Positions 1 through 64,000 of a stretch of 64,000 bases of DNA are shown here, piece after piece. Position 1 is the stretch's first letter, and every line of letters begins with the position of its first letter. The notes beneath the pieces are model-generated. The model did not search any database, had not been told where the DNA came from, and saw only the letters and a list, made by a program, of their open reading frames with translations. The stretch is from Streptomyces qinzhouensis (lineage in GTDB: Bacteria > Actinomycetota > Actinomycetes > Streptomycetales > Streptomycetaceae): positions 3,410,001-3,474,000 of the forward strand of contig NZ_CP042266.1 of NCBI RefSeq assembly GCF_007856155.1. The letters are read 5' to 3'. The position numbers were made by a program, and so were the translations under genes.

Positions 1-175
1 AGACGACGACATCCGTCACGCCCTCGGCGGCCAGCCAGGCCAGCTGATGGCCGATGATCGGGACCCCGGTGCCCGGGATCTCGACCATCGGCTTGGGACG
101 GTCGTCGGTGTACGGGCGCAGCCGCGAGCCCTGGCCACCGGCCAGGATGACGGCCTGCGTCGGATACGTGGGCAT
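1..175 (-). CDS. Sugar-nucleotide nucleotidyltransferase, N-terminal part
   Basis: Only the first 58 codons of this minus-strand gene lie in the window; the rest runs off the left edge. The start reads [20 protein letters not shown], followed by a DDRPKPM segment. This is the glycine-rich nucleotide-binding loop and the Lys-Pro-Met motif of the NTP_transferase family, which joins a nucleoside triphosphate to a sugar phosphate. An upstream in-frame ATG at 181 is an alternative start. The sugar and nucleotide specificity cannot be told from this much sequence; mannose-1-phosphate guanylyltransferase and glucose-1-phosphate transferases share these motifs. Confidence 0.85.
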
Positions 176-252
176 ATGCATGCCACGAACCCTATGCGGA
201 CCGGCGCGCGACGGACCCCTGGGGGAGCGGTCGCGCCCCGGACGGACCGGAT

Positions 253-675
253 TCAGCTCCCCTGGGAGCGCTGGGCGACGCCGGCGGCGAAGGAGGTGTC
301 GCAGACGGGCTTGGAGTACTGCTGGGCGCGGGTGGGGCCGAAGCGGTCGACGGCGGCACGGCCGAGGGCGCGGGCGATCGACATGCAGTGCCGGCCGAGC
401 GACGGGCGGGCCTCCACCTCGCGCTGGAGCTGGGTGAGGACGGTGGCGGGGTCCTTCGCCTTCAGGTCGGCGATGAGCCGGTCGCGCAGGAGGTCCTGCG
501 GTGTGCGGGCGACGGCGGGTACGGACACGTTCTGGGAGGAGGCGGTGAGCATCCTGGAGTCGTCGGACCGGCCCGCCCACGGGACGCTGGTGACCGCGAG
601 GGTTCCGGAGAGCACCAGGACGACGGGCAGGACGAAGGCGAGGGAGCGGCCGATGCGGCGTACTGAGTGGGTCAC
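253..675 (-). CDS. Small exported protein of unknown function
   Basis: A 140-residue protein with a GTG start. The first 30 residues hold a basic start (VRRIGR) and a hydrophobic run, which is a signal peptide or single membrane anchor. The rest is soluble-looking, with a helical stretch [19 protein letters not shown] and two cysteines near the C-terminus that could form a disulphide outside the cell. I do not recognise the family. It lies between the nucleotidyltransferase and msiK on the same strand, and a hairpin separates it from msiK. Confidence 0.7.
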
Positions 676-803
676 GGACGCGAGCGTAGCGGTCAGTGAT
701 GATTTGGAGACATTTCGTCACCCCCCCGGGGGAAGCCCGGGAGAAGGTTCTAGGAAGTCTTTCGAATCCGGCCCGGTCGAAACCCGGCCCACAGCACGGA
801 AAA

Positions 804-826
804 CGGCCCCGGGAAACCCGGGGCCG
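804..826 (-). terminator. Hairpin terminator after msiK
   Basis: Perfect 10-bp arms (804-813 and 817-826) around an AAA loop, just past the msiK stop codon. It is GC-rich and lacks a clear U-tract, as is common for Streptomyces terminators. Confidence 0.8.
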
Positions 827-863
827 TATCCATGGGAGCCGTCAAAGCCGTGCGGCCCCGGCG

Positions 864-1997
864 TCAGTCGGAGAGGCGCTCGCCCGTCGAGGTGGAGAAG
901 ACGTGGAGCTCGGCCGCGCGCGGCACGACGTGCAGCTCGGAGCCCTTCTCCGGGGCGGACCGGCCGCCGACGCGGACCACCAGGTCCTTGTCCTCGCCGC
1001 CGACGCGGGCGGAGCCGTAGACGAAGCTGTCGGAGCCCAGCTCCTCGACGACGTTGACGGAGATCGCGAGCCCGGCGGGGGCGTCGGTGGCCTCCTTGGA
1101 GAGGGAGGCGGCGGCGCCGTTGTGCTCGACGACATCGAGGTGCTCGGGGCGGATGCCCACGGTCACCGTGGTGTCACCGCGGTCGGCGGCGGCGCTCAGC
1201 GCCTCGCGGGAGACCGGCACCACACTGTTGCCGAACTTCACTCCGCCGTCGGTGATCGGCACCGCGACGAGGTTCATCGCGGGGGAGCCGATGAAGCCGG
1301 CGACGAAGAGGTTCGCCGGGCGGTCGTACATGTTGCGCGGGGAGTCGACCTGCTGGAGCAGCCCGTCCTTGAGGACGGCGACCCGGTCGCCCATGGTGAG
1401 GGCCTCGGTCTGGTCGTGGGTGACGTAGACCGTGGTGATCCCGAGGCGGCGCTGGAGGGACGCGATCTGGGTACGGGTGGAGACCCGGAGCTTGGCGTCG
1501 AGGTTCGACAGCGGCTCGTCCATGAGGAACACCTGCGGCTCACGCACGATGGCCCGGCCCATCGCCACCCGCTGACGCTGACCGCCGGAGAGCGCCTTCG
1601 GCTTGCGCCCCAGGTACTCGGTGAGGTCGAGGATCTTCGCGGCCTCTTCGACCTTCGCCCGGATCTCCGCCTTGTTGACCCCGGCGATCTTGAGCGCGAA
1701 GCCCATGTTGTCGGCGACGCTCATATGCGGGTACAGCGCGTAGTTCTGGAACACCATGGCGATGTCCCGGTCCTTCGGCGGCAGGTGCGTGACTTCCCGG
1801 TCACCGATGCGGATCGAACCGCCGTTGACGTCCTCCAGGCCCGCGAGCATCCGCAGGGAGGTGGACTTGCCACAGCCGGAGGGACCGACGAGCACGAGGA
1901 ACTCCCCGTCCTCGATCTCGATCTCCAGCTGGTCGACGGCGGGCTTGGTGCTGCCCGGGTAGAGCCGGGTGGCCTTGTCGAACGTTACGGACGCCAT
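864..1997 (-). CDS. msiK: ABC sugar importer ATPase, MsiK type
   Basis: A 377-residue ATPase of the MalK/UgpC family. Walker A is GPSGCGKST at residues 38-46, the signature LSGGQ at 136-140 and Walker B FLMDEP just after; the last third is the regulatory TOBE-like region. In Streptomyces, MsiK is the shared ATPase that powers several oligosaccharide importers (cellobiose, maltose and others), so it normally stands alone with no permease genes nearby, as here. The ATG at 1997 has a strong GAGGGGAG ribosome site; the longer reading to 2069 has no support. Confidence 0.93.
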   Translation of the reverse strand: MASVTFDKATRLYPGSTKPAVDQLEIEIEDGEFLVLVGPSGCGKSTSLRMLAGLEDVNGGSIRIGDREVTHLPPKDRDIAMVFQNYALYPHMSVADNMGFALKIAGVNKAEIRAKVEEAAKILDLTEYLGRKPKALSGGQRQRVAMGRAIVREPQVFLMDEPLSNLDAKLRVSTRTQIASLQRRLGITTVYVTHDQTEALTMGDRVAVLKDGLLQQVDSPRNMYDRPANLFVAGFIGSPAMNLVAVPITDGGVKFGNSVVPVSREALSAAADRGDTTVTVGIRPEHLDVVEHNGAAASLSKEATDAPAGLAISVNVVEELGSDSFVYGSARVGGEDKDLVVRVGGRSAPEKGSELHVVPRAAELHVFSTSTGERLSD

Positions 1998-2207
1998 GGT
2001 GCGTCTCCCCTCCACCGGCAGGAACGTGCCGGACGATCCGAGTAAAAGGAATTGGTGTAGTCCACTCAAGCGAACTGCTGCGACGCTACCCCGCGCCCGC
2101 CCCGTCTGTCAGCAGCGGTACCGAACTGATATCCACCCGCCCCCTCCCCCGTCATGATCTTCCAACCCCCCACCGCCCCGGGCCCGCTGTGTAAAGTGGA
2201 GCCCGCT

Positions 2208-2281
2208 GCCTCCTTAGCTCAGCTGGCCAGAGCAACGCACTTGTAATGCGTAGGTCGTCGGTTCGAATCCGACAGGGGGCT
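2208..2281 (+). tRNA. tRNA-Thr (anticodon TGT), integration site
   Basis: A full 74-nt cloverleaf. The 7-bp acceptor stem pairs 2208-2214 with 2274-2280, the D stem is GCTC/GAGC, the anticodon stem ACGCA/TGCGT closes a loop with TGT at 2242-2244, and the T arm has the TTCGAAT loop. The 3' CCA is not encoded. The last 42 nt of the gene are repeated at 18153 and 27461, marking it as the attachment site for the mobile elements to its right. The element restores the gene end, so the tRNA should still be functional. Confidence 0.97.
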
Positions 2282-2322
2282 CTGAAGGACCCCAGGACTC
2301 ACTCGCCGTGACCTGGGGTTTT
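2240..2322 (+). repeat. attL of element 1: 83-bp direct repeat
   Basis: Starts in the tRNA-Thr anticodon loop and runs through the tRNA end into the hairpin behind it (CCCCAG/CTGGGG arms at about 2290-2318). It is identical over 83 bp to 27461-27543. The shorter middle copy at 18153-18197 matches only the tRNA part. The crossover must lie within the shared 45-bp core (2239-2283); the extra 40 bp means element 1 carries its own copy of the tRNA terminator. Confidence 0.9.
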
Positions 2323-2326
2323 TCGT

Positions 2327-3715
2327 TTACCAGATGCGCCTGCGACGCCGGGCGCGGGCTTCCTTGCTGCTCGTGGTCTCAGTTTTGGTCTCAGAAGCGG
2401 GTTCGGCGGTGGGGAAGAATGTGTCTCCCATCCGCTGCATGGCGTCCTTCGAGAGGGTGGACCGGCCCTTGACGTAGCGGCGGGTCTGACTGACCTGGGT
2501 GTGCCGGAGGATTTCCATGATGGTCACCAGGTCCACTCCCAGCTCGTTCAGGATCGTGCCCGCGGTGTGACGGCTGCCGTCGTACAGACGGCGGTCGCTG
2601 ATACCCGCCTCCTCCAAGAGCTCCTTGAATTCCTCCCAGTCCGCTCGGGGGTCGAGCGGCCGGCCGTCCGGTCGCGTGAACACGGCGTCGCACTCCTCCC
2701 AGATGTCGTCACCAGCCGCGGCCCGTGCTTCTGCCTGCCGGGCCCTGTGCTCGCGCAGATGGGGGACGAACGGCGACGGGATGGGTACGGGGTTCCGGCT
2801 CTTCTTGGTCTTGGGCCGGGTGAAGACCAGTCCGCCGTTCTTCCTCTCCGGGCAGGCGCTCGCGTGCCCCTTGCAGGTCTTCGGGCAGGGCTTGGGACAG
2901 CCCCGCTTGTAGGTCCGGTGTGTGCCGCAGTCAGCCGGGCAGGGCTCGAACCGGTGCAGCCGGGTGCCGCAGGCGTGAGGGTCCGCGCAGCCGTGGCGCC
3001 AGGTGAGCCGCTGGAGCTGCCAGCGCGGGTGGAACAGCTCGGCTTCGAGATCGACGTACGCCCACCGCAGCCCCAGCGTCTCGCCCTGCCGGAAGCCCAT
3101 GCCGACACCGACGATCCACCGCATGAACGTGGGGCGTTTTGCCGCTGCCTCCAGGAACGCGTGCGCCTGCTCCTGGGTGAACGGATTGGCCTCGGTCTCG
3201 TCCACCGTCGGCGGATCAACGAGCGTGGCCACGTTCTCGCCGATGATCCGGCGTCGGTGGGCGATCTTCAGGGCCCGCGACAGGATGCGGTGCACCTTGA
3301 GCACATGTGAAGGAGCGTGTCCCTCATCCAGCATGACCCGGTACATCTTCTCCAGATGCTCCGGGGCGAGCTTGTCGAGCCGGTGTCGTCCGATGCCGGG
3401 GACGATGTCGTTGCGGGTCTTGGACCAGTAGTCGTCCAGGGACCGCGGCTTGAGCTTCAGGCTCGCGATGTCGGTGAGATAGGTGTCCATCCAGGCCGCT
3501 ACGGTCGGGACGCGTCCGGCCTTGGGCGCGCGCTTCTCGTCCCGAAGCTTCTCCAGCTCTTTGACCTTGCGGCGGACTTCCGGCTCGGTCTTGGCTGTGC
3601 GGTGGCGCCGGTCCGGGCTTCCGTCGCTCTTGACGCCCATCGTGACGCGGCCGTGCCACCGGCCGTCGCTTCCCTGGTAGATGGACGATTCCATGTTCGG
3701 CTTGCGGGGGCTCAT
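2327..3715 (-). CDS. int: Tyrosine recombinase (integrase) of element 1
   Basis: A 462-residue site-specific recombinase that inserts and, with Xis, excises the element at tRNA-Thr. The SAM-like arm- and core-binding part covers roughly residues 70-165 and the catalytic domain 175-435. Visible active-site residues are R209 (GFRQGE), R382 with H383, H405 (LRHTQ) and the nucleophile Y414 (RRYVKG). The box II H-x-x-R reads D379-x-x-R382. Residues 243-288 form an insertion with eight cysteines, likely metal-binding; similar insertions occur in pSAM2-type integrases. The gene stops 4 bp from the 83-bp repeat, the usual AICE arrangement. ATG start with a GGAGGAAG site. Confidence 0.95.
   Translation of the reverse strand: MSPRKPNMESSIYQGSDGRWHGRVTMGVKSDGSPDRRHRTAKTEPEVRRKVKELEKLRDEKRAPKAGRVPTVAAWMDTYLTDIASLKLKPRSLDDYWSKTRNDIVPGIGRHRLDKLAPEHLEKMYRVMLDEGHAPSHVLKVHRILSRALKIAHRRRIIGENVATLVDPPTVDETEANPFTQEQAHAFLEAAAKRPTFMRWIVGVGMGFRQGETLGLRWAYVDLEAELFHPRWQLQRLTWRHGCADPHACGTRLHRFEPCPADCGTHRTYKRGCPKPCPKTCKGHASACPERKNGGLVFTRPKTKKSRNPVPIPSPFVPHLREHRARQAEARAAAGDDIWEECDAVFTRPDGRPLDPRADWEEFKELLEEAGISDRRLYDGSRHTAGTILNELGVDLVTIMEILRHTQVSQTRRYVKGRSTLSKDAMQRMGDTFFPTAEPASETKTETTSSKEARARRRRRIW
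2375..2395. repeat. Candidate left arm-type site of element 1
   Basis: Two GGTCTCAG octamers, 12 bp apart start to start, lie inside the 3' end of int, 91 bp from the att core. The same 21-bp unit with one change occurs at 18017-18037 near the right end of element 1. Paired repeats at these positions are typical integrase arm-binding sites; that role is inferred. Confidence 0.6.
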
Positions 3716-3732
3716 GCTCTTCCTCCATGCGA

Positions 3733-3766
3733 GAGGCGGCCCCGGACTGTGGTCCGGGGCCGCCTC
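3733..3766 (-). terminator. Hairpin between xis and int
   Basis: Perfect 15-bp arms (3733-3747, 3752-3766) with a TGTG loop fill most of the 63-bp gap between xis and int. It would end or weaken transcription from xis into int, or protect the message. A control role on integrase dosage is inferred. Confidence 0.7.
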
Positions 3767-3778
3767 GGTGGTGCTGTC

Positions 3779-3973
3779 TCAGCTTGCGTTGAGGGTGGCG
3801 ACGTACGCCTTCAGGGTGCTGACGCGGATACGCCGTGAGCGGCCCTGTTTGACGTACTCCAGAACCCCGGCGGCCATCAGTTCGTAGAGGGTGGACCGGC
3901 CCATGCGCAGGGCTACGGCAGCTTCCTCGGGGGTGTAGAGAAGGGGCTCGATGGTGCGGACGGCGGTACTCAT
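3779..3973 (-). CDS. xis: Excisionase, MerR-like HTH_17 type
   Basis: A 64-residue DNA-binding protein. The segment from YTPEEAAVALRMGRSTLYEL through GRSRRIRVSTLKAYV is the winged-helix form of AICE excisionases and AlpA-like proteins. It directs Int towards excision by bending the att arms. It sits directly upstream of int on the same strand, as in pSAM2-type elements, but a strong hairpin separates the two genes. The ATG is preceded by GGGAGACAG. Confidence 0.9.
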   Translation of the reverse strand: MSTAVRTIEPLLYTPEEAAVALRMGRSTLYELMAAGVLEYVKQGRSRRIRVSTLKAYVATLNAS

Positions 3974-4020
3974 CGACTGTCTCCCTCGGGGAGTCGGGCC
4001 CTCGGGCTCCTTTGGAAGTC

Positions 4021-4221
4021 CGCTACATCCGCTACAGCGCTACATCGCAGGTCAGCGGCATGATTTCTGTAGCGGCGAGGTGGGGTGTAGCGGATAGCTC
4101 CCGCCACACGTGGCGGGAGCTATCCGCTACAGACGCGGTTGCCGCTACACGGGCAGGGTGTCTGACCTGGGCCGTAGCGGCGTAGCGGATGTAGCGGACC
4201 CGGGGGGAGGGCAGTAGCGGG
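4021..4221. other. Candidate replication origin: iterons and a 46-bp hairpin
   Basis: About a dozen copies of the heptamer GTAGCGG or its complement CCGCTAC (some one base off) are packed into 200 bp in both orientations. At the centre, 4086-4131 is a perfect inverted repeat with 22-bp arms and a 2-nt spacer, and its tips are themselves iterons. The block lies beside the DUF3631 replication gene and overlaps its 3' end. Iterons next to a rep gene are how AICE and plasmid origins usually look, so this is the best origin candidate in element 1. Confidence 0.65.
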
Positions 4222-5320
4222 TCCACGCGTCTTGGAGGTCCTCGGCGTGGATCGCTTTGAGGATTCCGCCTCCCGTGCGGAGGTTGCGGGCCTTGATCGG
4301 CTTGTTCGCCCCGTTCACGTACGCGGCGAGCAGTCGGGAGAGCCCGCGGGTGGTGAGGGGCTTACCGTCGACGTCGTCCCAGGGCCCGTCGTCGATGCCC
4401 ATCAGGCGTTCGAGGATGACGGCGGTGGGCACGGCGTCGACACCGCAGAACACCACATCGCGCAGGTCTGTGAGCAGGCGCACCCCCAAGGATGCGTCGT
4501 CGTTCTCCTGCGCGGCCCGGATGAGTTCCAGGCACGCGGACCGGGCCCGTGCCGGCCAGTCCCCTCCGGCCGCGTCCGCGACGGCGAGGAGCGGTTCCCA
4601 TACGTCGGCGGGCCGGTCGCTGACTCCGTCGGGCATGTCCGGCCACGCGTCGGCGATCTGTTGGCGGACGGTGGCGGTCCAGTGGGCGAGCCGGTCCCGC
4701 AGCGCGTGTCCTTCCTGCTCGTGGATGCGCCGCCGGTAAGGCTCACATGTCTCGTTGGGCGCGCGCTTGCGCATCCGGATGATGACCGAGCGGGTCAGGA
4801 TCGTGTCCGGCAGTGATCCCAGCCCCGCCATGGCCACCGCGCAGAACGAGGAGAACCACGCGGCGTTCTGGTTGTTGCCGTCCGAGACACAGCGCAGGGC
4901 CCTGCCGCCGCGGCGGTAGCCGGAGTTCAGGAAGCCCCGGACCAGTTCGTCACCTCCGGCTTTCGGCCCGAAGACGGTGTCGATCTCATCGAACAGGAGC
5001 GTCGGCGTTCCCTCGGGAGCCTCCACCAGCCGGAAGAGCGCGTTCGCGGACGCGTTGACCGTGATCGCTGCCCGGGGGGTCAAGGTCTCCACGATCTCCA
5101 GCGCCCTCGACTTCCCCGAGCCCGGTTCCGGGGACAGGAACGCGATACGGGCCGTGCCGTCCAGGACATCGATCAGGTGGGCATGCGCGTCCCACAAGGC
5201 CACGGCCACATAAGCGGCTTCCCGGGGAAAGACGTTGAAGCGACGGTGGAATGCCTCCACCTCGTCGAGCAGTGCCGCCCCGTCGATGGAGGCAGGGCTC
5301 TGTGGTGCGGTGGGGTTCAT
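4145..5320 (-). CDS. DUF3631 helicase-like replication ATPase
   Basis: A 391-residue P-loop ATPase. Walker A is PGSGKS at residues 66-71 and Walker B LLFDEID at 108-114; a DUF3631-type C-terminal half follows. In Prim-Pol-type AICEs such a protein accompanies the primase-polymerase and is thought to unwind DNA for replication of the excised circle. The ATG at 5320 overlaps the stop of the upstream gene (ATGA), which fixes the start; the longer reading to 5446 is out of context. The stop codon lies inside the iteron block. Confidence 0.85.
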   Translation of the reverse strand: MNPTAPQSPASIDGAALLDEVEAFHRRFNVFPREAAYVAVALWDAHAHLIDVLDGTARIAFLSPEPGSGKSRALEIVETLTPRAAITVNASANALFRLVEAPEGTPTLLFDEIDTVFGPKAGGDELVRGFLNSGYRRGGRALRCVSDGNNQNAAWFSSFCAVAMAGLGSLPDTILTRSVIIRMRKRAPNETCEPYRRRIHEQEGHALRDRLAHWTATVRQQIADAWPDMPDGVSDRPADVWEPLLAVADAAGGDWPARARSACLELIRAAQENDDASLGVRLLTDLRDVVFCGVDAVPTAVILERLMGIDDGPWDDVDGKPLTTRGLSRLLAAYVNGANKPIKARNLRTGGGILKAIHAEDLQDAWTRYCPPPGSATSATPLRPRSDTLPV

Positions 5321-5682
5321 GCGACGTTCCTCCGGTGCGCTGCGGCGACGTGGTGGGGGCACACGGTCCGGTGGTGGGTGTGGTCGGTGACCAGGGCGGC
5401 GATGCGGCGGTGGCCGACGGCGGAGCGGTCCCGGCCGCAGGCACACCAGGAGGTGGCGGTGGGGACGGCGCCGCGGGGGGCGGTGATGCGGAGTCCCCCG
5501 ACGATGGTCCGGCCGTCGATGGCCGAGCGCGACTCAGGGAGACAGACAGAAGGGACGCCCTTCGGGCGACGACTCTCGGGCGCGCTACGGCCGTCCGTGC
5601 TCGGGTTGGGTTCGGCGGTGTGCGGACCGGTCGGGGTGAGGGCGGTGCTTTTACCCGCGGCGCGGGCGCCGGGGGTGGTCAT
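5317..5682 (-). CDS. Conserved small AICE protein with Cys/His cluster
   Basis: A 121-residue protein between the primase and helicase genes, overlapping both by ATGA. The N-terminal half is low complexity. The C-terminal half carries CACGRDRSAVGHRRI and then HTHHRTVCPHH, a Cys/His arrangement that could bind zinc. Proteins with this ending recur in Streptomyces integrative elements, but I know no assigned function. Translational coupling to the replication genes suggests a role in replication or its control. Confidence 0.75.
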   Translation of the reverse strand: MTTPGARAAGKSTALTPTGPHTAEPNPSTDGRSAPESRRPKGVPSVCLPESRSAIDGRTIVGGLRITAPRGAVPTATSWCACGRDRSAVGHRRIAALVTDHTHHRTVCPHHVAAAHRRNVA

Positions 5683-6521
5683 GCCGTCTTCCGGGGCAGG
5701 GCGGTACGGATGGAGTAGTCGAGGGCCTTGCGGATCGTGGCGCGGTACTCGCCCGGCGGGAGTCCCGCCGACTCGGCAGCGCCGGTAAAAGCCGTTTCGA
5801 CGGTGGTGCGGTCGAGGTCTCCCCAGGCGACGAACCGGCCTACCGCCCGTACGGCCCGCAGGAGAGCGGCCTGCCTTCCTCCCTCGGACGTGGTGGCCAC
5901 CGACGCCGCTTCCCGGTCGAGGACCGCGACGGCGTACCGGCTGGCGTCGCGGGTGGGGGAGGGCCGGACCGGCGCGGGCCTCGGCGACTCGTGCACCACG
6001 AGTGCGCGCACGACGTCCGGCAGGTGCGCCATGGTGCCGGTGCCGGGCCCGAGCCAGCGGGCGTACTGCATCAGGGACTTGATGTCGACGCCGTCCCGGA
6101 CGGCGTTGCGCGACTGCATGGTGCCCCGGTAGATCCAGTGTTCCCCGCGTGTGGTGGCCACGGTCCGGGTGGGAGGGAGGGCCCGGTGGGCCCAGGTGAC
6201 GGCGGCCGGGTTGTCCAGGTCGACCACGGTGAGTCCGGCGCCGCCGGGGTGGTAGGCGACGGCGGTGGCGTGGTGCCAGTCGGCGGCCCACTGGGGAGAT
6301 GTGAGGGTGTCCGGGTCTGTTGTGGCGGCTGCCCATCCGTGGCACGGCAGCGGGCAGCGGCAGGGGCCCGGTTCCCGCATGTGCGGGCGGCCCCCGCACG
6401 CGATGTCCCGGCATGCGGAGCAGTTGGCCGGCGGCCGCTTCTCCCGCAGCGGGAGCACGGACACTCCTCGCCGGGCCAGGTCGAGGGCGACCTGTAGCAG
6501 GGGCGGGTGGTCATGGGTCAT
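5679..6521 (-). CDS. Primase-polymerase (Prim-Pol) replication initiator
   Basis: A 280-residue protein of the bifunctional DNA primase/polymerase family, the initiator of one major AICE class. The catalytic acidic pair is D101-x-D103 (VVDLD), with H128 (GEHW) as the conserved histidine. An early segment holds six cysteines (34, 37, 42, 54, 56, 60) and is likely a metal-binding insertion. The start is set at ATG 6521, preceded by GGAG. It is the first of three coupled replication genes ending at the iteron block. Confidence 0.88.
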   Translation of the reverse strand: MTHDHPPLLQVALDLARRGVSVLPLREKRPPANCSACRDIACGGRPHMREPGPCRCPLPCHGWAAATTDPDTLTSPQWAADWHHATAVAYHPGGAGLTVVDLDNPAAVTWAHRALPPTRTVATTRGEHWIYRGTMQSRNAVRDGVDIKSLMQYARWLGPGTGTMAHLPDVVRALVVHESPRPAPVRPSPTRDASRYAVAVLDREAASVATTSEGGRQAALLRAVRAVGRFVAWGDLDRTTVETAFTGAAESAGLPPGEYRATIRKALDYSIRTALPRKTA

Positions 6522-6610
6522 GCTGGGGCTCCAGTTCTCGTGCTGGAGCCGGGGCGGCCGCACATCCTTGGCGAGACGGGGCGGTCGCCCCGGCGCATGT
6601 GCGGGGGCGG

Positions 6611-7351
6611 TTAGGTCGTGATGCGGATGACGGCTGCGGTGGCGTCGTCGCGATAGCCCGTAGCGTCGGCGCGTGCGGCGGCGACGATGGCGTCAGCGAG
6701 GGCCTGCGGATCCGTTTCGTGGGCCCGGACGAGCGCTTCGAGCGTGTCGTGGGGCATCTGGCCGTGGACGCCGTCGGAGGTGAGGACGACCAGGGCATCG
6801 GTGATCTGGCAGAGGGGGACGGTCGCGATGGAAGAGCGGCCGAGAGCGGCGCGGGCGTAATCGTCAAGTACCAGCGCGGCCGTTTCCGTGGGGACGGTCT
6901 CGTCCGGGCAGCCGTCGCGGTGAAGGGTTACGGCGGTGCCGCCCCATTCCCTCAGCCAGGTGCCCATGGTCTGGTCGGTCGACCGCTGCACGAGCCGGGT
7001 GCCGGTCCATCCGTAGACGCGCGAGTCGCCGGTCCACGCGATCGACGTCGTCCCGGACTCCTCGCTGGTGACGGCGACCACGGCGACGCCGTCTTCGACT
7101 TGGACGCCGGGCGGGGCGGCGGCCATCTCGGCGGCGGCGAGGACGCCGAGGAGAGCGCCCCGGCGGGCACCGACGCGCGCGGCGATCTGTGCGGCGGTGC
7201 GGGAGAACTCGACCACGTCGTCGGTGTTGCCGATGCCGTCCACGAGTGCGGCGGCGACCATCGGCGTACCGGGGAGCCGGTGGACCGTGACGGTGTCTGC
7301 GTTGTGGGGGCGGGTGCCCTTCCGGGTGGCGGTGGCGGTGATCACGGTCAT
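6611..7351 (-). CDS. PP2C-type serine/threonine phosphatase
   Basis: A 246-residue protein with the layout of a minimal PP2C phosphatase: HNAD near residue 18, the metal-binding VDG at 37-39, a GDSRVYGW strand, LTSDGVHGQM and a C-terminal RDDATAAVI. PP2C enzymes remove phosphate from Ser/Thr using two metal ions. It overlaps the small upstream gene by ATGA and has a GGAGGAG ribosome site. Its target in an integrative element is unknown; it could act on host Ser/Thr kinase signalling. Confidence 0.85.
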   Translation of the reverse strand: MTVITATATRKGTRPHNADTVTVHRLPGTPMVAAALVDGIGNTDDVVEFSRTAAQIAARVGARRGALLGVLAAAEMAAAPPGVQVEDGVAVVAVTSEESGTTSIAWTGDSRVYGWTGTRLVQRSTDQTMGTWLREWGGTAVTLHRDGCPDETVPTETAALVLDDYARAALGRSSIATVPLCQITDALVVLTSDGVHGQMPHDTLEALVRAHETDPQALADAIVAAARADATGYRDDATAAVIRITT

Positions 7352-7503
7352 TCGGCGTCTCCTCCGGAAACGGTCGGGGCGCACGTGCAGTCGGGGAACT
7401 CGCTGCTGCCGTCGGCACCGCATCCGCAGCAGTGGTCGTAGGGGTAGGGCTCGCTGCCGTCGGTGGGCTCGCACCGCTCGCAGTCGGTGTCGTTGTCGTA
7501 CAT
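7348..7503 (-). CDS. 51-residue cysteine-rich peptide
   Basis: A short acidic protein with eight cysteines arranged as CERC, CCGCG and CTC, which suggests a small zinc-binding knuckle. A clear GAGGAG ribosome site precedes ATG 7503, and the stop overlaps the phosphatase start (ATGA), so the two genes are translationally coupled. Function unknown. Confidence 0.7.
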   Translation of the reverse strand: MYDNDTDCERCEPTDGSEPYPYDHCCGCGADGSSEFPDCTCAPTVSGGDAE

Positions 7504-7511
7504 GGGGCTCC

Positions 7512-7997
7512 TCAGTGGTGGTTGATGGTGCCGTTGGCCTTGCCGAAGATTCCGGTGGCGGTGATCTGCTGGTGGATGTGCGTGGTGGTACCTCCCCCAC
7601 CGCCGCTGGTGCGGCGGGTGCCTCGGGCGAGGACAGGGACGGCGATGACGGCGGCGACGAGGAGGGCCGCGGCGGACCAGAGGGCGTGGGTCATGGCGAT
7701 GAGTCCCGGGGCTGCGTAGGAGAGTCCGACTCCGGCGGCGCCGATGCCGGTGCCGAGGGTGGGGGCGAGGAGGGCGGTGGTCCTGGCCCATGCCGGGATC
7801 GGCTGCTGAGCGGTAACCGGAATCGGCCGCGGGGGCGCGGGGTGGGTGTAGGCGAGGGTGAGGACGCCGTTGGGGAGGGTGACCCAGTCGACGCCCGGCG
7901 GGATCTCCGCCGGGAGGATCACGGGCCGTTCGGCAGGGGTATGAAGCGGGTCCCAGGAGGCGCGGGTGGTGATCGGGCGCGTGGTCGGTTCGTGCAC
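7512..7997 (-). CDS. Small membrane protein of the transfer region
   Basis: A 161-residue protein starting at GTG. Residues 1-65 are soluble, then two hydrophobic helices (about 72-95 and 103-122) are followed by a glycine-rich link and the tail THIHQQITATGIFGKANG. It sits next to traB and resembles the spread (Spd) membrane proteins that help conjugative DNA move between mycelial compartments in Streptomyces. That assignment rests on context and topology, not on a recognised domain. Confidence 0.65.
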   Translation of the reverse strand: MHEPTTRPITTRASWDPLHTPAERPVILPAEIPPGVDWVTLPNGVLTLAYTHPAPPRPIPVTAQQPIPAWARTTALLAPTLGTGIGAAGVGLSYAAPGLIAMTHALWSAAALLVAAVIAVPVLARGTRRTSGGGGGTTTHIHQQITATGIFGKANGTINHH

Positions 7998-8089
7998 AAC
8001 GGGGTCCCTTCAACAGGGCGGACGACCCCTCGTGGTGAGGTACCGCCCGCTCGGGTGGGGTGACGCTGTGTGGATCCAGTGGGGTGCCG

Positions 8090-8203
8090 TACTGGGTAGT
8101 GGGTACTGGGGTCCCCAGTAGAAAAGCCTGCTGAAAGCCCCTGAGCGCCCCAGTAGCGGCCTCAGGGGTAGTGGGGCGGCGCCCCACTACCCACTACCCA
8201 GTA
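8090..8203. other. Candidate clt transfer locus: nested inverted repeats
   Basis: Four copies of the octamer GTAGTGGG lie in the 222-bp gap behind traB, two on each strand (8096-8103, 8168-8175, 8183-8190, 8190-8197). Longer symmetry includes a 14-bp inverted repeat (8090-8103 with 8190-8203), a 17-bp palindrome at 8104-8120 and a hairpin at 8168-8190. TraB proteins of Streptomyces plasmids bind repeated octamers in a cis-acting locus near traB, so this is the likely transfer site. The octamer differs from those I remember. Confidence 0.6.
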
Positions 8204-8219
8204 GCTGTCTGTGGCCTTG

Positions 8220-10343
8220 TCAGGCGTGGTCGGGGTGGACGTAGACGGAGTGCGGGCCACGGTCGCGGTAGACCAGCGCGCGGCTGTCGGTCGCCGTCTT
8301 GAGTCCGGCCCGCACGGTCTTGCGGTCCTTGCCCACCATGTCGGCGACGGCCGACGGCTTCATGCCGTCCGGCCCGGCGGCCTTGATCGCGTGGATCGCG
8401 ATGGGCAGCCAGTCCGGGCCCGCCCCGGCGCCGTTGCGGAATGCCGACAGGTTCAGCCCGGGCGTCTGCTCCGGCTCCGGCCCGGCGGGTGCGTCCGGTT
8501 CGGGGGCGGTGGCGAACCGGGCGTCGATCTGGGCCATGAACTGTGCGGCGAGCGTGTCCTCGTCGCCCGGTTCGCCCGACACTGCCGGGGCCGCGGGCGG
8601 CTCGGTGGTGGTGCGGTGCGCGGACAGGTTCAGCCCGCCCGCCCGGGGCGTCGCCGTGGCGCACACGGCGGGCGGCTCCGGGGTGTGGTCGTTCATCCAG
8701 GCGGTGCGGGTGTGGTCCCAGCGGCGGGCGTAGTCGGCTCCGGCTGCCTTGGCGGAGAGGGCGTCAAGGGTGGGGTGGCGGTCGCTGGTGGTGTGGACGA
8801 TGTCGCGGATCTGGTTGGGCAGGATCCGCCAGGACTTGAAGAGGGCGGCGGGGCTCTCGGGCGTGGCCATGAATCCGGCGCCCTTGTAGGGGGCCTGATC
8901 CGTGCGCAGGCCGCGGGAGCCGGGGAACTGTTTGGCCAGGTCCATGCCTTCCTTCTCGCCTCCGGTGAGCGCGACGCGGACCTTGGCTTCGCGGCGGATC
9001 ATCAGGTTTCCGAGCACGCTGCCGGTGGCACCGAGGGCGGTCAGGACGGTGCGGATGCCCATGGCGCGGGCGATGCGGATGACTTCGAGGATCTTCTCGG
9101 CGAGCCTGCGGAGCGCACGGTCGGGGGAGGCGAGGATCTCGGCCCCTTCGTCGATCACGATCATAATCTGGGGGATGCGGTCGCTGACGGGAAGCAGGTC
9201 GGTGTTCGCCTGTGCCATGAGGTCCTGGTAGGCGGTCTTGCGGTGCTTGGCGATCCGCACGGCGGCCGTGAGCATGAGCATGGCTTCGTCGTAGTCGGCG
9301 GCGAGCCAGTCGACCCCCGGCCGCACCACCGTGCCACCGCTGTCGCCGGTGAGGGCGGGGCGGACCCAGGGCAGGCCCGCGCTCCCGGCGTTGAGGTCGA
9401 TGACCCAGGTCAGGACGTCGGTGGTGCGGGCGAACCCGGCGAGGATCGTGTGGGCCATGTTCGTCTTGCCCGAACCGGTCGGACCGACCACCAGCGCGCA
9501 CTGCTCGCGCAGGTACGCGAGCACTTCACGGCCGTCGGTCCGCACGCCCCAGGGGATCCCGGTGTGAAGGGACAACGGGGTGTAGTCGGTGGGGTAGGTG
9601 ATCTCCTCGGCCAGGACGTTCACGGTGGTGACGTCGATCAGGACCCGGCCCTGGTCGATCCCGGCGGTCGCGGTGGCGGTGCAGCCATGGGGCAGGCGGG
9701 CGTCCGCGGAGAGCTGGGGCGCGTACTGGGCGATCCGCTCGAAGGTGACCCCGCCGGGCGGGAGTTCGGCGTCGATCGTGAACCCCGTGTTCGTGGGCCA
9801 CATTTCGACGGCGAGGATCCGCACGCTGACCCCGCACACGCGGTGGATGCGGTCGGCCCACTCGGCCGCGATCGCCCGGCGTTCGGCGGACAGTTCGCGG
9901 GCGACCTGCCGCTCCGCAGCCGCGATCGCTTCCAGTTCCCGGGCCTCTTCCCGCAGGAGGGTGGCGCGGGCGGAGGCGCCGATACCGGCCCCGAGGGCGG
10001 CGAGGGACCCGAGGGCGGTCCAGGTGAGGGGGCCGGTGGTGATGGCCCAGGTCGTCCACCCGGCCCCCAGCAGCCAGGACGCGGCGCGCATGCCGACGGT
10101 GCGGGCGGAGAGCCGGTCACGGAGGCTGGTGACGGTGTGACCGACGGCGCCGGCCGCGCCGATGGTGAGGGCCCAGCCGGGGGGCATGCCGGTGGCGGCC
10201 CCGGTCGTGGCCACGGCCAGACACCCGCTTGTCGCGGACAGGGCGCCGGTCACCGGTCCGTGACCGGCCGTCCAGTCCCACACCGGCCCCGGCGCCTTCC
10301 GCTTCGCCTTCGGTTTCGTCTTCTTGGCGGTGGTGGTGGTCAT
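8220..10343 (-). CDS. traB: TraB-type FtsK/SpoIIIE DNA translocase
   Basis: A 707-residue conjugation motor. Four hydrophobic segments lie within the first 125 residues, then a helical linker, then the ATPase with Walker A GPTGSGKT (287-294) and Walker B MIVIDEG (394-400). The last 65 residues form a winged helix (SAVADMVGKDRKTVRAGL), matching the gamma domain that reads octamer repeats in the clt locus. TraB forms hexameric rings that pump double-stranded DNA between hyphae; no relaxase is needed. It starts 2 bp after the upstream gene ends. TraB-type translocases normally have all these parts, so the gene looks intact. Confidence 0.93.
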   Translation of the reverse strand: MTTTTAKKTKPKAKRKAPGPVWDWTAGHGPVTGALSATSGCLAVATTGAATGMPPGWALTIGAAGAVGHTVTSLRDRLSARTVGMRAASWLLGAGWTTWAITTGPLTWTALGSLAALGAGIGASARATLLREEARELEAIAAAERQVARELSAERRAIAAEWADRIHRVCGVSVRILAVEMWPTNTGFTIDAELPPGGVTFERIAQYAPQLSADARLPHGCTATATAGIDQGRVLIDVTTVNVLAEEITYPTDYTPLSLHTGIPWGVRTDGREVLAYLREQCALVVGPTGSGKTNMAHTILAGFARTTDVLTWVIDLNAGSAGLPWVRPALTGDSGGTVVRPGVDWLAADYDEAMLMLTAAVRIAKHRKTAYQDLMAQANTDLLPVSDRIPQIMIVIDEGAEILASPDRALRRLAEKILEVIRIARAMGIRTVLTALGATGSVLGNLMIRREAKVRVALTGGEKEGMDLAKQFPGSRGLRTDQAPYKGAGFMATPESPAALFKSWRILPNQIRDIVHTTSDRHPTLDALSAKAAGADYARRWDHTRTAWMNDHTPEPPAVCATATPRAGGLNLSAHRTTTEPPAAPAVSGEPGDEDTLAAQFMAQIDARFATAPEPDAPAGPEPEQTPGLNLSAFRNGAGAGPDWLPIAIHAIKAAGPDGMKPSAVADMVGKDRKTVRAGLKTATDSRALVYRDRGPHSVYVHPDHA

Positions 10344-10345
10344 GG

Positions 10346-11884
10346 TCAGACGTTCCAGCCCTTCTCGGCCTCGGGCCCGTTGCGGGGGTCCTCGTGGCGG
10401 GCGATGTCCTGCGCGTGGGCCTGCCGGAACTGCGGCCCCATGTCGTCGGCGACTGCGACGGCGGACATCAGCGCGCCGAACATGTCGCTGAAGGAGTCGG
10501 CAACGGCCTTCTCCAGGGGAAACTCGCTGTCGGCGCGCTCGGCGAGGATCCGCATCACGTTCGCCACCGACGTCAGAGCGGCGGGCAATCCCTCCACCAT
10601 GGCCAGGATCTCCATGGCGCTCTCGGGCTCGTAGCTGTGAGCAGCCGTTTCCATCTCGGCCGTGTACTCCTCGAACCGGAAACCGGACACGCCGACTCCT
10701 TCAGTAGTTGTGGTGGTGGGTGCTGCGGGGACCGGTCCGGCCGGGCGCTCGGCCCGGTCCCCGATCTCCTCGTCGGCCGCCTCAGCAGCTGTTTCCTCGT
10801 CCTCCTGCGCGGCCCGGATCGCGGCATCCCGCGCGGCACGTTCCTCGACAGCACCCCGCATCAAAGCGGCGTACAGGCGCCGCCCCGGGTACTGCATCCA
10901 CTCCCAGCCCAGCCACCGTCCCAACGGGGTGGTCACCCAACCGACCACCCCCAGGACCACGGCCGGGACACACGCCAGCAGGCGCCGCCGCTGCAACCGC
11001 AGCACGGAACGCATCAGCGCCCGGCGTGCCCGCCGACGCGCCACCGCACGGCGCACACCTTCCCGGCCCGCCGCGACCTGTCGCGCCGCCGCACGGTCCC
11101 GGGTCTTTCGGGCCCGCTCCACCACGGCCCGCCGCGCCCCGTGCAGGCGGCCGGCGCCCCGGGCCAACGCCCGACCCGGGCCCGTGCGGGGTCCGGTGGC
11201 GGTGCGGTTCTGCTGGCGCGCGGCCCGCCGGGCATCGGCGACCGACCGGCGCGCCCGGGTGGTCGCGTCCCGCCGCTGCGACCGCGACGGAGCGTCCCGC
11301 CGGGCCGACTCCCGCAACGCCTTGACCTGCCCCGCCCGGCCTCGGACAGCCCCTGCGCGGCCCTGCCCTGCGCCCGGGCTGCGGTGCCTGCCTTGGGTGC
11401 GGACCGTGCCCGCACGCGAGGCAGACCCTGCTCCGCGTCGGCCGGACCGCAGCCTGACCGGCCGGTTACCAGCAGTGGGGGAAGGCTTCCCGCTGCTGTT
11501 GGTGGGCCGCTTCTGCAACGGCACCCGGCCGCCCGTACTGCCCCGGCCCACCCGTCCCTCGGCGGAGCTACGCGAGGAACCCGCCGCCTTCTCCTTCTCC
11601 TGAGCGTCCTGGCGGCGGTTGCGGGAAGCGGCGGCAACACCGAGAACGACCGTGCCCACCGCCGCGATCCCGGCCGCGGCAGGCCCACCGGCCAGTGCGG
11701 CGGCGGAGAACAGCGAGGCACCGGCATTGGCCCCAGTCACGGCCAGCGGGACCACGGGCCACCCGCCGGGCGTATGCCCACCCCCGGACGGAGCAGACGT
11801 TGCAGGCGAGGGCGCCGGGGGCGGCGCGGGGACGACCGGCGGGGCCTCGGGGCCCGCTACCGGAACGATGGTGGTGTCCGTCAT
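10346..11884 (-). CDS. Large arginine-rich protein of the transfer operon
   Basis: A 512-residue protein coupled to traB (2-bp gap). A Pro/Ala-rich start leads to a hydrophobic stretch (about 45-90), a very basic region to about residue 290 with many Arg and Ala, a second hydrophobic segment (LLACVPAVVLGVVGWV), an acidic Glu/Ala stretch and a helical C-terminus. Such proteins recur before traB in AICEs but have no named domain that I recognise. A DNA- or envelope-binding partner of TraB is a reasonable guess. Confidence 0.75.
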   Translation of the reverse strand: MTDTTIVPVAGPEAPPVVPAPPPAPSPATSAPSGGGHTPGGWPVVPLAVTGANAGASLFSAAALAGGPAAAGIAAVGTVVLGVAAASRNRRQDAQEKEKAAGSSRSSAEGRVGRGSTGGRVPLQKRPTNSSGKPSPTAGNRPVRLRSGRRGAGSASRAGTVRTQGRHRSPGAGQGRAGAVRGRAGQVKALRESARRDAPSRSQRRDATTRARRSVADARRAARQQNRTATGPRTGPGRALARGAGRLHGARRAVVERARKTRDRAAARQVAAGREGVRRAVARRRARRALMRSVLRLQRRRLLACVPAVVLGVVGWVTTPLGRWLGWEWMQYPGRRLYAALMRGAVEERAARDAAIRAAQEDEETAAEAADEEIGDRAERPAGPVPAAPTTTTTEGVGVSGFRFEEYTAEMETAAHSYEPESAMEILAMVEGLPAALTSVANVMRILAERADSEFPLEKAVADSFSDMFGALMSAVAVADDMGPQFRQAHAQDIARHEDPRNGPEAEKGWNV

Positions 11885-11993
11885 GCTGAGAACGCTCCTT
11901 TGCTGGAGTAGGGGCCCGGCCGGTAGCTGTCCAGGCGGCGGCCGGGCCCTGCCGAATCAGGAAACGCGCTGTTCCTCGTGGCGCCGGTCGTGG

Positions 11994-12170
11994 TCAGGAC
12001 GCCTTCGGCTTGCGCATCCGCCGGCCGACGTGGCCGATGGCGGCGTCCTCGGGACGGCGGCCGGAGCGTCCCCAGTGGCCGGGGGCCTTTCCGGCGGGGT
12101 TGACGGGGCCGGGGTCCGGCCGGGTGATCTCGTCGTCCTTACGGGGCGTCTTGTCGCGCCACACGCCCAT
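11994..12170 (-). CDS. 58-residue basic protein, unknown
   Basis: A short gene with ATG at 12170 and GGAG upstream. The product begins MGVWRDKTPRKDDEITRPD, then GKAPGHWGRSGRRPEDAA, and ends in RRMRKPKAS; it is rich in Arg, Pro and Gly and probably unstructured. It lies in line with the transfer operon. Function unknown. Confidence 0.6.
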   Translation of the reverse strand: MGVWRDKTPRKDDEITRPDPGPVNPAGKAPGHWGRSGRRPEDAAIGHVGRRMRKPKAS

Positions 12171-12197
12171 GAGGGGCTCCGTTCAGGGTGGGGCCGC

Positions 12198-12587
12198 TCA
12201 CGCGGCGGCCGGAGTCTGGTCGGGGTAGGCGCAGGTCACACACATGCCGAGCGATGTCGGGATGACGTACCCGGCGTCGGTCCGGCACTGGGGGCAGGTG
12301 CGGCGGGCGAGCATCGCCAGAGCGAGCGCGCCCCACCGCCTACTCGTCATCCGCCGCACCGGCAAAGCCAGTTCGACCCGGTACAGGTACGCAACGCTCA
12401 CCCCGCCGGGACGGCGCGGGGAGCGCCGCATGAGCTGCGCGGCCACCGGCTGCCCGCCGGGCCGGAGCCCTTCGGCCCGGAGCTGTCGGCGAGTGGCGTA
12501 GCCGTCCGGGGCGAGGCGCCAGGGGTAGGTGGGGATGCCGTATTGGGCGCCGGTCGGGTCCCAGCAGCGGCCGTAGGCGGGGCTCAC
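12198..12587 (-). CDS. RRQRL-motif-type zinc-binding protein
   Basis: A 129-residue protein starting at GTG 12587, which overlaps the upstream stop (GTGA). It has YATRRQLRAEGLRPGGQPV, the signature of the RRQRL-motif family common in actinobacterial mobile elements, and a C-terminal zinc pair CPQC...CVTC. The molecular role of the family is not known to me; its spread among AICEs suggests a maintenance or transfer job. Confidence 0.8.
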   Translation of the reverse strand: MSPAYGRCWDPTGAQYGIPTYPWRLAPDGYATRRQLRAEGLRPGGQPVAAQLMRRSPRRPGGVSVAYLYRVELALPVRRMTSRRWGALALAMLARRTCPQCRTDAGYVIPTSLGMCVTCAYPDQTPAAA

Positions 12588-13102
12588 GGCGTTGCCTCGG
12601 GCCTGTCTCCGAGGGGCAGCGGTTGGATGCGCCACTGGTCCTCGTGGGCCGGGGGCAGTGCGGCCCCGGGGGTGTGTGCGGTCCAGCCGGAGCGGGGAGC
12701 TCCCGCAGCCTCGGCCGCGGTTTCCGCCGCCTCCACGGTGGCGTGCACGCTGTGCAGCTCGCCGCGGTGGAACAGGACGTAGACCCGCTCACCCCACGCG
12801 TTCTGCTTGCGGGTGATGCGCAGCAGGGTCCGCAGTGCCTGCCGGTCCTCGGTGTCGAGGAGGGACTGGGCGCGCAGGGCCTTCAGCTCGCCTTCGAGGC
12901 GTGCAGCGTGGGCCATGGTGCGGGCCAGGGCGGTGCGCAGTTCCTCCACACAAGTCTCTGCGCGGATCGCGGCGTCGGTCGCGAACTGCTGATCCTGCTG
13001 GCGGTACTCGGCTTCGCTGCGGGCGGCCGCGGCCGCACCCTGCGCCGCGGAGATGCTGTCTCGCAGGGTGCGCAGGGTGTGGGTGCGTACGAGGGTGATC
13101 AC
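12584..13102 (-). CDS. Coiled-coil protein of the element operon
   Basis: A 172-residue protein starting at GTG 13102, overlapping its neighbours at both ends by GTGA. Residues 1-105 are a long Ala/Arg/Glu-rich helix of coiled-coil character; the C-terminal part (ERVYVLFHRGELHSVHAT) looks like a small folded beta unit. No family recognised. Confidence 0.7.
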   Translation of the reverse strand: MITLVRTHTLRTLRDSISAAQGAAAAARSEAEYRQQDQQFATDAAIRAETCVEELRTALARTMAHAARLEGELKALRAQSLLDTEDRQALRTLLRITRKQNAWGERVYVLFHRGELHSVHATVEAAETAAEAAGAPRSGWTAHTPGAALPPAHEDQWRIQPLPLGDRPEATP

Positions 13103-14094
13103 GAGGACGCTCCTTCAAGGACGGCGCGGTCGCGCTGTTCCTGGTAGCGGGCGGAGACCCAGCCGGTGGACCAGCCGCACAGCTCGGCGGCGGTGCGTAC
13201 GGGCAGGCCGGTGGCGCTTGCGGCGGCGACGATCTGCCGGGCCCGGTCCTCGGGCAGCTTGGTGTTCACCGGGCCGCCGGACAGCAGCTCGGCGCGTTCA
13301 CGGCGTTCACGCTCGGCCGCTTCCTGCTGCTGCCGGCGGGCCGCCTGCTCGGCTGCCAGACGCTCCGCCTGGTGGCGTTGTTCAGCCTCGCGTTCATGGC
13401 GTTCACGCTCGCGCTGCTGCTGTTCACGCATCCGTTCAGCGCGTTCACGGTCCTCGCGCTCGGCCCGCTCCCGGGCCTCCCGCTCAGCCTGTTCGGCCCG
13501 TCGGGCCGCTTCTTCCCGTTCGGTCTGCTCAGCGGCGAGTCGGGCTTCGTGTTCACGCTGTTCACGCGCCAGGGCGGCCGTGTGCTCGCGTTCCTCACGC
13601 GCCTGCCGGTCCGCTGCTTCCCGCCGCTCGGCGGCGGCCCGCTCCCGGGCCTGGTGCTCGGTACGTTCCTCGGCCTCCAGCCGCGCCACAGCGGCTGTGA
13701 TGGCGCGCCGGTAGGCGAGTCCGGTCTCGGCGGTGACGATCAGCAGCAGTGGCGCGACCGCGTGGACGGCGACTCCGACCAGGTCTTTCTTCAGTGCGGA
13801 GTCGGCGGTGTTCAGGGCGAGGGTCATGCAGCCGGTCATCCACCGCAGCACCACGGGCCACCTGCCGCCCTCACCACCGAGCCGGGCCAGAACGGAGTCC
13901 AGGCGGACCACGATCACCACCGCCGCATCCACCACGAGCGGGAGGATCGGCGCCGTCCACCGCCACTGCTGGGGGGCGTGGGCGGCCATGAGCGGGGTGA
14001 CGGTGAGGACCGAATAGAGCATCGCCCCGGACACGATCAGCCATGTCCCGACGTTGAGGGCCCGCTCTGCTGAACGGATCTGAACACCGTTCAC
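13099..14094 (-). CDS. DUF2637 spread-type membrane protein (SpdB-like)
   Basis: A 331-residue protein with GTG start at 14094. Four hydrophobic helices fill residues 15-140, a pattern of DUF2637 proteins linked to plasmid spread. Next comes a charged coiled coil (about 145-275) built from Glu/Arg/Gln runs, and then a helix-turn-helix-like end (TAAELCGWSTGWVSARY) that could touch DNA. It probably sits in the membrane and links element DNA to the transfer apparatus. GTGA overlaps couple it to both neighbours. Confidence 0.8.
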   Translation of the reverse strand: MNGVQIRSAERALNVGTWLIVSGAMLYSVLTVTPLMAAHAPQQWRWTAPILPLVVDAAVVIVVRLDSVLARLGGEGGRWPVVLRWMTGCMTLALNTADSALKKDLVGVAVHAVAPLLLIVTAETGLAYRRAITAAVARLEAEERTEHQARERAAAERREAADRQAREEREHTAALAREQREHEARLAAEQTEREEAARRAEQAEREARERAEREDRERAERMREQQQRERERHEREAEQRHQAERLAAEQAARRQQQEAAERERRERAELLSGGPVNTKLPEDRARQIVAAASATGLPVRTAAELCGWSTGWVSARYQEQRDRAVLEGASS

Positions 14095-14432
14095 GACACC
14101 GCCCCCGCCCCCGCAACCACCGGCTCCAACTCGGGGACCGGCGCGTAGCCGACCAGTTCGATCCGGGCACCGGCGAACACACCGTGAACACTCAGAACCC
14201 CGGTCTCGCCGCCGTTCTGAACGCGGTGAACAACATCGTCGGGGGCGAGGTTCAGCGCCTCGCGCCACACCTCGAACTCCGCGAAACCGTCGCCGTGGAA
14301 CGACAGCTCCAGCCGGTCCGGGTAGATCGGCGTCAGGCTGACATCCGGCGCGGGCAGATGCGCGAACTCGCTGCCGATCAGCCGCAGCGCCCTCAGCGGG
14401 ACGGACAGATCCGTCAGGGGAAGCGTGCTCAT
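14091..14432 (-). CDS. 113-residue protein of the element operon, unknown
   Basis: Starts MSTLPLTDLSVPLRALRL and continues as a compact acidic protein with alternating hydrophobic strands (LELSFHGDGFAEFEVW, IELVGYAPVPEL). No signal peptide or membrane helix. The start at 14432 overlaps the upstream stop by ATGA. Similar small proteins occur in Streptomyces integrative elements; function unknown. Confidence 0.7.
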   Translation of the reverse strand: MSTLPLTDLSVPLRALRLIGSEFAHLPAPDVSLTPIYPDRLELSFHGDGFAEFEVWREALNLAPDDVVHRVQNGGETGVLSVHGVFAGARIELVGYAPVPELEPVVAGAGAVS

Positions 14433-14878
14433 GCCGCACCGCCGATCGCGATCACGCCAGCGGCCGTCAGGAGCACCATGGCCGTGCCGATCAGGTCGAT
14501 CGCCCGCCGCAGCCGGGTGTACTTCACCACTGCGAGACGGGACAGTCCGGCAATGTCCGCACACCGGGTATCCACCCGCAGGCCCTCGCCGATCTCATCG
14601 GCCGACTCGGCCGCCCACCGGGGGAAACCGTGACGGCCGCCCAGGTTCGGGCGGACCGCGAACAGCAACAGCCCCACCACCACGAGCAGCAGGACAATCC
14701 CGGCTCCGCCGACCACCAGGGCCGCCAGCGGCAGGCGGGCGTCCTTCGCGACCGTCCACACCCCGGCCAGTACCGCGCCGATGAACGCCAGCAGAAGACT
14801 GGTCTTGGTATCCGTGCGGGCGATTTCTGCCTTCACCTCGGCGTGCGCGGCAGCCACCGCGTCATACCCGGCACTCAC
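14429..14878 (-). CDS. Pycsar-effector-like two-helix membrane protein
   Basis: A 149-residue protein from GTG 14878. Residues 1-24 hold the short helix EVKAEIARTDTKTSLLL, then two membrane helices (about 24-45 and 50-72), a cytosolic loop with RPNLGG and GFPRWA, the segment LSRLAVVKYTRLRRAIDL and a last hydrophobic helix. This order matches the PycTM/DUF5706 family, membrane effectors that respond to cyclic UMP or cCMP in Pycsar phage defence. No cyclase gene lies in the element, so either it has another role here or it uses a host signal. Assignment is by pattern only. Confidence 0.6.
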   Translation of the reverse strand: MSAGYDAVAAAHAEVKAEIARTDTKTSLLLAFIGAVLAGVWTVAKDARLPLAALVVGGAGIVLLLVVVGLLLFAVRPNLGGRHGFPRWAAESADEIGEGLRVDTRCADIAGLSRLAVVKYTRLRRAIDLIGTAMVLLTAAGVIAIGGAA

Positions 14879-15150
14879 GCCGCACCCCCCGCCCACGCAG
14901 TGGTGGTGGTGCGGTTCGCCAGGTCCCGGCGCGCGGCCAGCGCACGGCGCCGCACGCGACGGACGCGCTGCCCGTCCAGCTCGCTCGGGACCCTGTCCAG
15001 GGTCGTGATCTGCACATCCAGCAGGTCGATCTCCGCCGCGATCAGCGGCATCTCCGCCTCGATGGCGTCCAGCTCCGCCGCCGTCGGCTCCAGCCACGGG
15101 GCGAAAGCGATCGCCGCATCGGCGATCGTCAGATCAGGGACAATGCCCAT
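14875..15150 (-). CDS. DUF6284-type small protein
   Basis: A 91-residue helical protein with EPTAAELDAIEAEMPLI and RVRRVRRRALAARRDLANR, the pattern of the DUF6284 family in Streptomyces elements. ATG 15150 has a strong GAGAGGAG ribosome site and is the first gene of the long minus-strand operon running to 4145. Function unknown. Confidence 0.75.
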   Translation of the reverse strand: MGIVPDLTIADAAIAFAPWLEPTAAELDAIEAEMPLIAAEIDLLDVQITTLDRVPSELDGQRVRRVRRRALAARRDLANRTTTTAWAGGAA

Positions 15151-15191
15151 GGGTCGTCGGTCTCCTCTCAGGGGTGAACGGCCCAAACCCA

Positions 15192-15221
15192 GCGCCCCCG
15201 GAGTTGCCGCTCCGGGGGCGC
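15192..15221. terminator. Perfect 12-bp hairpin in the operon leader
   Basis: Arms 15192-15203 and 15210-15221 around a 6-nt loop, between the tRNA-like block and the first operon gene. It could separate the upstream small genes from the main operon or act as an attenuator. Confidence 0.6.
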
Positions 15222-15246
15222 GCGCCGTTCGGTGAATGGGGTGGAG

Positions 15247-15310
15247 TGCCCCGGCCGGGAGTCGAACCCGGCCTGCGACCATCGGGGCGATACAGCAATC
15301 GGCTGGCTCA
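15247..15310 (-). other. tRNA-like sequence without a usable anticodon arm
   Basis: Read on the minus strand, this has a perfect T arm (CCGGG-TTCGACT-CCCGG) and a 3' acceptor strand CCGGGGC that pairs six of seven with a nearby GCCCCGA, but no five-pair anticodon stem can be drawn. It directly follows a small gene. It may be a decayed tRNA, a tRNA mimic or simply a structured leader. Confidence 0.4.
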
Positions 15311-15427
15311 CGAGCGGCGCGGCTTCAGCGCCACGACAGTTTTCGCGTGCCGCTGCAGTTCGGCCTCAGCCTTACGACGGGCCTCCGTGGCGCGGCGTGC
15401 GGCCTCCGCCGCCTCCTGCGCACTCAC
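15308..15427 (-). CDS. 39-residue helical microprotein
   Basis: GTG 15427 overlaps the stop of the preceding microprotein by GTGA. The product is a single charged helix (MSAQEAAEAARRATEARRKA onward) ending in KPRRS. The overlap and clean composition support a real gene; function unknown. Confidence 0.55.
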   Translation of the reverse strand: MSAQEAAEAARRATEARRKAEAELQRHAKTVVALKPRRS

Positions 15428-15516
15428 CGGGCCGTACCCGGTTGCGCCCACGCGCCGCACTTACGGCACACCAGCTGCGCACCTTCCCGTACCATCGGCC
15501 GGCCGCAGCACGTCAC
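15424..15516 (-). CDS. 30-residue zinc-ribbon microprotein
   Basis: From GTG 15516 the product reads MTCCGRPMVREGAQLVCRKC, then GAWAQPGTAR. The CC...CRKC pairs form a minimal zinc ribbon. Tiny proteins of this type are common in Streptomyces AICEs. A GGGGGG tract lies at ribosome-site distance. The next gene overlaps its stop. Confidence 0.6.
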   Translation of the reverse strand: MTCCGRPMVREGAQLVCRKCGAWAQPGTAR

Positions 15517-16116
15517 AACGACCCCCCAGGGTTCCGGCGGGGCAACGGTGGTACATCCGGGTGAGGGCGCGGACTCTCCGAATCCCCCGGATGATCCGCC
15601 CGTACATCTGCCAAACTGCACTCCACAGGTGCCTCCTAGATCAGGTGCCTGTACGCGGGCTCCGGGGTGCAACCCGGGGCCCGCACCTCTTGGACCGGAA
15701 CCGTCTCGGCTCCCCCCGCCCCGCCCGACCGGACCCCAGATCCGGGGGCCGTGCGAGCAGGGAGAGGCAACCGGCGCGGCGATAGCCACCGCGAGACGGA
15801 AGAACGCGACCGGTTATCCGCCGCACCCGAACGATGCGACGGACCGGGGATGAAGCGGCGCCGCCGTGCCGGTCGATCACAGCGGCGCCTAACGCTTTCG
15901 TCTGATCACAGATGCTCCTCTTGGGCGATGAACAAGGGGTTTGCGCTGCAAGGGGGACCTCGTCCCCACTCTCCGGCTGTTGCTCGCGGTCACCGGGCCA
16001 CCTCGCCAGTCGGGCCGAAGCCCATTGCGTCCTACCTGGCCTTTAGCGGGATTGCAGCGTCCCCGCCCTCTGCTCAAACGTGCAGCTCAAAGCAGCCCAA
16101 AGAAGGGCCCTGGCGG
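15517..16116. other. Gap with no convincing gene
   Basis: About 600 bp separate the minus-strand operon from the plus-strand regulator. I see a short hairpin-like GC block near 15660-15690 but no open frame with a ribosome site and plausible composition. Promoters for both directions probably lie here. Confidence 0.5.
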
Positions 16117-16193
16117 GTCGCTGTCCTAGGACTGCGCCCCACGAGTAAGACAATGGCGCACAGTCCCAGGACTGTCAACAGTCCCGGGACTGT
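16117..16193. promoter_or_regulatory. Tandem operators upstream of the GntR gene
   Basis: Two 16-bp palindromes, ACAGTCCCAGGACTGT (16160-16175) and ACAGTCCCGGGACTGT (16178-16193), have centres 18 bp apart. A weaker relative with the core GTCCTAGGAC lies at 16123-16132. They end 31 bp before the GntR start codon. This is the layout of an autoregulatory KorSA-type operator; binding by the adjacent GntR protein is inferred. Confidence 0.75.
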
Positions 16194-16224
16194 GTTTGAC
16201 TTCGAGGTGTCGAGAGGAGCCGGG

Positions 16225-17037
16225 ATGTCGCCTAAGTGGCGAGAGCTGGCGGACAGGCTGGCCGACCAGATCAGGAGCGGGGAGTACGCCCCGGGGGAGC
16301 GTCTTCCCCATATCAGGGACCTCGTCGAAGCAGGTGAAGGCTCTAAAACCACGGTTCACCAGGCGTACAAGGCCCTCGAAGCTGAGGGGCTTGTGACTTC
16401 GTCACGGGGACACGGCACCGTGGTTCGCCCGCAGCCCCGACTGAAGCGGCTCGGCATCGCTCGGTACGACAAGGCCAAGTGGCGGGACGGCGACGAGGTG
16501 GCTTTCATCGCGGACCGCGTGGCCTCGGGGCGCGCGTATAAGCGGGGCGAGCAGACACAAACGATCAGCCTGGTGGCGGCACCCTCCGCTGTCGCCGCCG
16601 GACTCGGCGTGCCGGAGGGTGCCGAGGTGTACGCGCGGGCCCGGCTCGTGAAGGAAGGCCAGCAGCCGACACACACCCTGACCAGCTACTACCGACCCGA
16701 GCACGTTGCCGGGACCCGGCTGGTAGACCCGACTCCGGGCCCGGCCGGCCGTGGCGGAGGCTTCCGTGTGCTCTACGACGCCGGGTACGAGATCGACCAC
16801 ATGAAGGAGAGGCTCTTCGCCCGGGTCCCCACGCCGGATGAGGTCACGCTGTTGCAGTTGCCACCAGGGGAACCCGTCGTCGAGCTGCACCGAACGACCT
16901 ACACGGTGGGCGGTACCGTGGTCGAGTTCGCAATCGGCGTGCATGCCGCCACGCGTTTCGCGTGGGAGTACGACTTCGAGGTTCCTGACTCCACTGCCCA
17001 GAAGACCAACGAGGAAGGGCACCCCCGTGCCGAGTGA
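16225..17037 (+). CDS. GntR/UTRA-family regulator of the element
   Basis: A 270-residue repressor. Residues 1-75 form the GntR winged helix (ERLPHIRDLVEAGEGSKTTV, then HQAYKALEAEGLV); from about 100 onward is a UTRA-type ligand domain. KorSA of pSAM2 belongs to this class and represses transfer and replication genes. ATG 16225 follows GAGAGGAG, and the tandem palindromes just upstream point to autoregulation. The next gene starts inside its 3' end. Confidence 0.88.
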   Translation: MSPKWRELADRLADQIRSGEYAPGERLPHIRDLVEAGEGSKTTVHQAYKALEAEGLVTSSRGHGTVVRPQPRLKRLGIARYDKAKWRDGDEVAFIADRVASGRAYKRGEQTQTISLVAAPSAVAAGLGVPEGAEVYARARLVKEGQQPTHTLTSYYRPEHVAGTRLVDPTPGPAGRGGGFRVLYDAGYEIDHMKERLFARVPTPDEVTLLQLPPGEPVVELHRTTYTVGGTVVEFAIGVHAATRFAWEYDFEVPDSTAQKTNEEGHPRAE

Positions 17038-17356
17038 AGGTAAGCCGCAAGCCATCGACGTCGCGGCTATTACGACCCCTGACGACGTGCCCACCTCCGA
17101 CCTGTGGCTACTGGTGGGGCGGCGGGACCAGCATGTCTCGCGTATTGCTGAGGCGTCGGGTGACGCTGCGGACGCACTCGCTGCCTTGGCACTCGGTGCG
17201 GCGATGCGGCGAAGCCTCGACGACCAGGATCAGCGACTCGTACGGGAGGGCCTGAGGCAGGGGGCCACCTGGGAGCAGGTTGCCTCGGCGATCGGAGCAG
17301 CCGGGCCGGAGGAAGCTCGGGCCGCGTTCAACCGGCCGCAGGACGGGGCCGAGTAG
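17027..17356 (+). CDS. Small helical protein coupled to the regulator
   Basis: A 109-residue protein from GTG 17027, overlapping the regulator by 11 bp, with GAGGAAGGG upstream. The C-terminal half (REGLRQGATWEQVASAIGA) resembles a helix-turn-helix found in small Streptomyces proteins. It may modulate the regulator. Function unknown. Confidence 0.7.
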   Translation: MPSEGKPQAIDVAAITTPDDVPTSDLWLLVGRRDQHVSRIAEASGDAADALAALALGAAMRRSLDDQDQRLVREGLRQGATWEQVASAIGAAGPEEARAAFNRPQDGAE

Positions 17357-18015
17357 TGATCTCCGCCCAAGCACGGGAGGACGCACGGCTCATCTGGGAC
17401 TACCACCAGATGGGCCATGCCCTCCGGCCTTGCTCGGTCGCCATCGGCTTGGGGAGTCACGACCTGGGCGTTGCTGACGCGGCCGTGAACCTGTACGCAC
17501 GTGGCATGGCGCCGCTGCTCCTGTTCACCGGGGCCACCAGCCCTACGACGGCCGCGCGAATGCCGCGCGGCGAAGCCGTCCATTACCGGGAGCGAGCACT
17601 CGAACTCGGTGTTCCCGTGTCCGCGGTACTCACCGAACCCCGGGCCCGCAACACCGGCGAGAACATCCGCTTCTCACGAGCGGTTCTGGAGAGTGCGGGC
17701 GTTGCCGTGTCGTCCGTGCTGATGGTCAGCAAGCCGTACGAGGAGCGACGCGCGTACGCCACCGCTCGCCAGCTCTGGCCCGAGGTGGAGGTAGTGAGCG
17801 TGTCCGCGCCGATGACCTTTGAGGACTACGTCGCCTCCATCGGGGATGCCCGTCTGGTCATCGACATGCTCGTAGGCGCCCTTCAACGGCTCCTGATCTA
17901 TCCCGCACAAGGATTCATGGTCGCGCAGGAAGTGCCGGCCGATGTGATGCGAGCCTACGAGCGGCTGTGCGGAGCTGGCTTCACGAGCCGGATCGTCCCT
18001 CAGGGCGCGCACTGA
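17356..18015 (+). CDS. YdcF/SanA-like DUF218 protein
   Basis: A 219-residue protein of the DUF218 fold. Typical pieces are VAIGLGSHDLGVADAAVNLY, the LLLFTGATSP loop, EPRARNTGENI and VLMVSKPYEERRAYATA. The fold binds nucleotides or SAM-like ligands in some members; the reaction is not known. GTG 17356 overlaps the preceding stop by one base, so regulator, helix protein and DUF218 protein form one short operon at the right end of element 1. Confidence 0.82.
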   Translation: MISAQAREDARLIWDYHQMGHALRPCSVAIGLGSHDLGVADAAVNLYARGMAPLLLFTGATSPTTAARMPRGEAVHYRERALELGVPVSAVLTEPRARNTGENIRFSRAVLESAGVAVSSVLMVSKPYEERRAYATARQLWPEVEVVSVSAPMTFEDYVASIGDARLVIDMLVGALQRLLIYPAQGFMVAQEVPADVMRAYERLCGAGFTSRIVPQGAH

Positions 18016-18016
18016 C

Positions 18017-18037
18017 GGTCTCAGTTCTGGTCTCAGA
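18017..18037. repeat. Candidate right arm-type site of element 1
   Basis: A near-copy (20 of 21 bases) of the paired GGTCTCAG unit at 2375-2395, same orientation, starting 2 bp after the DUF218 stop codon and 115 bp before the att core. Confidence 0.6.
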
Positions 18038-18152
18038 TCTCGTAGTTTCCGTCATCGTCCGCCGCCGTCCGCCGGTGTCCACCCTGCACTCTGAGCAGTG
18101 CCTTCTCTCTCGGCACGGACACCGGCGGACGCTCACGGAACAAGATCGGACA

Positions 18153-18197
18153 ACTTGTAATGCGTAGGTCGTCGGTTCGAATCCGACAGGGGGCTCT
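18153..18197 (+). repeat. Internal att core (attR of element 1, attL of element 2)
   Basis: A 45-bp copy of the tRNA-Thr 3' end (matches 2239-2283). The 5' half of the tRNA is absent, so this is not a tRNA gene. The sequence after it differs from the other two copies, marking the start of another element. Confidence 0.92.
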
Positions 18198-18202
18198 TCT
18201 CA

Positions 18203-18232
18203 TGCCCAGGTCAGAAGCTTCTGACCTGGGCA
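18203..18232. terminator. Perfect 30-bp palindromic terminator
   Basis: A self-complementary 30-mer beginning TGCCCAGGTC, followed by ATTCTTCG, directly behind the internal att core. It stands where the tRNA terminator would be, so element 2 seems to bring its own replacement terminator. Confidence 0.75.
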
Positions 18233-18279
18233 TTCTTCGTTTCGGAGCAACGTCGGCCAGCCGCCGGACACCGGGTTGC

Positions 18280-18475
18280 CCCGGTCTGCGTGAGCGATGC
18301 GTGAGCGGTTTCGAGCCTGTTCGTCATGGAGCTGGATCATGTCCTCGACAGTCTTGCGGACGCCCGTGCCGGTGAGAACGTCGCGTATGCGGGCCGCGCC
18401 GTCTTCATCCAGATGTGGATCTCCGACCAGTCGGAGCAGGAGGTGCCGCGGGTCCTCCGCGGCAAGTAGCCGACT
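18280..18475 (-). pseudogene. C-terminal fragment of a prenyl diphosphate synthase
   Basis: On the minus strand, right behind the terpene synthase, an open stretch reads LLAAEDPRHLLLRLVGDPHL, then DEDGAARIRDVLTGTGVRKT and VEDMIQLHDEQARN. This matches the C-terminal helices of FPP/GGPP synthases. The Asp-rich catalytic motifs and any start codon are missing, so it is a remnant, cut off at the end of the element. Such an enzyme would have supplied substrate to the two terpene genes next door. Assignment is by pattern. Confidence 0.5.
18287..18308. repeat. Candidate left arm-type site of element 2
   Basis: Two TGCGTGAGCG units 11 bp apart, 89 bp after the internal att core. A copy with one change lies at 27324-27345. 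The position mirrors the arm repeats of element 1 although the sequence is different. Confidence 0.6.
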
Positions 18476-18501
18476 GGTGCCGGGTGACGATGCTTCCGGC
18501 G

Positions 18502-19509
18502 TCAAGGGGTGATGAGCGACGTCGGGTAGTCCTCGACCCACGCGTCTTCGTAGCGGGGAGTGTCCAGGCGATACCAGCTTTCGATAGCGCTCACGACATA
18601 CGTGCGGTGGAGAACGTGCGTTTCGACGTCCTGCTGGAGGCGGCCGAAATCGGGGAGGTTCTCCACGAGCTGGACGAGCTCCGCGACATCGGCGTCGTGG
18701 ATGCGCAGGAGTTCGCGGTAGGCGTCGTCCAGGGACAGGCCGAGCTGGTCCTGGAGGGTCAGCACCATGTTGATGTTCTCCCCTGCGGCGTCGGCTTGGC
18801 GCAGGTCCTTCTCCAGCGTGTACGCGTCGTTCTGCCAGACCGTGAGTTGGGCCAGGAGAATGTCGATGCGGCGCAGGACCGGATGGTCCTCCACCTCGTC
18901 GGGCAGGACCAGGTCGAGCTCGACATCGACGAAGCGCAAGGCCATCAGGATCGCGATGGTGTGCCCCCGGATCTCGGTGTTCTCCGAGATGGAAGGTGTC
19001 CGGCGCTGATGGCGGAAGGCCCCTTCGAGGGGGAGGTACGACACAAAGTCGTCGACTGTCGCGGCAAAACGGTCGAGCCATACAGGCGGCATCAACTCGG
19101 CTGCCATACGCCCGATTTCCGCAATGCTGTGGTGTAGTGGCGGGTCGCTGTCCTGTGCCGGCGCGCCGTACAGGAGATCGACGCTCCGTCGGCGCAGGGA
19201 GTCGAGCTCGTGTGACGGGAGCAGACCGTAGTAGTCGTCGAAACACGTCATCCAGGTGTAGGCGAGCCCGATGAGTACGGCACGTCGAGGGGAACGGGGG
19301 TGGGGGAACCCCCGGGAGGCTGCCCAGGTCAGCCGCTGGTTGCGGTACTTCTCCCGGTCGGCCTCGCTGAGGTGGGTCATCGAGTCGCACCATCGGTAGT
19401 AGGTGTCCTGCACGCGGTCCGCGTGGGGGCACAAGCCGTCGGCGTAGTACCTGGTGGGCAGACGGAAGCGACTCAGCGGCACGGTGACGGACGCGGGTGT
19501 GGAGGGCAT
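18502..19509 (-). CDS. Class I terpene synthase
   Basis: A 335-residue terpene cyclase. The metal-binding motif reads D91-D92-Y-Y-G, lacking the usual last acidic residue. The NSE triad is N227-D-A-Y-T231-L-E-K-D235. R181 lies exactly 46 residues before N227, the known place of the diphosphate sensor in bacterial cyclases, and R319-Y320 form the C-terminal pair. These features point to an active enzyme that ionises a prenyl diphosphate; the product cannot be predicted. It lies 18 bp behind the squalene/phytoene-synthase-like gene, in one operon. Confidence 0.87.
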   Translation of the reverse strand: MPSTPASVTVPLSRFRLPTRYYADGLCPHADRVQDTYYRWCDSMTHLSEADREKYRNQRLTWAASRGFPHPRSPRRAVLIGLAYTWMTCFDDYYGLLPSHELDSLRRRSVDLLYGAPAQDSDPPLHHSIAEIGRMAAELMPPVWLDRFAATVDDFVSYLPLEGAFRHQRRTPSISENTEIRGHTIAILMALRFVDVELDLVLPDEVEDHPVLRRIDILLAQLTVWQNDAYTLEKDLRQADAAGENINMVLTLQDQLGLSLDDAYRELLRIHDADVAELVQLVENLPDFGRLQQDVETHVLHRTYVVSAIESWYRLDTPRYEDAWVEDYPTSLITP

Positions 19510-19527
19510 GGGCGCATTCCTTTCGTG

Positions 19528-20289
19528 TCAGCCGGCCGGAGCGACCGGAAGCGGGGCGAGCAGGGCGAGGTGGGCGGCCGTGGCCGGTGGCGTGCAGAAG
19601 TCGCGGGCAGGACCAGGAGGCAGGGCGGCGACATAGGCATCGGCGAGCGTCATCTGCCTTTTGGCGTAGGCGCTCATCCGGTCGGCACTCCAGCCCTCGG
19701 GCCAGAAGTCCACGCCACGAGCCCGGTCCCGGCCGGCGTCGATGTAGATGTTCACAGCCTGTACGGCGCGGCCGTAGCCGATGCTGTGCCAGCGGTTGGT
19801 GCGCGTGCCGTCGTACCAGGACCACAGGTCACTGAGGAGCAGCACCATGGTGGAGGCGACCGCGTACGTGTAACGGTCCAGATCTGCCTCGTTCCGCACA
19901 TGCCAGCCGGACAGAGCCCAGTCGGCCATGCGTTCGGCCATGGTGGCTGTCGTCTCATGGATGCGCCCGGCGATATCGACGGGTGCTTGAAGAGCCCACT
20001 CACCGATGCGCTGGGTCACCTCCGGCAGCAAGGCGCCGTGGTCCGCCGCGAGCCATGAAAAGTCGTCCGCCACCCATTGCTGCTGGAAGACCCGGCTGAT
20101 GCCGTGCAGGATCACCGCTTTGGAATCCGGCGGCAGCTGCGGGTCGTCTTCGACCTCGTCGATGGCGCGCAGGGACAGATAGGTCGACGTGATCGCCCGG
20201 TTGAGGGGCAGCGGCATCTGCATCGCCGGCTCGTACCAGGTGGTGCTGTAGGCGCGGAACATGCGGTGGGCTTCATCGAGGCTGGGCAT
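19528..20289 (-). CDS. Squalene/phytoene-synthase-like protein
   Basis: A 253-residue all-alpha protein. Two Asp-rich motifs fit the trans-prenyl head-to-head synthase fold: D44-E-V-E-D48 in the SLRAIDEVEDD segment, and a later D-x-x-x-D in VQAVNIYIDAGRDRARG, which parallels NILRDVGEDARRG of phytoene synthases. It is shorter than typical synthases (about 300 residues). ATG 20289 with GGAAGGAA is the start; the longer reading to 20535 is not supported. It may couple prenyl units or act as an unusual terpene cyclase; the substrate is unknown. Confidence 0.75.
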   Translation of the reverse strand: MPSLDEAHRMFRAYSTTWYEPAMQMPLPLNRAITSTYLSLRAIDEVEDDPQLPPDSKAVILHGISRVFQQQWVADDFSWLAADHGALLPEVTQRIGEWALQAPVDIAGRIHETTATMAERMADWALSGWHVRNEADLDRYTYAVASTMVLLLSDLWSWYDGTRTNRWHSIGYGRAVQAVNIYIDAGRDRARGVDFWPEGWSADRMSAYAKRQMTLADAYVAALPPGPARDFCTPPATAAHLALLAPLPVAPAG

Positions 20290-20595
20290 ATCGCAGTTCC
20301 TTCCCGAGAGAGGCCGCAGCCTGGATGGAGGAGTCCAGGTCGCGCGCCCTGTGGTGGTGTGTCTGCCGCTGAGACGTGGAAGGGAGCAGGTCCTTCTGCC
20401 TCCGATAGCAACAAGGCTCCGCAACAACGCCCGGCCAGGATGCGGCCGGGTACCTCGACGGGGGTTCGGGCGGATCGTCAACAGGTCCTCGTTTCCACGG
20501 ATGCGTTCACAACCTGTTCCGACCCGAATTACCATTGGGTACAGTCCAGTTCACAACTGGAAGTCCAGGCTTGAAAGAGCCTTGCCACCACGAAT
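20290..20595. promoter_or_regulatory. Divergent intergenic region, terpene operon versus XRE gene
   Basis: A 306-bp gap between two divergent transcription units. It holds short symmetric elements such as CAGTTCACAACTG near 20550 and GTTGCACGCGATGCAAC near 20600, candidates for regulator binding. No gene seen. Confidence 0.45.
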
Positions 20596-22020
20596 GTGTT
20601 GCACGCGATGCAACCTTGCGCGCTTGTGAAGCGGGGCGATCAACCCTCTCGCCCCGGGGACCGAGGAGGGCACACCATCCCCCGAACTCCCAATACGCGT
20701 CTGCGTCACCTGCTCGACGAATGCGGGTGGAGCGCTGCGCAACTCGCCGCCGCGGTCCGCATCGTCACCGGCGAACAGCGACATCCCCTGACCTGCGACC
20801 GGTCCACGGTATGGCGATGGCTGGAGGGGGCACGGCCCAGGCCCCTCGCCGCGACCTGCCTGCTGGAGGCACTCTCCCGCCGACTCAACCGGACGGTGAC
20901 TCCCTATGACGCCGGCCTGACCAGAGCCCCGGCCGCATGGCCCGGCCCTTCGCTCGACGCAGATCCCCTGCGCAGACTCGTCGACCTGGCCCGAGGCGAA
21001 CTGGACCCCGGCCGCCGGATGCTGCTGGGTTCAGGTGTGTACCGGCTGACCGGCCTCAGCGTCCCCGGCCGGCACGAACTGGGCAGCTCGCCCAGACACC
21101 ACTCCAAGCCGTCACCCCTCCGGGTCGGACGGGGGGAGTTGACGGCACTCCGTACCATGATCGCGATCTCCTCCGGCGCGGTGGCCGCTTCGGGAGGAGG
21201 CCAGGGCCGAGCCGCTCTGGCCGCCTGCCTGGCGTACGACGTCGCCCCCTGGCTCAGCGCCACCGCCACCGAGGCCGTCCACGAGCAGCTCCTCTCGGCA
21301 GCGGCCCAGCTCGCCGTCCTGGCCGGCAACATGTGCGCCGACGACCACATCCACATCATCGCCACCCTCGTCCGCGACGACGACCGCCGCCCCCGCCTGC
21401 ACAACGAAGCCCGCCGCGCCCAAGCCGAGGCTCGCACCGTCGAAGCCGACTACGGTCTGCGCTCAGTCGCGCCCGGCGACGGCACTGCCGCCATGGTCAT
21501 CGACATGCTGTTCTTCCTGATCACCGCCGCCGCGAACTGGCACGCCGGGAAACAGCACGCTCAGCAAGCAGCTGCCGCACACCAGGCCGCCATGCACCTC
21601 CGCGCGGCCTACCGCACCGCTGCTGAACACCCCATAGCAGTACTCCACCAGCAGGGGCGCTGCCTGGCCCCTTCCTGGCAACGCCACCACGCCACGACCC
21701 TGCGCCACGCACCACCCGACCTGGCCAACCGCATCCTCGCCGAACCCGGCTGGCCTGCCCTCGCCGCCACTCTCGCCGAAGCCCAGGCCGCCGGTCACAA
21801 CCCCACCGCCCTGCTCACCCACGCTGCAACCGGACGCGAACTGGACACAGCTGAAAACCTGAGCGATGTCCTCATATGGCGACTCCGGCGAACAGCCGAC
21901 CTCCCCGCGGATCCACCCAACACCCACAGTCAGCAAGCCAAGGGCATCCACACCACGACACCAACACGGTCAGCCCACCCCACAACCAAATCCCCGAACG
22001 GTTACCCGCGACAACGCTGA
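20596..22020 (+). CDS. Chimera: XRE-type regulator fused to relaxase C-terminus
   Basis: A 474-codon frame made of two unrelated parts. Residues 28-247 match the Streptomyces XRE regulator type, with STVWRWLEGARPRP and EALSRRLNRTVTPYDAGL, much like the regulator at 25939. From A248 (ADDHIHIIATLVRDDDRRP) it becomes a mobilization relaxase: HIH metal motif, RRAQAEARTVEADYGL, and the typical ending WPALAATLAEAQAAGHNPTA with VLIWRLRRTADLPAD. The fusion lies in a segment both families could share. The expected start is ATC at 20677 behind GACCGAGGAGGG, so the native ATG may be lost; upstream ATGs in frame lack a good ribosome site. The relaxase tyrosine part is absent, so it cannot nick DNA. Confidence 0.75.
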   Translation: MLHAMQPCALVKRGDQPSRPGDRGGHTIPRTPNTRLRHLLDECGWSAAQLAAAVRIVTGEQRHPLTCDRSTVWRWLEGARPRPLAATCLLEALSRRLNRTVTPYDAGLTRAPAAWPGPSLDADPLRRLVDLARGELDPGRRMLLGSGVYRLTGLSVPGRHELGSSPRHHSKPSPLRVGRGELTALRTMIAISSGAVAASGGGQGRAALAACLAYDVAPWLSATATEAVHEQLLSAAAQLAVLAGNMCADDHIHIIATLVRDDDRRPRLHNEARRAQAEARTVEADYGLRSVAPGDGTAAMVIDMLFFLITAAANWHAGKQHAQQAAAAHQAAMHLRAAYRTAAEHPIAVLHQQGRCLAPSWQRHHATTLRHAPPDLANRILAEPGWPALAATLAEAQAAGHNPTALLTHAATGRELDTAENLSDVLIWRLRRTADLPADPPNTHSQQAKGIHTTTPTRSAHPTTKSPNGYPRQR

Positions 22021-22167
22021 ACTACAAGAACCGGCGGCAAGACAGCCGACGGTGTTCACTTGCCGCGAGAATCACGACGGAGAGAGTGATCCCTACACTT
22101 CGCTCACTCCGCGGAATTCCAGGAAACACGGCTGACCACCTGCGCACTCGCAGCTGACCTTCTCTGC

Positions 22168-22698
22168 TCAGAAGGTGGAGGTCAGGGGGACGATGTCGAA
22201 CACCGCTGCTTCGTCCTTGCCGTGAAACACGAAGAGCCTCATCAGAGTCCCGCTGATGAGGCTGTTGCGGAGGCACCAATACCCGTCGCTGGGCTTGGGG
22301 TCGGAGACGGTTCCGTCCGCATTCTGCCGCCACAGCGCCTTCTTGCACAGTCTCAGATACTCCAGATAGCTGCCCAAGATGCACCCGTCCTTCTCCGTGT
22401 TCCGCACGATTCCGTAGCCCTCGGCATTCACGGAGGGCTGGACGAACCGCTGACGGAGATCACCCGACGTGCACTTCCGGAACTTCAGTGACCCGTTCTT
22501 CGATGTCGGCTTCGCCTTCTCGTAGGTGGCGCAGAGGGACGCGCCCTCGATGGTGGACTTGATCAGAAAAGGGGTCCCGGGTGTGGGGAAACCGGTCGTG
22601 GCGGCCTGCGCGGGTGCGCCTGCGATAAGGCCGAAGGTGCAGACGGTCAGTGCGGCGGAGGCGAGCGCGAGACCACAGCACGTCGGGGATTTCGGCAT
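22168..22698 (-). CDS. Secreted protein, possibly beta-trefoil
   Basis: A 176-residue protein with a clear signal peptide (MPKSP start, hydrophobic core, APAQAATTG cleavage region) and AGGAG before ATG 22698. The mature part has six cysteines and alternating short strands (FLIKSTIEGASLCATYEKAK, GYGIVRNTEKDGCILGSYL), which suggests a ricin-like beta-trefoil, but the QxW repeats are not clear. It is likely exported and disulphide-bonded. Cargo of element 2; function unknown. Confidence 0.7.
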   Translation of the reverse strand: MPKSPTCCGLALASAALTVCTFGLIAGAPAQAATTGFPTPGTPFLIKSTIEGASLCATYEKAKPTSKNGSLKFRKCTSGDLRQRFVQPSVNAEGYGIVRNTEKDGCILGSYLEYLRLCKKALWRQNADGTVSDPKPSDGYWCLRNSLISGTLMRLFVFHGKDEAAVFDIVPLTSTF

Positions 22699-22871
22699 GA
22701 AGGCTCCTGCTATATAGCGGTTAACCCTTGGAAGGTAAATATCCCCATCTGCATCCATGCTCGTACCTAATGCACCCGAAATCGCTGGAACGGAGGCCCC
22801 GCGCGACGCCCCGCCGCCGGGGCCCGCGCCCGGCGCACGCCGGACCGCGACCGTAAAGGCGCTGTCACCAC

Positions 22872-22912
22872 AGCAACGCCCCCGCCAATAGCCCCTCGGC
22901 GGGGGCGTTGCT
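22872..22912 (-). terminator. Strong hairpin ending the radical-SAM operon
   Basis: Perfect 15-bp arms (22872-22886, 22898-22912) with an 11-nt loop, 9 bp past the stop codon of the 112-residue protein gene. Confidence 0.8.
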
Positions 22913-22920
22913 CGCGGTTG

Positions 22921-23259
22921 TCAGTACGTCGTGCTGAAGCTCCCGGCCCTGACGTCGGTGAGGTACCGCTGATAGAGCGGCCCGGCAACATGCGCCGCGC
23001 GGGCCTGTGTGGGCGCTGCCTGCTCGATCTGGTGGTGCGCGGCGGCCTTCAGGTGCGCGGCCCAGGCGAGTACGTGCTGCTGGGCGGTGCGCCCGCACTC
23101 GTCGGGCTCACCGGGGAGGCAGAGCGGGAGCGGGGGGCCGATCTTGTTTGCGGCGTGGCGGATGTATCCGGCGATCACGGCCCACTCCGCTTCGGTCCGC
23201 TGTACGGCGTGCTCGCCGCCCTGGGTCTCCCACGGTCCGAAGTCGTCCCCGTGGTCCAT
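22921..23259 (-). CDS. 112-residue protein beside the radical SAM gene, unknown
   Basis: Helical protein (EAEWAVIAGYIRHAANKIG, AAHLKAAAHHQIEQAAPTQA) with two cysteines and the tail RAGSFSTTY. AGGGAG precedes ATG 23259. It starts 21 bp after the radical SAM stop and ends the operon. It could be an accessory protein or substrate of that enzyme; nothing in the sequence decides this. Confidence 0.65.
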   Translation of the reverse strand: MDHGDDFGPWETQGGEHAVQRTEAEWAVIAGYIRHAANKIGPPLPLCLPGEPDECGRTAQQHVLAWAAHLKAAAHHQIEQAAPTQARAAHVAGPLYQRYLTDVRAGSFSTTY

Positions 23260-23280
23260 GCGTGCTCCCTGCGGTTGTCG

Positions 23281-24189
23281 TTACGCGGGTGCGGCGATGG
23301 TAGCGGGCCCGGCCTGGGGGCTGTCGGCTTCTGCCGGGTCGCAGTGCTGGACCGTGGGTACGCAGGGCTGGCAGGGGCCGCACATGGGGAGGAACTGCGG
23401 AGGCGTGCACGACTGTGCCCCCTCCCCGTGTACGGCTGTGATGTCCGCGGTCACGCGGGTTGTTCCGGGGCCTGCCCAGATGTCGGCGAGCGGTGTCTCG
23501 CGGACGTTGCCCATGGTGAGGAACCGGCCCAGGACGCACGGCCAGACGTCTCCGGTGGGTCCGATGGCGCACTTCTCGTGGGCGCAGTGTCCGCACAGGT
23601 CGGCGATGGCCGGGGCGGCTCCGCGGCTGCCTCGTCCGAAGGCCCGTGTCCGGTCACCGCCGACTTCCCGTACGCCCAGGGCGAGCAGGTCCTGGGCTGC
23701 TTCAGCGGTGCGCTGACCTTGGCGTACCGCGACGACTCCGCCCCGGACCGGGATGCCCAGGGCGAGAGCTGTCTGTACGTTCGCCCGGGTGCGGCGGTGG
23801 GATCCGCGGAGGTTGGTGACGGCGTCGTGGTCGTCGGCCGTATCGGAGTAGTACGAGGTCGCGAGCTTGACGCCGCACTGCCGGAAGATGTCCCAGAGGT
23901 GGTCTCGGATGTGGGTCAGGTTCGAGAAGACCTCGATGCCGAGCCCCTTGCCGTGGGCATGGGTGATGAGGTCATCGAGGTGGGGGTACAGCGTTGGTTC
24001 CCCGCCGATGAACTGGACATCGGCGGCACCCATGTCGGCAAGCTGAGTGATGACGTTCTGCCAGTCCTGCGGGGTCATCGTGCCGTGGTTGCCCTGCGGG
24101 CCGGAGTCGGCGTAGCAGTGATCGCAAAACTCGTTGCATAGGCCGGTGACCTCCAACCACGCAAACCGTAACTTCGTTGCAGCAGTCAT
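23281..24189 (-). CDS. Radical SAM enzyme with SPASM-like C-terminus
   Basis: A 302-residue enzyme. C18-x3-C22-x2-C25 in LEVTGLCNEFCDHCYADSG binds the first iron-sulphur cluster, and QFIGGEPTLYPHL is the GGE-type SAM motif. The C-terminal part is rich in cysteines (LCGHCAHEKC, VWPCVLGRF, then MCGPCQPC), fitting auxiliary clusters of the SPASM or twitch type, often seen in enzymes that modify peptides. AAGGAG before ATG 24189. It lies 105 bp behind the NUDIX gene in the same direction. Substrate unknown. Confidence 0.88.
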   Translation of the reverse strand: MTAATKLRFAWLEVTGLCNEFCDHCYADSGPQGNHGTMTPQDWQNVITQLADMGAADVQFIGGEPTLYPHLDDLITHAHGKGLGIEVFSNLTHIRDHLWDIFRQCGVKLATSYYSDTADDHDAVTNLRGSHRRTRANVQTALALGIPVRGGVVAVRQGQRTAEAAQDLLALGVREVGGDRTRAFGRGSRGAAPAIADLCGHCAHEKCAIGPTGDVWPCVLGRFLTMGNVRETPLADIWAGPGTTRVTADITAVHGEGAQSCTPPQFLPMCGPCQPCVPTVQHCDPAEADSPQAGPATIAAPA

Positions 24190-24294
24190 CCGAATCTCCT
24201 TGCTGGTGAGGTTGGGCCGACCGGGCCGTCGAGGCTGTCGGCGGGTGTGGACCCGCCCCCGCCGGGAACACGCGTCGTCCGACGGGGGCGGGGG

Positions 24295-24708
24295 TCAGGG
24301 CGTCGTACAGGGCGCGAGACCGAGGTACCGGCGTACGGGCTCGTAGATGCCGGGGACGGTCACGTCCACGAACCAGGTGGGGACCCACGCCACGTCGATG
24401 ACCTCGCGGGGCGAGGCCGGCACCGCGGTACCGGATACGACGGCGCAGGCGATGTAGATGAGGTAGCGGCCGGTGAGGTAGTGGGGCGCGGCGCCGATGC
24501 GTTTGACGGGTGCCACAATCAGCCCTGTTTCCTGTTCGGCCTCGCGCACGGCGGTCTGCTCGGCCGTCTCGCCGTGCTCGGCCTTTCCGCCGGGGAAGAC
24601 CCACCGGGGGCCGTCCGGGGCGCGGCGCTCCACGAAGAGCACAGAGCCGTCGGCCGGGCTGGTGATGACCGCGAGAGCCACGGGCGTGGTGACGGGGTCG
24701 GTGGTCAT
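24295..24708 (-). CDS. NUDIX hydrolase
   Basis: A 137-residue NUDIX protein that would cleave a nucleoside diphosphate linked to another group. The box runs from G41 (GGKAEHGETAEQTAVREAEQ) to L63, ETGL; one metal-binding glutamate of the REUxEE core is Q59, a mild departure. ATG 24708 overlaps the methyltransferase stop by ATGA. In this operon it might clean up or regenerate a nucleotide cofactor; the substrate is unknown. Confidence 0.88.
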   Translation of the reverse strand: MTTDPVTTPVALAVITSPADGSVLFVERRAPDGPRWVFPGGKAEHGETAEQTAVREAEQETGLIVAPVKRIGAAPHYLTGRYLIYIACAVVSGTAVPASPREVIDVAWVPTWFVDVTVPGIYEPVRRYLGLAPCTTP

Positions 24709-25514
24709 GTGATGCCGACGCCCCCGTAGGTGTGGACCGTGGATCTGTCGTCGGGGTCGGCGCCGGTGGGGTACCACTGGCTGACAGGGACCAGTCCCGG
24801 GCCGACGGCCGTGAGGTCGCCGAAGAAGGCGGCAATGTCCTCGAAGCCGCGCGCGCAGCTGGTGAGCCCGGCCTTGCGGAGGATGCTCTCGGCCTGGTGG
24901 ACGAGTGGAGGGTTGTCCTCGTAGGTGAGGTGGGAGAGGACGAGCACGCTCCCGGGCACCAGGGCTTCCATGATCCGGCGCATGCAGAGGTGGGGCTGGT
25001 CCTGGTCGTCGATGGTGTCGAGAACTGCGGTCGCCACGACGGCCACGGGATACCGGAGGTCGAAGTGTGCGTCGGCCTCGGCGAGCAGGGTCTCGGTCCG
25101 GCGCAAGTCGGTCTGTGCAGCCCGGACGTGGCGCCCTCGGAGCCAGGGGTCCCAGCGGGCGACGACGATCGGGTCGGTGTCGGCGTAGAGGGTCCGGGCC
25201 CGGTCTCCCGTGTAGAGGGCGGCTATCGAGTGTGTGTCCACACCGGTGTGCGGGGGCAGGCCGGGGCCGATGTCCAGGACTTGGTGGAGACCCAGGGTCT
25301 CGGTGGCGTAGGTGACGGCCCGGAGGTGGAAGGCCCGCCCGGCCCTTGCCGCGGCGCGGGCCGGGTAGCCGATGTCCGTCAGGCGGCGTACGACATCCTC
25401 GTCGGCCTCGTACGAGTCGTAGAAGTCCTGGCCACCGAGCGCGGCATGGTGGACTCGGGCGCTGCTGACCGGGGCGTGGAGGGAGTACGAGAGCGGGGGC
25501 GGAGGCGGGGTCAC
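24705..25514 (-). CDS. SAM-dependent methyltransferase, DUF574 type
   Basis: A 269-residue protein of the actinobacterial Methyltransf_19 (DUF574) family. Visible parts: FYDSYEADEDVVRRLTDIGY, the SAM-binding strand VLDIGPGLPPHTGVD, the acidic YADTDPIVV and LTYEDNPPL. Start at GTG 25514, overlapping the small membrane protein stop by GTGA. Streptomyces carry many copies, often next to XRE regulators, and their targets are mostly unknown. Confidence 0.88.
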   Translation of the reverse strand: MTPPPPPLSYSLHAPVSSARVHHAALGGQDFYDSYEADEDVVRRLTDIGYPARAAARAGRAFHLRAVTYATETLGLHQVLDIGPGLPPHTGVDTHSIAALYTGDRARTLYADTDPIVVARWDPWLRGRHVRAAQTDLRRTETLLAEADAHFDLRYPVAVVATAVLDTIDDQDQPHLCMRRIMEALVPGSVLVLSHLTYEDNPPLVHQAESILRKAGLTSCARGFEDIAAFFGDLTAVGPGLVPVSQWYPTGADPDDRSTVHTYGGVGIT

Positions 25515-25621
25515 GGCATCCACCCGCCCTGCCGGCCCTCCAGCCACAGCGTCAGCCAGACGTACAGGCCGGAGACGGTGAACACGACGGCGGCAACTCC
25601 GGCGCGGTCGATCCACTTCAT
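25511..25621 (-). CDS. 36-residue membrane microprotein
   Basis: MKWIDRAGVAAVVFTVSGLY continues into VWLTLWLEGRQGGWMP, a single transmembrane helix with a short positive start. Its start overlaps the 69-residue gene's stop (ATGA) and its stop overlaps the methyltransferase start (GTGA), so it is embedded in a tightly coupled operon. Confidence 0.7.
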   Translation of the reverse strand: MKWIDRAGVAAVVFTVSGLYVWLTLWLEGRQGGWMP

Positions 25622-25827
25622 GCGGTGCCTCCGGCCAGTTCCAGGATCTGGTGGGCCAGCGCGAGGGCCTGATCGGGCGGGACGGCGGCCCCCGTCTCCT
25701 CGACGACATGTCCATGCCTTCGGAGCCGGAGAGGAATCCAGACCGCGCCGTCGACCGGCCGTCGGACGGCCTTCCCGGCGAGGGTCAGGGTGTACCCGTG
25801 GTCGGGTTCAGGGGGAGAGTTGGTCAT
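25618..25827 (-). CDS. 69-residue small protein, first gene of the operon
   Basis: Reads MTNSPPEPDHGYTLTLAGKA, then VWIPLRLRRHGHVVEETGAA and a helical end ALALAHQILELAGG. No membrane helix. It lies 111 bp from the divergent XRE regulator and overlaps the next gene by ATGA. The ribosome site is weak. Function unknown. Confidence 0.6.
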   Translation of the reverse strand: MTNSPPEPDHGYTLTLAGKAVRRPVDGAVWIPLRLRRHGHVVEETGAAVPPDQALALAHQILELAGGTA

Positions 25828-25938
25828 GCCGGAAGTGAACGGGCCCGGAGCCCGGAGCGGCAGCAGGTCGGGCCGGACGGCTTGTTGAGCATGTTGATTG
25901 GCAGCCCCAGCCGAAGCCAACGGCCTTAACGTTCAGTC

Positions 25939-27318
25939 ATGAGCCGGTCACGCAACTCCCGCTTGGCGCGGGTGATTGAGGAGTCAGGACTCACCTACGA
26001 CGCGATCGCCCGCGCCGTCGTACACGTCGCCGCTTCAGCGGGCGACAACACCCTGCGTACCAGCAGGTCGACGGTGTCGTACTGGGTGAGCGGAACACCC
26101 CCCAGCCCGGCGACCGCCCGGTATCTGTGCGAGGCCCTCAGCCGGAGACTCGGCCGGGTCCTCACCCCGTATGATCTCGGCCTGTCCGGCACCCCCTCTT
26201 CCGGCCCGGTCGACATCGGGCTTACCGTCGACAGTGACCCGGTGGAGACGCTGGGGGAACTCGGGAGGGCCGACATCGAGCGACGCAGCTTCCTCACCGC
26301 CTCCGCGTACTCCGTAGCAGGCGCCGCCCTCCCCCTCGGCACAGCCGGGGAGATGAAGGCACGGACGGCACGAGCACTCGGCGGGGGAATCGCCGGGCCT
26401 GCGGAGATCGCCACCGTGCGGGACATGGTGGCGATGCTGACCGCCATCGACGGCCGGCATGGCGGTCAGTACGGCCGCAACACCGTCGTGCAGTACCTCA
26501 TGGACGACGTCATCCGCCTGTGTCGGGCGCGGTGGCAGTCCGAGGCTTTGCACAGTCAGATGTACTCCGCGGCCGGATCCCTCGCCTACCTCGCGGGTTG
26601 GAAAGCCTTCGACGCGGGCGAACACGGGCTGGCCCAGCGCTACTACCTTCAAGCGTTCGGCCTGGCCCAGCGTTCGGCTCCGCTCGATCAGGCGTACGTC
26701 CTGCGGATCCTCGCGCACCACGGCATGGACAACGGCCGTCCCGAGCACGTTCTCGGCCTGGCCGACGCCGCACTCCGGCTGAGTCGTGGAACAGATCCCG
26801 CGACTCAGGCCCTCTTCGTCAGCTGCCGCGCCCGCGCGCTCGCCGTTTCCCGGCAAGGGGCCGAAGCGTTACGGGAGGCGGATCGCGCCCGGGAACTCGC
26901 CGCCACTGGCGAGGTTGCGGAGATCACCGGCTGGTCGAGGAATTGGGGCTCCCCGCACTCTACGGTGGACTACCACCGGGCTGCGATCAACGCCCGAATC
27001 GGCAATCACTCAGCCGCCGAGGCCCACTACTCCGCCGCGCGTCGCCGCTGGAGTACGGCATCCCATCAGCGAGTAGCGGCGCTCTCAGCGGCCTCCGAAG
27101 GACACGCGCAGCTCTCCCAAGGCCGGATCGAACAGGCCTGCGCGACCTGGACCGGAGCGCTCGATGCCATGGTCGGCATCCGGTCGTCTCGCACGATCAA
27201 AGCCGTGCAGGCCATACGGTCGGACCTTGCGCAGTTCCGCGCACGCAGCGCGCGGCCGGCGGCAGAACTGGACGACCGGGCGCGGGCGTGGCTCCGTCTC
27301 GAAGGCGCAACCATGTAG
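25939..27318 (+). CDS. XRE-family regulator with TPR-like C-terminus
   Basis: A 459-residue regulator. Residues 5-85 hold the DNA-binding part (STVSYWVSGTPPSPATARYL, EALSRRLGRVLTPYDLGL); a short linker with RRSFLTAS follows, and residues 190-440 are helical repeats of tetratricopeptide type (AGEHGLAQRYYLQAFGLAQ, QGAEALREADRARELA). Such proteins sense small molecules or peptides through the repeats. It is divergent from the microprotein-methyltransferase-NUDIX-radical SAM operon and is its likely controller. Its N-terminus is paralogous to the chimera at 20596. Confidence 0.85.
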   Translation: MSRSRNSRLARVIEESGLTYDAIARAVVHVAASAGDNTLRTSRSTVSYWVSGTPPSPATARYLCEALSRRLGRVLTPYDLGLSGTPSSGPVDIGLTVDSDPVETLGELGRADIERRSFLTASAYSVAGAALPLGTAGEMKARTARALGGGIAGPAEIATVRDMVAMLTAIDGRHGGQYGRNTVVQYLMDDVIRLCRARWQSEALHSQMYSAAGSLAYLAGWKAFDAGEHGLAQRYYLQAFGLAQRSAPLDQAYVLRILAHHGMDNGRPEHVLGLADAALRLSRGTDPATQALFVSCRARALAVSRQGAEALREADRARELAATGEVAEITGWSRNWGSPHSTVDYHRAAINARIGNHSAAEAHYSAARRRWSTASHQRVAALSAASEGHAQLSQGRIEQACATWTGALDAMVGIRSSRTIKAVQAIRSDLAQFRARSARPAAELDDRARAWLRLEGATM

Positions 27319-27323
27319 CGCGA

Positions 27324-27345
27324 TGCGTGAGCGGTGCGTGAGCGG
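27324..27345. repeat. Candidate right arm-type site of element 2
   Basis: Paired TGCGTGAGCG units, 21 of 22 bases equal to 18287-18308. It begins 5 bp after the XRE stop codon and ends 115 bp before the right att core, exactly the gap seen for element 1. Confidence 0.6.
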
Positions 27346-27460
27346 ACGGTTCCGCCTCCGGTGGCATCGAGTGGATGCACCGGCAGGCGGCAACGACCTG
27401 ACCTGCGGAAACAGGATCGCGCAACACACCCCCGGATCGCCCGGGACGATCTTGCAGGCC

Positions 27461-27543
27461 CTTGTAATGCGTAGGTCGTCGGTTCGAATCCGACAGGGGG
27501 CTCTGAAGGACCCCAGGACTCACTCGCCGTGACCTGGGGTTTT
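27461..27543 (+). repeat. Right-most att repeat (attR of the composite)
   Basis: The 83-bp repeat identical to 2240-2322, containing the tRNA-Thr 3' end and its terminator hairpin. It has no tRNA 5' half. The DNA beyond it is the original chromosomal right flank. Confidence 0.92.
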
Positions 27544-27623
27544 CGCTTTTCCGGGGTGGTTGTCCGGGTCGCGAGGGTTCCTGTTCCGTGTTGGCCTGTC
27601 CAAGGGGAGCTCAAGGGGAGCGC

Positions 27624-28011
27624 ATGAGCACAGCCGGCGTGCACAAGGGTGCGCGCGGGAGGCCGTCGAATCGCGGCCAGGCAGCTCGAATACGGCTCTG
27701 GCGGGATCGGACCGTGTGGACGACCTCGGACGGCGAGACCGTACGCATTCCGGCGCTGATCGGCGGAGACGCCAAGAGCTACCCCGAACCCGGCGTACTG
27801 GGTGACCCCAGGCTCCCGGTTCTGGAATCCATCCGAGACGGGCCCCGCCGGGCTCACTGTTCCTGCCTCGCACCAGAGGGACGGCGCATGACACCCGCCC
27901 GGACGAAGTCCTCTGCACCGCCGGACCGCACGACGTCGCCGCCGCCCTCGCCCGCGTCCACGGCGACGCACGCGCGTGGCTGACCGGCCAGCGGGCCCTT
28001 GTCGAATGGTG
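27624..28011 (+). pseudogene. Frameshifted small gene next to the att site
   Basis: The reading from ATG 27624 (MSTAGVHKGARGRPSNRGQA to VLESIRDGPRRA) looks protein-like to about 27850. The protein-like part then continues in another frame (LFLPRTRGTAHDTRPDEVLC, HDVAAALARVHGDARAWLTG) to a stop at 28011. A one-base deletion or sequencing error near 27850-27857 would explain it. No family recognised. Confidence 0.55.
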
Positions 28012-28030
28012 ACTCACAACGCCAACGGGG

Positions 28031-28073
28031 TGGTTGCCGAGTCCGGCCGTCAGGAGGCCGGACTCGGCAACCA
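28031..28073. terminator. Strong 18-bp hairpin
   Basis: Perfect arms 28031-28048 and 28056-28073 with a 7-nt loop, between the frameshifted gene and the convergent surface protein gene. Likely bidirectional terminator. Confidence 0.75.
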
Positions 28074-28137
28074 CCGCTGCGCTGGGCGATCGATCACGGA
28101 AGGGAATCGTCTCCGTGTACGGGGGCCTTCCCGGCCG

Positions 28138-29808
28138 TCACCAGAGGAGTAGCTTCTTCTTGTCCTTGGACTTCTTGCAGTGCTCGTCGCCCTTGATGGT
28201 GGTCGGGTCGGTGGCGGTGTGGGTGGCGGTGTCGCCGCCTCCGGTGACCGTCACGGTGTTGACGCCCTCCCTCGGTTCACACCCGCCGCCTCCCTGGCGC
28301 TTCGCCTTGCACTCGCAGGGCACGTCGACGACGAGCGTGATCGGCGGGTAGCCGGCTCCGGCGGCCAGGACATCACTACGGGTGCAGGTCAGGGTGGCCA
28401 CGTCACAGGTCCATCCGGTGCCCGTCATGCTCACCGCGGTCAGGCCCTTGGGGAGGACGTCCTGGACGGTGACGGTGGTGCCGTCGGTCGGTCCGGGGCC
28501 CGCGTTGCCGACCGTGATGGTGTAGGTGCCCTGCTTGCCCGCCTTGAAGTCCCCCACATGGGTCTTCGAGACCGTCAGCGAAGGAGGCCGGACCGGCGCG
28601 GGACACAGGCCGGCGGGGTTGCTCGTCTGGGCCTGGTTGTTCGTCCAGGTGTTCGCCGTCCCGGCGGTGCCGGACCCGGTGGTGAGGTCTTCGCAGTCGA
28701 AGTTGGCGCTGCCCTGGAGAACGTTGCCGGTGACCTGATTGCCGTCGTTTCCGCTGACGTCGTCGATGAAGACGCCGTCACGACCGGCATTGGTCACGCT
28801 GTTGTCCGAGATGGTCGAAGCTGTCAGCGACTCCGGGGCCACGGAGATGCCGTCGCCCGACGTGTTGCTGATGTTGTTGTCGCTGATCGTCACCTGGCTG
28901 CTGGTCAGCGGAGGTGCGAACGTGCTAACGGCGTAGATGCCCCGCCCCCCGCCCTGGATGGTGTTGCGCAGAACCTGGAGTCCGGTGTTCTCGTCCGCGA
29001 TGGCGATCGCCTGTCGGACGTCGTCGACGATCGTGTTGTCCGTCACCAGGCTGTTGGTCGAAGAGAAGATGCCGAGGAACGCACCGTCTTGATGCGAGAC
29101 GTTGTGATTGATGTTCACGTTGTCGACGGTGAACGGGTCGGCCTTGGTGATCAGCATCCCGTTGTTGTCGTTCTGGAAGAACGCGTTGTTGTCGATCAGC
29201 ACGTTGTGCAGGCCCTGATCGGAGTAGATTCCGTCACCGGCGGCGGGTGTGCCCAGATTGTTCTGGCGAATGCAGTTGTGCGCCACCTCGGACTGGGTTG
29301 CCGGGGTGCTCGTGTTGAGGTAGATCCCAATCAGGTTGTTCTGAATCAGGTTGTTCGTGATCGAGTAACCGGAGTGAAGATTGGACGTGAAGATGCCGGA
29401 GGTGGCCGGCCCGCTACCGGCGTTCTGGACCGTGAACCCCTGGAAATTGAGGTTGTCCGCCTCCAGGTTGACGACCCCGTCGCTGACATTCGTGGACGCG
29501 ATGATCGAGTCCGTTGTCGGGTCGGGCGCCACGACCACATCACAGTTCGAGGGAGGGGTGGTCGTGCCGACCAGCGTGAGATTCGGCGTGGTGACCGTGA
29601 CGACTTCGTTGTAGGTGCCGGGGCAGACCTGGATCGTGTCCCCGGACACTGCCGCGTTGACGGCGGCCTGGATGCTTGTGAAGGCCTGACCGGCGCACGT
29701 TGTCGGATTCTGACCGACGATGAGTGTGGAAGCCGCGTAGCTGGGCGCGGCGGGAAACACCGCAGCCACGACAGCGAACGCCGGCAGAAGAGCGTACAGC
29801 TTTCTCAT
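28138..29808 (-). CDS. Secreted beta-helix protein with DUF11 domain
   Basis: A 556-residue exported protein. Signal peptide at 1-25 (MRKLYALLPAF start, SYA cleavage region). Residues 30-400 form a right-handed parallel beta-helix of the pectate-lyase type, seen as Asn-rich repeats (NNLIQNNLIGIYLN, DNTIVDDVRQAIAIADENTG). Residues about 415-490 are a DUF11 module (TYTITVGNAGPGPTDGTTVT). The tail is basic with KKSKDKKKLLLW and has no sortase motif. Probably a wall-associated surface protein; no catalytic motif is clear. Confidence 0.82.
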   Translation of the reverse strand: MRKLYALLPAFAVVAAVFPAAPSYAASTLIVGQNPTTCAGQAFTSIQAAVNAAVSGDTIQVCPGTYNEVVTVTTPNLTLVGTTTPPSNCDVVVAPDPTTDSIIASTNVSDGVVNLEADNLNFQGFTVQNAGSGPATSGIFTSNLHSGYSITNNLIQNNLIGIYLNTSTPATQSEVAHNCIRQNNLGTPAAGDGIYSDQGLHNVLIDNNAFFQNDNNGMLITKADPFTVDNVNINHNVSHQDGAFLGIFSSTNSLVTDNTIVDDVRQAIAIADENTGLQVLRNTIQGGGRGIYAVSTFAPPLTSSQVTISDNNISNTSGDGISVAPESLTASTISDNSVTNAGRDGVFIDDVSGNDGNQVTGNVLQGSANFDCEDLTTGSGTAGTANTWTNNQAQTSNPAGLCPAPVRPPSLTVSKTHVGDFKAGKQGTYTITVGNAGPGPTDGTTVTVQDVLPKGLTAVSMTGTGWTCDVATLTCTRSDVLAAGAGYPPITLVVDVPCECKAKRQGGGGCEPREGVNTVTVTGGGDTATHTATDPTTIKGDEHCKKSKDKKKLLLW

Positions 29809-30305
29809 TCATTCACCTGCTGGTCCATACGGCAAACCGAGATACGGCAGCCGTGACGATGGCGCGGTCGCCGAAGGCATCGCATTGAGCGACCTGACTC
29901 AGATGCGCCGAACGTTCGCACTATGTGATTATCGGAATCCGTGAGACAAGCTGACACGCTGACACGGGAAGAGGAGCAACCGCAGCGGCCGTATCCCGCC
30001 TCTGTCGCGTCACCAGCGAGAGGGGGCATCGGGCGCGTAACCTCGGCGGCGGGTCTGTCAGCACGTGGAACCGCGAAGGCGCCGATCGTCCCTTAATAGA
30101 GGGAGGGGAAGGCGACGGACCGACGAGAAGAATCCAGAGGGCCGAGAAGAGTAAGCAATAGCGAGGGCCGTAGCCGCGCCAGATCGGCCTGCTGGTGTCC
30201 GCCACCGCTCGCTAACCCGACCCTTTCTCACGAACCCCTTTTCAGGAGCCCGCAAACCCAAGGGTCCCTGCTCACCCGGGGCCGCTCAGTGACCCCGGCA
30301 TCCCG
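29809..30305. other. Gap without a supported gene
   Basis: About 500 bp, with lower GC than the surroundings near 29920-30130. It should hold the promoter of the beta-helix gene. No frame here has both a ribosome site and plausible composition. Confidence 0.5.
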
Positions 30306-30812
30306 GTGCGTGCCGGAACCGGCCTGAAAACGACCTTCCCCGCCTCCTCCACCCACAGGATCTGCCGATTCCTGTCCACGCACACCACCAACCCCTCCGT
30401 GTCCGGGAACCCCCGATCGCGTCCCCCTCCGCCTCCCGCTGATACGGACCCGTGGACGTGCCGCACCCGCCCGCCCGCCGAGGACCGGGCGGTGCCCGGC
30501 CACTGGGAAGGCGATCTGATCATCGGCAAGGACAACGGCTCCGCCATCAGCACCCTGGTCGAACGCGCCACCCGCCACGTCATGCACCTGCCGAACGGCC
30601 GCACCGCTGAGCAGGTCCGCGACGTCCTCCAGGAGACCGCGCAACGGCTTCCCGCCCACCTCAAACGATCCCTGACCTGGGACCAGGGCTCCGAGATGGC
30701 CGCCCACCGCTCGTTCACCATCTCCACCGACATCCCGGTCTGCTTCTGCGACCGGGCCAGACACGGTTGGCGCGGGAGTCCCCCGAGGTTGAGCGAGCGC
30801 ATCCTGACATGA
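30306..30812 (+). pseudogene. IS30-family transposase remnant
   Basis: Only the middle of the catalytic domain is recognisable, about 30469-30765: PGHWEGDLIIGKDNGSA with the first Asp, TLVERATRHVMHLPNGRTA, and LTWDQGSEMA with the second Asp, ending STDIPVCFCD. The residues after that do not fit, so the third acidic residue and the C-terminus are lost; the N-terminal DNA-binding part is gone too. A dead insertion sequence fragment. Confidence 0.75.
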
Positions 30813-31019
30813 ATGACCGCCATATTTAGGTTTTTGTCATGAAATACCTTATGAGGCAGGGGCGATCGAGTTGCCGGGAGCGCAGGCCGTTGGCGCGTCG
30901 CGAATCCGGTCCGGTACACGAGCAGGCTCGAGGTGTCCCGGGCGAGGGAACCGGTGCTGAACCGTTCGGGTTCTCCGCCTGGGGCGGGTGGGTGACGTCA
31001 CCCACCGGAGTCGGGGCTT

Positions 31020-33707
31020 ATGAGGTATGCGTGCGGTCCGGGCGTTGTGATACGGGCTATGCAAAGCATGAGCGGCCGTGGTGCCGCGTTCGAAGAAGAG
31101 GCCGCCGTGGGTGGCCGTCTGCCCGGTCGTCGACTCAGACGGGCCGGCTGGGGCGGGGGCTGGCGCACGGGGCTGGTCGCCCTGTGCGCGGCGGTACTAC
31201 CGCTCGCCGGGCTGACCGCCCCCGCCGAGGCCGCGCCGGCCGAGGCGAGGGCGGCGACGGGGACGCTGTCGCTGTGTTCGGACCGGAGCGTGGACGGCGG
31301 GCCGTTCACCACCGGCGACACCAGCACGGAGCAGCCGTTGCCGCCCGGGCACGTCACGTACATGGCGGTCTACGACGCGGGGGTGTCCCCGGGTGAGTTC
31401 GTCGGCGAGGTATACGCGGGCATGCCCGGGGTGCCGACCCAACAGCAGGTGGCGGCCAACCTCGACACCCCGGACGGGCTGCTCAACCCGAGTGCCCCCA
31501 ACCTGTACGGCGGACAGCTGTACCAGGTCGACGGCGGCTCGTGCACCGACGTGACGGTGGACACCACGCACACGTACTACGTGCTGGAGTACCAGAAGGA
31601 CTACGACGCCAACGGGAATCTGATCGGGTACCGGGACCTGACGCAGTTCGGGGTCGGCCCGGACTGGTCGCTGGGGTACTGGATCGACGGCGGGTTCCCC
31701 GCCGGGTCGCACTTCAACGACTCCGGGCTGTACGTCACCCCGGCCGGTGACCGGGCCTTCTTCTCCGGGGGCAGTGGCGGCTACCTCGGCAACGGGCGGA
31801 TCCTGCCGATCACCGTGGACGCCGGGGCCACCCGTACGGTGACCACGATCACCAAGCACTTCTCCATGACCGCGATCAAGGAGTTCGCACCCGGCTCGTC
31901 CGGGTCGGTCTCCGGGCGCACGATCCTGTTCACCAACAAGAACCTCGGCGGAGCCATCGGCGGCGTCGGCGGGGTGTGCTGCACCGCGATCTACGCATCC
32001 GAGACCGGGACGGACGGCTCCGCGTTCAACACCGACCCCCTGGCGGGTTGGTCGTTGACGGCGTGGGAGTACATCACCCCTGCGGAGTGGGCGGCCGGCT
32101 TCCGCCTCGACTCCACCTCACAACTCGGCGTCACCCAGCCGGTCGCGTACATCCCGGTCACCCAGGCCCTCAAGGACGCCCTGCTGGCCTGGCCCTACCT
32201 CCAGGACTTCGACCGCGGGCTGCTCTCCGCGATCCAGGTCGGCGGCTTCTTCGCCGGCGGCGGTGCGACCCTGACCGACTCCAACGGCGGCGCCTACCGC
32301 GCGGCCCCGGTCACCTTCACCAACACCACCGGCGTCACCCCGCCGGTCACCGGCGCCGTCACCGTGGTCAAGGAGGACGCCGACACCAGCGCGACGCTGG
32401 CCGGCGCCACCTTCCAACTGTGGCAGGAGACCAACGGCGTCACCGGTCTGCAGACCGGCGGCAACGACCCGGACACCCGGATCGGCGTGCCGTGCACCAC
32501 GGGGGCCAACGGCACCTGCACCGCCACCGTGCCCGTCGGCACGTACTACTGGCAGGAGACCGAGGCTCCCGCGGGCTACCAACTCCCCGCGAACCCGGTC
32601 TCCACCCTCGTACTGACCACCCAGAACGCCGCGGCGGGCGTGACCGTCAACGCCGAGAACACCAAGATCCCGCCGACCCCGGTCACCGGAGACGTCACCG
32701 TCGTCAAGGTCGACGACCAGACGGGCGCCAAGCTCGCGAACGCTCTCTTCCAACTGTGGGAGGAGACCAACAACATCCCCGGCCTCCAGACCACCGGCGG
32801 CAATCCGGACACCCGCGTCGGCCCCCCGTGCCTGACCGACACCCAGGGCGCCTGCACCCGTACGGTCGAAACCGGTACGTACTACTGGCGCGAAGTCATC
32901 GCACCGCCCGGCTACGGCCTGCCCGCGAACCCGGTCTTCGGGCCGCTGGTGCTCACCGACGCCAACGCGTCCCAGGGCGTGAGCGCCACCGCGAACAACA
33001 CGGCCACCCCGCCCACCCCGGTCACCGGAGACGTCACCGTCGTCAAGAAGGACGCCGACACCGGCGCCACCCTCGCCGGCGCGGTCTTCCAACTGTGGCA
33101 GGAGACCAACGGGATCCTCGGGCTCCAGACCTCGGGCACCAACCCCGACACCCGGATCAACGGCTCGTGCACCACGGGCGCCGACGGCATCTGCTCCCGC
33201 ACGGTGAGGACCGGCACCTACTACTGGCAGGAGACCCAGGCCCCGCCCGGGTACGACCTACCGGCCGACCCGGTCTTCGGACCCCTCCCGCTGACCCAGA
33301 CCAACGCCGCGCAGGGCATCACGATCACCGCTCGTGACACCAAGACGCCGGCCAAGGGCAGCATCAAGGTCCTGAAGACCGACAAGAAGAACGGCAAGGC
33401 CCTGGCCGGCGCCGTCTTCGAGCTGTGGCAGGAGGCCAACGGCGTCCCAGGGCTCCAGACCACGGGCACCAACCCCGACACCGAGGTCGGCAACGGGTGT
33501 TCCACGGACGCCGAGGGCGTGTGTACCTTCACCGACCTGCCCGCCGGGCAGTACTACCTGAAGGAGACCGACGTCCCCGAGGGCTACGTCCTGCCCGGCA
33601 ACCCGGTCACCGGCCCCTACACCATCACCGCAGAGAACGCCGACGAACCCATCGTCGTCAAGATCGCCAACAAGCGCGGCGAAGGCGGAAAGGGCAAAAA
33701 GGAATAG
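31020..33707 (+). CDS. Secreted protein with four SpaA-type isopeptide repeats
   Basis: About 895 residues. A basic start and hydrophobic segment ([20 protein letters not shown]) make the signal peptide. Residues about 80-440 are a folded N-terminal domain typical of thioester/TQXA-like adhesins in length, family unclear. Four repeats of 110-113 residues begin at 32349, 32685, 33024 and 33354, each with a VVK.D lysine strand and a YYWQET.APxGY strand, the partners of an internal isopeptide bond. The end is GEGGKGKKE with no LPxTG or membrane anchor. ATG 31020 has GGAG upstream; 31059 and 31069 are alternatives. Confidence 0.82.
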
Positions 33708-33732
33708 CAACTGCTCCACTGCCTGAGGCAAG

Positions 33733-33771
33733 GGCGGCGCGGACGGCCCCCAAGCGGGCGTCCGCGCCGCC
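33733..33771 (+). terminator. Hairpin after the SpaA-repeat gene
   Basis: Perfect 13-bp arms (33733-33745, 33759-33771) with a 13-nt loop, 26 bp past the stop codon. Confidence 0.7.
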
Positions 33772-33820
33772 GCACGTTCCAGCTCGTGCGCCGGATCGTT
33801 CGTCGTGCGCTCGCCAGGGA

Positions 33821-34288
33821 CTACGGGACAGCCATGAGGGGCTGTGTGATGTCGTGATCAGTATCTGCGTTCCGCTGCCGCCCTGGGGCGGTTCGCGGTG
33901 GAACGCCGGTGTGACGCGGCGACAGCAACGGGAACTCCGCCTCCAGCGTCTTCCGCAGCCCTCGTTCCTCGGCCTCCAGCAGCACGAAGGAGCGGTTCGC
34001 CACCAACCGGACCAGCCGCTCGTCGGCACCGTGCTCGTCACGGAGGAACCGGGCGCCGTCGAGTGGGTGGAAGCCGGTCACTGCAAGCCGGGGCGTGTAC
34101 CCGAAGTCATGCAGCGTGGCGGCAGCCTCCAGCAGGACGGTGTCCTTGCCCAGGAGGTATCCAAGCCCGGCCGCCCGAGCCGCGACCCCCTGACTGTGTG
34201 CCCACCGTCGCGGGAGCACCGTACCGAGTTCCCTCTCTCCCAACCGCGTTGCCCAGCCCACCATCGAACTGTCCATGGTGTGGCTCAT
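33821..34288 (-). CDS. HD-domain phosphohydrolase, C-terminally altered
   Basis: A 155-residue protein with the HD pattern WAHSQGVAARA then AATLHDFGYTPRLAVTGFHP, followed by LVANRSFVLLEAEERGLRKT. HD proteins hydrolyse phosphate esters using metal held by His and Asp. After EAEFPLLS (about 33920) the sequence turns into a Pro/Arg-rich tail unlike the rest of the family, so the C-terminus was probably lost by rearrangement. It may be inactive. Confidence 0.65.
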   Translation of the reverse strand: MSHTMDSSMVGWATRLGERELGTVLPRRWAHSQGVAARAAGLGYLLGKDTVLLEAAATLHDFGYTPRLAVTGFHPLDGARFLRDEHGADERLVRLVANRSFVLLEAEERGLRKTLEAEFPLLSPRHTGVPPRTAPGRQRNADTDHDITQPLMAVP

Positions 34289-34392
34289 GCCCGAGTGATG
34301 CCGAGGCCGGCCCACGAGCCGTCAGTGGCCGTGCCGACCAGGGACCCTCACAGCCCCTTGAGCCCGGCAATGCTCCGGGCCCGCTCTTCCAG

Positions 34393-34611
34393 GTGATCGT
34401 CCTGGTCCAGCACCGCGTCGATCCGTGGACCCGGCCGTGGCCCAGCCCGTCCCGGGCCGAGGCGCGGGAGATCCTACGGCAGCGGGCTACCGCCACCACC
34501 GCACCGGCTGGCAGGCGCAAACTGATCATCGCGCGGTACGGGCTCCGCTTCGAACAGCCCGTCGCCGTACGCGCCGCCCGGCCCGGGCCGGCGTGGACGT
34601 GGATCCGGTGA
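34393..34611 (+). CDS. Small protein, unknown
   Basis: From GTG 34393 the frame gives 72 residues: VIVLVQHRVDPWTRPWPSPS, then ILRQRATATTAPAGRRKLII and EQPVAVRAARPGPAWTW. The stop overlaps the next small gene by GTGA. No family recognised, and the start is uncertain. Confidence 0.45.
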   Translation: MIVLVQHRVDPWTRPWPSPSRAEAREILRQRATATTAPAGRRKLIIARYGLRFEQPVAVRAARPGPAWTWIR

Positions 34612-34763
34612 CCCGTGACGGGCTCCTCAAGAAGGCGCCCGAGCCCGCCGCCGCCCGGTGCGCCGGCTGCGGACGGATCACCACCGCGCCCGTAGGAGTC
34701 CAGCCGGGGCGCATGGCCTGCCCGGAGCACATCGTCGAGGCCCTCACCTCCGGCGGGGGGTGA
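34608..34763 (+). CDS. 51-residue zinc-finger-like protein
   Basis: From GTG 34608: MTRDGLLKKAPEPAAARCAG, then CGRITTAPVGVQPGRMACPE and a helical end. The CAGC...CPEH spacing suggests one zinc site. Coupled to the preceding small gene. Confidence 0.55.
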   Translation: MTRDGLLKKAPEPAAARCAGCGRITTAPVGVQPGRMACPEHIVEALTSGGG

Positions 34764-34789
34764 GGCGGGGCGCCCATTGATCACTGCGA

Positions 34790-34864
34790 GCGGGGTCGTA
34801 GCACAGAGGTAATGCGCCTACGCGTCATGGAGGAGGGCGCCGGTTCGAATCCGGCCGCCCCGCC
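34790..34864 (+). tRNA. tRNA-like gene, anticodon uncertain
   Basis: The T arm is perfect (GCCGG-TTCGAAT-CCGGC), the acceptor ends pair well (GCGGGGT with GCCCCGC, one G-T) and a D-loop-like ACAGAGGTAAT is present. The anticodon stem CCTAC/GGAGG has one mismatch and would present GTC (Asp), but the base before it is C instead of the usual T. It could be a diverged or decayed tRNA. Confidence 0.45.
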
Positions 34865-34948
34865 CCTTCTTCTTTCGGAAACCGCGGATTGTCCGGACGC
34901 TCACCACTGCGCCCAGGCGGATTCCAGGGATCGTCCGGCCTCCTTGTG

Positions 34949-36610
34949 TCAGACGCTCACGACGGGCCGCCCACCGGCCAGTTCGAGGCGGCTCCCGGTG
35001 AACCGCTCCCGCATGAGCCGGTCGTGGGTGACAACCACCAGCGCGCCCCCGTACGACGTGAGGGCCTGCTCCAGCTCCTCGACCAGGGCCGGGGAGAGGT
35101 GGTTCGTCGGCTCGTCCAGGAGCAGCAGATCGACCGGCCGCGTGACCAGCCGGGCCAGCTCGATCCTGCGCCGCTGGCCGTACGACAGCTCGCCGATCCG
35201 CAGCCGCAGGTCGGCGGGCCGGAACAGGCCGAGGGAGAGCAGCAGGTCGCGCTGCTCCTCCCGGTCGCCGGGCCGGTCGTGGGCGAAGGCACCGAGCAGG
35301 CTCAGGTCCGACGGCCACGGCACCTGCCGCTGTCGCAGTATCCCCACCTTCCCGGACACCCGCACCGTGCCGCGCTGCGGCCGGACCTCGCCCGCGAGGA
35401 TCCCGAGCAGGGTGGACTTGCCCGCACCGTTCGGCCCGGTGACGAGCAGCCGCTCTCCTGGAGCGAGCGACAACCGCGGCAGGTCGAGCCGGTTGTCCAG
35501 ATGGACGTCGATGAGCTCGGCCACGGGCTCGACCGTGCCGTCGGCGGCCTCGCCGCTGGTCGTGCCGGTGGGCACCGATGCGGCGAATACCAGCGGATCG
35601 GGCGGCAGTTGGACCGGTGCGGCAGTCAACCGGGCGACGCGCTCCTTCGCGTTCCGGATCCGGGCCATCGCCCCGTGGCTGCGGTCCCGGGCACGGAACG
35701 CTCCGTGCCCGAACTTCGCCATCGGCACCCTGCGCGGGATCGCTCCGAGCCGCGCCCCGTTCGACTCGGCAAGATGACGGCTGCGCCTGAGCTCGTCGCG
35801 CCAGTGCTGGTACTCCTGGAGACGGCGACTGCGCTCGGCGGCCTTCGCCGTGCGGTAGCCGGCGTAGCCGTCGCCGTACCGAGTGATCTTTCCTTCCGCT
35901 ACCTCCAGGATCGTGCTGGTCAGGTTGGCCAGGAAGGCACGGTCGTGGGTGACCGCGACCACCGTGCCGCGGTGCTCGCGCAGATGCGCTTCGAGCCAGC
36001 CGACGGCCTGGTCGTCCAGGTCGTTGGTCGGTTCGTCGAGCAGCAGCAGCTCCGGCTGGGCCGCGAGTGTCGCGGCGAGCGCGAGCCGGGACCGCTCACC
36101 GCCGGAGAGCGAGCCGAGCAGACGATCGTGCGCCAGTCCGGGGAGGCCGAGCCCGTACAGGGCGATGTCGACGCGCTCCTCGGCCCGGTAGCCGTCGCGC
36201 GCCTCGTACAGGGCGAGATGCCGCTCGTAGGCCATGAGAGCGGATTCGAGAGCGGGGCCCTCGCCGGCCGTCTCCAGCTGTTTCTCGTCGCAGCGCAGTT
36301 GGGCTTCCAGGGCGCGCAGTTCGGTCAGTGCCAGGTCGATCGCGTCCTGGACGGTGGCGTCGGCGGGCAGGTCGAGCGCCTGCGCGAGATAGCCGACGCC
36401 ACCGGGCGCGCTGACGGTGGCCTCGCCGCTGTCGGGCCGTTCATGGCCGGTCAGCAGCTTCAGCAGCGTGGACTTCCCCGAGCCGTTGTCCCCGATCACG
36501 CCGACCTTCTCGCCGGGCCGGATGGAGAGGTGGACGTGGTCGAGAACGAGCTTCTCGTCATAGCGCTTGGTGAGGTCGTGCACGGCCAGTTGGGCGGTAT
36601 GGGTACGCAG
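34949..36610 (-). CDS. ABC-F ATPase, antibiotic-resistance type
   Basis: About 553 residues with two ABC cassettes and no membrane part. The first has GDNGSGKST and LSGGERSRLALA; the second GPNGAGKST and LSYGQRRRIELARL; both have LLLLDEPTN. ABC-F proteins push drugs off the ribosome; TlrC- and VarM-like members protect producers from macrolides or streptogramins. GTG 36583 has no ribosome site, but GAAGGGGG lies before an in-frame CTG at 36610, which I take as the likely start. A leader peptide and promoter lie upstream. Confidence 0.87.
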   Translation of the reverse strand: MRTHTAQLAVHDLTKRYDEKLVLDHVHLSIRPGEKVGVIGDNGSGKSTLLKLLTGHERPDSGEATVSAPGGVGYLAQALDLPADATVQDAIDLALTELRALEAQLRCDEKQLETAGEGPALESALMAYERHLALYEARDGYRAEERVDIALYGLGLPGLAHDRLLGSLSGGERSRLALAATLAAQPELLLLDEPTNDLDDQAVGWLEAHLREHRGTVVAVTHDRAFLANLTSTILEVAEGKITRYGDGYAGYRTAKAAERSRRLQEYQHWRDELRRSRHLAESNGARLGAIPRRVPMAKFGHGAFRARDRSHGAMARIRNAKERVARLTAAPVQLPPDPLVFAASVPTGTTSGEAADGTVEPVAELIDVHLDNRLDLPRLSLAPGERLLVTGPNGAGKSTLLGILAGEVRPQRGTVRVSGKVGILRQRQVPWPSDLSLLGAFAHDRPGDREEQRDLLLSLGLFRPADLRLRIGELSYGQRRRIELARLVTRPVDLLLLDEPTNHLSPALVEELEQALTSYGGALVVVTHDRLMRERFTGSRLELAGGRPVVSV

Positions 36611-36670
36611 GACAGGGCCCCCTTCGGTGATGACGGACAGGTGGCGGTGCGCCCACGGCGGAGCGAGGCT

Positions 36671-36694
36671 CTACGCGGTGGCGCGTGCTGTCAT
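36671..36694 (-). CDS. Seven-residue leader peptide (MTARATA)
   Basis: ATG 36694 to TAG 36671, within the transcript leader of the ABC-F gene. An even shorter frame (MGTL) begins 14 bp before it. Short leaders before ABC-F and Erm genes let a stalled ribosome switch on expression; this role is inferred from position. Confidence 0.45.
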   Translation of the reverse strand: MTARATA

Positions 36695-36715
36695 CACAGA
36701 GTTCCCATGAGCAAG

Positions 36716-36744
36716 AAGGTACGGAACGACGACACCAATGTCAA
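36716..36744 (-). promoter_or_regulatory. Promoter of the ABC-F gene
   Basis: TTGACA (36739-36744) and TACCTT (36716-36721) on the minus strand with a 17-bp spacer, close to the housekeeping sigma consensus. Transcription would begin near 36709, just before the leader frames. Confidence 0.7.
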
Positions 36745-36803
36745 GACGATACGGATCGTCTCGCAACGTCCCGCCCCCTCGATGGGCCCGGGCGGACGGT
36801 TCG

Positions 36804-37604
36804 TCAGACGGTACGGCGGTTGCCGTCGGTGTCGCAGGGGATGGCGGCCGCCGGATGGTGGGCCAGGAAGTCGCGGGTGGCCTCGCGTTCGGCCTCGGTG
36901 ATCGCGGTCGGGCTGACCGTGATGAGGCCGCCGAAGGGGCGGTCGACGTCGTGGATGATGCAGAGCGTCGTCGTCAGCAGCGCGGCGATCACGACGAGGA
37001 CGGTCACCTGGCCCAGGTTGTTCCGGCGGGGCAGGCAGATCGCGAGAGTCCCGACCATGATCGCCACGGTGGCGAGGAGGAACCAGAGGATGGCGGCGGG
37101 GACGCTCGCCGTCGACTGGGTGAGGCGTTCCTCGCGCTCCTGGGAGCGCTTGTGGTCGGCGGCGACGAGCATGCCGAACGTCGGTTCGCCCGCCAGTTCG
37201 CGGAAGGCGTGGCGGAAGTCGGTGGACCAGACGTTCGGGGCGGACGAGCCGTTGCCGTCGGCCATGGCGGGCCACTCCGCGATCCGTACCGCCCGGGCGT
37301 AGCAGACGGCGGCGGCCTGGATCCGGGCCCGCTGGGCCCCGGGGGCGTAGTCCGCGGCCTCGGTCAGATGGTCCAGGGCGCGGGCTTCGCCGCGGGCGGC
37401 GACCTCGGCCTTCCCGTACGAGCCGGACGCGGTGACCAGGACGAACGCGAGCAGCAGCACCGTGAGCGTCAGCAGCGGTTCCACCAGGTCCTTGAGCGCC
37501 ATGCCCTCGCTGTCGTCGGCGGTCGTCAGCCGGGGGCGCAGCCAGTGGTTGACCGCGAGGCCCCCGAGCAGGGCGAGTGCGGCGACGACGATCACGACCG
37601 CCAT
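36804..37604 (-). CDS. DUF4239-type integral membrane protein
   Basis: A 266-residue protein with two hydrophobic helices at the N-terminus (MAVVIVVAALALL; LLTLTVLLLAFVLVTASGSY) and two near the C-terminus (PAAILWFLLATVAIMVGTLA; VTVLVVIAALLTTTL), with a soluble middle. The pattern fits the DUF4239 (bestrophin-like) family of actinobacteria. ATG 37604 with GGAGG. Function unknown. Confidence 0.78.
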   Translation of the reverse strand: MAVVIVVAALALLGGLAVNHWLRPRLTTADDSEGMALKDLVEPLLTLTVLLLAFVLVTASGSYGKAEVAARGEARALDHLTEAADYAPGAQRARIQAAAVCYARAVRIAEWPAMADGNGSSAPNVWSTDFRHAFRELAGEPTFGMLVAADHKRSQEREERLTQSTASVPAAILWFLLATVAIMVGTLAICLPRRNNLGQVTVLVVIAALLTTTLCIIHDVDRPFGGLITVSPTAITEAEREATRDFLAHHPAAAIPCDTDGNRRTV

Positions 37605-37804
37605 GGGTGGCCACCTCCGGAGCGTGATCATGCCCGGCTCCGGGCCGCACCCGGTCCCGCCGGACGGCACTCACCCCGATCGGAGGACGCTCCTTGCGCC
37701 GGAGGGCCCCGTACGCCCCCCGGCGCGGAACCCGGCCGACAGGCGGCCGGGGTCCCCACCGGGGGTACGGAAAGAAGGGTGCGGGAAGAAGGGGTGCGGG
37801 GGCG

Positions 37805-38149
37805 CTACTTGCGGGCGGGCAGGGCCGCGGCGAGGCCCCAGGCGGCCGCGGCCAGCTCGAACGCGGCGAGGCCGGTGCCCCCGGCCGTCAGAGTCACTGC
37901 GCCGGTCACGAAGGCGACTGTGCCGACGGCCACCAGCCCCACCCGCAGCGCCGTGCGGGTGATCCGCCCCGGGGTGTGCCCCCGCAGGGCGCGGCGGGCG
38001 GACCGCAGCCGGCGGCGCTCCCGCTCGGCCTCGCGCAGCTGTTTGACGATGCGGCGCCGCTCGCGCTCGATGCCCTGGAGCGCGGTGCCGATCAGAAGGA
38101 TTTCGGCTTCCTGATGGTCCGGGGGAGGATTCTCGGGGATGCTGAACAC
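37805..38149 (-). CDS. Coiled-coil membrane protein
   Basis: A 114-residue protein: an Arg/Glu-rich coiled coil at 25-57 (ERERRRIVKQLREAERERRR) followed by two hydrophobic helices (LRVGLVAVGTVAFVTGAVTL; FELAAAAWGLAAALP). Likely a small inner-membrane protein. Unknown family. Confidence 0.6.
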   Translation of the reverse strand: MFSIPENPPPDHQEAEILLIGTALQGIERERRRIVKQLREAERERRRLRSARRALRGHTPGRITRTALRVGLVAVGTVAFVTGAVTLTAGGTGLAAFELAAAAWGLAAALPARK

Positions 38150-38250
38150 AGGGGTCCCTTTCCTGGTGGCCCTTCGCCGTCGCGCCCACGGTTTCTCAGG
38201 CCAACTGGGCCGCGGCTCCGGTGTCGTTCATTGCCTGCACCGGACATGAC

Positions 38251-38285
38251 CGGGCCGGGCCCCCAAAAGGTGGGGGCCCGGCCCG
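38251..38285. terminator. 14-bp hairpin
   Basis: Perfect arms 38251-38264 and 38272-38285 with loop AAAAGGT, between two minus-strand genes. Confidence 0.75.
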
Positions 38286-38351
38286 ATCCGCTTCAGTGGC
38301 TGAGGACACCCGAGTTCCCCCCGAACCCGGGTGTCCCCGCCGTGCGTAACA

Positions 38352-38549
38352 TCAGCAGTCCTTCTGCGGGCCCGGCCACACCGGACCGTTGGCCACAGCG
38401 GTCCGCAGCGGGTTGGCCCGGTGGGTGACGGACTGACGGCGCAGCAGAATCAGTGTCATCTGGAAGGCGATGAGGCAGCGGTCACCGAACCGGGCGAGCG
38501 CTGTCCACAGAATGTTCAACCCCGCTACTGGCAGGGAGAAAAAACTCAT
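38352..38549 (-). CDS. 65-residue hydrophobic small protein
   Basis: MSFFSLPVAGLNILWTALAR, then IAFQMTLILLRRQSVTHRAN. A strong AAAAAAGGGG ribosome site precedes ATG 38549, which supports the call. One amphipathic or membrane helix is likely. Unknown. Confidence 0.55.
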   Translation of the reverse strand: MSFFSLPVAGLNILWTALARFGDRCLIAFQMTLILLRRQSVTHRANPLRTAVANGPVWPGPQKDC

Positions 38550-38738
38550 GGTTGACCCCTTTTTTGATGAGATCCGACCTTCGGATTCCCACTCGACCCG
38601 ACGGCCGCACGATCCAGGGGTGACGGATCGAGTACGGCCGTAAGGTCGCGAAGAAAGCCGCGAAGGACGCGGGCCGCGGACCCCCGAGCTGCTGGGGGTA
38701 CGGAACGGCCACAGGCGCGTGAGCGAGGTCGCGTGCCG

Positions 38739-39392
38739 TCACTCCGGATTCAGCAGGCGGAAGATCGCGCCCCGGCCGGTGCCGGTGGGGGCGATCTTCT
38801 TCTTGCCGGCGTAGTAGGCGGACTTCACCGCGTCCTCCGAGATGCCCAGGGCCTCGGCCACGCTCTTGACCCGCCAGCCCAGCCCGGCCCGCAGGACGAA
38901 GACCCTCGCCTCGTGCTCGGTCATGACGGGCCGGATCACGGCGAGGAGTTCCCTGATCCGGCCGTCGATGCTCACATTGAAGACCGGCTCCCGGCTCTCC
39001 AGGCGTTCGACGTCGTCACCGAAGAACACCTCGGCCCTGGCCTTGGTCCGCTTCAGCCGGTCGACGGCGGCATGGCGGCAGACCGTCTTCACATAGGCCG
39101 GGAGAGTATCGACCGGTCCCTTCCCGAGGCGGCCCCACATGGCGGTCTTGGTGTCCTGCCAGACGTCCTCCGCCTCGTCCCAGGAGACGTACTTGTACGC
39201 GAGTGCGAGGCAGTGGAGGCGCATGCCCAGGGTCTGCTTCCACTGCTTGCGCGACGCGGGCGGCAACTGCTCCTCGCCGTGGCCCCCGATCACCTCCTTG
39301 CTCCCGGACGGCCGCGGTACGGACATGCGCGCGGCGGCCTGGCGTCCCGCCTTCGTGCCCGGCCAACGGGCAGCCTGGTCATCGGACTTCAT
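38739..39392 (-). CDS. ECF-type RNA polymerase sigma factor
   Basis: A 217-residue sigma-70 family protein. Region 2 spans YKYVSWDEAEDVWQDTKTAM to KTVCRHAAVDRLKRTKARAE, and region 4 is AGLGWRVKSVAEALGISEDA with the recognition helix AVKSAYYAGKKK. It would redirect RNA polymerase to a small promoter set. No anti-sigma gene is obvious beside it; the TOPRIM gene lies upstream in the same direction. Confidence 0.85.
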   Translation of the reverse strand: MKSDDQAARWPGTKAGRQAAARMSVPRPSGSKEVIGGHGEEQLPPASRKQWKQTLGMRLHCLALAYKYVSWDEAEDVWQDTKTAMWGRLGKGPVDTLPAYVKTVCRHAAVDRLKRTKARAEVFFGDDVERLESREPVFNVSIDGRIRELLAVIRPVMTEHEARVFVLRAGLGWRVKSVAEALGISEDAVKSAYYAGKKKIAPTGTGRGAIFRLLNPE

Positions 39393-39614
39393 CTCACCGG
39401 CTCCTTCGCCTTCTTACCCCTCCCCGGGAGGGAGGGCCTGCCACAGGCAGAAGAGCCGACACGGCGCGGAAAGGTGGGAAGGTTCGCCGAAGACGGAAGA
39501 AGAAGACGGAAGAAACGGCGGCGCCGGTGCTGTCCCGGGCGGCCCGGCGGGAGCGGGACCTGTCGGACGGAGCACGGCGGCGGGCGGGCAGGACGCGACA
39601 GCGGCGCCCCGCCG

Positions 39615-40232
39615 TCAGAGGGCGGCCAGGAGGCCGTCGAGCGGTGCCGGTACGCGGTCGGGCGGGAGGGCCTCGACCAGGGCGCGGCCGTAGTGGATCT
39701 TGCGGCCCTTCTTGGTGCCGAGGAAGCGCCGCAACTGCTGCCGGGCCGGGCGGTCCTGCTGGGCGGGCTGGTTCAGGAAGGTCCGCAGGGCGCGACCGTC
39801 GCCCTGGTCGTGGACGAGTTCCCGCACCCGCTCCGGGCCGAGGGCGCGGATCAGTTCGTCCTCCAGGTCCGCCGCGCAGACGAAGATCCCCGCCGGGTCC
39901 GCGCCCGCCCGCTCCCAGCCGCGGAGATAGTACGAGCGCTCCGCTTCGTCGCAGAGTCCCGTCAGGCGCAGGCCCGGACCGGCCGGCCCGAGGAGGGTGG
40001 CGTAGCGTCCGACGCTCATCGCCCCGCCCATCGGCAGGACGCAGACCCCCTCGGCCGCCAGGTCCCGGCCCCGGCGGGCGGCCAGGGCGCCGACCGCCGC
40101 GGCGTCGCTCGGTCCTTCGAGGAGGACGACCGTACGGACCGGCAGCCGCGCGGCGAGTTCGAGCGCGGTGCCGTCCGGGCCGCCGGCCGCCCATGCTGTG
40201 ACCGCCTGCCGGAACGCTTCCATCTGGGCCAT
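39615..40232 (-). CDS. TOPRIM-domain protein (OLD-like)
   Basis: A 205-residue protein with the TOPRIM opening VVLLEGPSDAAAVGALAARR and the later acidic LTGLCDEAERSYYL. TOPRIM folds cut or join nucleic acid using a Glu and two acids; here E of LEGPSD and the D/E of CDEAE fit. ATG 40232 chosen; the longer reading to 40331 lacks a ribosome site. Stand-alone TOPRIM proteins of this kind are common in Streptomyces, role unknown. Confidence 0.7.
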   Translation of the reverse strand: MAQMEAFRQAVTAWAAGGPDGTALELAARLPVRTVVLLEGPSDAAAVGALAARRGRDLAAEGVCVLPMGGAMSVGRYATLLGPAGPGLRLTGLCDEAERSYYLRGWERAGADPAGIFVCAADLEDELIRALGPERVRELVHDQGDGRALRTFLNQPAQQDRPARQQLRRFLGTKKGRKIHYGRALVEALPPDRVPAPLDGLLAAL

Positions 40233-40632
40233 GAGGGCGAGTCTTCGCCCTCCCCGGCCGCCGTGCCAGGGAATTTCCACGGCCCCGCGCGGTCGGGGAA
40301 CGCCTTCCGGGCGGGATAAGTCCAGGCTCATTCCGGTCCCGGTGTTGATCTCCGCACCGGGAAGGCGGCCGCCATGGACCGCCAGGACCGCGGTGGGAAG
40401 CGGAATCAGGGGCGGCCGGTGCAGGTGACACGGGCCCCTGCATGTCGGCGGGGGGTCCCGGCGGATACCGACGGACGGAATGAGAGATACCGCTTTTCCC
40501 CGGAATCTCTTTCCGTCACCTCGCCAATCACCTCATATCCCGCATATCACCTTGGCGGATTCGATCGCTTACTTATGGCTATCCGCGCGCTTAGATTCTC
40601 GTTTTATGAAAGAAACAGAAAAGAAAGAGTCA
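40233..40632. promoter_or_regulatory. Divergent gap, AT-richer before the carbonic anhydrase
   Basis: 400 bp between divergent genes. From about 40490 to 40632 the base composition drops well below the local GC (for example TTAGATTCTCGTTTTATG). No gene seen; the carbonic anhydrase promoter should lie here. Confidence 0.5.
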
Positions 40633-41397
40633 ATGAGCCCGCAAGTCTCAGCAAATTCGACGGCGAGCAGCCGCCGTGGTCTGCTAAGGGGCATGGCCGC
40701 TGGCGGCCTGGTGGCCGGGGCCGGGCTGACCCTGGGCGCCGCGCCCGCCGTCGCCGCACCGCGGCGGGCCTCGCGGCGGAGTTCGACCTGGGTCGCGCCC
40801 AACACCCCGGCCCTGGCGATACGCGAACTCTTCGTCGAAGGCAACGCGCGGTGGAAGATTCAGGCCCAGACACACCCCCGCGAGTACGCGGGGGACCGGA
40901 CTCCGCTCGTCACCGCGCAGCATCCGTGGGCGATGATCGTGAGCTGTATCGACTCCCGGGTACCACCGGAGCTGATATTCGATCAGGGGCTCGGCGATCT
41001 CTTCGTCAGCCGGACCGCGGGACAGGTCCTGGACGAGGCGGTCCTCGGCAGCACCGCCTATGCCGCCCGGGAGTCGAGCGTGAAGCTCATCGTCGTCCTC
41101 GGACACCATAAGTGCGGCGCGGTAAAGGCGGCGATCGACAAGAAGGACAACGTACCCGGCCTCCCCAACCCCTATCCGGCCCGTCTCACGTTTCTCACCA
41201 ACGCCATCGCGGGCGCGATTCCGCCCGCCGGCACCCCGAACCGGGAGAACGTGGCGATCAACGAGAACGTCCGGCGGATCCGGAACCAACTGCTCCTGGA
41301 GCCGGATATCGCGCCCCGGGTCGCGGCCGGCACGCTGGAAGTCATCGGCGCCCGCTATGAGCTGGACACCTGGATCGCCCACCAGATCGCGCCCTGA
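40633..41397 (+). CDS. Tat-exported beta-carbonic anhydrase
   Basis: A 254-residue beta-class carbonic anhydrase that interconverts CO2 and bicarbonate. Zinc ligands C105 and D107 (CIDSR) with R109, and H158 and C161 (GHHKCG) are all present. The N-terminus has a twin-arginine signal (SSRRGLLRGMAAGG, then a hydrophobic run ending AVAAP), so the enzyme is exported folded. ATG 40633 has AAGAAAGAG just before it; ATG 40606 is an alternative without a ribosome site. Confidence 0.88.
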   Translation: MSPQVSANSTASSRRGLLRGMAAGGLVAGAGLTLGAAPAVAAPRRASRRSSTWVAPNTPALAIRELFVEGNARWKIQAQTHPREYAGDRTPLVTAQHPWAMIVSCIDSRVPPELIFDQGLGDLFVSRTAGQVLDEAVLGSTAYAARESSVKLIVVLGHHKCGAVKAAIDKKDNVPGLPNPYPARLTFLTNAIAGAIPPAGTPNRENVAINENVRRIRNQLLLEPDIAPRVAAGTLEVIGARYELDTWIAHQIAP

Positions 41398-41634
41398 CCC
41401 CGCCGGGTCCGGACGCCCGCCGGCCGCACTTCGCCGTCCCCCGCCACCGCCCGTCTCCCGCCACCCCGGGAGGCGGGCGGTGCCCGTATCCGGCCGCGCC
41501 GGAGGCGCCGGTACGGGGCCGATCACCGCACGACCGAAAATTTCCGGTCTCCGCGGGCAACCCATCCGGGCCCCCAACCCATTCCTCCTACGTGGGACAG
41601 CACGGACGAGACGGCGGAGCGGTACGGGAAGGAC

Positions 41635-42189
41635 ATGGTCAGCGGGATGGGGTTGCCGGACGACGACGCGGGCTTCGAAGCGTTCGTCGCGGCGCGAGGT
41701 CCCCGGCTGCTGCGTACGGCATGGCTACTGACCGGCGACGCGCACCTGGCCGAGGACCTCTTGCAGACCGCCCTCGCCAAGGTCTGGCCGAAGTGGCGGC
41801 GGATCGCCGGGGAGCACCCCGAGGCGTACATCCGCAAGACCCTGGTGAACACCTACACGGAGTGGTGGCGCAGACGCTGGCGGGGCGAAGTGCCCCATGC
41901 CGAGCTGCCGGACGCCTCGGCCGGACGGGACGAGCGGCCGTACGACGAGTTCGCCCGGGTGGATCTGGAGCAGTCGCTGGCCGCCGCGGTGCAGTCACTC
42001 CCCCGGCGGCAGCGGGCCGTCGTCGTGCTGCGGTTCTTCGAGGATCTGAGCGTGGCCGAGACGGCGGCCGTCCTGGGCTGTACCCAGGGGACCGTCAAAA
42101 GCCAGTCGGCCAAGGCGCTGAAGACCCTGCGGTCGGTGGTACCGGTCTCGCTCGTGGAAGGCGGTGAGCCCTGTGGCCGAGCCGCCTGA
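41635..42189 (+). CDS. SigE-family RNA polymerase sigma factor
   Basis: A 184-residue ECF sigma factor. Region 2: FVAARGPRLLRTAWLLTGDA and AEDLLQTALAKVWPKW; region 4: LPRRQRAVVVLRFFEDLSVA and LGCTQGTVKSQSAKAL. GGAAGGAC precedes the ATG. The downstream membrane protein starts inside its 3' end, the usual pairing of a sigma factor with its membrane-bound regulator. Confidence 0.88.
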   Translation: MVSGMGLPDDDAGFEAFVAARGPRLLRTAWLLTGDAHLAEDLLQTALAKVWPKWRRIAGEHPEAYIRKTLVNTYTEWWRRRWRGEVPHAELPDASAGRDERPYDEFARVDLEQSLAAAVQSLPRRQRAVVVLRFFEDLSVAETAAVLGCTQGTVKSQSAKALKTLRSVVPVSLVEGGEPCGRAA

Positions 42190-43042
42190 CGGACCGCCCG
42201 GCGAGGAAGCCGAAGCCGCGGAGCACGAGCTCCGGGTGCTGCTGGCCCGGACGGTGCCCAATCTGCCGACTCCGCTGGACCGGATGGGCCAGGTGAAGGA
42301 GCGGGTACGGCGGCGCCGCCGCAGGCACCGGGCGCTGGGCGCCGTACTGGCCGTCACCGCCTTCGCCGGCGGCGGGCTGCTGCTGCCCGAGGCCCTGACC
42401 GGGGGAGACCGGGACACCCGGCCGATGGTCGCCGAGTCCTCGGAGCGGGACAGCGCCCCGGTGACCCCGGCCGCGCCGCGCCGGCTGCAGAAAACGGTGA
42501 CGCATCCCGATCTGGCGGGGATGGAGTTGAGCGTTCCGGTGGAGTGGCAGTCGCTGAACATGGCGACCACCGGCGAACCCCAGCTCGGCGACACCACCAC
42601 CTACCTGTCCACCGCGCCGCTCACCCCGTACACCCGGCCCTGCACCGAGAAGTCCGTCTGCACTCCCGTGCGGCGGCTGCCGTCGGACGGTCTGCTCGCG
42701 AGCTTCTCACTGGCCCGCCATGTCGCGCCGAACGAGAAACTACGGCTCCACGGAAAGCCGCTCACCCGCAGCGAAGAACCGCTCCTGAGCTGCGAGTGGA
42801 TCGGCGGCGCCTACGGCTATACGGGTGCCATCGGCGGGCTCCCCGGTGGGGACGGCCCCATCTATGTCAGCGTCTGCGCGGGCCCCGACGTACCGGAGAG
42901 CCGGGTGAGGGAGGTCGACGAGTTCATGGCGCGGGCGGTCTTCCGCGGCACCGGGAAGACCACGTACGGGAGGGACACACCCACCGGCGACGCGGCGACC
43001 CGGGCACCCGACCGGTCGGGGCAGCGACGGGGAATCCTGTGA
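42173..43042 (+). CDS. Membrane-anchored partner of the sigma factor
   Basis: About 289 residues from GTG 42173 (GTG 42164 is possible). A cytosolic N-terminus with a very basic RRRRRRHR is followed by one transmembrane helix (GAVLAVTAFAGGGLLLPEAL) and an extracellular domain with four cysteines. It overlaps the sigma gene, so it is likely the regulator that holds or releases the sigma factor, though no standard anti-sigma zinc motif is seen. Confidence 0.72.
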   Translation: MAEPPDGPPGEEAEAAEHELRVLLARTVPNLPTPLDRMGQVKERVRRRRRRHRALGAVLAVTAFAGGGLLLPEALTGGDRDTRPMVAESSERDSAPVTPAAPRRLQKTVTHPDLAGMELSVPVEWQSLNMATTGEPQLGDTTTYLSTAPLTPYTRPCTEKSVCTPVRRLPSDGLLASFSLARHVAPNEKLRLHGKPLTRSEEPLLSCEWIGGAYGYTGAIGGLPGGDGPIYVSVCAGPDVPESRVREVDEFMARAVFRGTGKTTYGRDTPTGDAATRAPDRSGQRRGIL

Positions 43043-43228
43043 CCGCGCCGACGGCTCACGGCGCCCGCGCCGCGAACCCCTGTCCGGCGTCCGCGGGCCG
43101 GGGCCGGACCGGGGCGGATCGTGACCGTTCGGGGATTCGGTTACAAGATCGTCGATATTCCGTCACCGGGACACCTCCCGTGATCAGGGACAATTACCTT
43201 CCGAACAGAACCACATTGGATCATCGCC

Positions 43229-45514
43229 ATGCCATTGAAGCGCTCGGGCGGAGGCCGGTCGGCGACCCGCCAGGCCGCCACATTCCTCGGTATCAGCATG
43301 CTCTCCGGAGCGGTCCTGGCGGGTATCGCCCTGCCCGCCGCCGGAGCGCTGGGGCTGGCCGCCACCGGTACGGTCAAGAAGTTCGACGAGATACCCGCCA
43401 ATCTCAAGACTCCACCGCTCAGCGAACGCACCAGAATCCTCGACGCCAAGGGCGACGAGATAGCCACGGTCTACTCACGTGACCGTAAGGTCGTCCCGCT
43501 CACCGCGATATCGCCGTATATGCAGAAGGCGATCATCGCGATCGAGGACTCGCGCTTCTACGAGCACGGCGCGATCGACCTCAAGGGCGTGCTGCGGGCG
43601 CTCAACAAGAACGCCCAGGAGGGCGGGGTCTCCCAGGGCGGTTCGACGCTGACCCAGCAGTATGTGAAGAATGTCTTCGTGGAGGAGGCGGGCGACGACG
43701 TCGAGAAGGTCGCCGAGGCCATCCAGCAGACCCCGGGCCGCAAGATCCGCGAGATGAAGTACGCGATCCAGGTCGAGGAGGAGCTGGGCAAGAAGAAGAT
43801 CCTGGAGAACTACCTCAACATCACCTTCTTCGGACAGCAGGCCTACGGCATCGAGGCCGCGTCCAAGCGGTACTTCACCAAGTCGGCCAAGGACCTCAAG
43901 CTGGAGGAGGCCGCGCTGCTCGCCGGGCTCGTCCAGTCCCCCAGCCGCTACGACCCGGTCAACAACCTCGAAGTCGCCACCCAGCGCCGCAATGTGGTGC
44001 TGACCCGGATGGCGCAGGTCGGAGCCGTACCGAAGGCGGACGCCGACCGGGCGAAGGCCACTCCGGTCAAGCTGAAGGTGAGCAAACCGCAGAACGGCTG
44101 CATCACCGCCGACAACGGCGCGGGCTTCTTCTGCGACTACGTGCGGAACGTCTTCCTCCAGGACCCGGCCTTCGGCAAGACCCGCGAGGAGCGGGGCAAG
44201 CTGTGGCACCGCGGCGGTCTGACCATCCGCACCACCCTCGACCCCAAGTCGCAGCAGGCGGTGCAGGACTCCATCAAGGAGTACGTCTACCAGTCGGACA
44301 AGGTCGCCACCGCGATGACCATCGTCGAGCCCGGCACCGGCAAGATCCTGGCGATGGGCCAGTCCAGGCCGTACGGCTTCGAGAAGAACCAGACCCAGAT
44401 CAACTACTCCGTCGACAAGAAGATGGCCGGGTCGAACTACGGCTTCCCGGTCGGCTCGACGTTCAAGCCGTTCGTCGCCGCCGCCGCGCTGGAGGAGGGC
44501 CGCCCGGCCGGTCAGGTCTATGCCTCTCCGTACGAGATGCAGTACCCGGACCGGATCGCGACCTGCGAGGAAGGCAAGCCGTGGGTCAACGCCTCGAACG
44601 AGGACCTGACCAATGAGATGGAGTCGGAGAAGGGTCCGTACGCCCTCCGGACGGCGATGGCGATGTCGGTCAACACCTACTTCGTCCAGATGATCGAGGA
44701 CATCGGGCTCTGCCCGGTGAAGAAGATGACCGACAAGCTGGGCCTGATCGTCGGCGACGGCAACAAGCTCCAGATGTCCCCCTCCGGCCTCACCCTGGGC
44801 TCGGAGGGCATGTCCCCGCTGACCATGGCGTCGGCGTACGCGACCTTCGCGAGCCGCGGCATGTACTGCACCCCGGTCGCCATCGAGTCGATCCAGACCA
44901 GCGACGGCCGGAAGCTGAACCCGCCCCGGGGCAAGTGCACCCGGGCGATGGAGGAGAAGACCGCCGACACCATCAACGCCCTGCTGAAGGGTGTGGTCTC
45001 GGACCAGGGCACCGGCCGGAACGCCGGTCTGGCCGGGCGGGAGAGCGCGGGCAAGACCGGTACGACCGACGAGCGGAAGAACGCCTGGTTCGTCGGCTAC
45101 ACCCCGAACCTCTCCGGAGCGGTCTGGGTCGGCAGCCCGACCCAGCGGGTCAAGATGTTCAACGTCACCATCGGCGGCAAGTTCAAGGCGAAGGTCTTCG
45201 GCGGTGAGGTGCCGGGCTCCATCTGGCGGGACGCGATGCGCGACGCGCTGGAGGGCAAGGACCGGCCGAAGTTCGCCCCGGTGAGCATCCCCGCGGACAC
45301 CAGCAAGCAGGACCCCGACCGTGAGAACGGCGAGAACGGCGAGGGTGAGGGTGAGAGCGAGGGCGATGGCGGCAACCGCGGCCCCGGGAACGGCAACGGG
45401 AACGGGAACGGCGGCGGCAACGGGAACGGCGGCGGGAACCCCGGGAACGGCGGCGGCAGGCCGGGCGGCGGGGGCGACGGCGGCGGGAACGGGAACGGGA
45501 ACGGCCAGGACTGA
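43229..45514 (+). CDS. Class A penicillin-binding protein
   Basis: A 761-residue cell-wall enzyme with an N-terminal membrane anchor. Glycosyltransferase (GT51): E106 in EDSRFYEH and GGSTLTQQ at 137-144. Transpeptidase: S410-x-x-K413 (GSTFKPF), S480-V-N482 and K609-T-G-T. It polymerises and cross-links peptidoglycan outside the membrane. The last 70 residues are a Gly/Asn/Glu-rich tail. A long hairpin follows. Confidence 0.93.
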   Translation: MPLKRSGGGRSATRQAATFLGISMLSGAVLAGIALPAAGALGLAATGTVKKFDEIPANLKTPPLSERTRILDAKGDEIATVYSRDRKVVPLTAISPYMQKAIIAIEDSRFYEHGAIDLKGVLRALNKNAQEGGVSQGGSTLTQQYVKNVFVEEAGDDVEKVAEAIQQTPGRKIREMKYAIQVEEELGKKKILENYLNITFFGQQAYGIEAASKRYFTKSAKDLKLEEAALLAGLVQSPSRYDPVNNLEVATQRRNVVLTRMAQVGAVPKADADRAKATPVKLKVSKPQNGCITADNGAGFFCDYVRNVFLQDPAFGKTREERGKLWHRGGLTIRTTLDPKSQQAVQDSIKEYVYQSDKVATAMTIVEPGTGKILAMGQSRPYGFEKNQTQINYSVDKKMAGSNYGFPVGSTFKPFVAAAALEEGRPAGQVYASPYEMQYPDRIATCEEGKPWVNASNEDLTNEMESEKGPYALRTAMAMSVNTYFVQMIEDIGLCPVKKMTDKLGLIVGDGNKLQMSPSGLTLGSEGMSPLTMASAYATFASRGMYCTPVAIESIQTSDGRKLNPPRGKCTRAMEEKTADTINALLKGVVSDQGTGRNAGLAGRESAGKTGTTDERKNAWFVGYTPNLSGAVWVGSPTQRVKMFNVTIGGKFKAKVFGGEVPGSIWRDAMRDALEGKDRPKFAPVSIPADTSKQDPDRENGENGEGEGESEGDGGNRGPGNGNGNGNGGGNGNGGGNPGNGGGRPGGGGDGGGNGNGNGQD

Positions 45515-45562
45515 CCCGCCCCGGCACTCGTAGCGCCGCAGCGCTCGTACAACTGAAGAACA

Positions 45563-45605
45563 GGCCCGGTCCCCGGAAGGCACACCGCCTTCCGGGGACC
45601 GGGCC
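45563..45605. terminator. Long hairpin after the PBP gene
   Basis: Perfect 18-bp arms 45563-45580 and 45588-45605 (extendable by one pair), between convergent genes. Confidence 0.85.
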
Positions 45606-45688
45606 GTTCCGGGTCCGGCACGGTCCGCCGCCCGGCGCGGTTCAGCGCCCCCGCACCGCCGCGCCCCGGCGGGCCCGCGCCCCGCCCC

Positions 45689-47059
45689 TCACGACCCCGC
45701 GCGCACCACCGCCCGGCCGTCCGCCGCGGTGATCGACACACCGGACAGGTCGAGCCGGCCGTCCGCCGCCCCGGACAGATGGACCGCGTCGGCGCCCCGG
45801 CCCGCCGCACTGATCCCGCCGCCCGCCGTCAGGCTGTCGAGCGCGCCGTCCACATCCACGGTCACCACCCCGTCGCCCCGGCCGGCGATCCGGCCGCCGA
45901 CCTTCACCGTCCCGATCCGGCCGCCGGGCTTGACGCTGAGCGCGGTCGCCGCCAGATCCAGTTGCACCCCGCGCACCAGACTGCTCCCGATCCCGCCCGC
46001 CGTGACCAGGTCGCCGCGGATATCGAGAACCGGCAGCTCCTTGCTGACCTGCACCCCGACCGCGCCGTCCCCGGTGGTGGTGATGGAGTCGAACGCGGCG
46101 TGCCGCAGCGTCCCCTCGTACACATTGAAGCCCCGGGCCCCGACACCGTGGGTGGTGAGCGGCGCCCGGACATCGAGCCGGTCGATCTCACCGAAGTTCA
46201 CGAACCCGATACCGCTCGGGCCCTCGGAGGTGACGGCCGCGGTGGCCTCCCAGTCGATGACCTGCCCCCAGTTGTCGAGGACCATGTCGTTCTGTCCGTA
46301 GGTGGTGACCGGTCCCGCGGTGTGCACCTTCTCGACCCGCGCCCCGGAGATCACGAAGACCCCGCCGCTGATCAGGTCCGGGGTGCCCGCGGCGATACCG
46401 CCGTCGGTGTGGATCTCGCCGGTGCGCAGCAGTCCGACGCGTACGGTGCCGCCGTCGCCGATACCGGCCCAGTCGCCGTGACCGCCGACGAACACCCCGC
46501 TGCCGCGGACCGGTTCGGCCGCGCTGCCCGCCGCGATATCGAGCAGTTCGGCGGTGATGACGGCGGCCGGGTCGGCCTGGAGGTTCCAGAGGGTGAAGGC
46601 GCCCTGGAGGGCGTCGACGCCGAAGCCGTGCGGCCGGGCGGCCCGGCCGCGCACGTCCGCGGCCTCGACCGTGAGGCCCTCGACCGCGATATGTCCCGAG
46701 CGCACCTCGTCCGCGGCCAGCAGCAGCACCTGACCTCGGGTACGGACCCGGCGCAGCGTCAGCGTCCCGAGCCCGCCCGCGCCCGTACCGCCGGTGTTGC
46801 CGATGGCGATCTCGTGGTCGGGGCAGTGGACGGTCACATCCTCCAGCGTGTTGTCCCGGGTGAGCCGCAGACCTCGGGCGCCGAAGACGAGGGTGCCGCC
46901 GCGGAGCCGTACCCCCGGCGCCAGGGTGAGCATCGGCATTCCCCGGAGGGTGCCGTCGACGTCGATCGCCGGGACCTCGTCCCGGACCGCTTCCATCAGT
47001 TCGGCGGCTGTCGCCACCCGGGTCCATCGCACCCCGCCACTACCGTTCCCGCTGGTCAT
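45689..47059 (-). CDS. Beta-helix-like protein, cytosolic
   Basis: A 456-residue protein of repeating short strands with Gly turns (GTLRGMPMLTLAPGVRLRGG, LDIRGDLVTAGGIGSSLVRG), like a right-handed beta-helix, and no signal peptide. ATG 47059 has GGAGGT. Such proteins in Streptomyces have no assigned function; no catalytic residues stand out. Confidence 0.65.
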   Translation of the reverse strand: MTSGNGSGGVRWTRVATAAELMEAVRDEVPAIDVDGTLRGMPMLTLAPGVRLRGGTLVFGARGLRLTRDNTLEDVTVHCPDHEIAIGNTGGTGAGGLGTLTLRRVRTRGQVLLLAADEVRSGHIAVEGLTVEAADVRGRAARPHGFGVDALQGAFTLWNLQADPAAVITAELLDIAAGSAAEPVRGSGVFVGGHGDWAGIGDGGTVRVGLLRTGEIHTDGGIAAGTPDLISGGVFVISGARVEKVHTAGPVTTYGQNDMVLDNWGQVIDWEATAAVTSEGPSGIGFVNFGEIDRLDVRAPLTTHGVGARGFNVYEGTLRHAAFDSITTTGDGAVGVQVSKELPVLDIRGDLVTAGGIGSSLVRGVQLDLAATALSVKPGGRIGTVKVGGRIAGRGDGVVTVDVDGALDSLTAGGGISAAGRGADAVHLSGAADGRLDLSGVSITAADGRAVVRAGS

Positions 47060-47290
47060 ACCAGTACCTCCGGCCCGCTCGTCCGACAACACCGGTCGGC
47101 CCGCCCGGCGGGCCGCCGGTCTTCTCACCGTACGACCGCCCCGGCACCGCCGCACGGCACCGCCGGCCCCGGGCGCCTTCACCCGGCCGGACCGGCCCCG
47201 TGGGCCACCGGCCGCCGGGGCTGATCTGCTGGCCCTGACGGCACCGGAGACCCGGACGCCCGGAACCCCGGAGAGCAGGGAGCACCGACC

Positions 47291-47926
47291 GTGACGACAG
47301 CGATCATCGGGATGGGGAACATCGGCGGCAGGCTGGCGGCGAACCTCGCCCGCGGCGGTGAACCGCTGCTGCTCGCGAGCCGGGAGCCGCAGGACGCGGT
47401 GGACACGGCCGCCCGGCTCGGCGACGGGACCCGGGCCGTGACCGTCGACGAGGCCGTCGAGCGGGCCGACGTCCTCGTCCTCGCCGTCTGGTTCGAGACC
47501 ATCAAGGAGCTGATCGCCTCCTGGGGCGACCGGCTCGACGGGAAGATCGTCGTCGATCCGTCGAATCCGATCGCCGTCGACGACAAGGGCGCGTTCAGCA
47601 AGACCCTGCCCGAGGACCAGTCGTCGGGCGCGGTCATCGCCTCACTGCTGCCGGACGGCGCCCGGCTGGTGAAGGCCTTCGGCACCCTGACCGCGAACAC
47701 CCTCACCGACGCCGCGCACCGCACCCCGCCCCGCGCGGCCGAGTTCTACGCCACCGACGACCCGGCGGCCGGTGACACCGTCGCCCGGCTGATCACGGCC
47801 GGCGGCTACGACCCCGTACCGGTCGGCGGTATCGACCAGTCGATCCGGATCGAGGTCTTCGGCGATCTCCATGAATCCGGTCTCGGGACCACGCTGACCG
47901 CCGAGGAAGCGGCCGCCAAGGTCTGA
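47291..47926 (+). CDS. NAD(P)-binding reductase, F420-reductase-like
   Basis: A 211-residue Rossmann protein: AIIGMGNIGGRLAANLARGG at the start, ASREPQ binding the NADP phosphate, VLVLAVWFETI, and IVVDPSNP. This fits the NADPH-dependent F420 reductase/dinucleotide-binding family. GTG start. It is followed 72 bp on by a quinone-reductase-like gene in the same direction. Confidence 0.82.
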   Translation: MTTAIIGMGNIGGRLAANLARGGEPLLLASREPQDAVDTAARLGDGTRAVTVDEAVERADVLVLAVWFETIKELIASWGDRLDGKIVVDPSNPIAVDDKGAFSKTLPEDQSSGAVIASLLPDGARLVKAFGTLTANTLTDAAHRTPPRAAEFYATDDPAAGDTVARLITAGGYDPVPVGGIDQSIRIEVFGDLHESGLGTTLTAEEAAAKV

Positions 47927-47998
47927 GCACCGAGCGCGGGCGGGTCGTGGGACTCGTACGCTCACCACGGCAGACACCCCCGGAGCGGGAGGTTCCGA

Positions 47999-48985
47999 AT
48001 GCAGGCCGCATGGTACGAGGAGCAGGGCCCGGCCGCGGATGTGCTGCGGGTCGGCGAGCTGCCGGCGCCGGTGCCCGGGCCCGGCGAAGTGCGGGTCCGG
48101 GTCACGGTGTCCGGCGTCAATCCGGGCGACACGAAGAAACGCGGCGGCTGGCTCGGCTCGCGGATGCCGTACCCGAGGGTGATCCCCCACAGCGACGCGG
48201 CGGGCACCGTGGACGCCACGGGCGACGGTGTGGACGCGCGGCGCACCGGGGAACGGGTGTGGGTGTACGGGGCCCAGTCGTACCGCCCCTTCGGTACGGC
48301 CGCCGGGTACACCGTCGTACCCGCGGAACAGGCCGTACCGCTGCCCGCGCACATCGGTGACGACCTCGGCGCCTGTCTCGGCATCCCCGGCATCACCGCG
48401 CACCGCTCCGTCTTCGCGGACGGCCCGGTCGACGGGCGGACCGTGCTGGTCCACGGGGTGCTCGGGGCCGTCGGTTCGCTGGCGGCCCAGCTCGCCCGCT
48501 GGGGCGGGGCCACCGTCCTCGGGACGGTCGTCAGGACCGGGGACCTGCCGGTGGTCGACCCCGCCGTCGTGCACCACGCCGTCGCGCTCGACGGGGACGA
48601 TCCGGCGGCCGAGCTGCGGGCCAGGGCGCCCGGCGGGGCGGTGCACCGGATCGTCGAGGTGGCCCTCTCCGACAACGGGCCGCTGGACGCGGCGGTCGCG
48701 GGCGGCGACACGGTGATCGCCGCCTATGCGACACGTACCGACCCCACTCCCCTGCCGTTCTGGGAGCTGCTGTTCAAGAACGTCACGCTGCGGCTGCTCG
48801 GCAGCGACGACTTCCCGCCGGAGGCCCGCCGTCAGGCCGCCCGCGATCTCACGTCCGCCGCCGCGTCGGGCGCCCTCGCCGCCCCCGTACGCGAACGCTT
48901 CCCGCTCGCCGCGATCGCCCGCGCGCACGACGCGGTCGACGCGGGCGGCCGGGGCCGGATCCTGGTGACGATCCCGACGGCCTGA
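47999..48985 (+). CDS. Quinone reductase-like alcohol dehydrogenase family protein
   Basis: A 328-residue medium-chain reductase: MQAAWYEEQGPAADVLRVGE, SGVNPGDTKKRGGW, HSDAAGTVDATGDGVD and the NADPH-binding VLVHGVLGAVGSLAAQLA. The catalytic zinc ligands are absent, as in NADPH:quinone reductases. Substrate unknown. Confidence 0.87.
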   Translation: MQAAWYEEQGPAADVLRVGELPAPVPGPGEVRVRVTVSGVNPGDTKKRGGWLGSRMPYPRVIPHSDAAGTVDATGDGVDARRTGERVWVYGAQSYRPFGTAAGYTVVPAEQAVPLPAHIGDDLGACLGIPGITAHRSVFADGPVDGRTVLVHGVLGAVGSLAAQLARWGGATVLGTVVRTGDLPVVDPAVVHHAVALDGDDPAAELRARAPGGAVHRIVEVALSDNGPLDAAVAGGDTVIAAYATRTDPTPLPFWELLFKNVTLRLLGSDDFPPEARRQAARDLTSAAASGALAAPVRERFPLAAIARAHDAVDAGGRGRILVTIPTA

Positions 48986-49032
48986 CGCCCGGCGCACCTG
49001 TACCCCGGCGCCCCGGGGCGCCCTCGCACGAA

Positions 49033-49076
49033 GCCCGGCCCGGGCGGCGGGTGCGGTTCCGCCGCCCGGGCCGGGC
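49033..49076. terminator. 18-bp hairpin between convergent genes
   Basis: Perfect arms 49033-49050 and 49059-49076 with an 8-nt loop. Bidirectional terminator. Confidence 0.85.
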
Positions 49077-49125
49077 GCTGTACGGGGCCGGACCGGGCCC
49101 CTGGTCACGGGCCGGGCCCGCGGGG

Positions 49126-50775
49126 TCAGCCCAGCAGGCCGCCGAGCACCCCGCTGTCGCCGCCCGAGCCGTCGCCGCCGCTGCTGCCCGGGGAGTCCGC
49201 GCCGCCGGAGCCCGCCGGGGCGCCCGAGGAGCCGCCGGAGCTCGAACCGCCGCCGGTGGAGGAGGGTCCCGAGGAGCCGGACGGGGCCTTCGCCGGGCCC
49301 GAACGGTCCGGAGCGGACCGGCGGCCGGTGGTGCCCTGTGTCTGGCTGGGCCGGTCGCCGACCCGGCCCGTCTCGCGGACCGTCTCGCTCGGCGGGGCGG
49401 ACTTCTTCTCCTTCGGCTTCTCCTGCGCGGTCCGGCTCGCGGCCGGCGACGGCTTGCGGCCCTCGCCGCCGGCCGGTCCCCCGGACGCCGTACCGCCCGT
49501 GGGCCGGTCCTGCGGAAGCGACGAGCCCGGCAGATGGTTGGTCGGGTCCTGGCCGGGCCGGGGCACATTGACCACGGTCTGGGACCGTACGGCCCCGCCG
49601 AGCACCGAACCGATCAGCAGCGTCAGACCGATCACGACCGCCGTGATCACCGCACCGCGCCGCAGCACCCGGCGGCGCAGCTCCCACAGCTCGGACCGGG
49701 GCCCGAGCCGCCGCCAGGCCTCGCCCGCGAGATGGCCGTCGACCGAGTACACCGGGGCGCCCGCGATGATCAGCGGGGACCAGGCGGCCAGATAGACGAT
49801 GTCGGGCGCGTCGTACGCGGGAACCGTCTTCCAGCTCACGGTCAGGATCAGCGCCGCCGACAGCAGCGCCCCGACCACCCCGGCCACCCGCTGCCAGAGG
49901 CCCAGCACGGTCAGCACGCCCACGACGACCTGGAGGAAGGCCACGGTGAGACCGGCGCCGACGGGGTGCGAGAGGGCGAAGTCCCGCAGCGGTTCGGCGA
50001 GCGCCCACGGGTGGAGGGAGTTGAGCCACTTCACCATGGACCCGCGCTCGCCGCCGTCGAAGTAGACGGGGTCGCAGAGCTTGCCCATGCCCGCGTAGAT
50101 GGAGATGAAGCCGAGGAAGACCCGGAGCGGCAGCAGCACCACGCCCAGGTTCATCCGGCGGCCCGGGTAGTACGCGTGCCGGACCGCGTCGTTGCCGTGG
50201 CGCTGGGGGCGGCCGGTGGTGACGGTCTCGTCGAACTCGTCGAACTCGTCCCCGTCGGCGTCCACGGGGCCGCCGCGACCGCCGTCGCGGTGGTCGTCGT
50301 ATGCCGGACGGGAGGGGTACGAGTCGTACGCGCCCACCGCCTGGCGCATGGGCGGCAGCAGCGGGGTGACCGGCACGGGCGCGGTGTCGGGGCCCTCGGT
50401 GTCGACCCCGACCCGCGGGATGACCTGGGTCGACCCCGTACCGTCGTAGCCGTCGGCGCCGGGGGCGTACGCTCCGCGCTCGACGGTGGCCGTCGCGGCC
50501 GAGTTGCGTACCGCCTGGAGCAGACCCGAAGCGGCCGTGTCACCGGGCGCGGACCGACCGCTCCACACGACCGGCGCCCGCCGCCGCGCGACGTCCGGGG
50601 TGCGGGCGCCGCCCGCCGCGGATCGTACGGGGCGCGGCCGCGCGCTCGGGGCGAGCTGCACCCGGAAGCTGGCGTGGTTGACGATGACCTGAGCGGGGTC
50701 GGAATGAACCTTCACCATGCTCAGCGCAGGCTGATCATCGAACCCGGACCGGGGCGTTCTGGTGTCCACACTCAT
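49126..50775 (-). CDS. DoxX-family membrane protein with long tails
   Basis: A 549-residue protein. The first 185 residues are disordered and acidic; the middle holds a DoxX unit of four membrane helices (LLPLRVFLGFISIYAGMGKL onward); one more helix (VITAVVIGLTLLIGSVLGGA) precedes a Pro/Ser/Gly-rich C-terminus. DoxX proteins are linked to redox balance; the tails are unusual in length but common in actinobacteria. Confidence 0.8.
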   Translation of the reverse strand: MSVDTRTPRSGFDDQPALSMVKVHSDPAQVIVNHASFRVQLAPSARPRPVRSAAGGARTPDVARRRAPVVWSGRSAPGDTAASGLLQAVRNSAATATVERGAYAPGADGYDGTGSTQVIPRVGVDTEGPDTAPVPVTPLLPPMRQAVGAYDSYPSRPAYDDHRDGGRGGPVDADGDEFDEFDETVTTGRPQRHGNDAVRHAYYPGRRMNLGVVLLPLRVFLGFISIYAGMGKLCDPVYFDGGERGSMVKWLNSLHPWALAEPLRDFALSHPVGAGLTVAFLQVVVGVLTVLGLWQRVAGVVGALLSAALILTVSWKTVPAYDAPDIVYLAAWSPLIIAGAPVYSVDGHLAGEAWRRLGPRSELWELRRRVLRRGAVITAVVIGLTLLIGSVLGGAVRSQTVVNVPRPGQDPTNHLPGSSLPQDRPTGGTASGGPAGGEGRKPSPAASRTAQEKPKEKKSAPPSETVRETGRVGDRPSQTQGTTGRRSAPDRSGPAKAPSGSSGPSSTGGGSSSGGSSGAPAGSGGADSPGSSGGDGSGGDSGVLGGLLG

Positions 50776-50975
50776 CTAACCGAGTGACATCGCGTTAGGA
50801 CACTGCCGCGGTACGGCTTTCCTGTCCGAGGCCCGTCAAGCGCAGGTGAGAGCCTCGGAAGCGCCCTGTCGAGCGGGCGCAAGTCCGGCGCGCCGGGCGT
50901 GTCGCAGCATCACCCGTTAGCGCACCCCCGGACGGCTTACCGCTCCGGGGGCGTACCCCGGAGCGGCGTCACGGC

Positions 50976-51926
50976 TCAGACCCGGCGGCGCGCCGCCTCG
51001 TACAGCACGACACCCGCCGCGACCCCCGCGTTCAGGGATTCGGCGCCGCCCGGCATCGGGATGCGGACGAGGAAGTCGCAGGTCTCGCCGACCAGACGGG
51101 ACAGGCCCTTGCCCTCGCTGCCGACGACGATGACGACCGGGCCGCCGAGCGCCTCCAGATCGCCGACCTCGTGGTCCCCGTCCGCGGCGAGGCCGACGAC
51201 CGTCAGACCCGCCTTCTGGTACGACTCCAGGGCGCGGGTCAGATTGGTGGCGCGGGCGACGGGGGTACGGGCGGCGGTGCCGGCCGAGGTCTTCCAGGCA
51301 CCGGCCGTCATGCCCGCGGCCCGGCGCTCCGGCACGACCACGCCGTGCCCGCCGAAGGCCGACACCGAGCGCACGACGGCGCCGAGGTTGCGCGGATCGG
51401 TGACACCGTCGAGGGCGACGATCAGCGGGTCCTCGCCGTCGTCGAAGGCGGCGGCCGCGAGGTCCTCGGGGTGGGCGTACTCGTACGGCGGGACCTGGAG
51501 GACCAGGCCCTGGTGGTTGAGCCCGTTGGTCATCCGGTCCAGCTCGGGCCGCGGGGCCTCCATGATGTGGAGGTTGCCCCGGCCGGTGGCGAGCTGGAGG
51601 GCCTCGCGGACCCGCTCGTCGTTGTCGATGAACTGCTGGACGTACAGCATGGACGCGGGCACGCCGTCGCGCAGCGCCTCGAAGACCGGGTTGCGGCCGA
51701 CGACCATCTCGGACGTGCCCTTGCCGCCGCGGCGGGCGACCGGACGCCGCTGGGCCTGCTTGGCCTTGGCGTTGGCGGCACGGTTCTTCACATGGCCCTT
51801 GCGGGCGGACGCGGGCGGCGTCGGGCCCTTGCCCTCGAGGCCGCGGCGTCGCTGGCCACCGCTGCCGACCTGCGCACCCTTCTTGTTGGATGTGCGGCGG
51901 TTCCTGCGCTGGCTGTTCCCGGCCAT
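50976..51926 (-). CDS. rlmB: 23S rRNA 2'-O-methyltransferase RlmB
   Basis: A 316-residue SPOUT methyltransferase. The first 70 residues are a basic RNA-binding extension; then [51 protein letters not shown] and the knot strand [20 protein letters not shown]. It methylates a ribose in 23S rRNA (G2251 in E. coli numbering). Beside cysS as in other actinobacteria. Confidence 0.92.
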
Positions 51927-52030
51927 GACTCTCTGCTTCCTGCTGTTACTGCTGCGTCTACGTCTCTATATGTCAGTGTGCCGCCCGCCGGAGCGGGCGG
52001 CACATCACCGGTGGTGCCGGTGCGAAAGGC

Positions 52031-53431
52031 TCAGCGCGAGCCCAGTGTCCACCGCGGTCCGTCCGGGCTGTCCTCGATGACCAGTCCGGACTGCTGGAGC
52101 TGGTCGCGGATCGCGTCCGCCGTGGCCCAGTCCTTGCGGCCGCGGGCCGCCTCGCGCTGCTGGAGCACCAGCCGGACCAGGCTGTCGACGGCGCCGTGGA
52201 GATCGTCGCTGTCGTCGGCCTCGCCCGCCCAGTGCGGGTCGAAGGGGTCGAGCCCGAGGACGCCCAGCATCACCCGCACCTCGGCGGCGCGGGCGATCGC
52301 GGTCTCCTTGTCGTCGGCGGCGAGCGCCGAGTTCCCCTGGCGGACGGTGGTGTGGATGACACCGAGGGCCTGCGGAACGCTCAGATCGTCGTCCATGGCC
52401 TCGGCGAAGGCGGGCGGCACCTCGGGCGCGGGCTCCACCGTCGTACCGGCCTTCTCGCAGACCCGGGTCAGGAAACCGGTGATCCGGGCGAACGCGGCGG
52501 CCGCGTCGTCCAGCGCCTCCGGGCTGTACTCGATCATGGAGCGGTAGTGCGGGGTGCCCAGGTAGTAGCGGAGGACGATCGGCTTCCAGCGCTGGACCAT
52601 CTCCGAGACGAGGACCGAGTTCCCGAGGGACTTGGACATCTTCTCGCCGGACATGGTGACCCAGGCGTTGTGCACCCAGTACTTCGCGAAATCGTCGCCG
52701 TACGCCTTGGCCTGGGCGATCTCGTTCTCGTGGTGCGGGAAGATCAGGTCGATCCCGCCGCCGTGGATGTCGAAGGCCGGGCCGAGGTACTTGTGTGCCA
52801 TGGCCGAGCACTCCAGGTGCCAGCCGGGGCGGCCGCGGCCCCAGGGGGTCTCCCAGTCGGGCTCACCGGGCTTGCTCGCCTTCCACAGGGCGAAGTCCCG
52901 GTGGTCGCGCTTGCCGGTCTCGCCCTCGCCGGCGGGCTGGCGCAGCTCGTCGAGGTCCTGGTTGGAGAGCTCCAGATAGCCGGGGTACGAGCGCACGTCG
53001 AAGTAGACGTTGCCGTCGGCGGCGTAGGCGTGGCCGCGCTCGATGAGACCGCGCATCATCTCGATCATCTCGGGCACATGACCGGTGGCGCGGGGCTCGT
53101 AGGTCGGCGGGAGGCAGCCCAGGGCGTCGTAGCCCGCGTTGAAGGCGCGCTCGTTCTCGTAACCGATGGACCACCAGGGGCGGTTCTGGTCGGCCGACTT
53201 CCGGATGATCTTGTCGTCGATATCGGTCACATTGCGGATGAACGTGACCTCGTAGCCGCGGTAGGCGAACCAGCGGCGCATGATGTCGAAGTTCAGTCCC
53301 GACCTGATGTGCCCGATATGCGGGGCGGCCTGCACGGTCGCGCCACAGAGGTAGATCGAGACGCAGCCCGGCGTTAGCGGGACGAAGTCACGGATCTGCC
53401 GGGCGCTGGTGTCGTACAGGCGAATAGTCAC
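52031..53431 (-). CDS. cysS: Cysteinyl-tRNA synthetase
   Basis: A 466-residue class I synthetase that charges tRNA-Cys. HIGH motif H38-I-G-H41, the cysteine-binding zinc residues starting with C29, and KMSKS at 264-268 are intact. The start is followed by MTIRLYDTSARQIRDF. Core gene of the rlmB-cysS-isp-carD region. Confidence 0.96.
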   Translation of the reverse strand: MTIRLYDTSARQIRDFVPLTPGCVSIYLCGATVQAAPHIGHIRSGLNFDIMRRWFAYRGYEVTFIRNVTDIDDKIIRKSADQNRPWWSIGYENERAFNAGYDALGCLPPTYEPRATGHVPEMIEMMRGLIERGHAYAADGNVYFDVRSYPGYLELSNQDLDELRQPAGEGETGKRDHRDFALWKASKPGEPDWETPWGRGRPGWHLECSAMAHKYLGPAFDIHGGGIDLIFPHHENEIAQAKAYGDDFAKYWVHNAWVTMSGEKMSKSLGNSVLVSEMVQRWKPIVLRYYLGTPHYRSMIEYSPEALDDAAAAFARITGFLTRVCEKAGTTVEPAPEVPPAFAEAMDDDLSVPQALGVIHTTVRQGNSALAADDKETAIARAAEVRVMLGVLGLDPFDPHWAGEADDSDDLHGAVDSLVRLVLQQREAARGRKDWATADAIRDQLQQSGLVIEDSPDGPRWTLGSR

Positions 53432-53573
53432 CCCCCCAGGGTAGTGGGCGTGCGACAGTGCCCCGCTCCTTCCCGGCCACCCGACCGGCTCCCGGGCCCG
53501 TCCGTCCCTTGCCGGGTGCTCCCGGGGGCGCCCCCGGCCACCCGTGACGCGGGCGGCCGGAAGCGGCGGGGGT

Positions 53574-53978
53574 TCAGATCCGGCCGACGACCTTGCGCGG
53601 GGTGATCCGGACGACCACGCGCTGGGCGTCCTGGGCGGCGGCCGGGTTGAACTCGGCGTAGGTCTTGCCGACGTACTTGACGGCCAGCTCGTCGATCAGC
53701 TCCGGGCCGCCCTCGGTGGTGATCTCGACGGTGCCGCGGATCTCGGCGTAGGTGTAGGGGGCGTCGACGGGCTGGACGACCACGGTGACCCGGGGGTCGC
53801 GGCGGAGGTTCTTCTCCTTCTGCCGCCCGATCGTGGTCGAGACCAGCAGATCGTCGCCGTCGCGCTTCACCCAGACCGGGGACACCTGGGGGCTGCCGTC
53901 GGGCTGGATCGTGGCGATGTTGACGAAGACGGGGGAGTCGAGAAGTTCCTTCAGTGCATCCGAGAGCTGGGCAGACAT
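53574..53978 (-). CDS. PPOX-class F420/flavin-dependent protein
   Basis: A 134-residue split-barrel protein: LLDSPVFVNIATIQPDGSPQ, VSPVWVKRDGDDLLVSTTIG and RDPRVTVVV, the pattern of the PPOX-class F420-dependent family. AGGAAGG before ATG 53978. Substrate unknown. Confidence 0.85.
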   Translation of the reverse strand: MSAQLSDALKELLDSPVFVNIATIQPDGSPQVSPVWVKRDGDDLLVSTTIGRQKEKNLRRDPRVTVVVQPVDAPYTYAEIRGTVEITTEGGPELIDELAVKYVGKTYAEFNPAAAQDAQRVVVRITPRKVVGRI

Positions 53979-54177
53979 GGTGTTGCCTTCCTGGTCCGGG
54001 GGCCACGATGGGTGAGCGGCGGACCTCCGCGCGTCACGGATGCCCGCCGGGTGAACCATGCCACACGAACGGATATTTCCGGTCGTTTGTTGCTCCGATG
54101 TGAACACTCCGCCGGAGTACCCCCGGTGTCCCCCGGTATAGCTCCCGGGGTACTGCCGGAGGTCGTACCGGACGGGT

Positions 54178-54795
54178 TCAGCCGGTGGTACGGGCGTCCG
54201 CGCCCGGAGCCGCACCCGTGCTCGTGCTCGTTCCCGTGCTCGTTCCCGTGCTCGTGTTCTCAGTCGTACGCGTGTTCCCTTCCGTGCGCGTACGGAAGAC
54301 GAGGGCGGTCGCGATCGCGGCCAGTCCCTCCGCCCGGCCGGTCAGCCCCAGTCCGTCGGTCGTCGTCCCGGACACCGAGACGGGCGCCCCGACGGCCGCG
54401 CCGAGCGCCTTCTGCGCCTCGTCCCGGCGCTTGCCGACCTTGGGCCTTACGCCGATGACCTGGACCGCGACATTGCCGATCTCGAAACCCTCGGCGCGGA
54501 CGATCCGGGCCGCCTCGGCCAGCAGCGTGATCCCGGAGGCCCCGGACCACTCGGGCCGGCCGGTGCCGAAGTGCGCGCCGAGGTCGCCGATGCCCGCGGC
54601 GGAGAAGAGGGCGTCACAGGCGGCGTGCGCGGCGACGTCCCCGTCGGAGTGGCCGGCCAGCCCGGCGCTCTCCCCCTCCCACAGCAGCCCGGCGCACCAC
54701 AGCTCGCGCCCGGTCTCGAAGGCGTGGACGTCGGTCCCGATGCCGACCAGCGGCAGCACCACCGCGGGCGGCGTGGCGGCGGGGTCAGAAACCAT
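54178..54795 (-). CDS. ispF: 2-C-methyl-erythritol 2,4-cyclodiphosphate synthase
   Basis: Catalyses the ring-forming step of the MEP isoprenoid pathway. Metal-binding D22-x-H24 (GIGTDVHAF), the [11 protein letters not shown] loop and the [12 protein letters not shown] end are present. The enzyme core ends near residue 170; a 35-residue Thr/Ser/Gly-rich tail from simple repeats follows, absent from typical family members of about 160 residues. The start overlaps ispD by 11 bp. Confidence 0.94.
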
Positions 54796-55531
54796 CGTTG
54801 GCCCTCCTGCGGGCGAGTACGGCCTCGGCGAGAACGAGGTCGAGCGGACGGGTCACCTTGAAGGCCTCCTCGTGCCCGGGCACCACGACGACCGGCTCCC
54901 CGAGCCGCTCCACCAGGCCCGCGCAGTCGGTCGCGCCCTCGCCGTCGGCGGGGACGGTGTCATGGGCCCGGACCAGGGTGGCCCGGTCGAAGCCCTGCGG
55001 GGTCTGGACGGCCCGCAGCCTGGCACGTTCGGGTGTGGCGACCACCGGCTCCGGTGTGCCCTTCTCACCGGGTGTCACCTCCTTGACGGTGTCCGCGAGC
55101 GGCAGCGCCGGGACGACGGCGGGTGCCCCGTCGCGTACCGCCTCGATGACGGAGTCGACCGTGTCGACCGGCACCAGCGGACGGGCGGCGTCGTGGACGA
55201 GGACGATCGGGACATCGTCGGGGACGGCGGCGAGGCCGAGCCGTACGGACTCCTGACGGGTTTCGCCGCCGGGGACGACGACCACGTCGGTACGGTCCGG
55301 CAGGGCGAGGTCGGCGAGGAGGTTACGGACGCCCGGGGTGTCCTCGGGGGGTGCGACGACCACGACGAGGACGACGGCGTTGGACGCCGCCATGGCGCGT
55401 ACGGCGTGCACCAGCATGGGGGTGCCGTTGAGCACCCGGAGCGCCTTGGGGGCGCCGGGGCCGAGCCGTACCCCTCGTCCGGCGGCCGGGATCACGGCTG
55501 CGGTGCGGGGTGTGAACGATCGGTCTGACAT
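54785..55531 (-). CDS. ispD: 2-C-methyl-erythritol 4-phosphate cytidylyltransferase
   Basis: A 248-residue MEP-pathway enzyme that makes CDP-ME. Nucleotide loop [27 protein letters not shown] and [10 protein letters not shown] match the family. ATG 55531 is taken as start; GTG 55540 lies just upstream. Coupled to ispF. The isoprenoid precursors also feed the terpene genes of element 2. Confidence 0.94.
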
Positions 55532-55923
55532 CGGTTGCACTCCGGCAGGTTTGTTTCCTCGGCCCTTTTGGGTATGGCCTCAGCGTGCCGGGCGCGACGC
55601 CTTGACGGACCCTTCCGTGACGACGGTCTGCGCCAGCCGTCCGGGCCCGGCACACCAGGGCTTGGCCTCCCGTCGGGGGCCGGGTCTCCTGGGTATGGCT
55701 GTGACATGTGCTGTGACATGGAGCGGGCGCGGCCCGGAACGGCTGCGCCGGTGAACGAGTATGTCCGGTGAACGAGCATGCGCAGAGGACGAGCATGCCG
55801 CAGTGCCCGGCAACAGGTCAGTGATCAAAGGGGATCACATCGTGTCGGCGGGCACCGCGGCAACTGTGTGTACGGTCGGCCGGGCCGGTTCCGCTCGGGC
55901 GGGCCGGGCAGCGGCCGTGCGCG
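55532..55923. other. Gap between carD and ispD
   Basis: 392 bp with no convincing gene. Near 55745-55800 the pieces GAACGAGTATG, GAACGAGCATG and GACGAGCATG form a short imperfect repeat. Promoter of ispD expected here. Confidence 0.5.
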
Positions 55924-56406
55924 TCAGGACGCGAGGACCTCGTCGAGCAGGGCCTCGGCCTTGTCCTCGTTGGTGTTCTCCGCGAGGGCGAGTTCGCTCA
56001 CCAGGATCTGGCGGGCCTTGGCGAGCATCCGCTTCTCACCGGCGGAGAGTCCACGCTCCCGCTCACGGCGCCACAGGTCGCGCACGACTTCGGCGACCTT
56101 GATGACATCACCGGAAGCGAGCTTCTCCAGATTTGCCTTGTAGCGGCGGGACCAGTTCGTCGGCTCCTCGGCGTACGGCGCGCGCAGCACCTCGAAGACC
56201 CGGTCGAGCCCGTCCTGACCGACCACATCACGCACGCCCACGAACTCCGCATTGTCCGCCGGCACGCGCACCGTCAGGTCGCCCTGGGCGACCTTGAGCA
56301 CCAAGTAGGTCTTGTCCACGCCTTTGATCTGGCGAGTTTCGATGGCCTCGATCAGCGCGGCCCCGTGATGGGGATAGACCACGGTGTCGCCAACCTTGAA
56401 CGTCAT
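55924..56406 (-). CDS. carD: CarD-type RNA polymerase-binding regulator
   Basis: A 160-residue protein: N-terminal RNA polymerase interaction domain ([20 protein letters not shown]) and a basic helical C-terminus ([39 protein letters not shown]). CarD stabilises open promoter complexes, especially at rRNA promoters. Next to ispD as in mycobacteria and streptomycetes. Confidence 0.95.
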
Positions 56407-57208
56407 GTGACAGGTACCCCTTCCGTGGCTATCCAGGGTAACACGGATACAGCTTCTTCTGAATGGCGTTTTCGCAGGTCAGGGCATATCTCGGGGCTTG
56501 ACAACAGCAACGGGAACGTGCTGCGGACGGCTTGCGGAACACGGTATTCGCAGGTCGGAGCGGCTCTGCGGACAGGTGGAAACCCGGGCGTCACACCTGG
56601 CGAGAGCCCGGCCGGGGCGTCCGAACGTCCCGATTTGCCGGGTTCTCATGGTGAACTTCCCCTACTCCGTTCGGACCTCGGTCACCCGTACGGACGGACG
56701 GTACGGAACAATCATGAATTGATCTTCGAATGTCCATCGGTATTCATTACCGTCTCATCCGCACCACGCGTCCATGACTTCCCACAGCCCTTCGACGACG
56801 GGCGTCCTGAATTGATCACCCCGTCGATAGCCGATTTACGAACGGCGGGCGAATGCCGGGGAAACCCGGCGGCGAATCCCCGCCGGTCTCCCCCCTGCCT
56901 CCCCCTGCCTCCCGCCGGTCTTCCGCCGGGTCCTCCTTCGGTCTCGCTCGGTCTCGCTCGTGCGTACGCGCGGTGCGCGCCCGGCGGCCCGGCCGGGTGA
57001 CGGACCGTCCGGGCAGGCCGGAGCGGGTACGGCCCAAGCGGCGAAGGGCCGGTAAGGGGCGGGTCGGGTGCGGGTGCGAAGGGAGGGCTCTGTAATCTGT
57101 GGACGAACTGACGCGGGCCCGGCCGCCATTGCGCCGGTTCAGCAGAAGCAGAGCAGAAGCAGAACTGTCCCGTAAGCCAGATCCGTACGTGCAAGGAGAT
57201 GCCGCGCC
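56407..57208. other. 800-bp gap without a gene
   Basis: Between divergent carD and the lipoprotein gene. It has an AT-richer patch (56700-56760), C-rich short repeats (CCCCCTGCCTCCCCCTGCC near 56890) and two GGTCTCGCTC-type repeats near 56940. No frame has a ribosome site and protein-like content. A small RNA is possible but unsupported. Confidence 0.5.
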
Positions 57209-57910
57209 GTGAGCCTCCCCCTTACTCCGTCCGGGGGCGCTACTCGCCTTCGCCGCGGCGCCGTCGCCGTGACCGCAGTCGCGCTGTCGTTCGCCGCGCT
57301 CACCGCGTGTGGCGCGGGCAACAACGCACAGTCGCTCGGCATCAAGCCGGACACCGCGACGGCTTCCGTGGACAACATCGCCATCCAGAACGCGAATGTG
57401 ATCACCCAGTCGAAGGCGGACCAGGCCGGCCCCGCGGTCGTCTCGGCGACGATCTTCAACAAGGGCGAGACCGAGCAGACCCTGGACTCCATCACCCTGC
57501 CGGGTGGTGCGGGCACCGTGAAGCTCACGGCCGCGTCCGGCTCCGGCGGGGTCACCGTCCCCGCCCAGGGTTCGATCGTCATCGGCGGCAAGGGCAACGC
57601 CTCGGCGGTCATCGAGGACGGCACCGCGCTGACGAAGAAGATCGGCGGCGTCCAGGACGTCGTCTTCAGGCTCAGCAAGACGGGCGACGTCAAGCTGGAG
57701 GCGTTCGTCGTCCCGGACTCGGCCGACGGCTACCAGGACTTCGGCCCGGGCAGCGCGCCCGCCCCCGCGGCCGCCCCGTCCGGGACCCCGGCGGGCCAGC
57801 CGGGTGCCGAGGGCACGGAAGCCACGGACAAGCCGGAAGGCACGGACCAGACCGCCGACAAGGCCGACAAGGCCGACAAGCCGGAGGGCTCGGAGACGCC
57901 CGCGGGCTGA
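57209..57910 (+). CDS. Lipoprotein of the Pho region
   Basis: A 233-residue exported protein with lipobox LTAC (residues about 31-34) after a hydrophobic signal. The mature part has an Ig-like beta pattern (DNIAIQNANVITQSK, VVSATIFNKGETEQTLDSIT) of the DUF461-like copper/redox accessory type, and an acidic Lys/Glu/Pro tail. Start GTG 57209. Anchored on the outer face of the membrane; function unknown. Confidence 0.78.
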   Translation: MSLPLTPSGGATRLRRGAVAVTAVALSFAALTACGAGNNAQSLGIKPDTATASVDNIAIQNANVITQSKADQAGPAVVSATIFNKGETEQTLDSITLPGGAGTVKLTAASGSGGVTVPAQGSIVIGGKGNASAVIEDGTALTKKIGGVQDVVFRLSKTGDVKLEAFVVPDSADGYQDFGPGSAPAPAAAPSGTPAGQPGAEGTEATDKPEGTDQTADKADKADKPEGSETPAG

Positions 57911-57940
57911 GCTCCGCGCCGTACCGCACAGCCGAAGAAC

Positions 57941-57974
57941 GAGGGCGCCCCACCGATCGCGGTGGGGCGCCCTC
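57941..57974. terminator. 15-bp bidirectional terminator
   Basis: Perfect arms 57941-57955 and 57960-57974 with a 4-nt loop, between the convergent lipoprotein and phoP genes. Confidence 0.88.
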
Positions 57975-57998
57975 GTGCATCCGTGGGTGCGTCCGGGT

Positions 57999-58679
57999 TT
58001 ACGGCTCGAACTTGTAGCCGAGGCCGCGGACCGTGACGAGATAGCGCGGGGCCCCGGGATCCGGTTCGATCTTGGCGCGCAGCCGCTTCACATGGACGTC
58101 GAGGGTCTTGGTGTCACCGACGTAGTCCGCGCCCCAGACCCGGTCGATGAGCTGCATCCGGGTGAGCACCCGGCCCGCGTTCCGCAGCAGCATCTCCAGC
58201 AGGTCGAACTCCTTCAGCGGAAGGTCGACCTTGCCGCCGGAGACGGTGACGACATGGCGGTCGACGTCCATCCGCACCGGGCCGGCCTCCAGCGCGGCCG
58301 GGGCGGCCTCCTCCGGCTCCCCGCGGCGGCGCAGCACCGCGCGGATCCGGGCGACCAGCTCGCGCGAGGAGAAGGGCTTGGTGACGTAGTCGTCCGCCCC
58401 TATCTCCAGGCCGACGACCTTGTCGATCTCGCTGTCCTTGGCGGTCACCATGATGACCGGCACATTCGACCGGCCACGCAGCTGACGGCAGACCTCGGTC
58501 CCGGGGAGCCCGGGCAGCATCAGGTCGAGAAGGACGAGATCCGCGCCGTTGCGGTCGAACTCGTCGAGCCCCTCGGGTCCGGTGGTCGCCACGGCGACCT
58601 CGAAACCCTCTTTGCGGAGCATGTAAGAGAGAGCGTCGCTGAACGATTCCTCGTCCTCGACGACGAGCACTCGGGTCAC
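57999..58679 (-). CDS. phoP: Response regulator PhoP
   Basis: A 226-residue OmpR-family regulator of the phosphate-starvation response. Receiver: acidic D9, phosphoacceptor D52 (LLDLMLPG) and K in VTKPF; C-terminal winged helix RVWGADYVGDTKTLDVHVKR. GTG start overlapping is typical here: phoR starts upstream and its stop overlaps the phoP start. It binds PHO boxes such as the one near phoU. Confidence 0.94.
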   Translation of the reverse strand: MTRVLVVEDEESFSDALSYMLRKEGFEVAVATTGPEGLDEFDRNGADLVLLDLMLPGLPGTEVCRQLRGRSNVPVIMVTAKDSEIDKVVGLEIGADDYVTKPFSSRELVARIRAVLRRRGEPEEAAPAALEAGPVRMDVDRHVVTVSGGKVDLPLKEFDLLEMLLRNAGRVLTRMQLIDRVWGADYVGDTKTLDVHVKRLRAKIEPDPGAPRYLVTVRGLGYKFEP

Positions 58680-59935
58680 GGAAGGACCTCCGGGGCAGGG
58701 ATCTCGATATGCGGATCGGTGGGGGGAGTGGGCCGGTCGGCGCCGGCGGCGCGATCCGGTTCGGTGGTGCGGGAGCGATGACGTACGGATCCCGCTTCCG
58801 GGAGTCTCAGGGTGAAAGTGGACCCCTGACCCTCGGAGCTCCAGACCGTGACCTCCCCGCCGTGCGAGGCGGCCACGTGTTTGACGATCGCCAGCCCGAG
58901 GCCGGTGCCTCCGGTGGCGCGTGAGCGGGCGGGGTCGACGCGGTAGAAGCGTTCGAAGACCCGCTCGCGGTCCCGCTCGGAGATGCCCATGCCCTGGTCG
59001 GTGACGGCGATCTCGATGAGGTTCCCACCCGGTGCCGGGACGCGGCGTGCGGAGATGCCGACGCGGGTCCGGGCCGGGGAGTAGTTGACGGCGTTCTCGA
59101 CGAGGTTACCGAGGGCGGCGGCGAGCTGCCCGCGGTGGCCCCAGATGTGGAGTCCGTCGGTGCCGCCGGAGACCATGGTGATGTTCTTGGTGGAGGCCGG
59201 ATGGCGGGAGCGGTCGATCGCCTCGGCGACCAGTTCGTCGACCCGGACCGGCTCGGCGCCGTCCAGCGGATCGTCGTTCTGGACCCGGGAGAGGTCGATC
59301 AGCTCCTGGACCAGACTGGTCAGCCGGGCGGCTTCGATCTGCATCCGCCCGGCGAAGCGGGTGACCGCCTCGGGGTCGTCGGAGGCGTCCATGACGGCCT
59401 CGGCGAGCAGGGAGAGCGCGCCGACGGGGGTCTTCAGCTCATGGCTGACGTTGGCCACGAAATCCCGGCGTACGGCTTCGATCCGGCGGGCCTCGGTGAG
59501 GTCCTCCACCAGCAGGAGGACCAGCCGGGAGCCCAGCGGGGCGACCCGGGCGGAAACGGCGAGCGCCTCACCGCGGCCGGTGCCCCGGCGCGGCAGATCC
59601 AGCTCGACCTGGCGGATCTCGCCGTCGCGGCGGGTGTCCCGGGCCATCTTCAGCATCGGCTCGACGGTCAGTTTTCCGCCACGTACCAGCCCGAGGGCGT
59701 ACGCGGCGGAGCTGGCCTTCACCACGGAATCACCCTCGTCGAGCACCACCGCGGAGGAGCGCAGCACGGAGAGCACCGTGTCCACTCCGGGCGGCAGCAC
59801 GGCGTCGGTGTGCAGCGAGGACCGGGTGGGCCGGCGCTGCTCCCGCTCGCTCCAGCGGAACGCCAGTACGGCGAAGACGCCGGTCAGCAGACCGCCGATC
59901 GCCGCCACTGCGGCGACCGCCGCGTTCACGTCCAT
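58676..59935 (-). CDS. phoR: Sensor histidine kinase PhoR
   Basis: A 419-residue kinase. One or two N-terminal hydrophobic segments (5-27), a PAS-like middle, the phosphorylated H165 in VSHELKTPVGALSLL, and the ATP-binding part with NLVENAVNYSP, DQGMGISERDRERVF and GTGLGLAIVKH. It phosphorylates PhoP when phosphate is low. Transcribed before phoP in one operon. Confidence 0.94.
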   Translation of the reverse strand: MDVNAAVAAVAAIGGLLTGVFAVLAFRWSEREQRRPTRSSLHTDAVLPPGVDTVLSVLRSSAVVLDEGDSVVKASSAAYALGLVRGGKLTVEPMLKMARDTRRDGEIRQVELDLPRRGTGRGEALAVSARVAPLGSRLVLLLVEDLTEARRIEAVRRDFVANVSHELKTPVGALSLLAEAVMDASDDPEAVTRFAGRMQIEAARLTSLVQELIDLSRVQNDDPLDGAEPVRVDELVAEAIDRSRHPASTKNITMVSGGTDGLHIWGHRGQLAAALGNLVENAVNYSPARTRVGISARRVPAPGGNLIEIAVTDQGMGISERDRERVFERFYRVDPARSRATGGTGLGLAIVKHVAASHGGEVTVWSSEGQGSTFTLRLPEAGSVRHRSRTTEPDRAAGADRPTPPTDPHIEIPAPEVLP

Positions 59936-60006
59936 GCCTCAAGGTTAGGCATGGTCATCGCATTGGTCTCGGCCGAAGGGGTGACCGGGGGGACTCGTCG
60001 CCCAGA

Positions 60007-60039
60007 GTTCACCGGGGGGACGGGGCCGGTTCATTTGGG
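60007..60039. promoter_or_regulatory. PHO box between phoR and phoU
   Basis: Three adjacent 11-bp units: GTTCACCGGGG (60007-60017), GGACGGGGCCG (60018-60028) and GTTCATTTGGG (60029-60039). Outer units match the known PhoP direct-repeat unit; the middle is weaker, which is common. The site lies between the divergent phoR and phoU starts and can serve both. Confidence 0.85.
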
Positions 60040-60149
60040 AAAGTGGGGGTCGACTCCTTGGTCTCAGACCGTGGGAGCGTGGGGGTCCACGGACCCCATC
60101 CGGGCCCCGGTCACGCGACCGGACCACGGTCACCGAGAGAGGGAACTCC

Positions 60150-60842
60150 ATGCGGGACGCGTACCACGAGGAACTGGACTCGATCAGCGAGAGTCTGGTC
60201 GAGATGGCCCGGCTGGTCGGGTCGGCCATAGGGCGCGCCACGACGGCGATGCTCGACGCGGATCTGAAGCTGGCCGAAAGTGTGATCGCGGCCGATCAGA
60301 AGGTCGACGATCTCCAGCACGATCTGGAGGGGCGGGCGATCGCCCTGCTGGCACGCCAGCAGCCGGTGGCGACGGATCTGCGGATCGTGGTGACCTCACT
60401 GCGGATGAGCGCCGATCTGGAGCGTTCGGGTGATCTGGCGCAGCATGTCGCGAAGCTGGCCCGGCTGCGCTTCCCGGAGTCGCCGGTGCCGCGGGACCTC
60501 CAGGCCACGATCCTGGAGATGGGCCAGCTGGCGCAGCGGCTGATGGCGAAGGCCGGCGAGGTGATCATCACCAAGGACGTGGATCTGGCGCTCCAGCTGG
60601 AGACGGATGACGACGAGATGGATCTGCTGCACCGGACGCTGTTCCAGCATCTGATGGACGACCGGTGGAAGCACGGCATCGAGACGGCGGTGGATGTGAC
60701 GCTGCTCGGCCGCTACTACGAGCGGTTCGCGGACCATGCGGTGTCGGTGGCCAAGCGGGTGGTGTACCTGGTGACGGGCGAGCACGCGGACGATCTTCAG
60801 CCGGACACGCTGGACCAGGCGGACGCGGTCGTCGAGGCCTGA
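60150..60842 (+). CDS. phoU: Phosphate regulator PhoU
   Basis: A 230-residue protein of two three-helix bundles: the first from YHEELDSISESLVEMARLVG through DHDLEGRAIALLARQQPVAT-type helices, the second ending ERFADHAVSVAKRVVYLVTG with the conserved E/D metal-binding residues. PhoU dampens PhoR signalling and phosphate uptake. Divergent from phoR across the PHO box. Confidence 0.94.
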   Translation: MRDAYHEELDSISESLVEMARLVGSAIGRATTAMLDADLKLAESVIAADQKVDDLQHDLEGRAIALLARQQPVATDLRIVVTSLRMSADLERSGDLAQHVAKLARLRFPESPVPRDLQATILEMGQLAQRLMAKAGEVIITKDVDLALQLETDDDEMDLLHRTLFQHLMDDRWKHGIETAVDVTLLGRYYERFADHAVSVAKRVVYLVTGEHADDLQPDTLDQADAVVEA

Positions 60843-61014
60843 GGGGGCGCTGTGATCCGGGGGACGGGCGTTCCGCGCGGCTCTTCGCCCACGCTCCGTA
60901 CCGGTGCCTCCACGCGCTGTTGATGCGCCCGCCCCGGCGGGCATGAGATGGCAGGAGGCGGCATGTGGTGCACGCCGTGCGCGAGCATGCCTCCGTATCC
61001 GATGAGGAGGAACC

Positions 61015-61176
61015 ATGGCCGATTCCCCGACCCCGGACACCCAGCAGGAACCCGCGGCCGACGCACAGCGCGATGTGATCCGCCTGCCGCTGCTGGGGGC
61101 CTGCGGCTGCGGCTCGGGCTGCGGCTGCGGCTGCAAGTCGGGGTCGCCTTGCCAGTGCGGCGGCGGCTGCGGCTGA
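61015..61176 (+). CDS. Metallothionein-like cysteine-rich peptide
   Basis: A 53-residue protein: MADSPTPDTQQEPAADAQRD, then ACGCGSGCGCGCKSGSPCQC and GGGCG. Nine cysteines in CxC pairs are typical of a metal-binding peptide. GAGGAGG precedes the ATG. Similar genes stand after phoU in other Streptomyces. The 3' end is part of a tandem repeat. Confidence 0.78.
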   Translation: MADSPTPDTQQEPAADAQRDVIRLPLLGACGCGSGCGCGCKSGSPCQCGGGCG

Positions 61177-61222
61177 TCCGCGTTCCGTACAGGCGCGGCT
61201 GCGGCTGATCCGCGTTCCGTAC
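61163..61222. repeat. Tandem duplication at a gene end
   Basis: A 28-bp unit at 61163-61190 recurs at 61195-61222, period 32 bp, starting in the last codons of the metallothionein-like gene and duplicating its stop codon. Confidence 0.8.
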
Positions 61223-61238
61223 GGACGCCGTAAGCGAT

Positions 61239-61269
61239 GGGCCCGCCGGTCGCCGCGACCGGCGGGCCC
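61239..61269. terminator. 14-bp bidirectional terminator
   Basis: Perfect arms 61239-61252 and 61256-61269 around CCG, between convergent genes. Confidence 0.85.
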
Positions 61270-61289
61270 CGCCCGTACCCCTCGAAGGC

Positions 61290-62570
61290 TCAGTGGGAAG
61301 CCGTCGCCCCCTCGCTCTTCACCGGCTCACTCGTGGTCCGCGGGGATTCGGTCGTCCCCGCCTCCCCCAGCCTGCGCAGCAGCAGCCAGAAGCCGGCCGC
61401 GGCGGCGGTGCCGAGGACGGCGCACAGGGCCCAGAGCCAGTCGGCCCCGAAGCGGTCGATCATCTGCCCGGCCATCAGCGGGGCGGCGAGGGTGGCGACG
61501 GACCAGGTCAGCGAGTGCACGCCCTGATAGCGGCCGCGCCCGTGGAGCGGGGAGAGCCGGACGACCAGACCCGCCTGGGTGGGTGCGCTGAGGATCTCGC
61601 CGAGGGTCCAGACGGCGACCGTGAGGGCGTAGAAGGCGATGGAGTCGGCGAAGGCGGTGAGCCCGTATCCGTACCCCGCGAGCAGGGAGGCGACGACCAG
61701 CAGCAGACGCGGGTCGCGATGGGTCAGGACATGGGTGAGGGGGATCTGGAGAATCACGATCAGCAGCCCGTTGAGGGCCATGACCATGCCGAAGCTGGAC
61801 GGCGAGAGCCCGGAGTCGCCCATGGCGAGCGGTAGCCCGATATAGCCCTGGGTGAAGATCAGCGCGAGGAGGAAGGAGAGGACGACCAGGCTCATGAAGC
61901 GCCCGTCGCGCAGGACGGTTCCCATGCCGACCGGTGGTTCGGGGCCGTTGTCCGGCCCGCTGCCCGCGGGGTGCTCCGGCCGGGATTCGGGGAGCTTGAC
62001 GAAGATGACGACCGCGCAGGCCAGGGTCATCACGGCCTCGCCGAGGAAGCCGATGAGGAAGCTGTACTCGGCGATGAACCCGGCGGCGGTCGCGGAGATC
62101 GCGAAGCCGAGGTTGATGGCCCAGTAGTTGAGGGAGTACGCCCGGACCCGGTCCTCCGGGGGCACGATGTCCGCCATCATCGCCTGGACGGCGGGGCGGG
62201 AGCCGGTGGTCGCGGCGCCGACGAGGGCGGCGACCGCGGCGATGGCGGCCGGGTGCTGGACGAAGCCGAGGACCCCGACCGCGACGGCGGACGCGGCCTG
62301 GGTGATCAGCAGGGTGGGCCGCCGTCCGATCCGGTCGGCCATGATCCCGCCGCCGATGGAGCCGACGACGCCGCCGAGCCCGTAGAGGGAGACGACCAGT
62401 CCGGCGTACGAGGCCGAGTAGCCCTTCTCGGCGGTCAGATAGAGCACCAGGAAGGTCGAGACGAAGGCACCGAGCCGGTTGACCAGGGTGCTGGTCCACA
62501 GCCACCAGAACTGGCGGGGCAGGCCCGCCGTACTCTCCCGTGCGGCTCTGTACAACCGGGCCGAACCCAT
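61290..62570 (-). CDS. MFS transporter
   Basis: A 426-residue membrane transporter of about 12 helices. The first half carries GGGIMADRIGRRPTLL, the loop 2-3 motif of the major facilitator superfamily; a hydrophilic loop (RPEHPAGSGPDNGPEPPVG) splits the halves. Likely a drug or metabolite exporter driven by protons; substrate unknown. Confidence 0.88.
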   Translation of the reverse strand: MGSARLYRAARESTAGLPRQFWWLWTSTLVNRLGAFVSTFLVLYLTAEKGYSASYAGLVVSLYGLGGVVGSIGGGIMADRIGRRPTLLITQAASAVAVGVLGFVQHPAAIAAVAALVGAATTGSRPAVQAMMADIVPPEDRVRAYSLNYWAINLGFAISATAAGFIAEYSFLIGFLGEAVMTLACAVVIFVKLPESRPEHPAGSGPDNGPEPPVGMGTVLRDGRFMSLVVLSFLLALIFTQGYIGLPLAMGDSGLSPSSFGMVMALNGLLIVILQIPLTHVLTHRDPRLLLVVASLLAGYGYGLTAFADSIAFYALTVAVWTLGEILSAPTQAGLVVRLSPLHGRGRYQGVHSLTWSVATLAAPLMAGQMIDRFGADWLWALCAVLGTAAAAGFWLLLRRLGEAGTTESPRTTSEPVKSEGATASH

Positions 62571-62710
62571 ACCGACTCCCCCACCTCATGTAAGTGTCAC
62601 TAACCTTGGGCGCACATTACATCTGGTTGGTTTCAGGAGCCACCCATTTGACGGCACCCGTCAACCGTCCCGCGCGTTGGCCGCGGGGCGGGTCCATTAG
62701 GCTCGTACGC

Positions 62711-63472
62711 ATGGCCGACGCACCGTACAAGCTGATCCTCCTCCGCCACGGCGAGAGCGAGTGGAACGCAAAGAACCTGTTCACCGGCTGGGTGGACGTC
62801 AATCTCACCGAGAAGGGCGAGAAGGAGGCGGTCCGCGGCGGCGAGCTGCTGAAGGACGCCGGGCTGCTGCCCGACGTGCTGCACACCTCCCTCCAGAAGC
62901 GCGCCATCCGGACCGCACAGCTCTCGCTGGAGGCCGCGGACCGCCACTGGATCCCGGTCCACCGCTCCTGGCGCCTGAACGAGCGCCACTACGGCGCCCT
63001 CCAGGGCAAGGACAAGGCCCAGACGCTCGCCGAGTTCGGCGAGGAGCAGTTCATGCTCTGGCGCCGCTCCTACGACACCCCGCCGCCCCCGCTGGCGGAC
63101 GGCTCCGAGTTCTCCCAGGCCGGCGACGCCCGCTACGCCGACATCCCGCCGGAGCTGCGCCCGCGCACGGAGTGCCTGAAGGACGTCGTCACCCGCATGC
63201 TGCCGTACTGGTACGACGGCATCGTCCCCGACCTCCTGGCCGGCCGCACCGTCCTGGTCGCCGCCCACGGCAACTCCCTGCGCGCCCTGGTCAAGCACCT
63301 GGACGGCGTCTCGGACGAGGCCATCGCCGGCCTCAACATCCCCACCGGCATCCCGCTCGCCTACGAACTGGACGCCGACTTCAAGCCGATCGTCCCGGGC
63401 GGCACCTACCTCGACCCGGACGCGGCGGCGGCGGCGATCGAGGCCGTGAAGAACCAGGGCAAGAAGAAGTAG
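62711..63472 (+). CDS. gpmA: 2,3-bisphosphoglycerate-dependent phosphoglycerate mutase
   Basis: A 253-residue glycolytic enzyme. [10 protein letters not shown] with phospho-histidine H13, [32 protein letters not shown] and the second histidine in [10 protein letters not shown] are intact. ATG 62711 chosen; the longer frame from 62594 has no ribosome site. Confidence 0.95.
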
Positions 63473-63485
63473 CCTTTGTGATCAT

Positions 63486-63520
63486 GCCCCCTGCCCGCGG
63501 CTCCACCGCGGGCAGGGGGC
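63486..63520 (+). terminator. 15-bp hairpin after gpmA
   Basis: Perfect arms 63486-63500 and 63506-63520, loop CTCCA, followed by TTTGTG. Confidence 0.85.
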
Positions 63521-63574
63521 TTTGTGCCGTACTGGGGGGCTTTGTGCCGCACCGGGGCCGCCTCGGGGCGGCCG

Positions 63575-64000
63575 TCAGCCCTTGGTGACGATGGTCCGTG
63601 CGGCGGCGACCTTCTTCTCGTGCAGCCCGCGCAACTTCCGGAGCACGACAGCATCCTTGGCGATCATCCTCTCCTGAAGCCGGGATTCCACCGCAAACCA
63701 GGTCTCCAGAAGGCCGGTGCTGTGTTTGCAAGCGGCATCGGTCCGGGCGGTCGTCTTTTCCTCATCCGTGACCGGGCCCTCGTGGAATTTCTTTATCTTC
63801 AGCAGATCGAGCGGCGAAGAGTACCCGAATCCCTTCCCCTTCATACAGTCGGACCATTTCTTGATACCGGCCCGAACAGCGGGATCCTTCTGGGAGTCGA
63901 TGAAACTCTGGATCGATATCCGACTTGCCGTCTCACCGCCCTCCGGGTAGTCATAGTCCTTACGGAACCCCTTGATGGCCTGCCCGAAACAGCCTTCCAC
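63575..64000 (-). CDS. Unknown protein, partial at the right edge
   Basis: The visible 141 C-terminal residues are helical and charged (FIDSQKDPAVRAGIKKWSDC, MKGKGFGYSSPLDLLKIKKF), with paired cysteines (SDCMKGKG, DAACKHS). The N-terminus lies outside the window. The type resembles exported helical proteins of actinobacteria; not assigned. Confidence 0.65.
   Translation of the reverse strand: MEGCFGQAIKGFRKDYDYPEGGETASRISIQSFIDSQKDPAVRAGIKKWSDCMKGKGFGYSSPLDLLKIKKFHEGPVTDEEKTTARTDAACKHSTGLLETWFAVESRLQERMIAKDAVVLRKLRGLHEKKVAAARTIVTKG

Follow-up and report, generated by a model that had tools for sequence, protein, structure and literature searches.

The locus and its closest relatives

In Streptomyces, defective AICEs have been described, with several elements accreted in one tRNA gene and identical direct repeats; the same account covers different integrases at one site and element decay, and proposes cis-mobilisation (PMC9513070, in its passages on AICEs). 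In S. ambofaciens the integrative element pSAM2 directly adjoins a CIME, XSAM1 (PMC4891641), termed a putative prophage in a passage of PMC11195616. The attP of mycobacteriophage cluster J, as its description in PMC3706429 gives it, has a core of 44 bp that lies within a tRNA gene, roughly 100 bp away from where int ends, and a pair of 10-bp direct repeats on each side of the core.

The window (the whole stretch of Streptomyces qinzhouensis DNA analysed, 64,000 nucleotides) carries two elements, E1 and E2, in tandem in a tRNA-Thr gene. Its three tRNA-Thr cores are identical across 44 bp. E2 is the 9.3-kb cargo stretch bounded by the second and third cores, flanked, as a CIME is, by the same core as its neighbour. 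The features that define the two elements are as follows.

2208..2282, + strand: tRNA-Thr, anticodon TGT, the integration target (ARAGORN)
2240..2283, + strand: core copy 1, the 3' end of tRNA-Thr (direct repeat and sequence)
2327..3715, - strand: E1 tyrosine integrase, 462 aa (Pfam PF00589; integrase tree)
2374..2394, + strand: E1 left arm pair TGGTCTCAGTTTTGGTCTCAG, word GGTCTCAG, period 12, within the 3' end of int
18017..18036, + strand: E1 right arm pair GGTCTCAGTTCTGGTCTCAG, period 12
18154..18197, + strand: core copy 2, the E1/E2 junction (direct repeat)
18287..18308, + strand: E2 left arm pair TGCGTGAGCGATGCGTGAGCGG, TGCGTGAGCG twice, 89 bp inside the core
27324..27345, + strand: E2 right arm pair TGCGTGAGCGGTGCGTGAGCGG, 116 bp inside the core
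27461..27504, + strand: core copy 3, the right end of E2 (direct repeat)
27601..27622, + strand: CAAGGGGAGC pair, 96 bp beyond core 3

The word TGCGTGAGCG occurs four times in the window (starts 18287, 18298, 27324 and 27335), against 0.33 expected from shuffles, none of 100 of which reached four. Each end repeat of E2 consists of two 10-bp units with a period of 11, and both pairs are perfect. E1 has GGTCTCAG pairs in the same positions relative to its cores (2240-2283 and 18154). A sequence-only reading had given E2 end repeats of its own in the geometry of E1, and this is borne out, the pairs lying at matching places inside identical cores. Of the spacings then proposed, 89 bp stands and 115 bp is measured here as 116 bp (both to the 21-bp pair); the 91 and 115 bp given for E1 agree within 1 bp, depending on the core or repeat start chosen. 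The 22-bp paired repeat reported in E2 is present, but it is neither a single unit nor private to E2.

E2 has an attP-type layout, with paired direct repeats at fixed distances on both sides of a tRNA core, and resembles the cluster J attP in its 44-bp tRNA core and its 10-bp repeat pair on each side (PMC3706429). Cluster J differs in its repeat, TGCATAC..., and in the presence of int; a word common to several tRNA targets, as found here, is not part of its attP description in that source.

Arm words across genomes and integrases

The TGCGTGAGCG pair is present in 147 of 392 same-genus genomes, and a reversed-pattern control gave 0. A motif-only search returned 146 distinct sites (loci L013-L162; 153 before seven duplicates were removed), of which 132 adjoin a tRNA core or the 3' end of a tRNA. 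These comprise 76 left ends, 67 next to a complete tRNA and 9 next to just the core, together with 56 right ends. Right ends were called by a T-loop motif at 130-160 bp, which random places meet in 51 of 20,000 cases, and 54 of the 56 fall within one 4-bp range, 135-138 bp from that motif. Chance as the source of the pairs is ruled out by the shuffles, the reversed-pattern control and the random-place control.

The pairs occur at tRNA-Thr, Lys, Arg, Met and Val, near genes of one tyrosine-integrase superfamily. An integrase ORF of one family lies within 3.5 kb at 70 of 182 arm loci, which were gathered by motif or by the integrases themselves, and the search for integrases next to TGCGTGAGCG pairs at tRNA-Thr that the sequence-only reading had suggested did find them. 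In 44 of 83 rows the integrase C-terminus reads HA(S/P/A)LTQ, which is the arm pair read as protein. Among 20 foreign two-armed intervals, 16 have a core repeat, with left gaps of 71-93 bp and right gaps of 113-132 bp (113-122 bp if L197, whose core match is only 18 bp, is left out); the other four are L195, L198, L084 and L208, the last of which ended before its right core.

That the repeats have some other role, as regulator or replication sites, and lie near cores for that reason, would accommodate the 14 of 146 sites with no recognisable core nearby. Such a role is extremely improbable, given that the distances vary by no more than a few bp across tRNA genes of five amino acids, that integrase genes are close by, and that other integrase clades have other words in the same place. 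The TGCGTGAGCG pairs behave, judged by position and company, as arm-type tyrosine-integrase sites, and the paired repeats would be expected to bind integrase.

Across integrase clades the geometry stays the same and the arm word differs. Arm word is clustered on a tree of 158 integrases that keeps its long-branch rows: the 132 rows that have a word need 12 changes, where 50 shuffles average 58.8 and never go below 55, with words grouped by patterns written after the data had been seen. Counting rows without a word as a class gave 31 changes, against 82 shuffled. With the N-domain and the catalytic part treated separately, there were 7 versus 9 arm changes and 8 versus 7 tRNA changes, differences too small to separate the two in the 89 of 158 rows covered, from which the GGTCTCAG clade fell out and four long-branch rows were dropped.

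Relatives of the E1 integrase were found at tRNA-Thr with GGTCTCAG pairs, the exact pair being present in 15 of 29 of their loci. This supports the earlier suggestion that matching spacing with different sequence marks one integrase superfamily with different arm words. An AICE would carry int, a replication gene and an FtsK-like TraB; E1 contains int and a DUF3631 gene, and its AAA/FtsK match is weak (E 0.0075, below its cut-off).

The tandem order and identical cores invite the reading of E2 as a CIME of E1, whose integrase would excise E1 and E2 together, or E2 alone, via the common cores; AICE-defective AICE pairs have been proposed to move in cis (PMC9513070, passages on AICEs). We regard this as very unlikely. 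E2 ends in TGCGTGAGCG and E1 in GGTCTCAG, a joint circle would carry mismatched arms, and the E1 integrase is 26% identical to the TGCGTGAGCG integrase of L044. The N-terminal C-x-C ... C motif occurs in 21 of 25 aligned integrases, whereas the first cysteine of the E1 integrase is residue 243. Cis-mobilisation of E2 by E1 is not expected because the arm words differ; on the same ground E1 would be excluded as its mobiliser, and the ends of E2 would not be usable by the neighbour's integrase as those of a CIME are. The description of E2 as cis-mobilisable cargo is not upheld, since the sole adjoining integrase is that of E1 and integrase-free elements with two ends are rare. With pSAM2 and XSAM1 (PMC4891641) the likeness is the arrangement, an integrative element directly beside a CIME; that case differs in its size of 42 kb.

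Gene content of E2 and the probable loss of its integrase

Between its arms E2 holds the following features.

18334..18439, - strand: 3' fragment of a polyprenyl synthetase gene behind the left arm (74.5% DNA identity, 106 bp)
18502..19509, - strand: terpene synthase (PF19086; terpene synthase models below their cut-offs)
19528..20535, - strand: squalene/phytoene synthase-like protein (PF00494)
20596..22020, + strand: NsdA-family regulator (NF053720)
22168..22758, - strand: 196-aa protein, probably secreted, judging by its N-terminus (ORF; no Pfam match)
23281..24189, - strand: radical SAM/SPASM protein (PF04055, PF13186)
24295..24777, - strand: NUDIX protein (PF00293)
24705..25715, - strand: S-adenosyl methyltransferase, Methyltransf_19 (PF04672)
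25939..27318, + strand: NsdA-family regulator (NF053720, E 4e-95; no Pfam match), ending 5 bp short of the right arm

The left arm abuts the broken polyprenyl-synthetase gene. The identity of this fragment is to an annotated polyprenyl synthetase gene; it has protein matches of 42-51 residues in six plasmid records and no significant Pfam match. The earlier statement that E2 lacks a recombinase gene holds: none of the 10 ORFs scanned has a Pfam recombinase match, and an integrase profile found no significant remnant in 217 stop-to-stop segments of at least 15 aa (best E 0.15). The cognate integrase gene, present beside the same word elsewhere, is absent from E2. The scanned ORFs gave no match to transfer genes, and no TraB/FtsK-like gene was found, in which E2 differs from the AICEs as portrayed in PMC9513070. 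Four elements at tRNA-Thr (L487, L494, L495 and L504) share the arm word, core kind and geometry of E2 but, unlike it, have an integrase gene (that of L495 short at its end), a DUF3631 protein and a MobA/VirD2-like relaxase, whereas Pfam gave no relaxase or mobilisation gene among the 10 E2 ORFs. MobC was seen in L494 and not found in E2.

Of 52 tRNA-Thr left ends, two that lack an integrase share their contig with a right end (E2 and G145), and nine others without an integrase do not. Pairing required a right end with the same orientation and on the same contig; G041, G097 and G183, whose right end is on another contig, are counted as unpaired. For unpaired ends, integrase-free means no integrase within about 8 kb. 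Longer paired intervals were read over their first 20 kb, G145 excepted. An intact integrase is one ORF of at least about 850 bits without a second gene fragment; G085 (L495) is counted as intact despite its missing last part. Missing or broken integrases accompany lost right ends among tRNA-Thr elements, a pattern that looks like decay.

E2 might instead be a dedicated passenger whose arms and core would serve to recruit, in trans, the integrase brought by arriving TGCGTGAGCG elements. Neither its arms nor any of the cores shows a mismatch, and it retains no integrase scar; further integrase-free two-armed intervals exist (L197 at tRNA-Thr(TGT), L202 at tRNA-Lys, and the 27-kb interval in G145, which a truncated superfamily integrase gene adjoins in tandem); and possible helpers are at hand, a largely whole integrase being present at 4 of 10 tRNA-Thr(TGT) left ends (one of them, L495, without its C-terminal end). 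Decay is nevertheless likelier than a dedicated passenger class because only 2 of the 52 left ends are integrase-free with both ends. No Pfam family is common to E2 (10 ORFs), L197 (5) and L202 (5), which argues against a conserved passenger kind, and the other 391 genomes, with one or two candidate stretches scored in each, did not show E2 as a whole. We rate a passenger origin as unlikely. The same absence from the 391 genomes means that no integrase-bearing ancestor of E2 was seen. No empty tRNA-Thr site emerged: downstream loci of up to 1.5 kb and eight stretches of 17-20 kb showed little match to the window; downstream matches were mainly to the tRNA, the terminator and, in one genome, E2-like ends.

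The source genome contains three exact TGCGTGAGCG pairs, and no intact integrase of the TGCGTGAGCG arm type was found in it. Its superfamily matches include the E1 integrase (GGTCTCAG), a broken integrase in a TGCGTGAGCG relic at tRNA-Lys, and two distant matches, at 6.83 and 2.09 Mb, neither of them next to a TGCGTGAGCG pair. A full superfamily integrase at 4.256 Mb lies inside a 62-kb interval at tRNA-Thr(CGT). It had looked possible as a partner of E2, being a superfamily member with the TGCGTGAGCG row L071 in its clade; it is rejected on its interval's end pairs, CAAGGGGTGC/CAAGGGGAGC and CCAGGGGAGC/CAAGGGGAGC, which would be the arms of that integrase. These words are near-identical to the CAAGGGGAGC pair past core 3, which probably served a third element, since lost, as its left arm. 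No CAAGGGGAGC word turned up in the viral contigs searched. Phage mu1/6, a tRNA-Thr phage, is absent among the 30, 15 and 15 phage matches listed; it is named in a part of PMC12924846.

Discussion

We consider it likely that E2 is an orphan, derived from a TGCGTGAGCG-type element and left without its integrase, and that E1 arrived afterwards. E2 would have entered tRNA-Thr(TGT) at its 3' end through a TGCGTGAGCG-type tyrosine integrase that reads paired arms. The gene for this integrase normally sits directly inside the left arm; it would then have been lost, along with whatever transfer genes there were, so that the left arm came to adjoin a truncated cargo gene. Tandem accretion would later have placed E1, which brings its own integrase and the other arm word, between the tRNA and E2; E2 first and E1 second is the order we infer. 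Loss of the integrase, rather than original absence, is presumed. Against the orphan reading stand the lack of an integrase scar in E2, unlike many relatives, and the identical 44-bp cores and perfect arm pairs, which an old, decaying element would not be expected to show. As an orphan, E2 would be immobile alone and the E1 integrase should not move it, while excision in trans might be possible for an integrase that comes in with TGCGTGAGCG arms and a tRNA-Thr(TGT) core.

The locus resembles the AICEs of PMC9513070, as far as that account describes them, in that one tRNA gene harbours elements in tandem, the direct repeats are identical, the integrases differ and elements decay. Arm sites lie outside the AICE passages of that paper; in the present case they predict no mobilisation of E2 by its neighbour.

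More tentatively, and with less confidence than in the orphan origin, we propose a separable 'arm code' in Streptomyces-like elements. A 21-bp paired word would be common to integrases for the tRNAs of at least five amino acids, with other words in the same geometry in other superfamily clades; arm word and core would together decide which residents an incoming integrase wakes, and E2 would be an orphan excisable in trans by a TGCGTGAGCG tRNA-Thr integrase and not by E1. Because many integrases offer both an arm word and a tRNA target for comparison, the separation of arm from core specificity can be tested. For tandem arrays the prediction is that a neighbour is no help unless its arm word matches. 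Pair and core form a searchable signature that places both element ends to a few bp whether an integrase is present or not, and lets orphans be counted that integrase-based scans would miss.

Layout and gene content of the tandem elements

In the window (G000:C1 3410001-3474000), two elements lie in tandem 3' of a tRNA-Thr(TGT) gene, bounded by copies of the tRNA 3' end (cores), with two short direct repeats (an arm pair) just inside each core. E1 possesses an integrase and E2 does not.

2208-2282: tRNA-Thr(TGT), two elements downstream
2240, 18154 and 27461: three core copies, identical over 44 bp, matching the tRNA-Thr(TGT) 3' end
2327-3715: E1 integrase (PF00589)
2374 and 18017: E1 arm pairs, word GGTCTCAG, period 12
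18287 and 27324: E2 arm pairs, word TGCGTGAGCG, period 11, 89 and 116 bp inside the cores

A 31-bp stretch of the core has no further site at up to 3 mismatches in the whole source genome.

The cargo of E2 comprises a terpene synthase, a squalene/phytoene synthase-like protein, two NsdA-family regulators, a radical SAM/SPASM protein, a NUDIX protein, an S-adenosyl methyltransferase and small ORFs. Neither recombinase, relaxase nor MobC was found among the 10 E2 ORFs scanned, and an integrase profile found no match in 217 stop-to-stop segments of E2 (best E 0.15). Next to the left arm is what remains of a polyprenyl synthetase gene, a 3' fragment (74.5% DNA identity over 106 bp); it has short protein matches in six plasmid records and no significant Pfam match. 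This truncated piece suggests that the cargo was joined to the left arm by deletion or recombination. E2 as a whole unit was not seen in 391 other same-genus genomes, in each of which one or two candidate stretches were scored; the matches in that search were gene-sized pieces only. The NUDIX/methyltransferase stretch (window 24316-25473) has a 69% similar copy at 334826-335992 of the same genome.

The E2 arm word in other genomes

The exact TGCGTGAGCG pair occurs in 147 of 392 same-genus genomes, the reversed pattern giving no matches. Named genomes contribute at least 120 further stretches with the pair, and viral sequences 32. Loci L013-L162 (150 in number) contain 153 pair sites, 146 of them distinct: 67 left ends (tRNA side) with a whole tRNA upstream, 9 left ends with a core only, 56 right ends (far core) and 14 that are neither. 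The tRNAs at the 67 left ends are Thr CGT (25), Lys TTT (19), Arg CCT (11), Thr TGT (9), Met CAT (2) and Val TAC (1). Left-end distances have medians of 80-91 bp (whole range 58-113), and the right-end distance to the T-loop motif is 135-138 bp in 54 of 56; that motif lies anywhere within 130-160 bp of 51 in 20,000 random places. For tRNA-Thr there are 52 left ends (51/392 genomes) and 36 right ends (35/392), with none of either in the reversed control. Just inside the right arm at tRNA-Thr right ends the sequence is alike across many elements (GGACGGG...GGCAC), perhaps marking sites of an excision factor.

Arm words follow integrase clades

Of 182 arm loci, 70 have an ORF of the tyrosine integrase family no more than 3.5 kb away, many of the others being right ends or short loci. 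The arm pair is encoded at the integrase 3' end in 44 of 83 rows, where it reads HASLTQ, HAPLTQ or HAALTQ. A paired 9-mer scan behind integrases showed the same architecture in other clades with different words, for example GGTCTCAG, GGTGGAGCA, GGCCAGCA and GCCGAGCA; Streptomyces phage TurkishDelight, 47% identical, combines a tRNA-Lys core with GGTGGAGCA.

The arm word clusters strongly on a tree of 158 integrases, with 12 changes over 132 word-bearing rows against a mean of 58.8 (least 55) in 50 shuffles, the word classes having been defined after data inspection and near-copies among rows pushing toward clustering. With the 26 wordless rows counted as a class there are 31 changes versus 82, and none of 200 shuffles was as low. 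No single clade unites the TGCGTGAGCG rows, and TGCGTGAGCG with tRNA-Thr(TGT) occupies at least three separate positions. The E1 integrase falls in the GGTCTCAG clade; its relatives at 29 loci lie at tRNA-Thr in 26 and have an exact GGTCTCAG pair in 15.

Of 25 aligned integrases, 21 (all except E1 Int, L044, L035 and L155) have a C-x-C ... C stretch, in most cases at residue 9, which may be a metal-binding site of the arm-binding domain. At two loci, L489 (G363) and L499 (G158), a 4.4-4.8 kb insert near the left end splits the TGCGTGAGCG integrase directly behind the presumed catalytic tyrosine, at an identical point in both genomes. The L489 insert encodes a tyrosine recombinase (PF00589), a small HTH protein and an 803-aa ORF, and that of L499 similar 375-aa and 847-aa ORFs; a literature search found no paper clearly about such an insert.

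Integrase loss and right-end loss

Integrase status was checked at all 52 tRNA-Thr left ends (including L200, L203, L206, L208, L425 and E2). Where the right end is on the same contig (n = 23), the integrase is intact in 14, broken or interrupted in 7 and absent in 2 (E2 and one in genome G145); where it is not (n = 29), the integrase is intact in 8, broken in 12 and absent within ~8 kb in 9. The difference (intact or not, paired against unpaired ends) gives Fisher p = 0.024, contig breaks explaining some unpaired ends. These counts show that integrase loss accompanies right-end loss, and that E2 belongs to a small class which is integrase-free with both ends present. The G145 member (L490/L533/L534, contig G145:C2) spans 27 kb at tRNA-Thr(CGT); it has both arm pairs but lacks an integrase of the family. 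Directly after it, in tandem, come a truncated integrase gene of that family and a degenerate core.

The arm scan yielded two further integrase-free intervals, with Pfam covering 5 ORFs each: L197 at tRNA-Thr(TGT), where the right core matches over 18 bp only and the cargo includes ricin-B-lectin-like and NHL proteins, and L202 at tRNA-Lys (SpoIIE and GAF proteins). Relatives L487, L494, L495 and L504 (4 to 6 ORFs each scanned) encode a MobA/VirD2-like relaxase and a DUF3631 protein, hence the ancestor of E2 may have been a mobilizable element. The 10-kb TGCGTGAGCG element L425 (G019, 1-10200), at tRNA-Thr(TGT), has a broken integrase; its C5 DNA methylase and Eco29kI/GIY-YIG-like protein are likely a restriction-modification cargo.

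Other elements in the source genome

A TGCGTGAGCG relic occupies G000:C1 (the source contig) 3602326-3615523 at tRNA-Lys(TTT) (3615449-3615523, minus strand). Its left arm is 89 bp inside with one mismatch, its right arm is exact (3602326), the integrase between them is broken and a right core was not recognised. Thus neither TGCGTGAGCG element found in this genome has an intact integrase. A 62-kb interval, G000:C1 4254557 to ~4316280, starts at tRNA-Thr(CGT) (4254557-4254631). Imperfect CAAGGGG-type pairs lie inside both of its cores, at 97 bp from the left one and ~120 bp from the right one (4316236), and its superfamily integrase (4256369-4257910) is complete. The same word recurs as a CAAGGGGAGC pair at window 27601, 96 bp past the E2 right core, and ~200 bp there (79%) resemble the beginning of the 62-kb interval at its left core. 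The shared word indicates that a third element probably once occupied tRNA-Thr(TGT), leaving a scar at 27505-27640. The genome thus shows three arm words. Two more distant family matches (6830334-6831521 and 2092625-2093266) have no tRNA in the surrounding stretches inspected and no TGCGTGAGCG pair.

Proposed history and mobility

From tyrosine-integrase biology, the arm pairs would be bound by the integrase N-domain. We propose that E2 arrived via a TGCGTGAGCG integrase whose gene was subsequently lost, and that E1 would have inserted later, between the tRNA and E2. E1 should not move E2, because the outer arms of E2 bear the wrong word. An incoming element could excise E2 if its arms were of the TGCGTGAGCG kind and its core that of tRNA-Thr(TGT); a largely whole integrase is present at 4 of 10 left ends with that core.

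Passages of PMC9513070 describe element accretion and decay at Streptomyces tRNA genes, and a Streptomyces element adjoining a CIME is known (PMC4891641). In mycobacteriophages, a tRNA core flanked by paired 10-bp arm repeats is described in part of PMC3706429. No relevant paper on the TGCGTGAGCG word or its complement was among those listed in a search that covered few subscription journals, so this does not show the word to be unpublished; the literature searched contained no paper treating cis-mobilizable elements, integrase and arm-type sites together. E2 itself falls within an already known kind of element, and the new part may be an arm word common to several tRNA targets.
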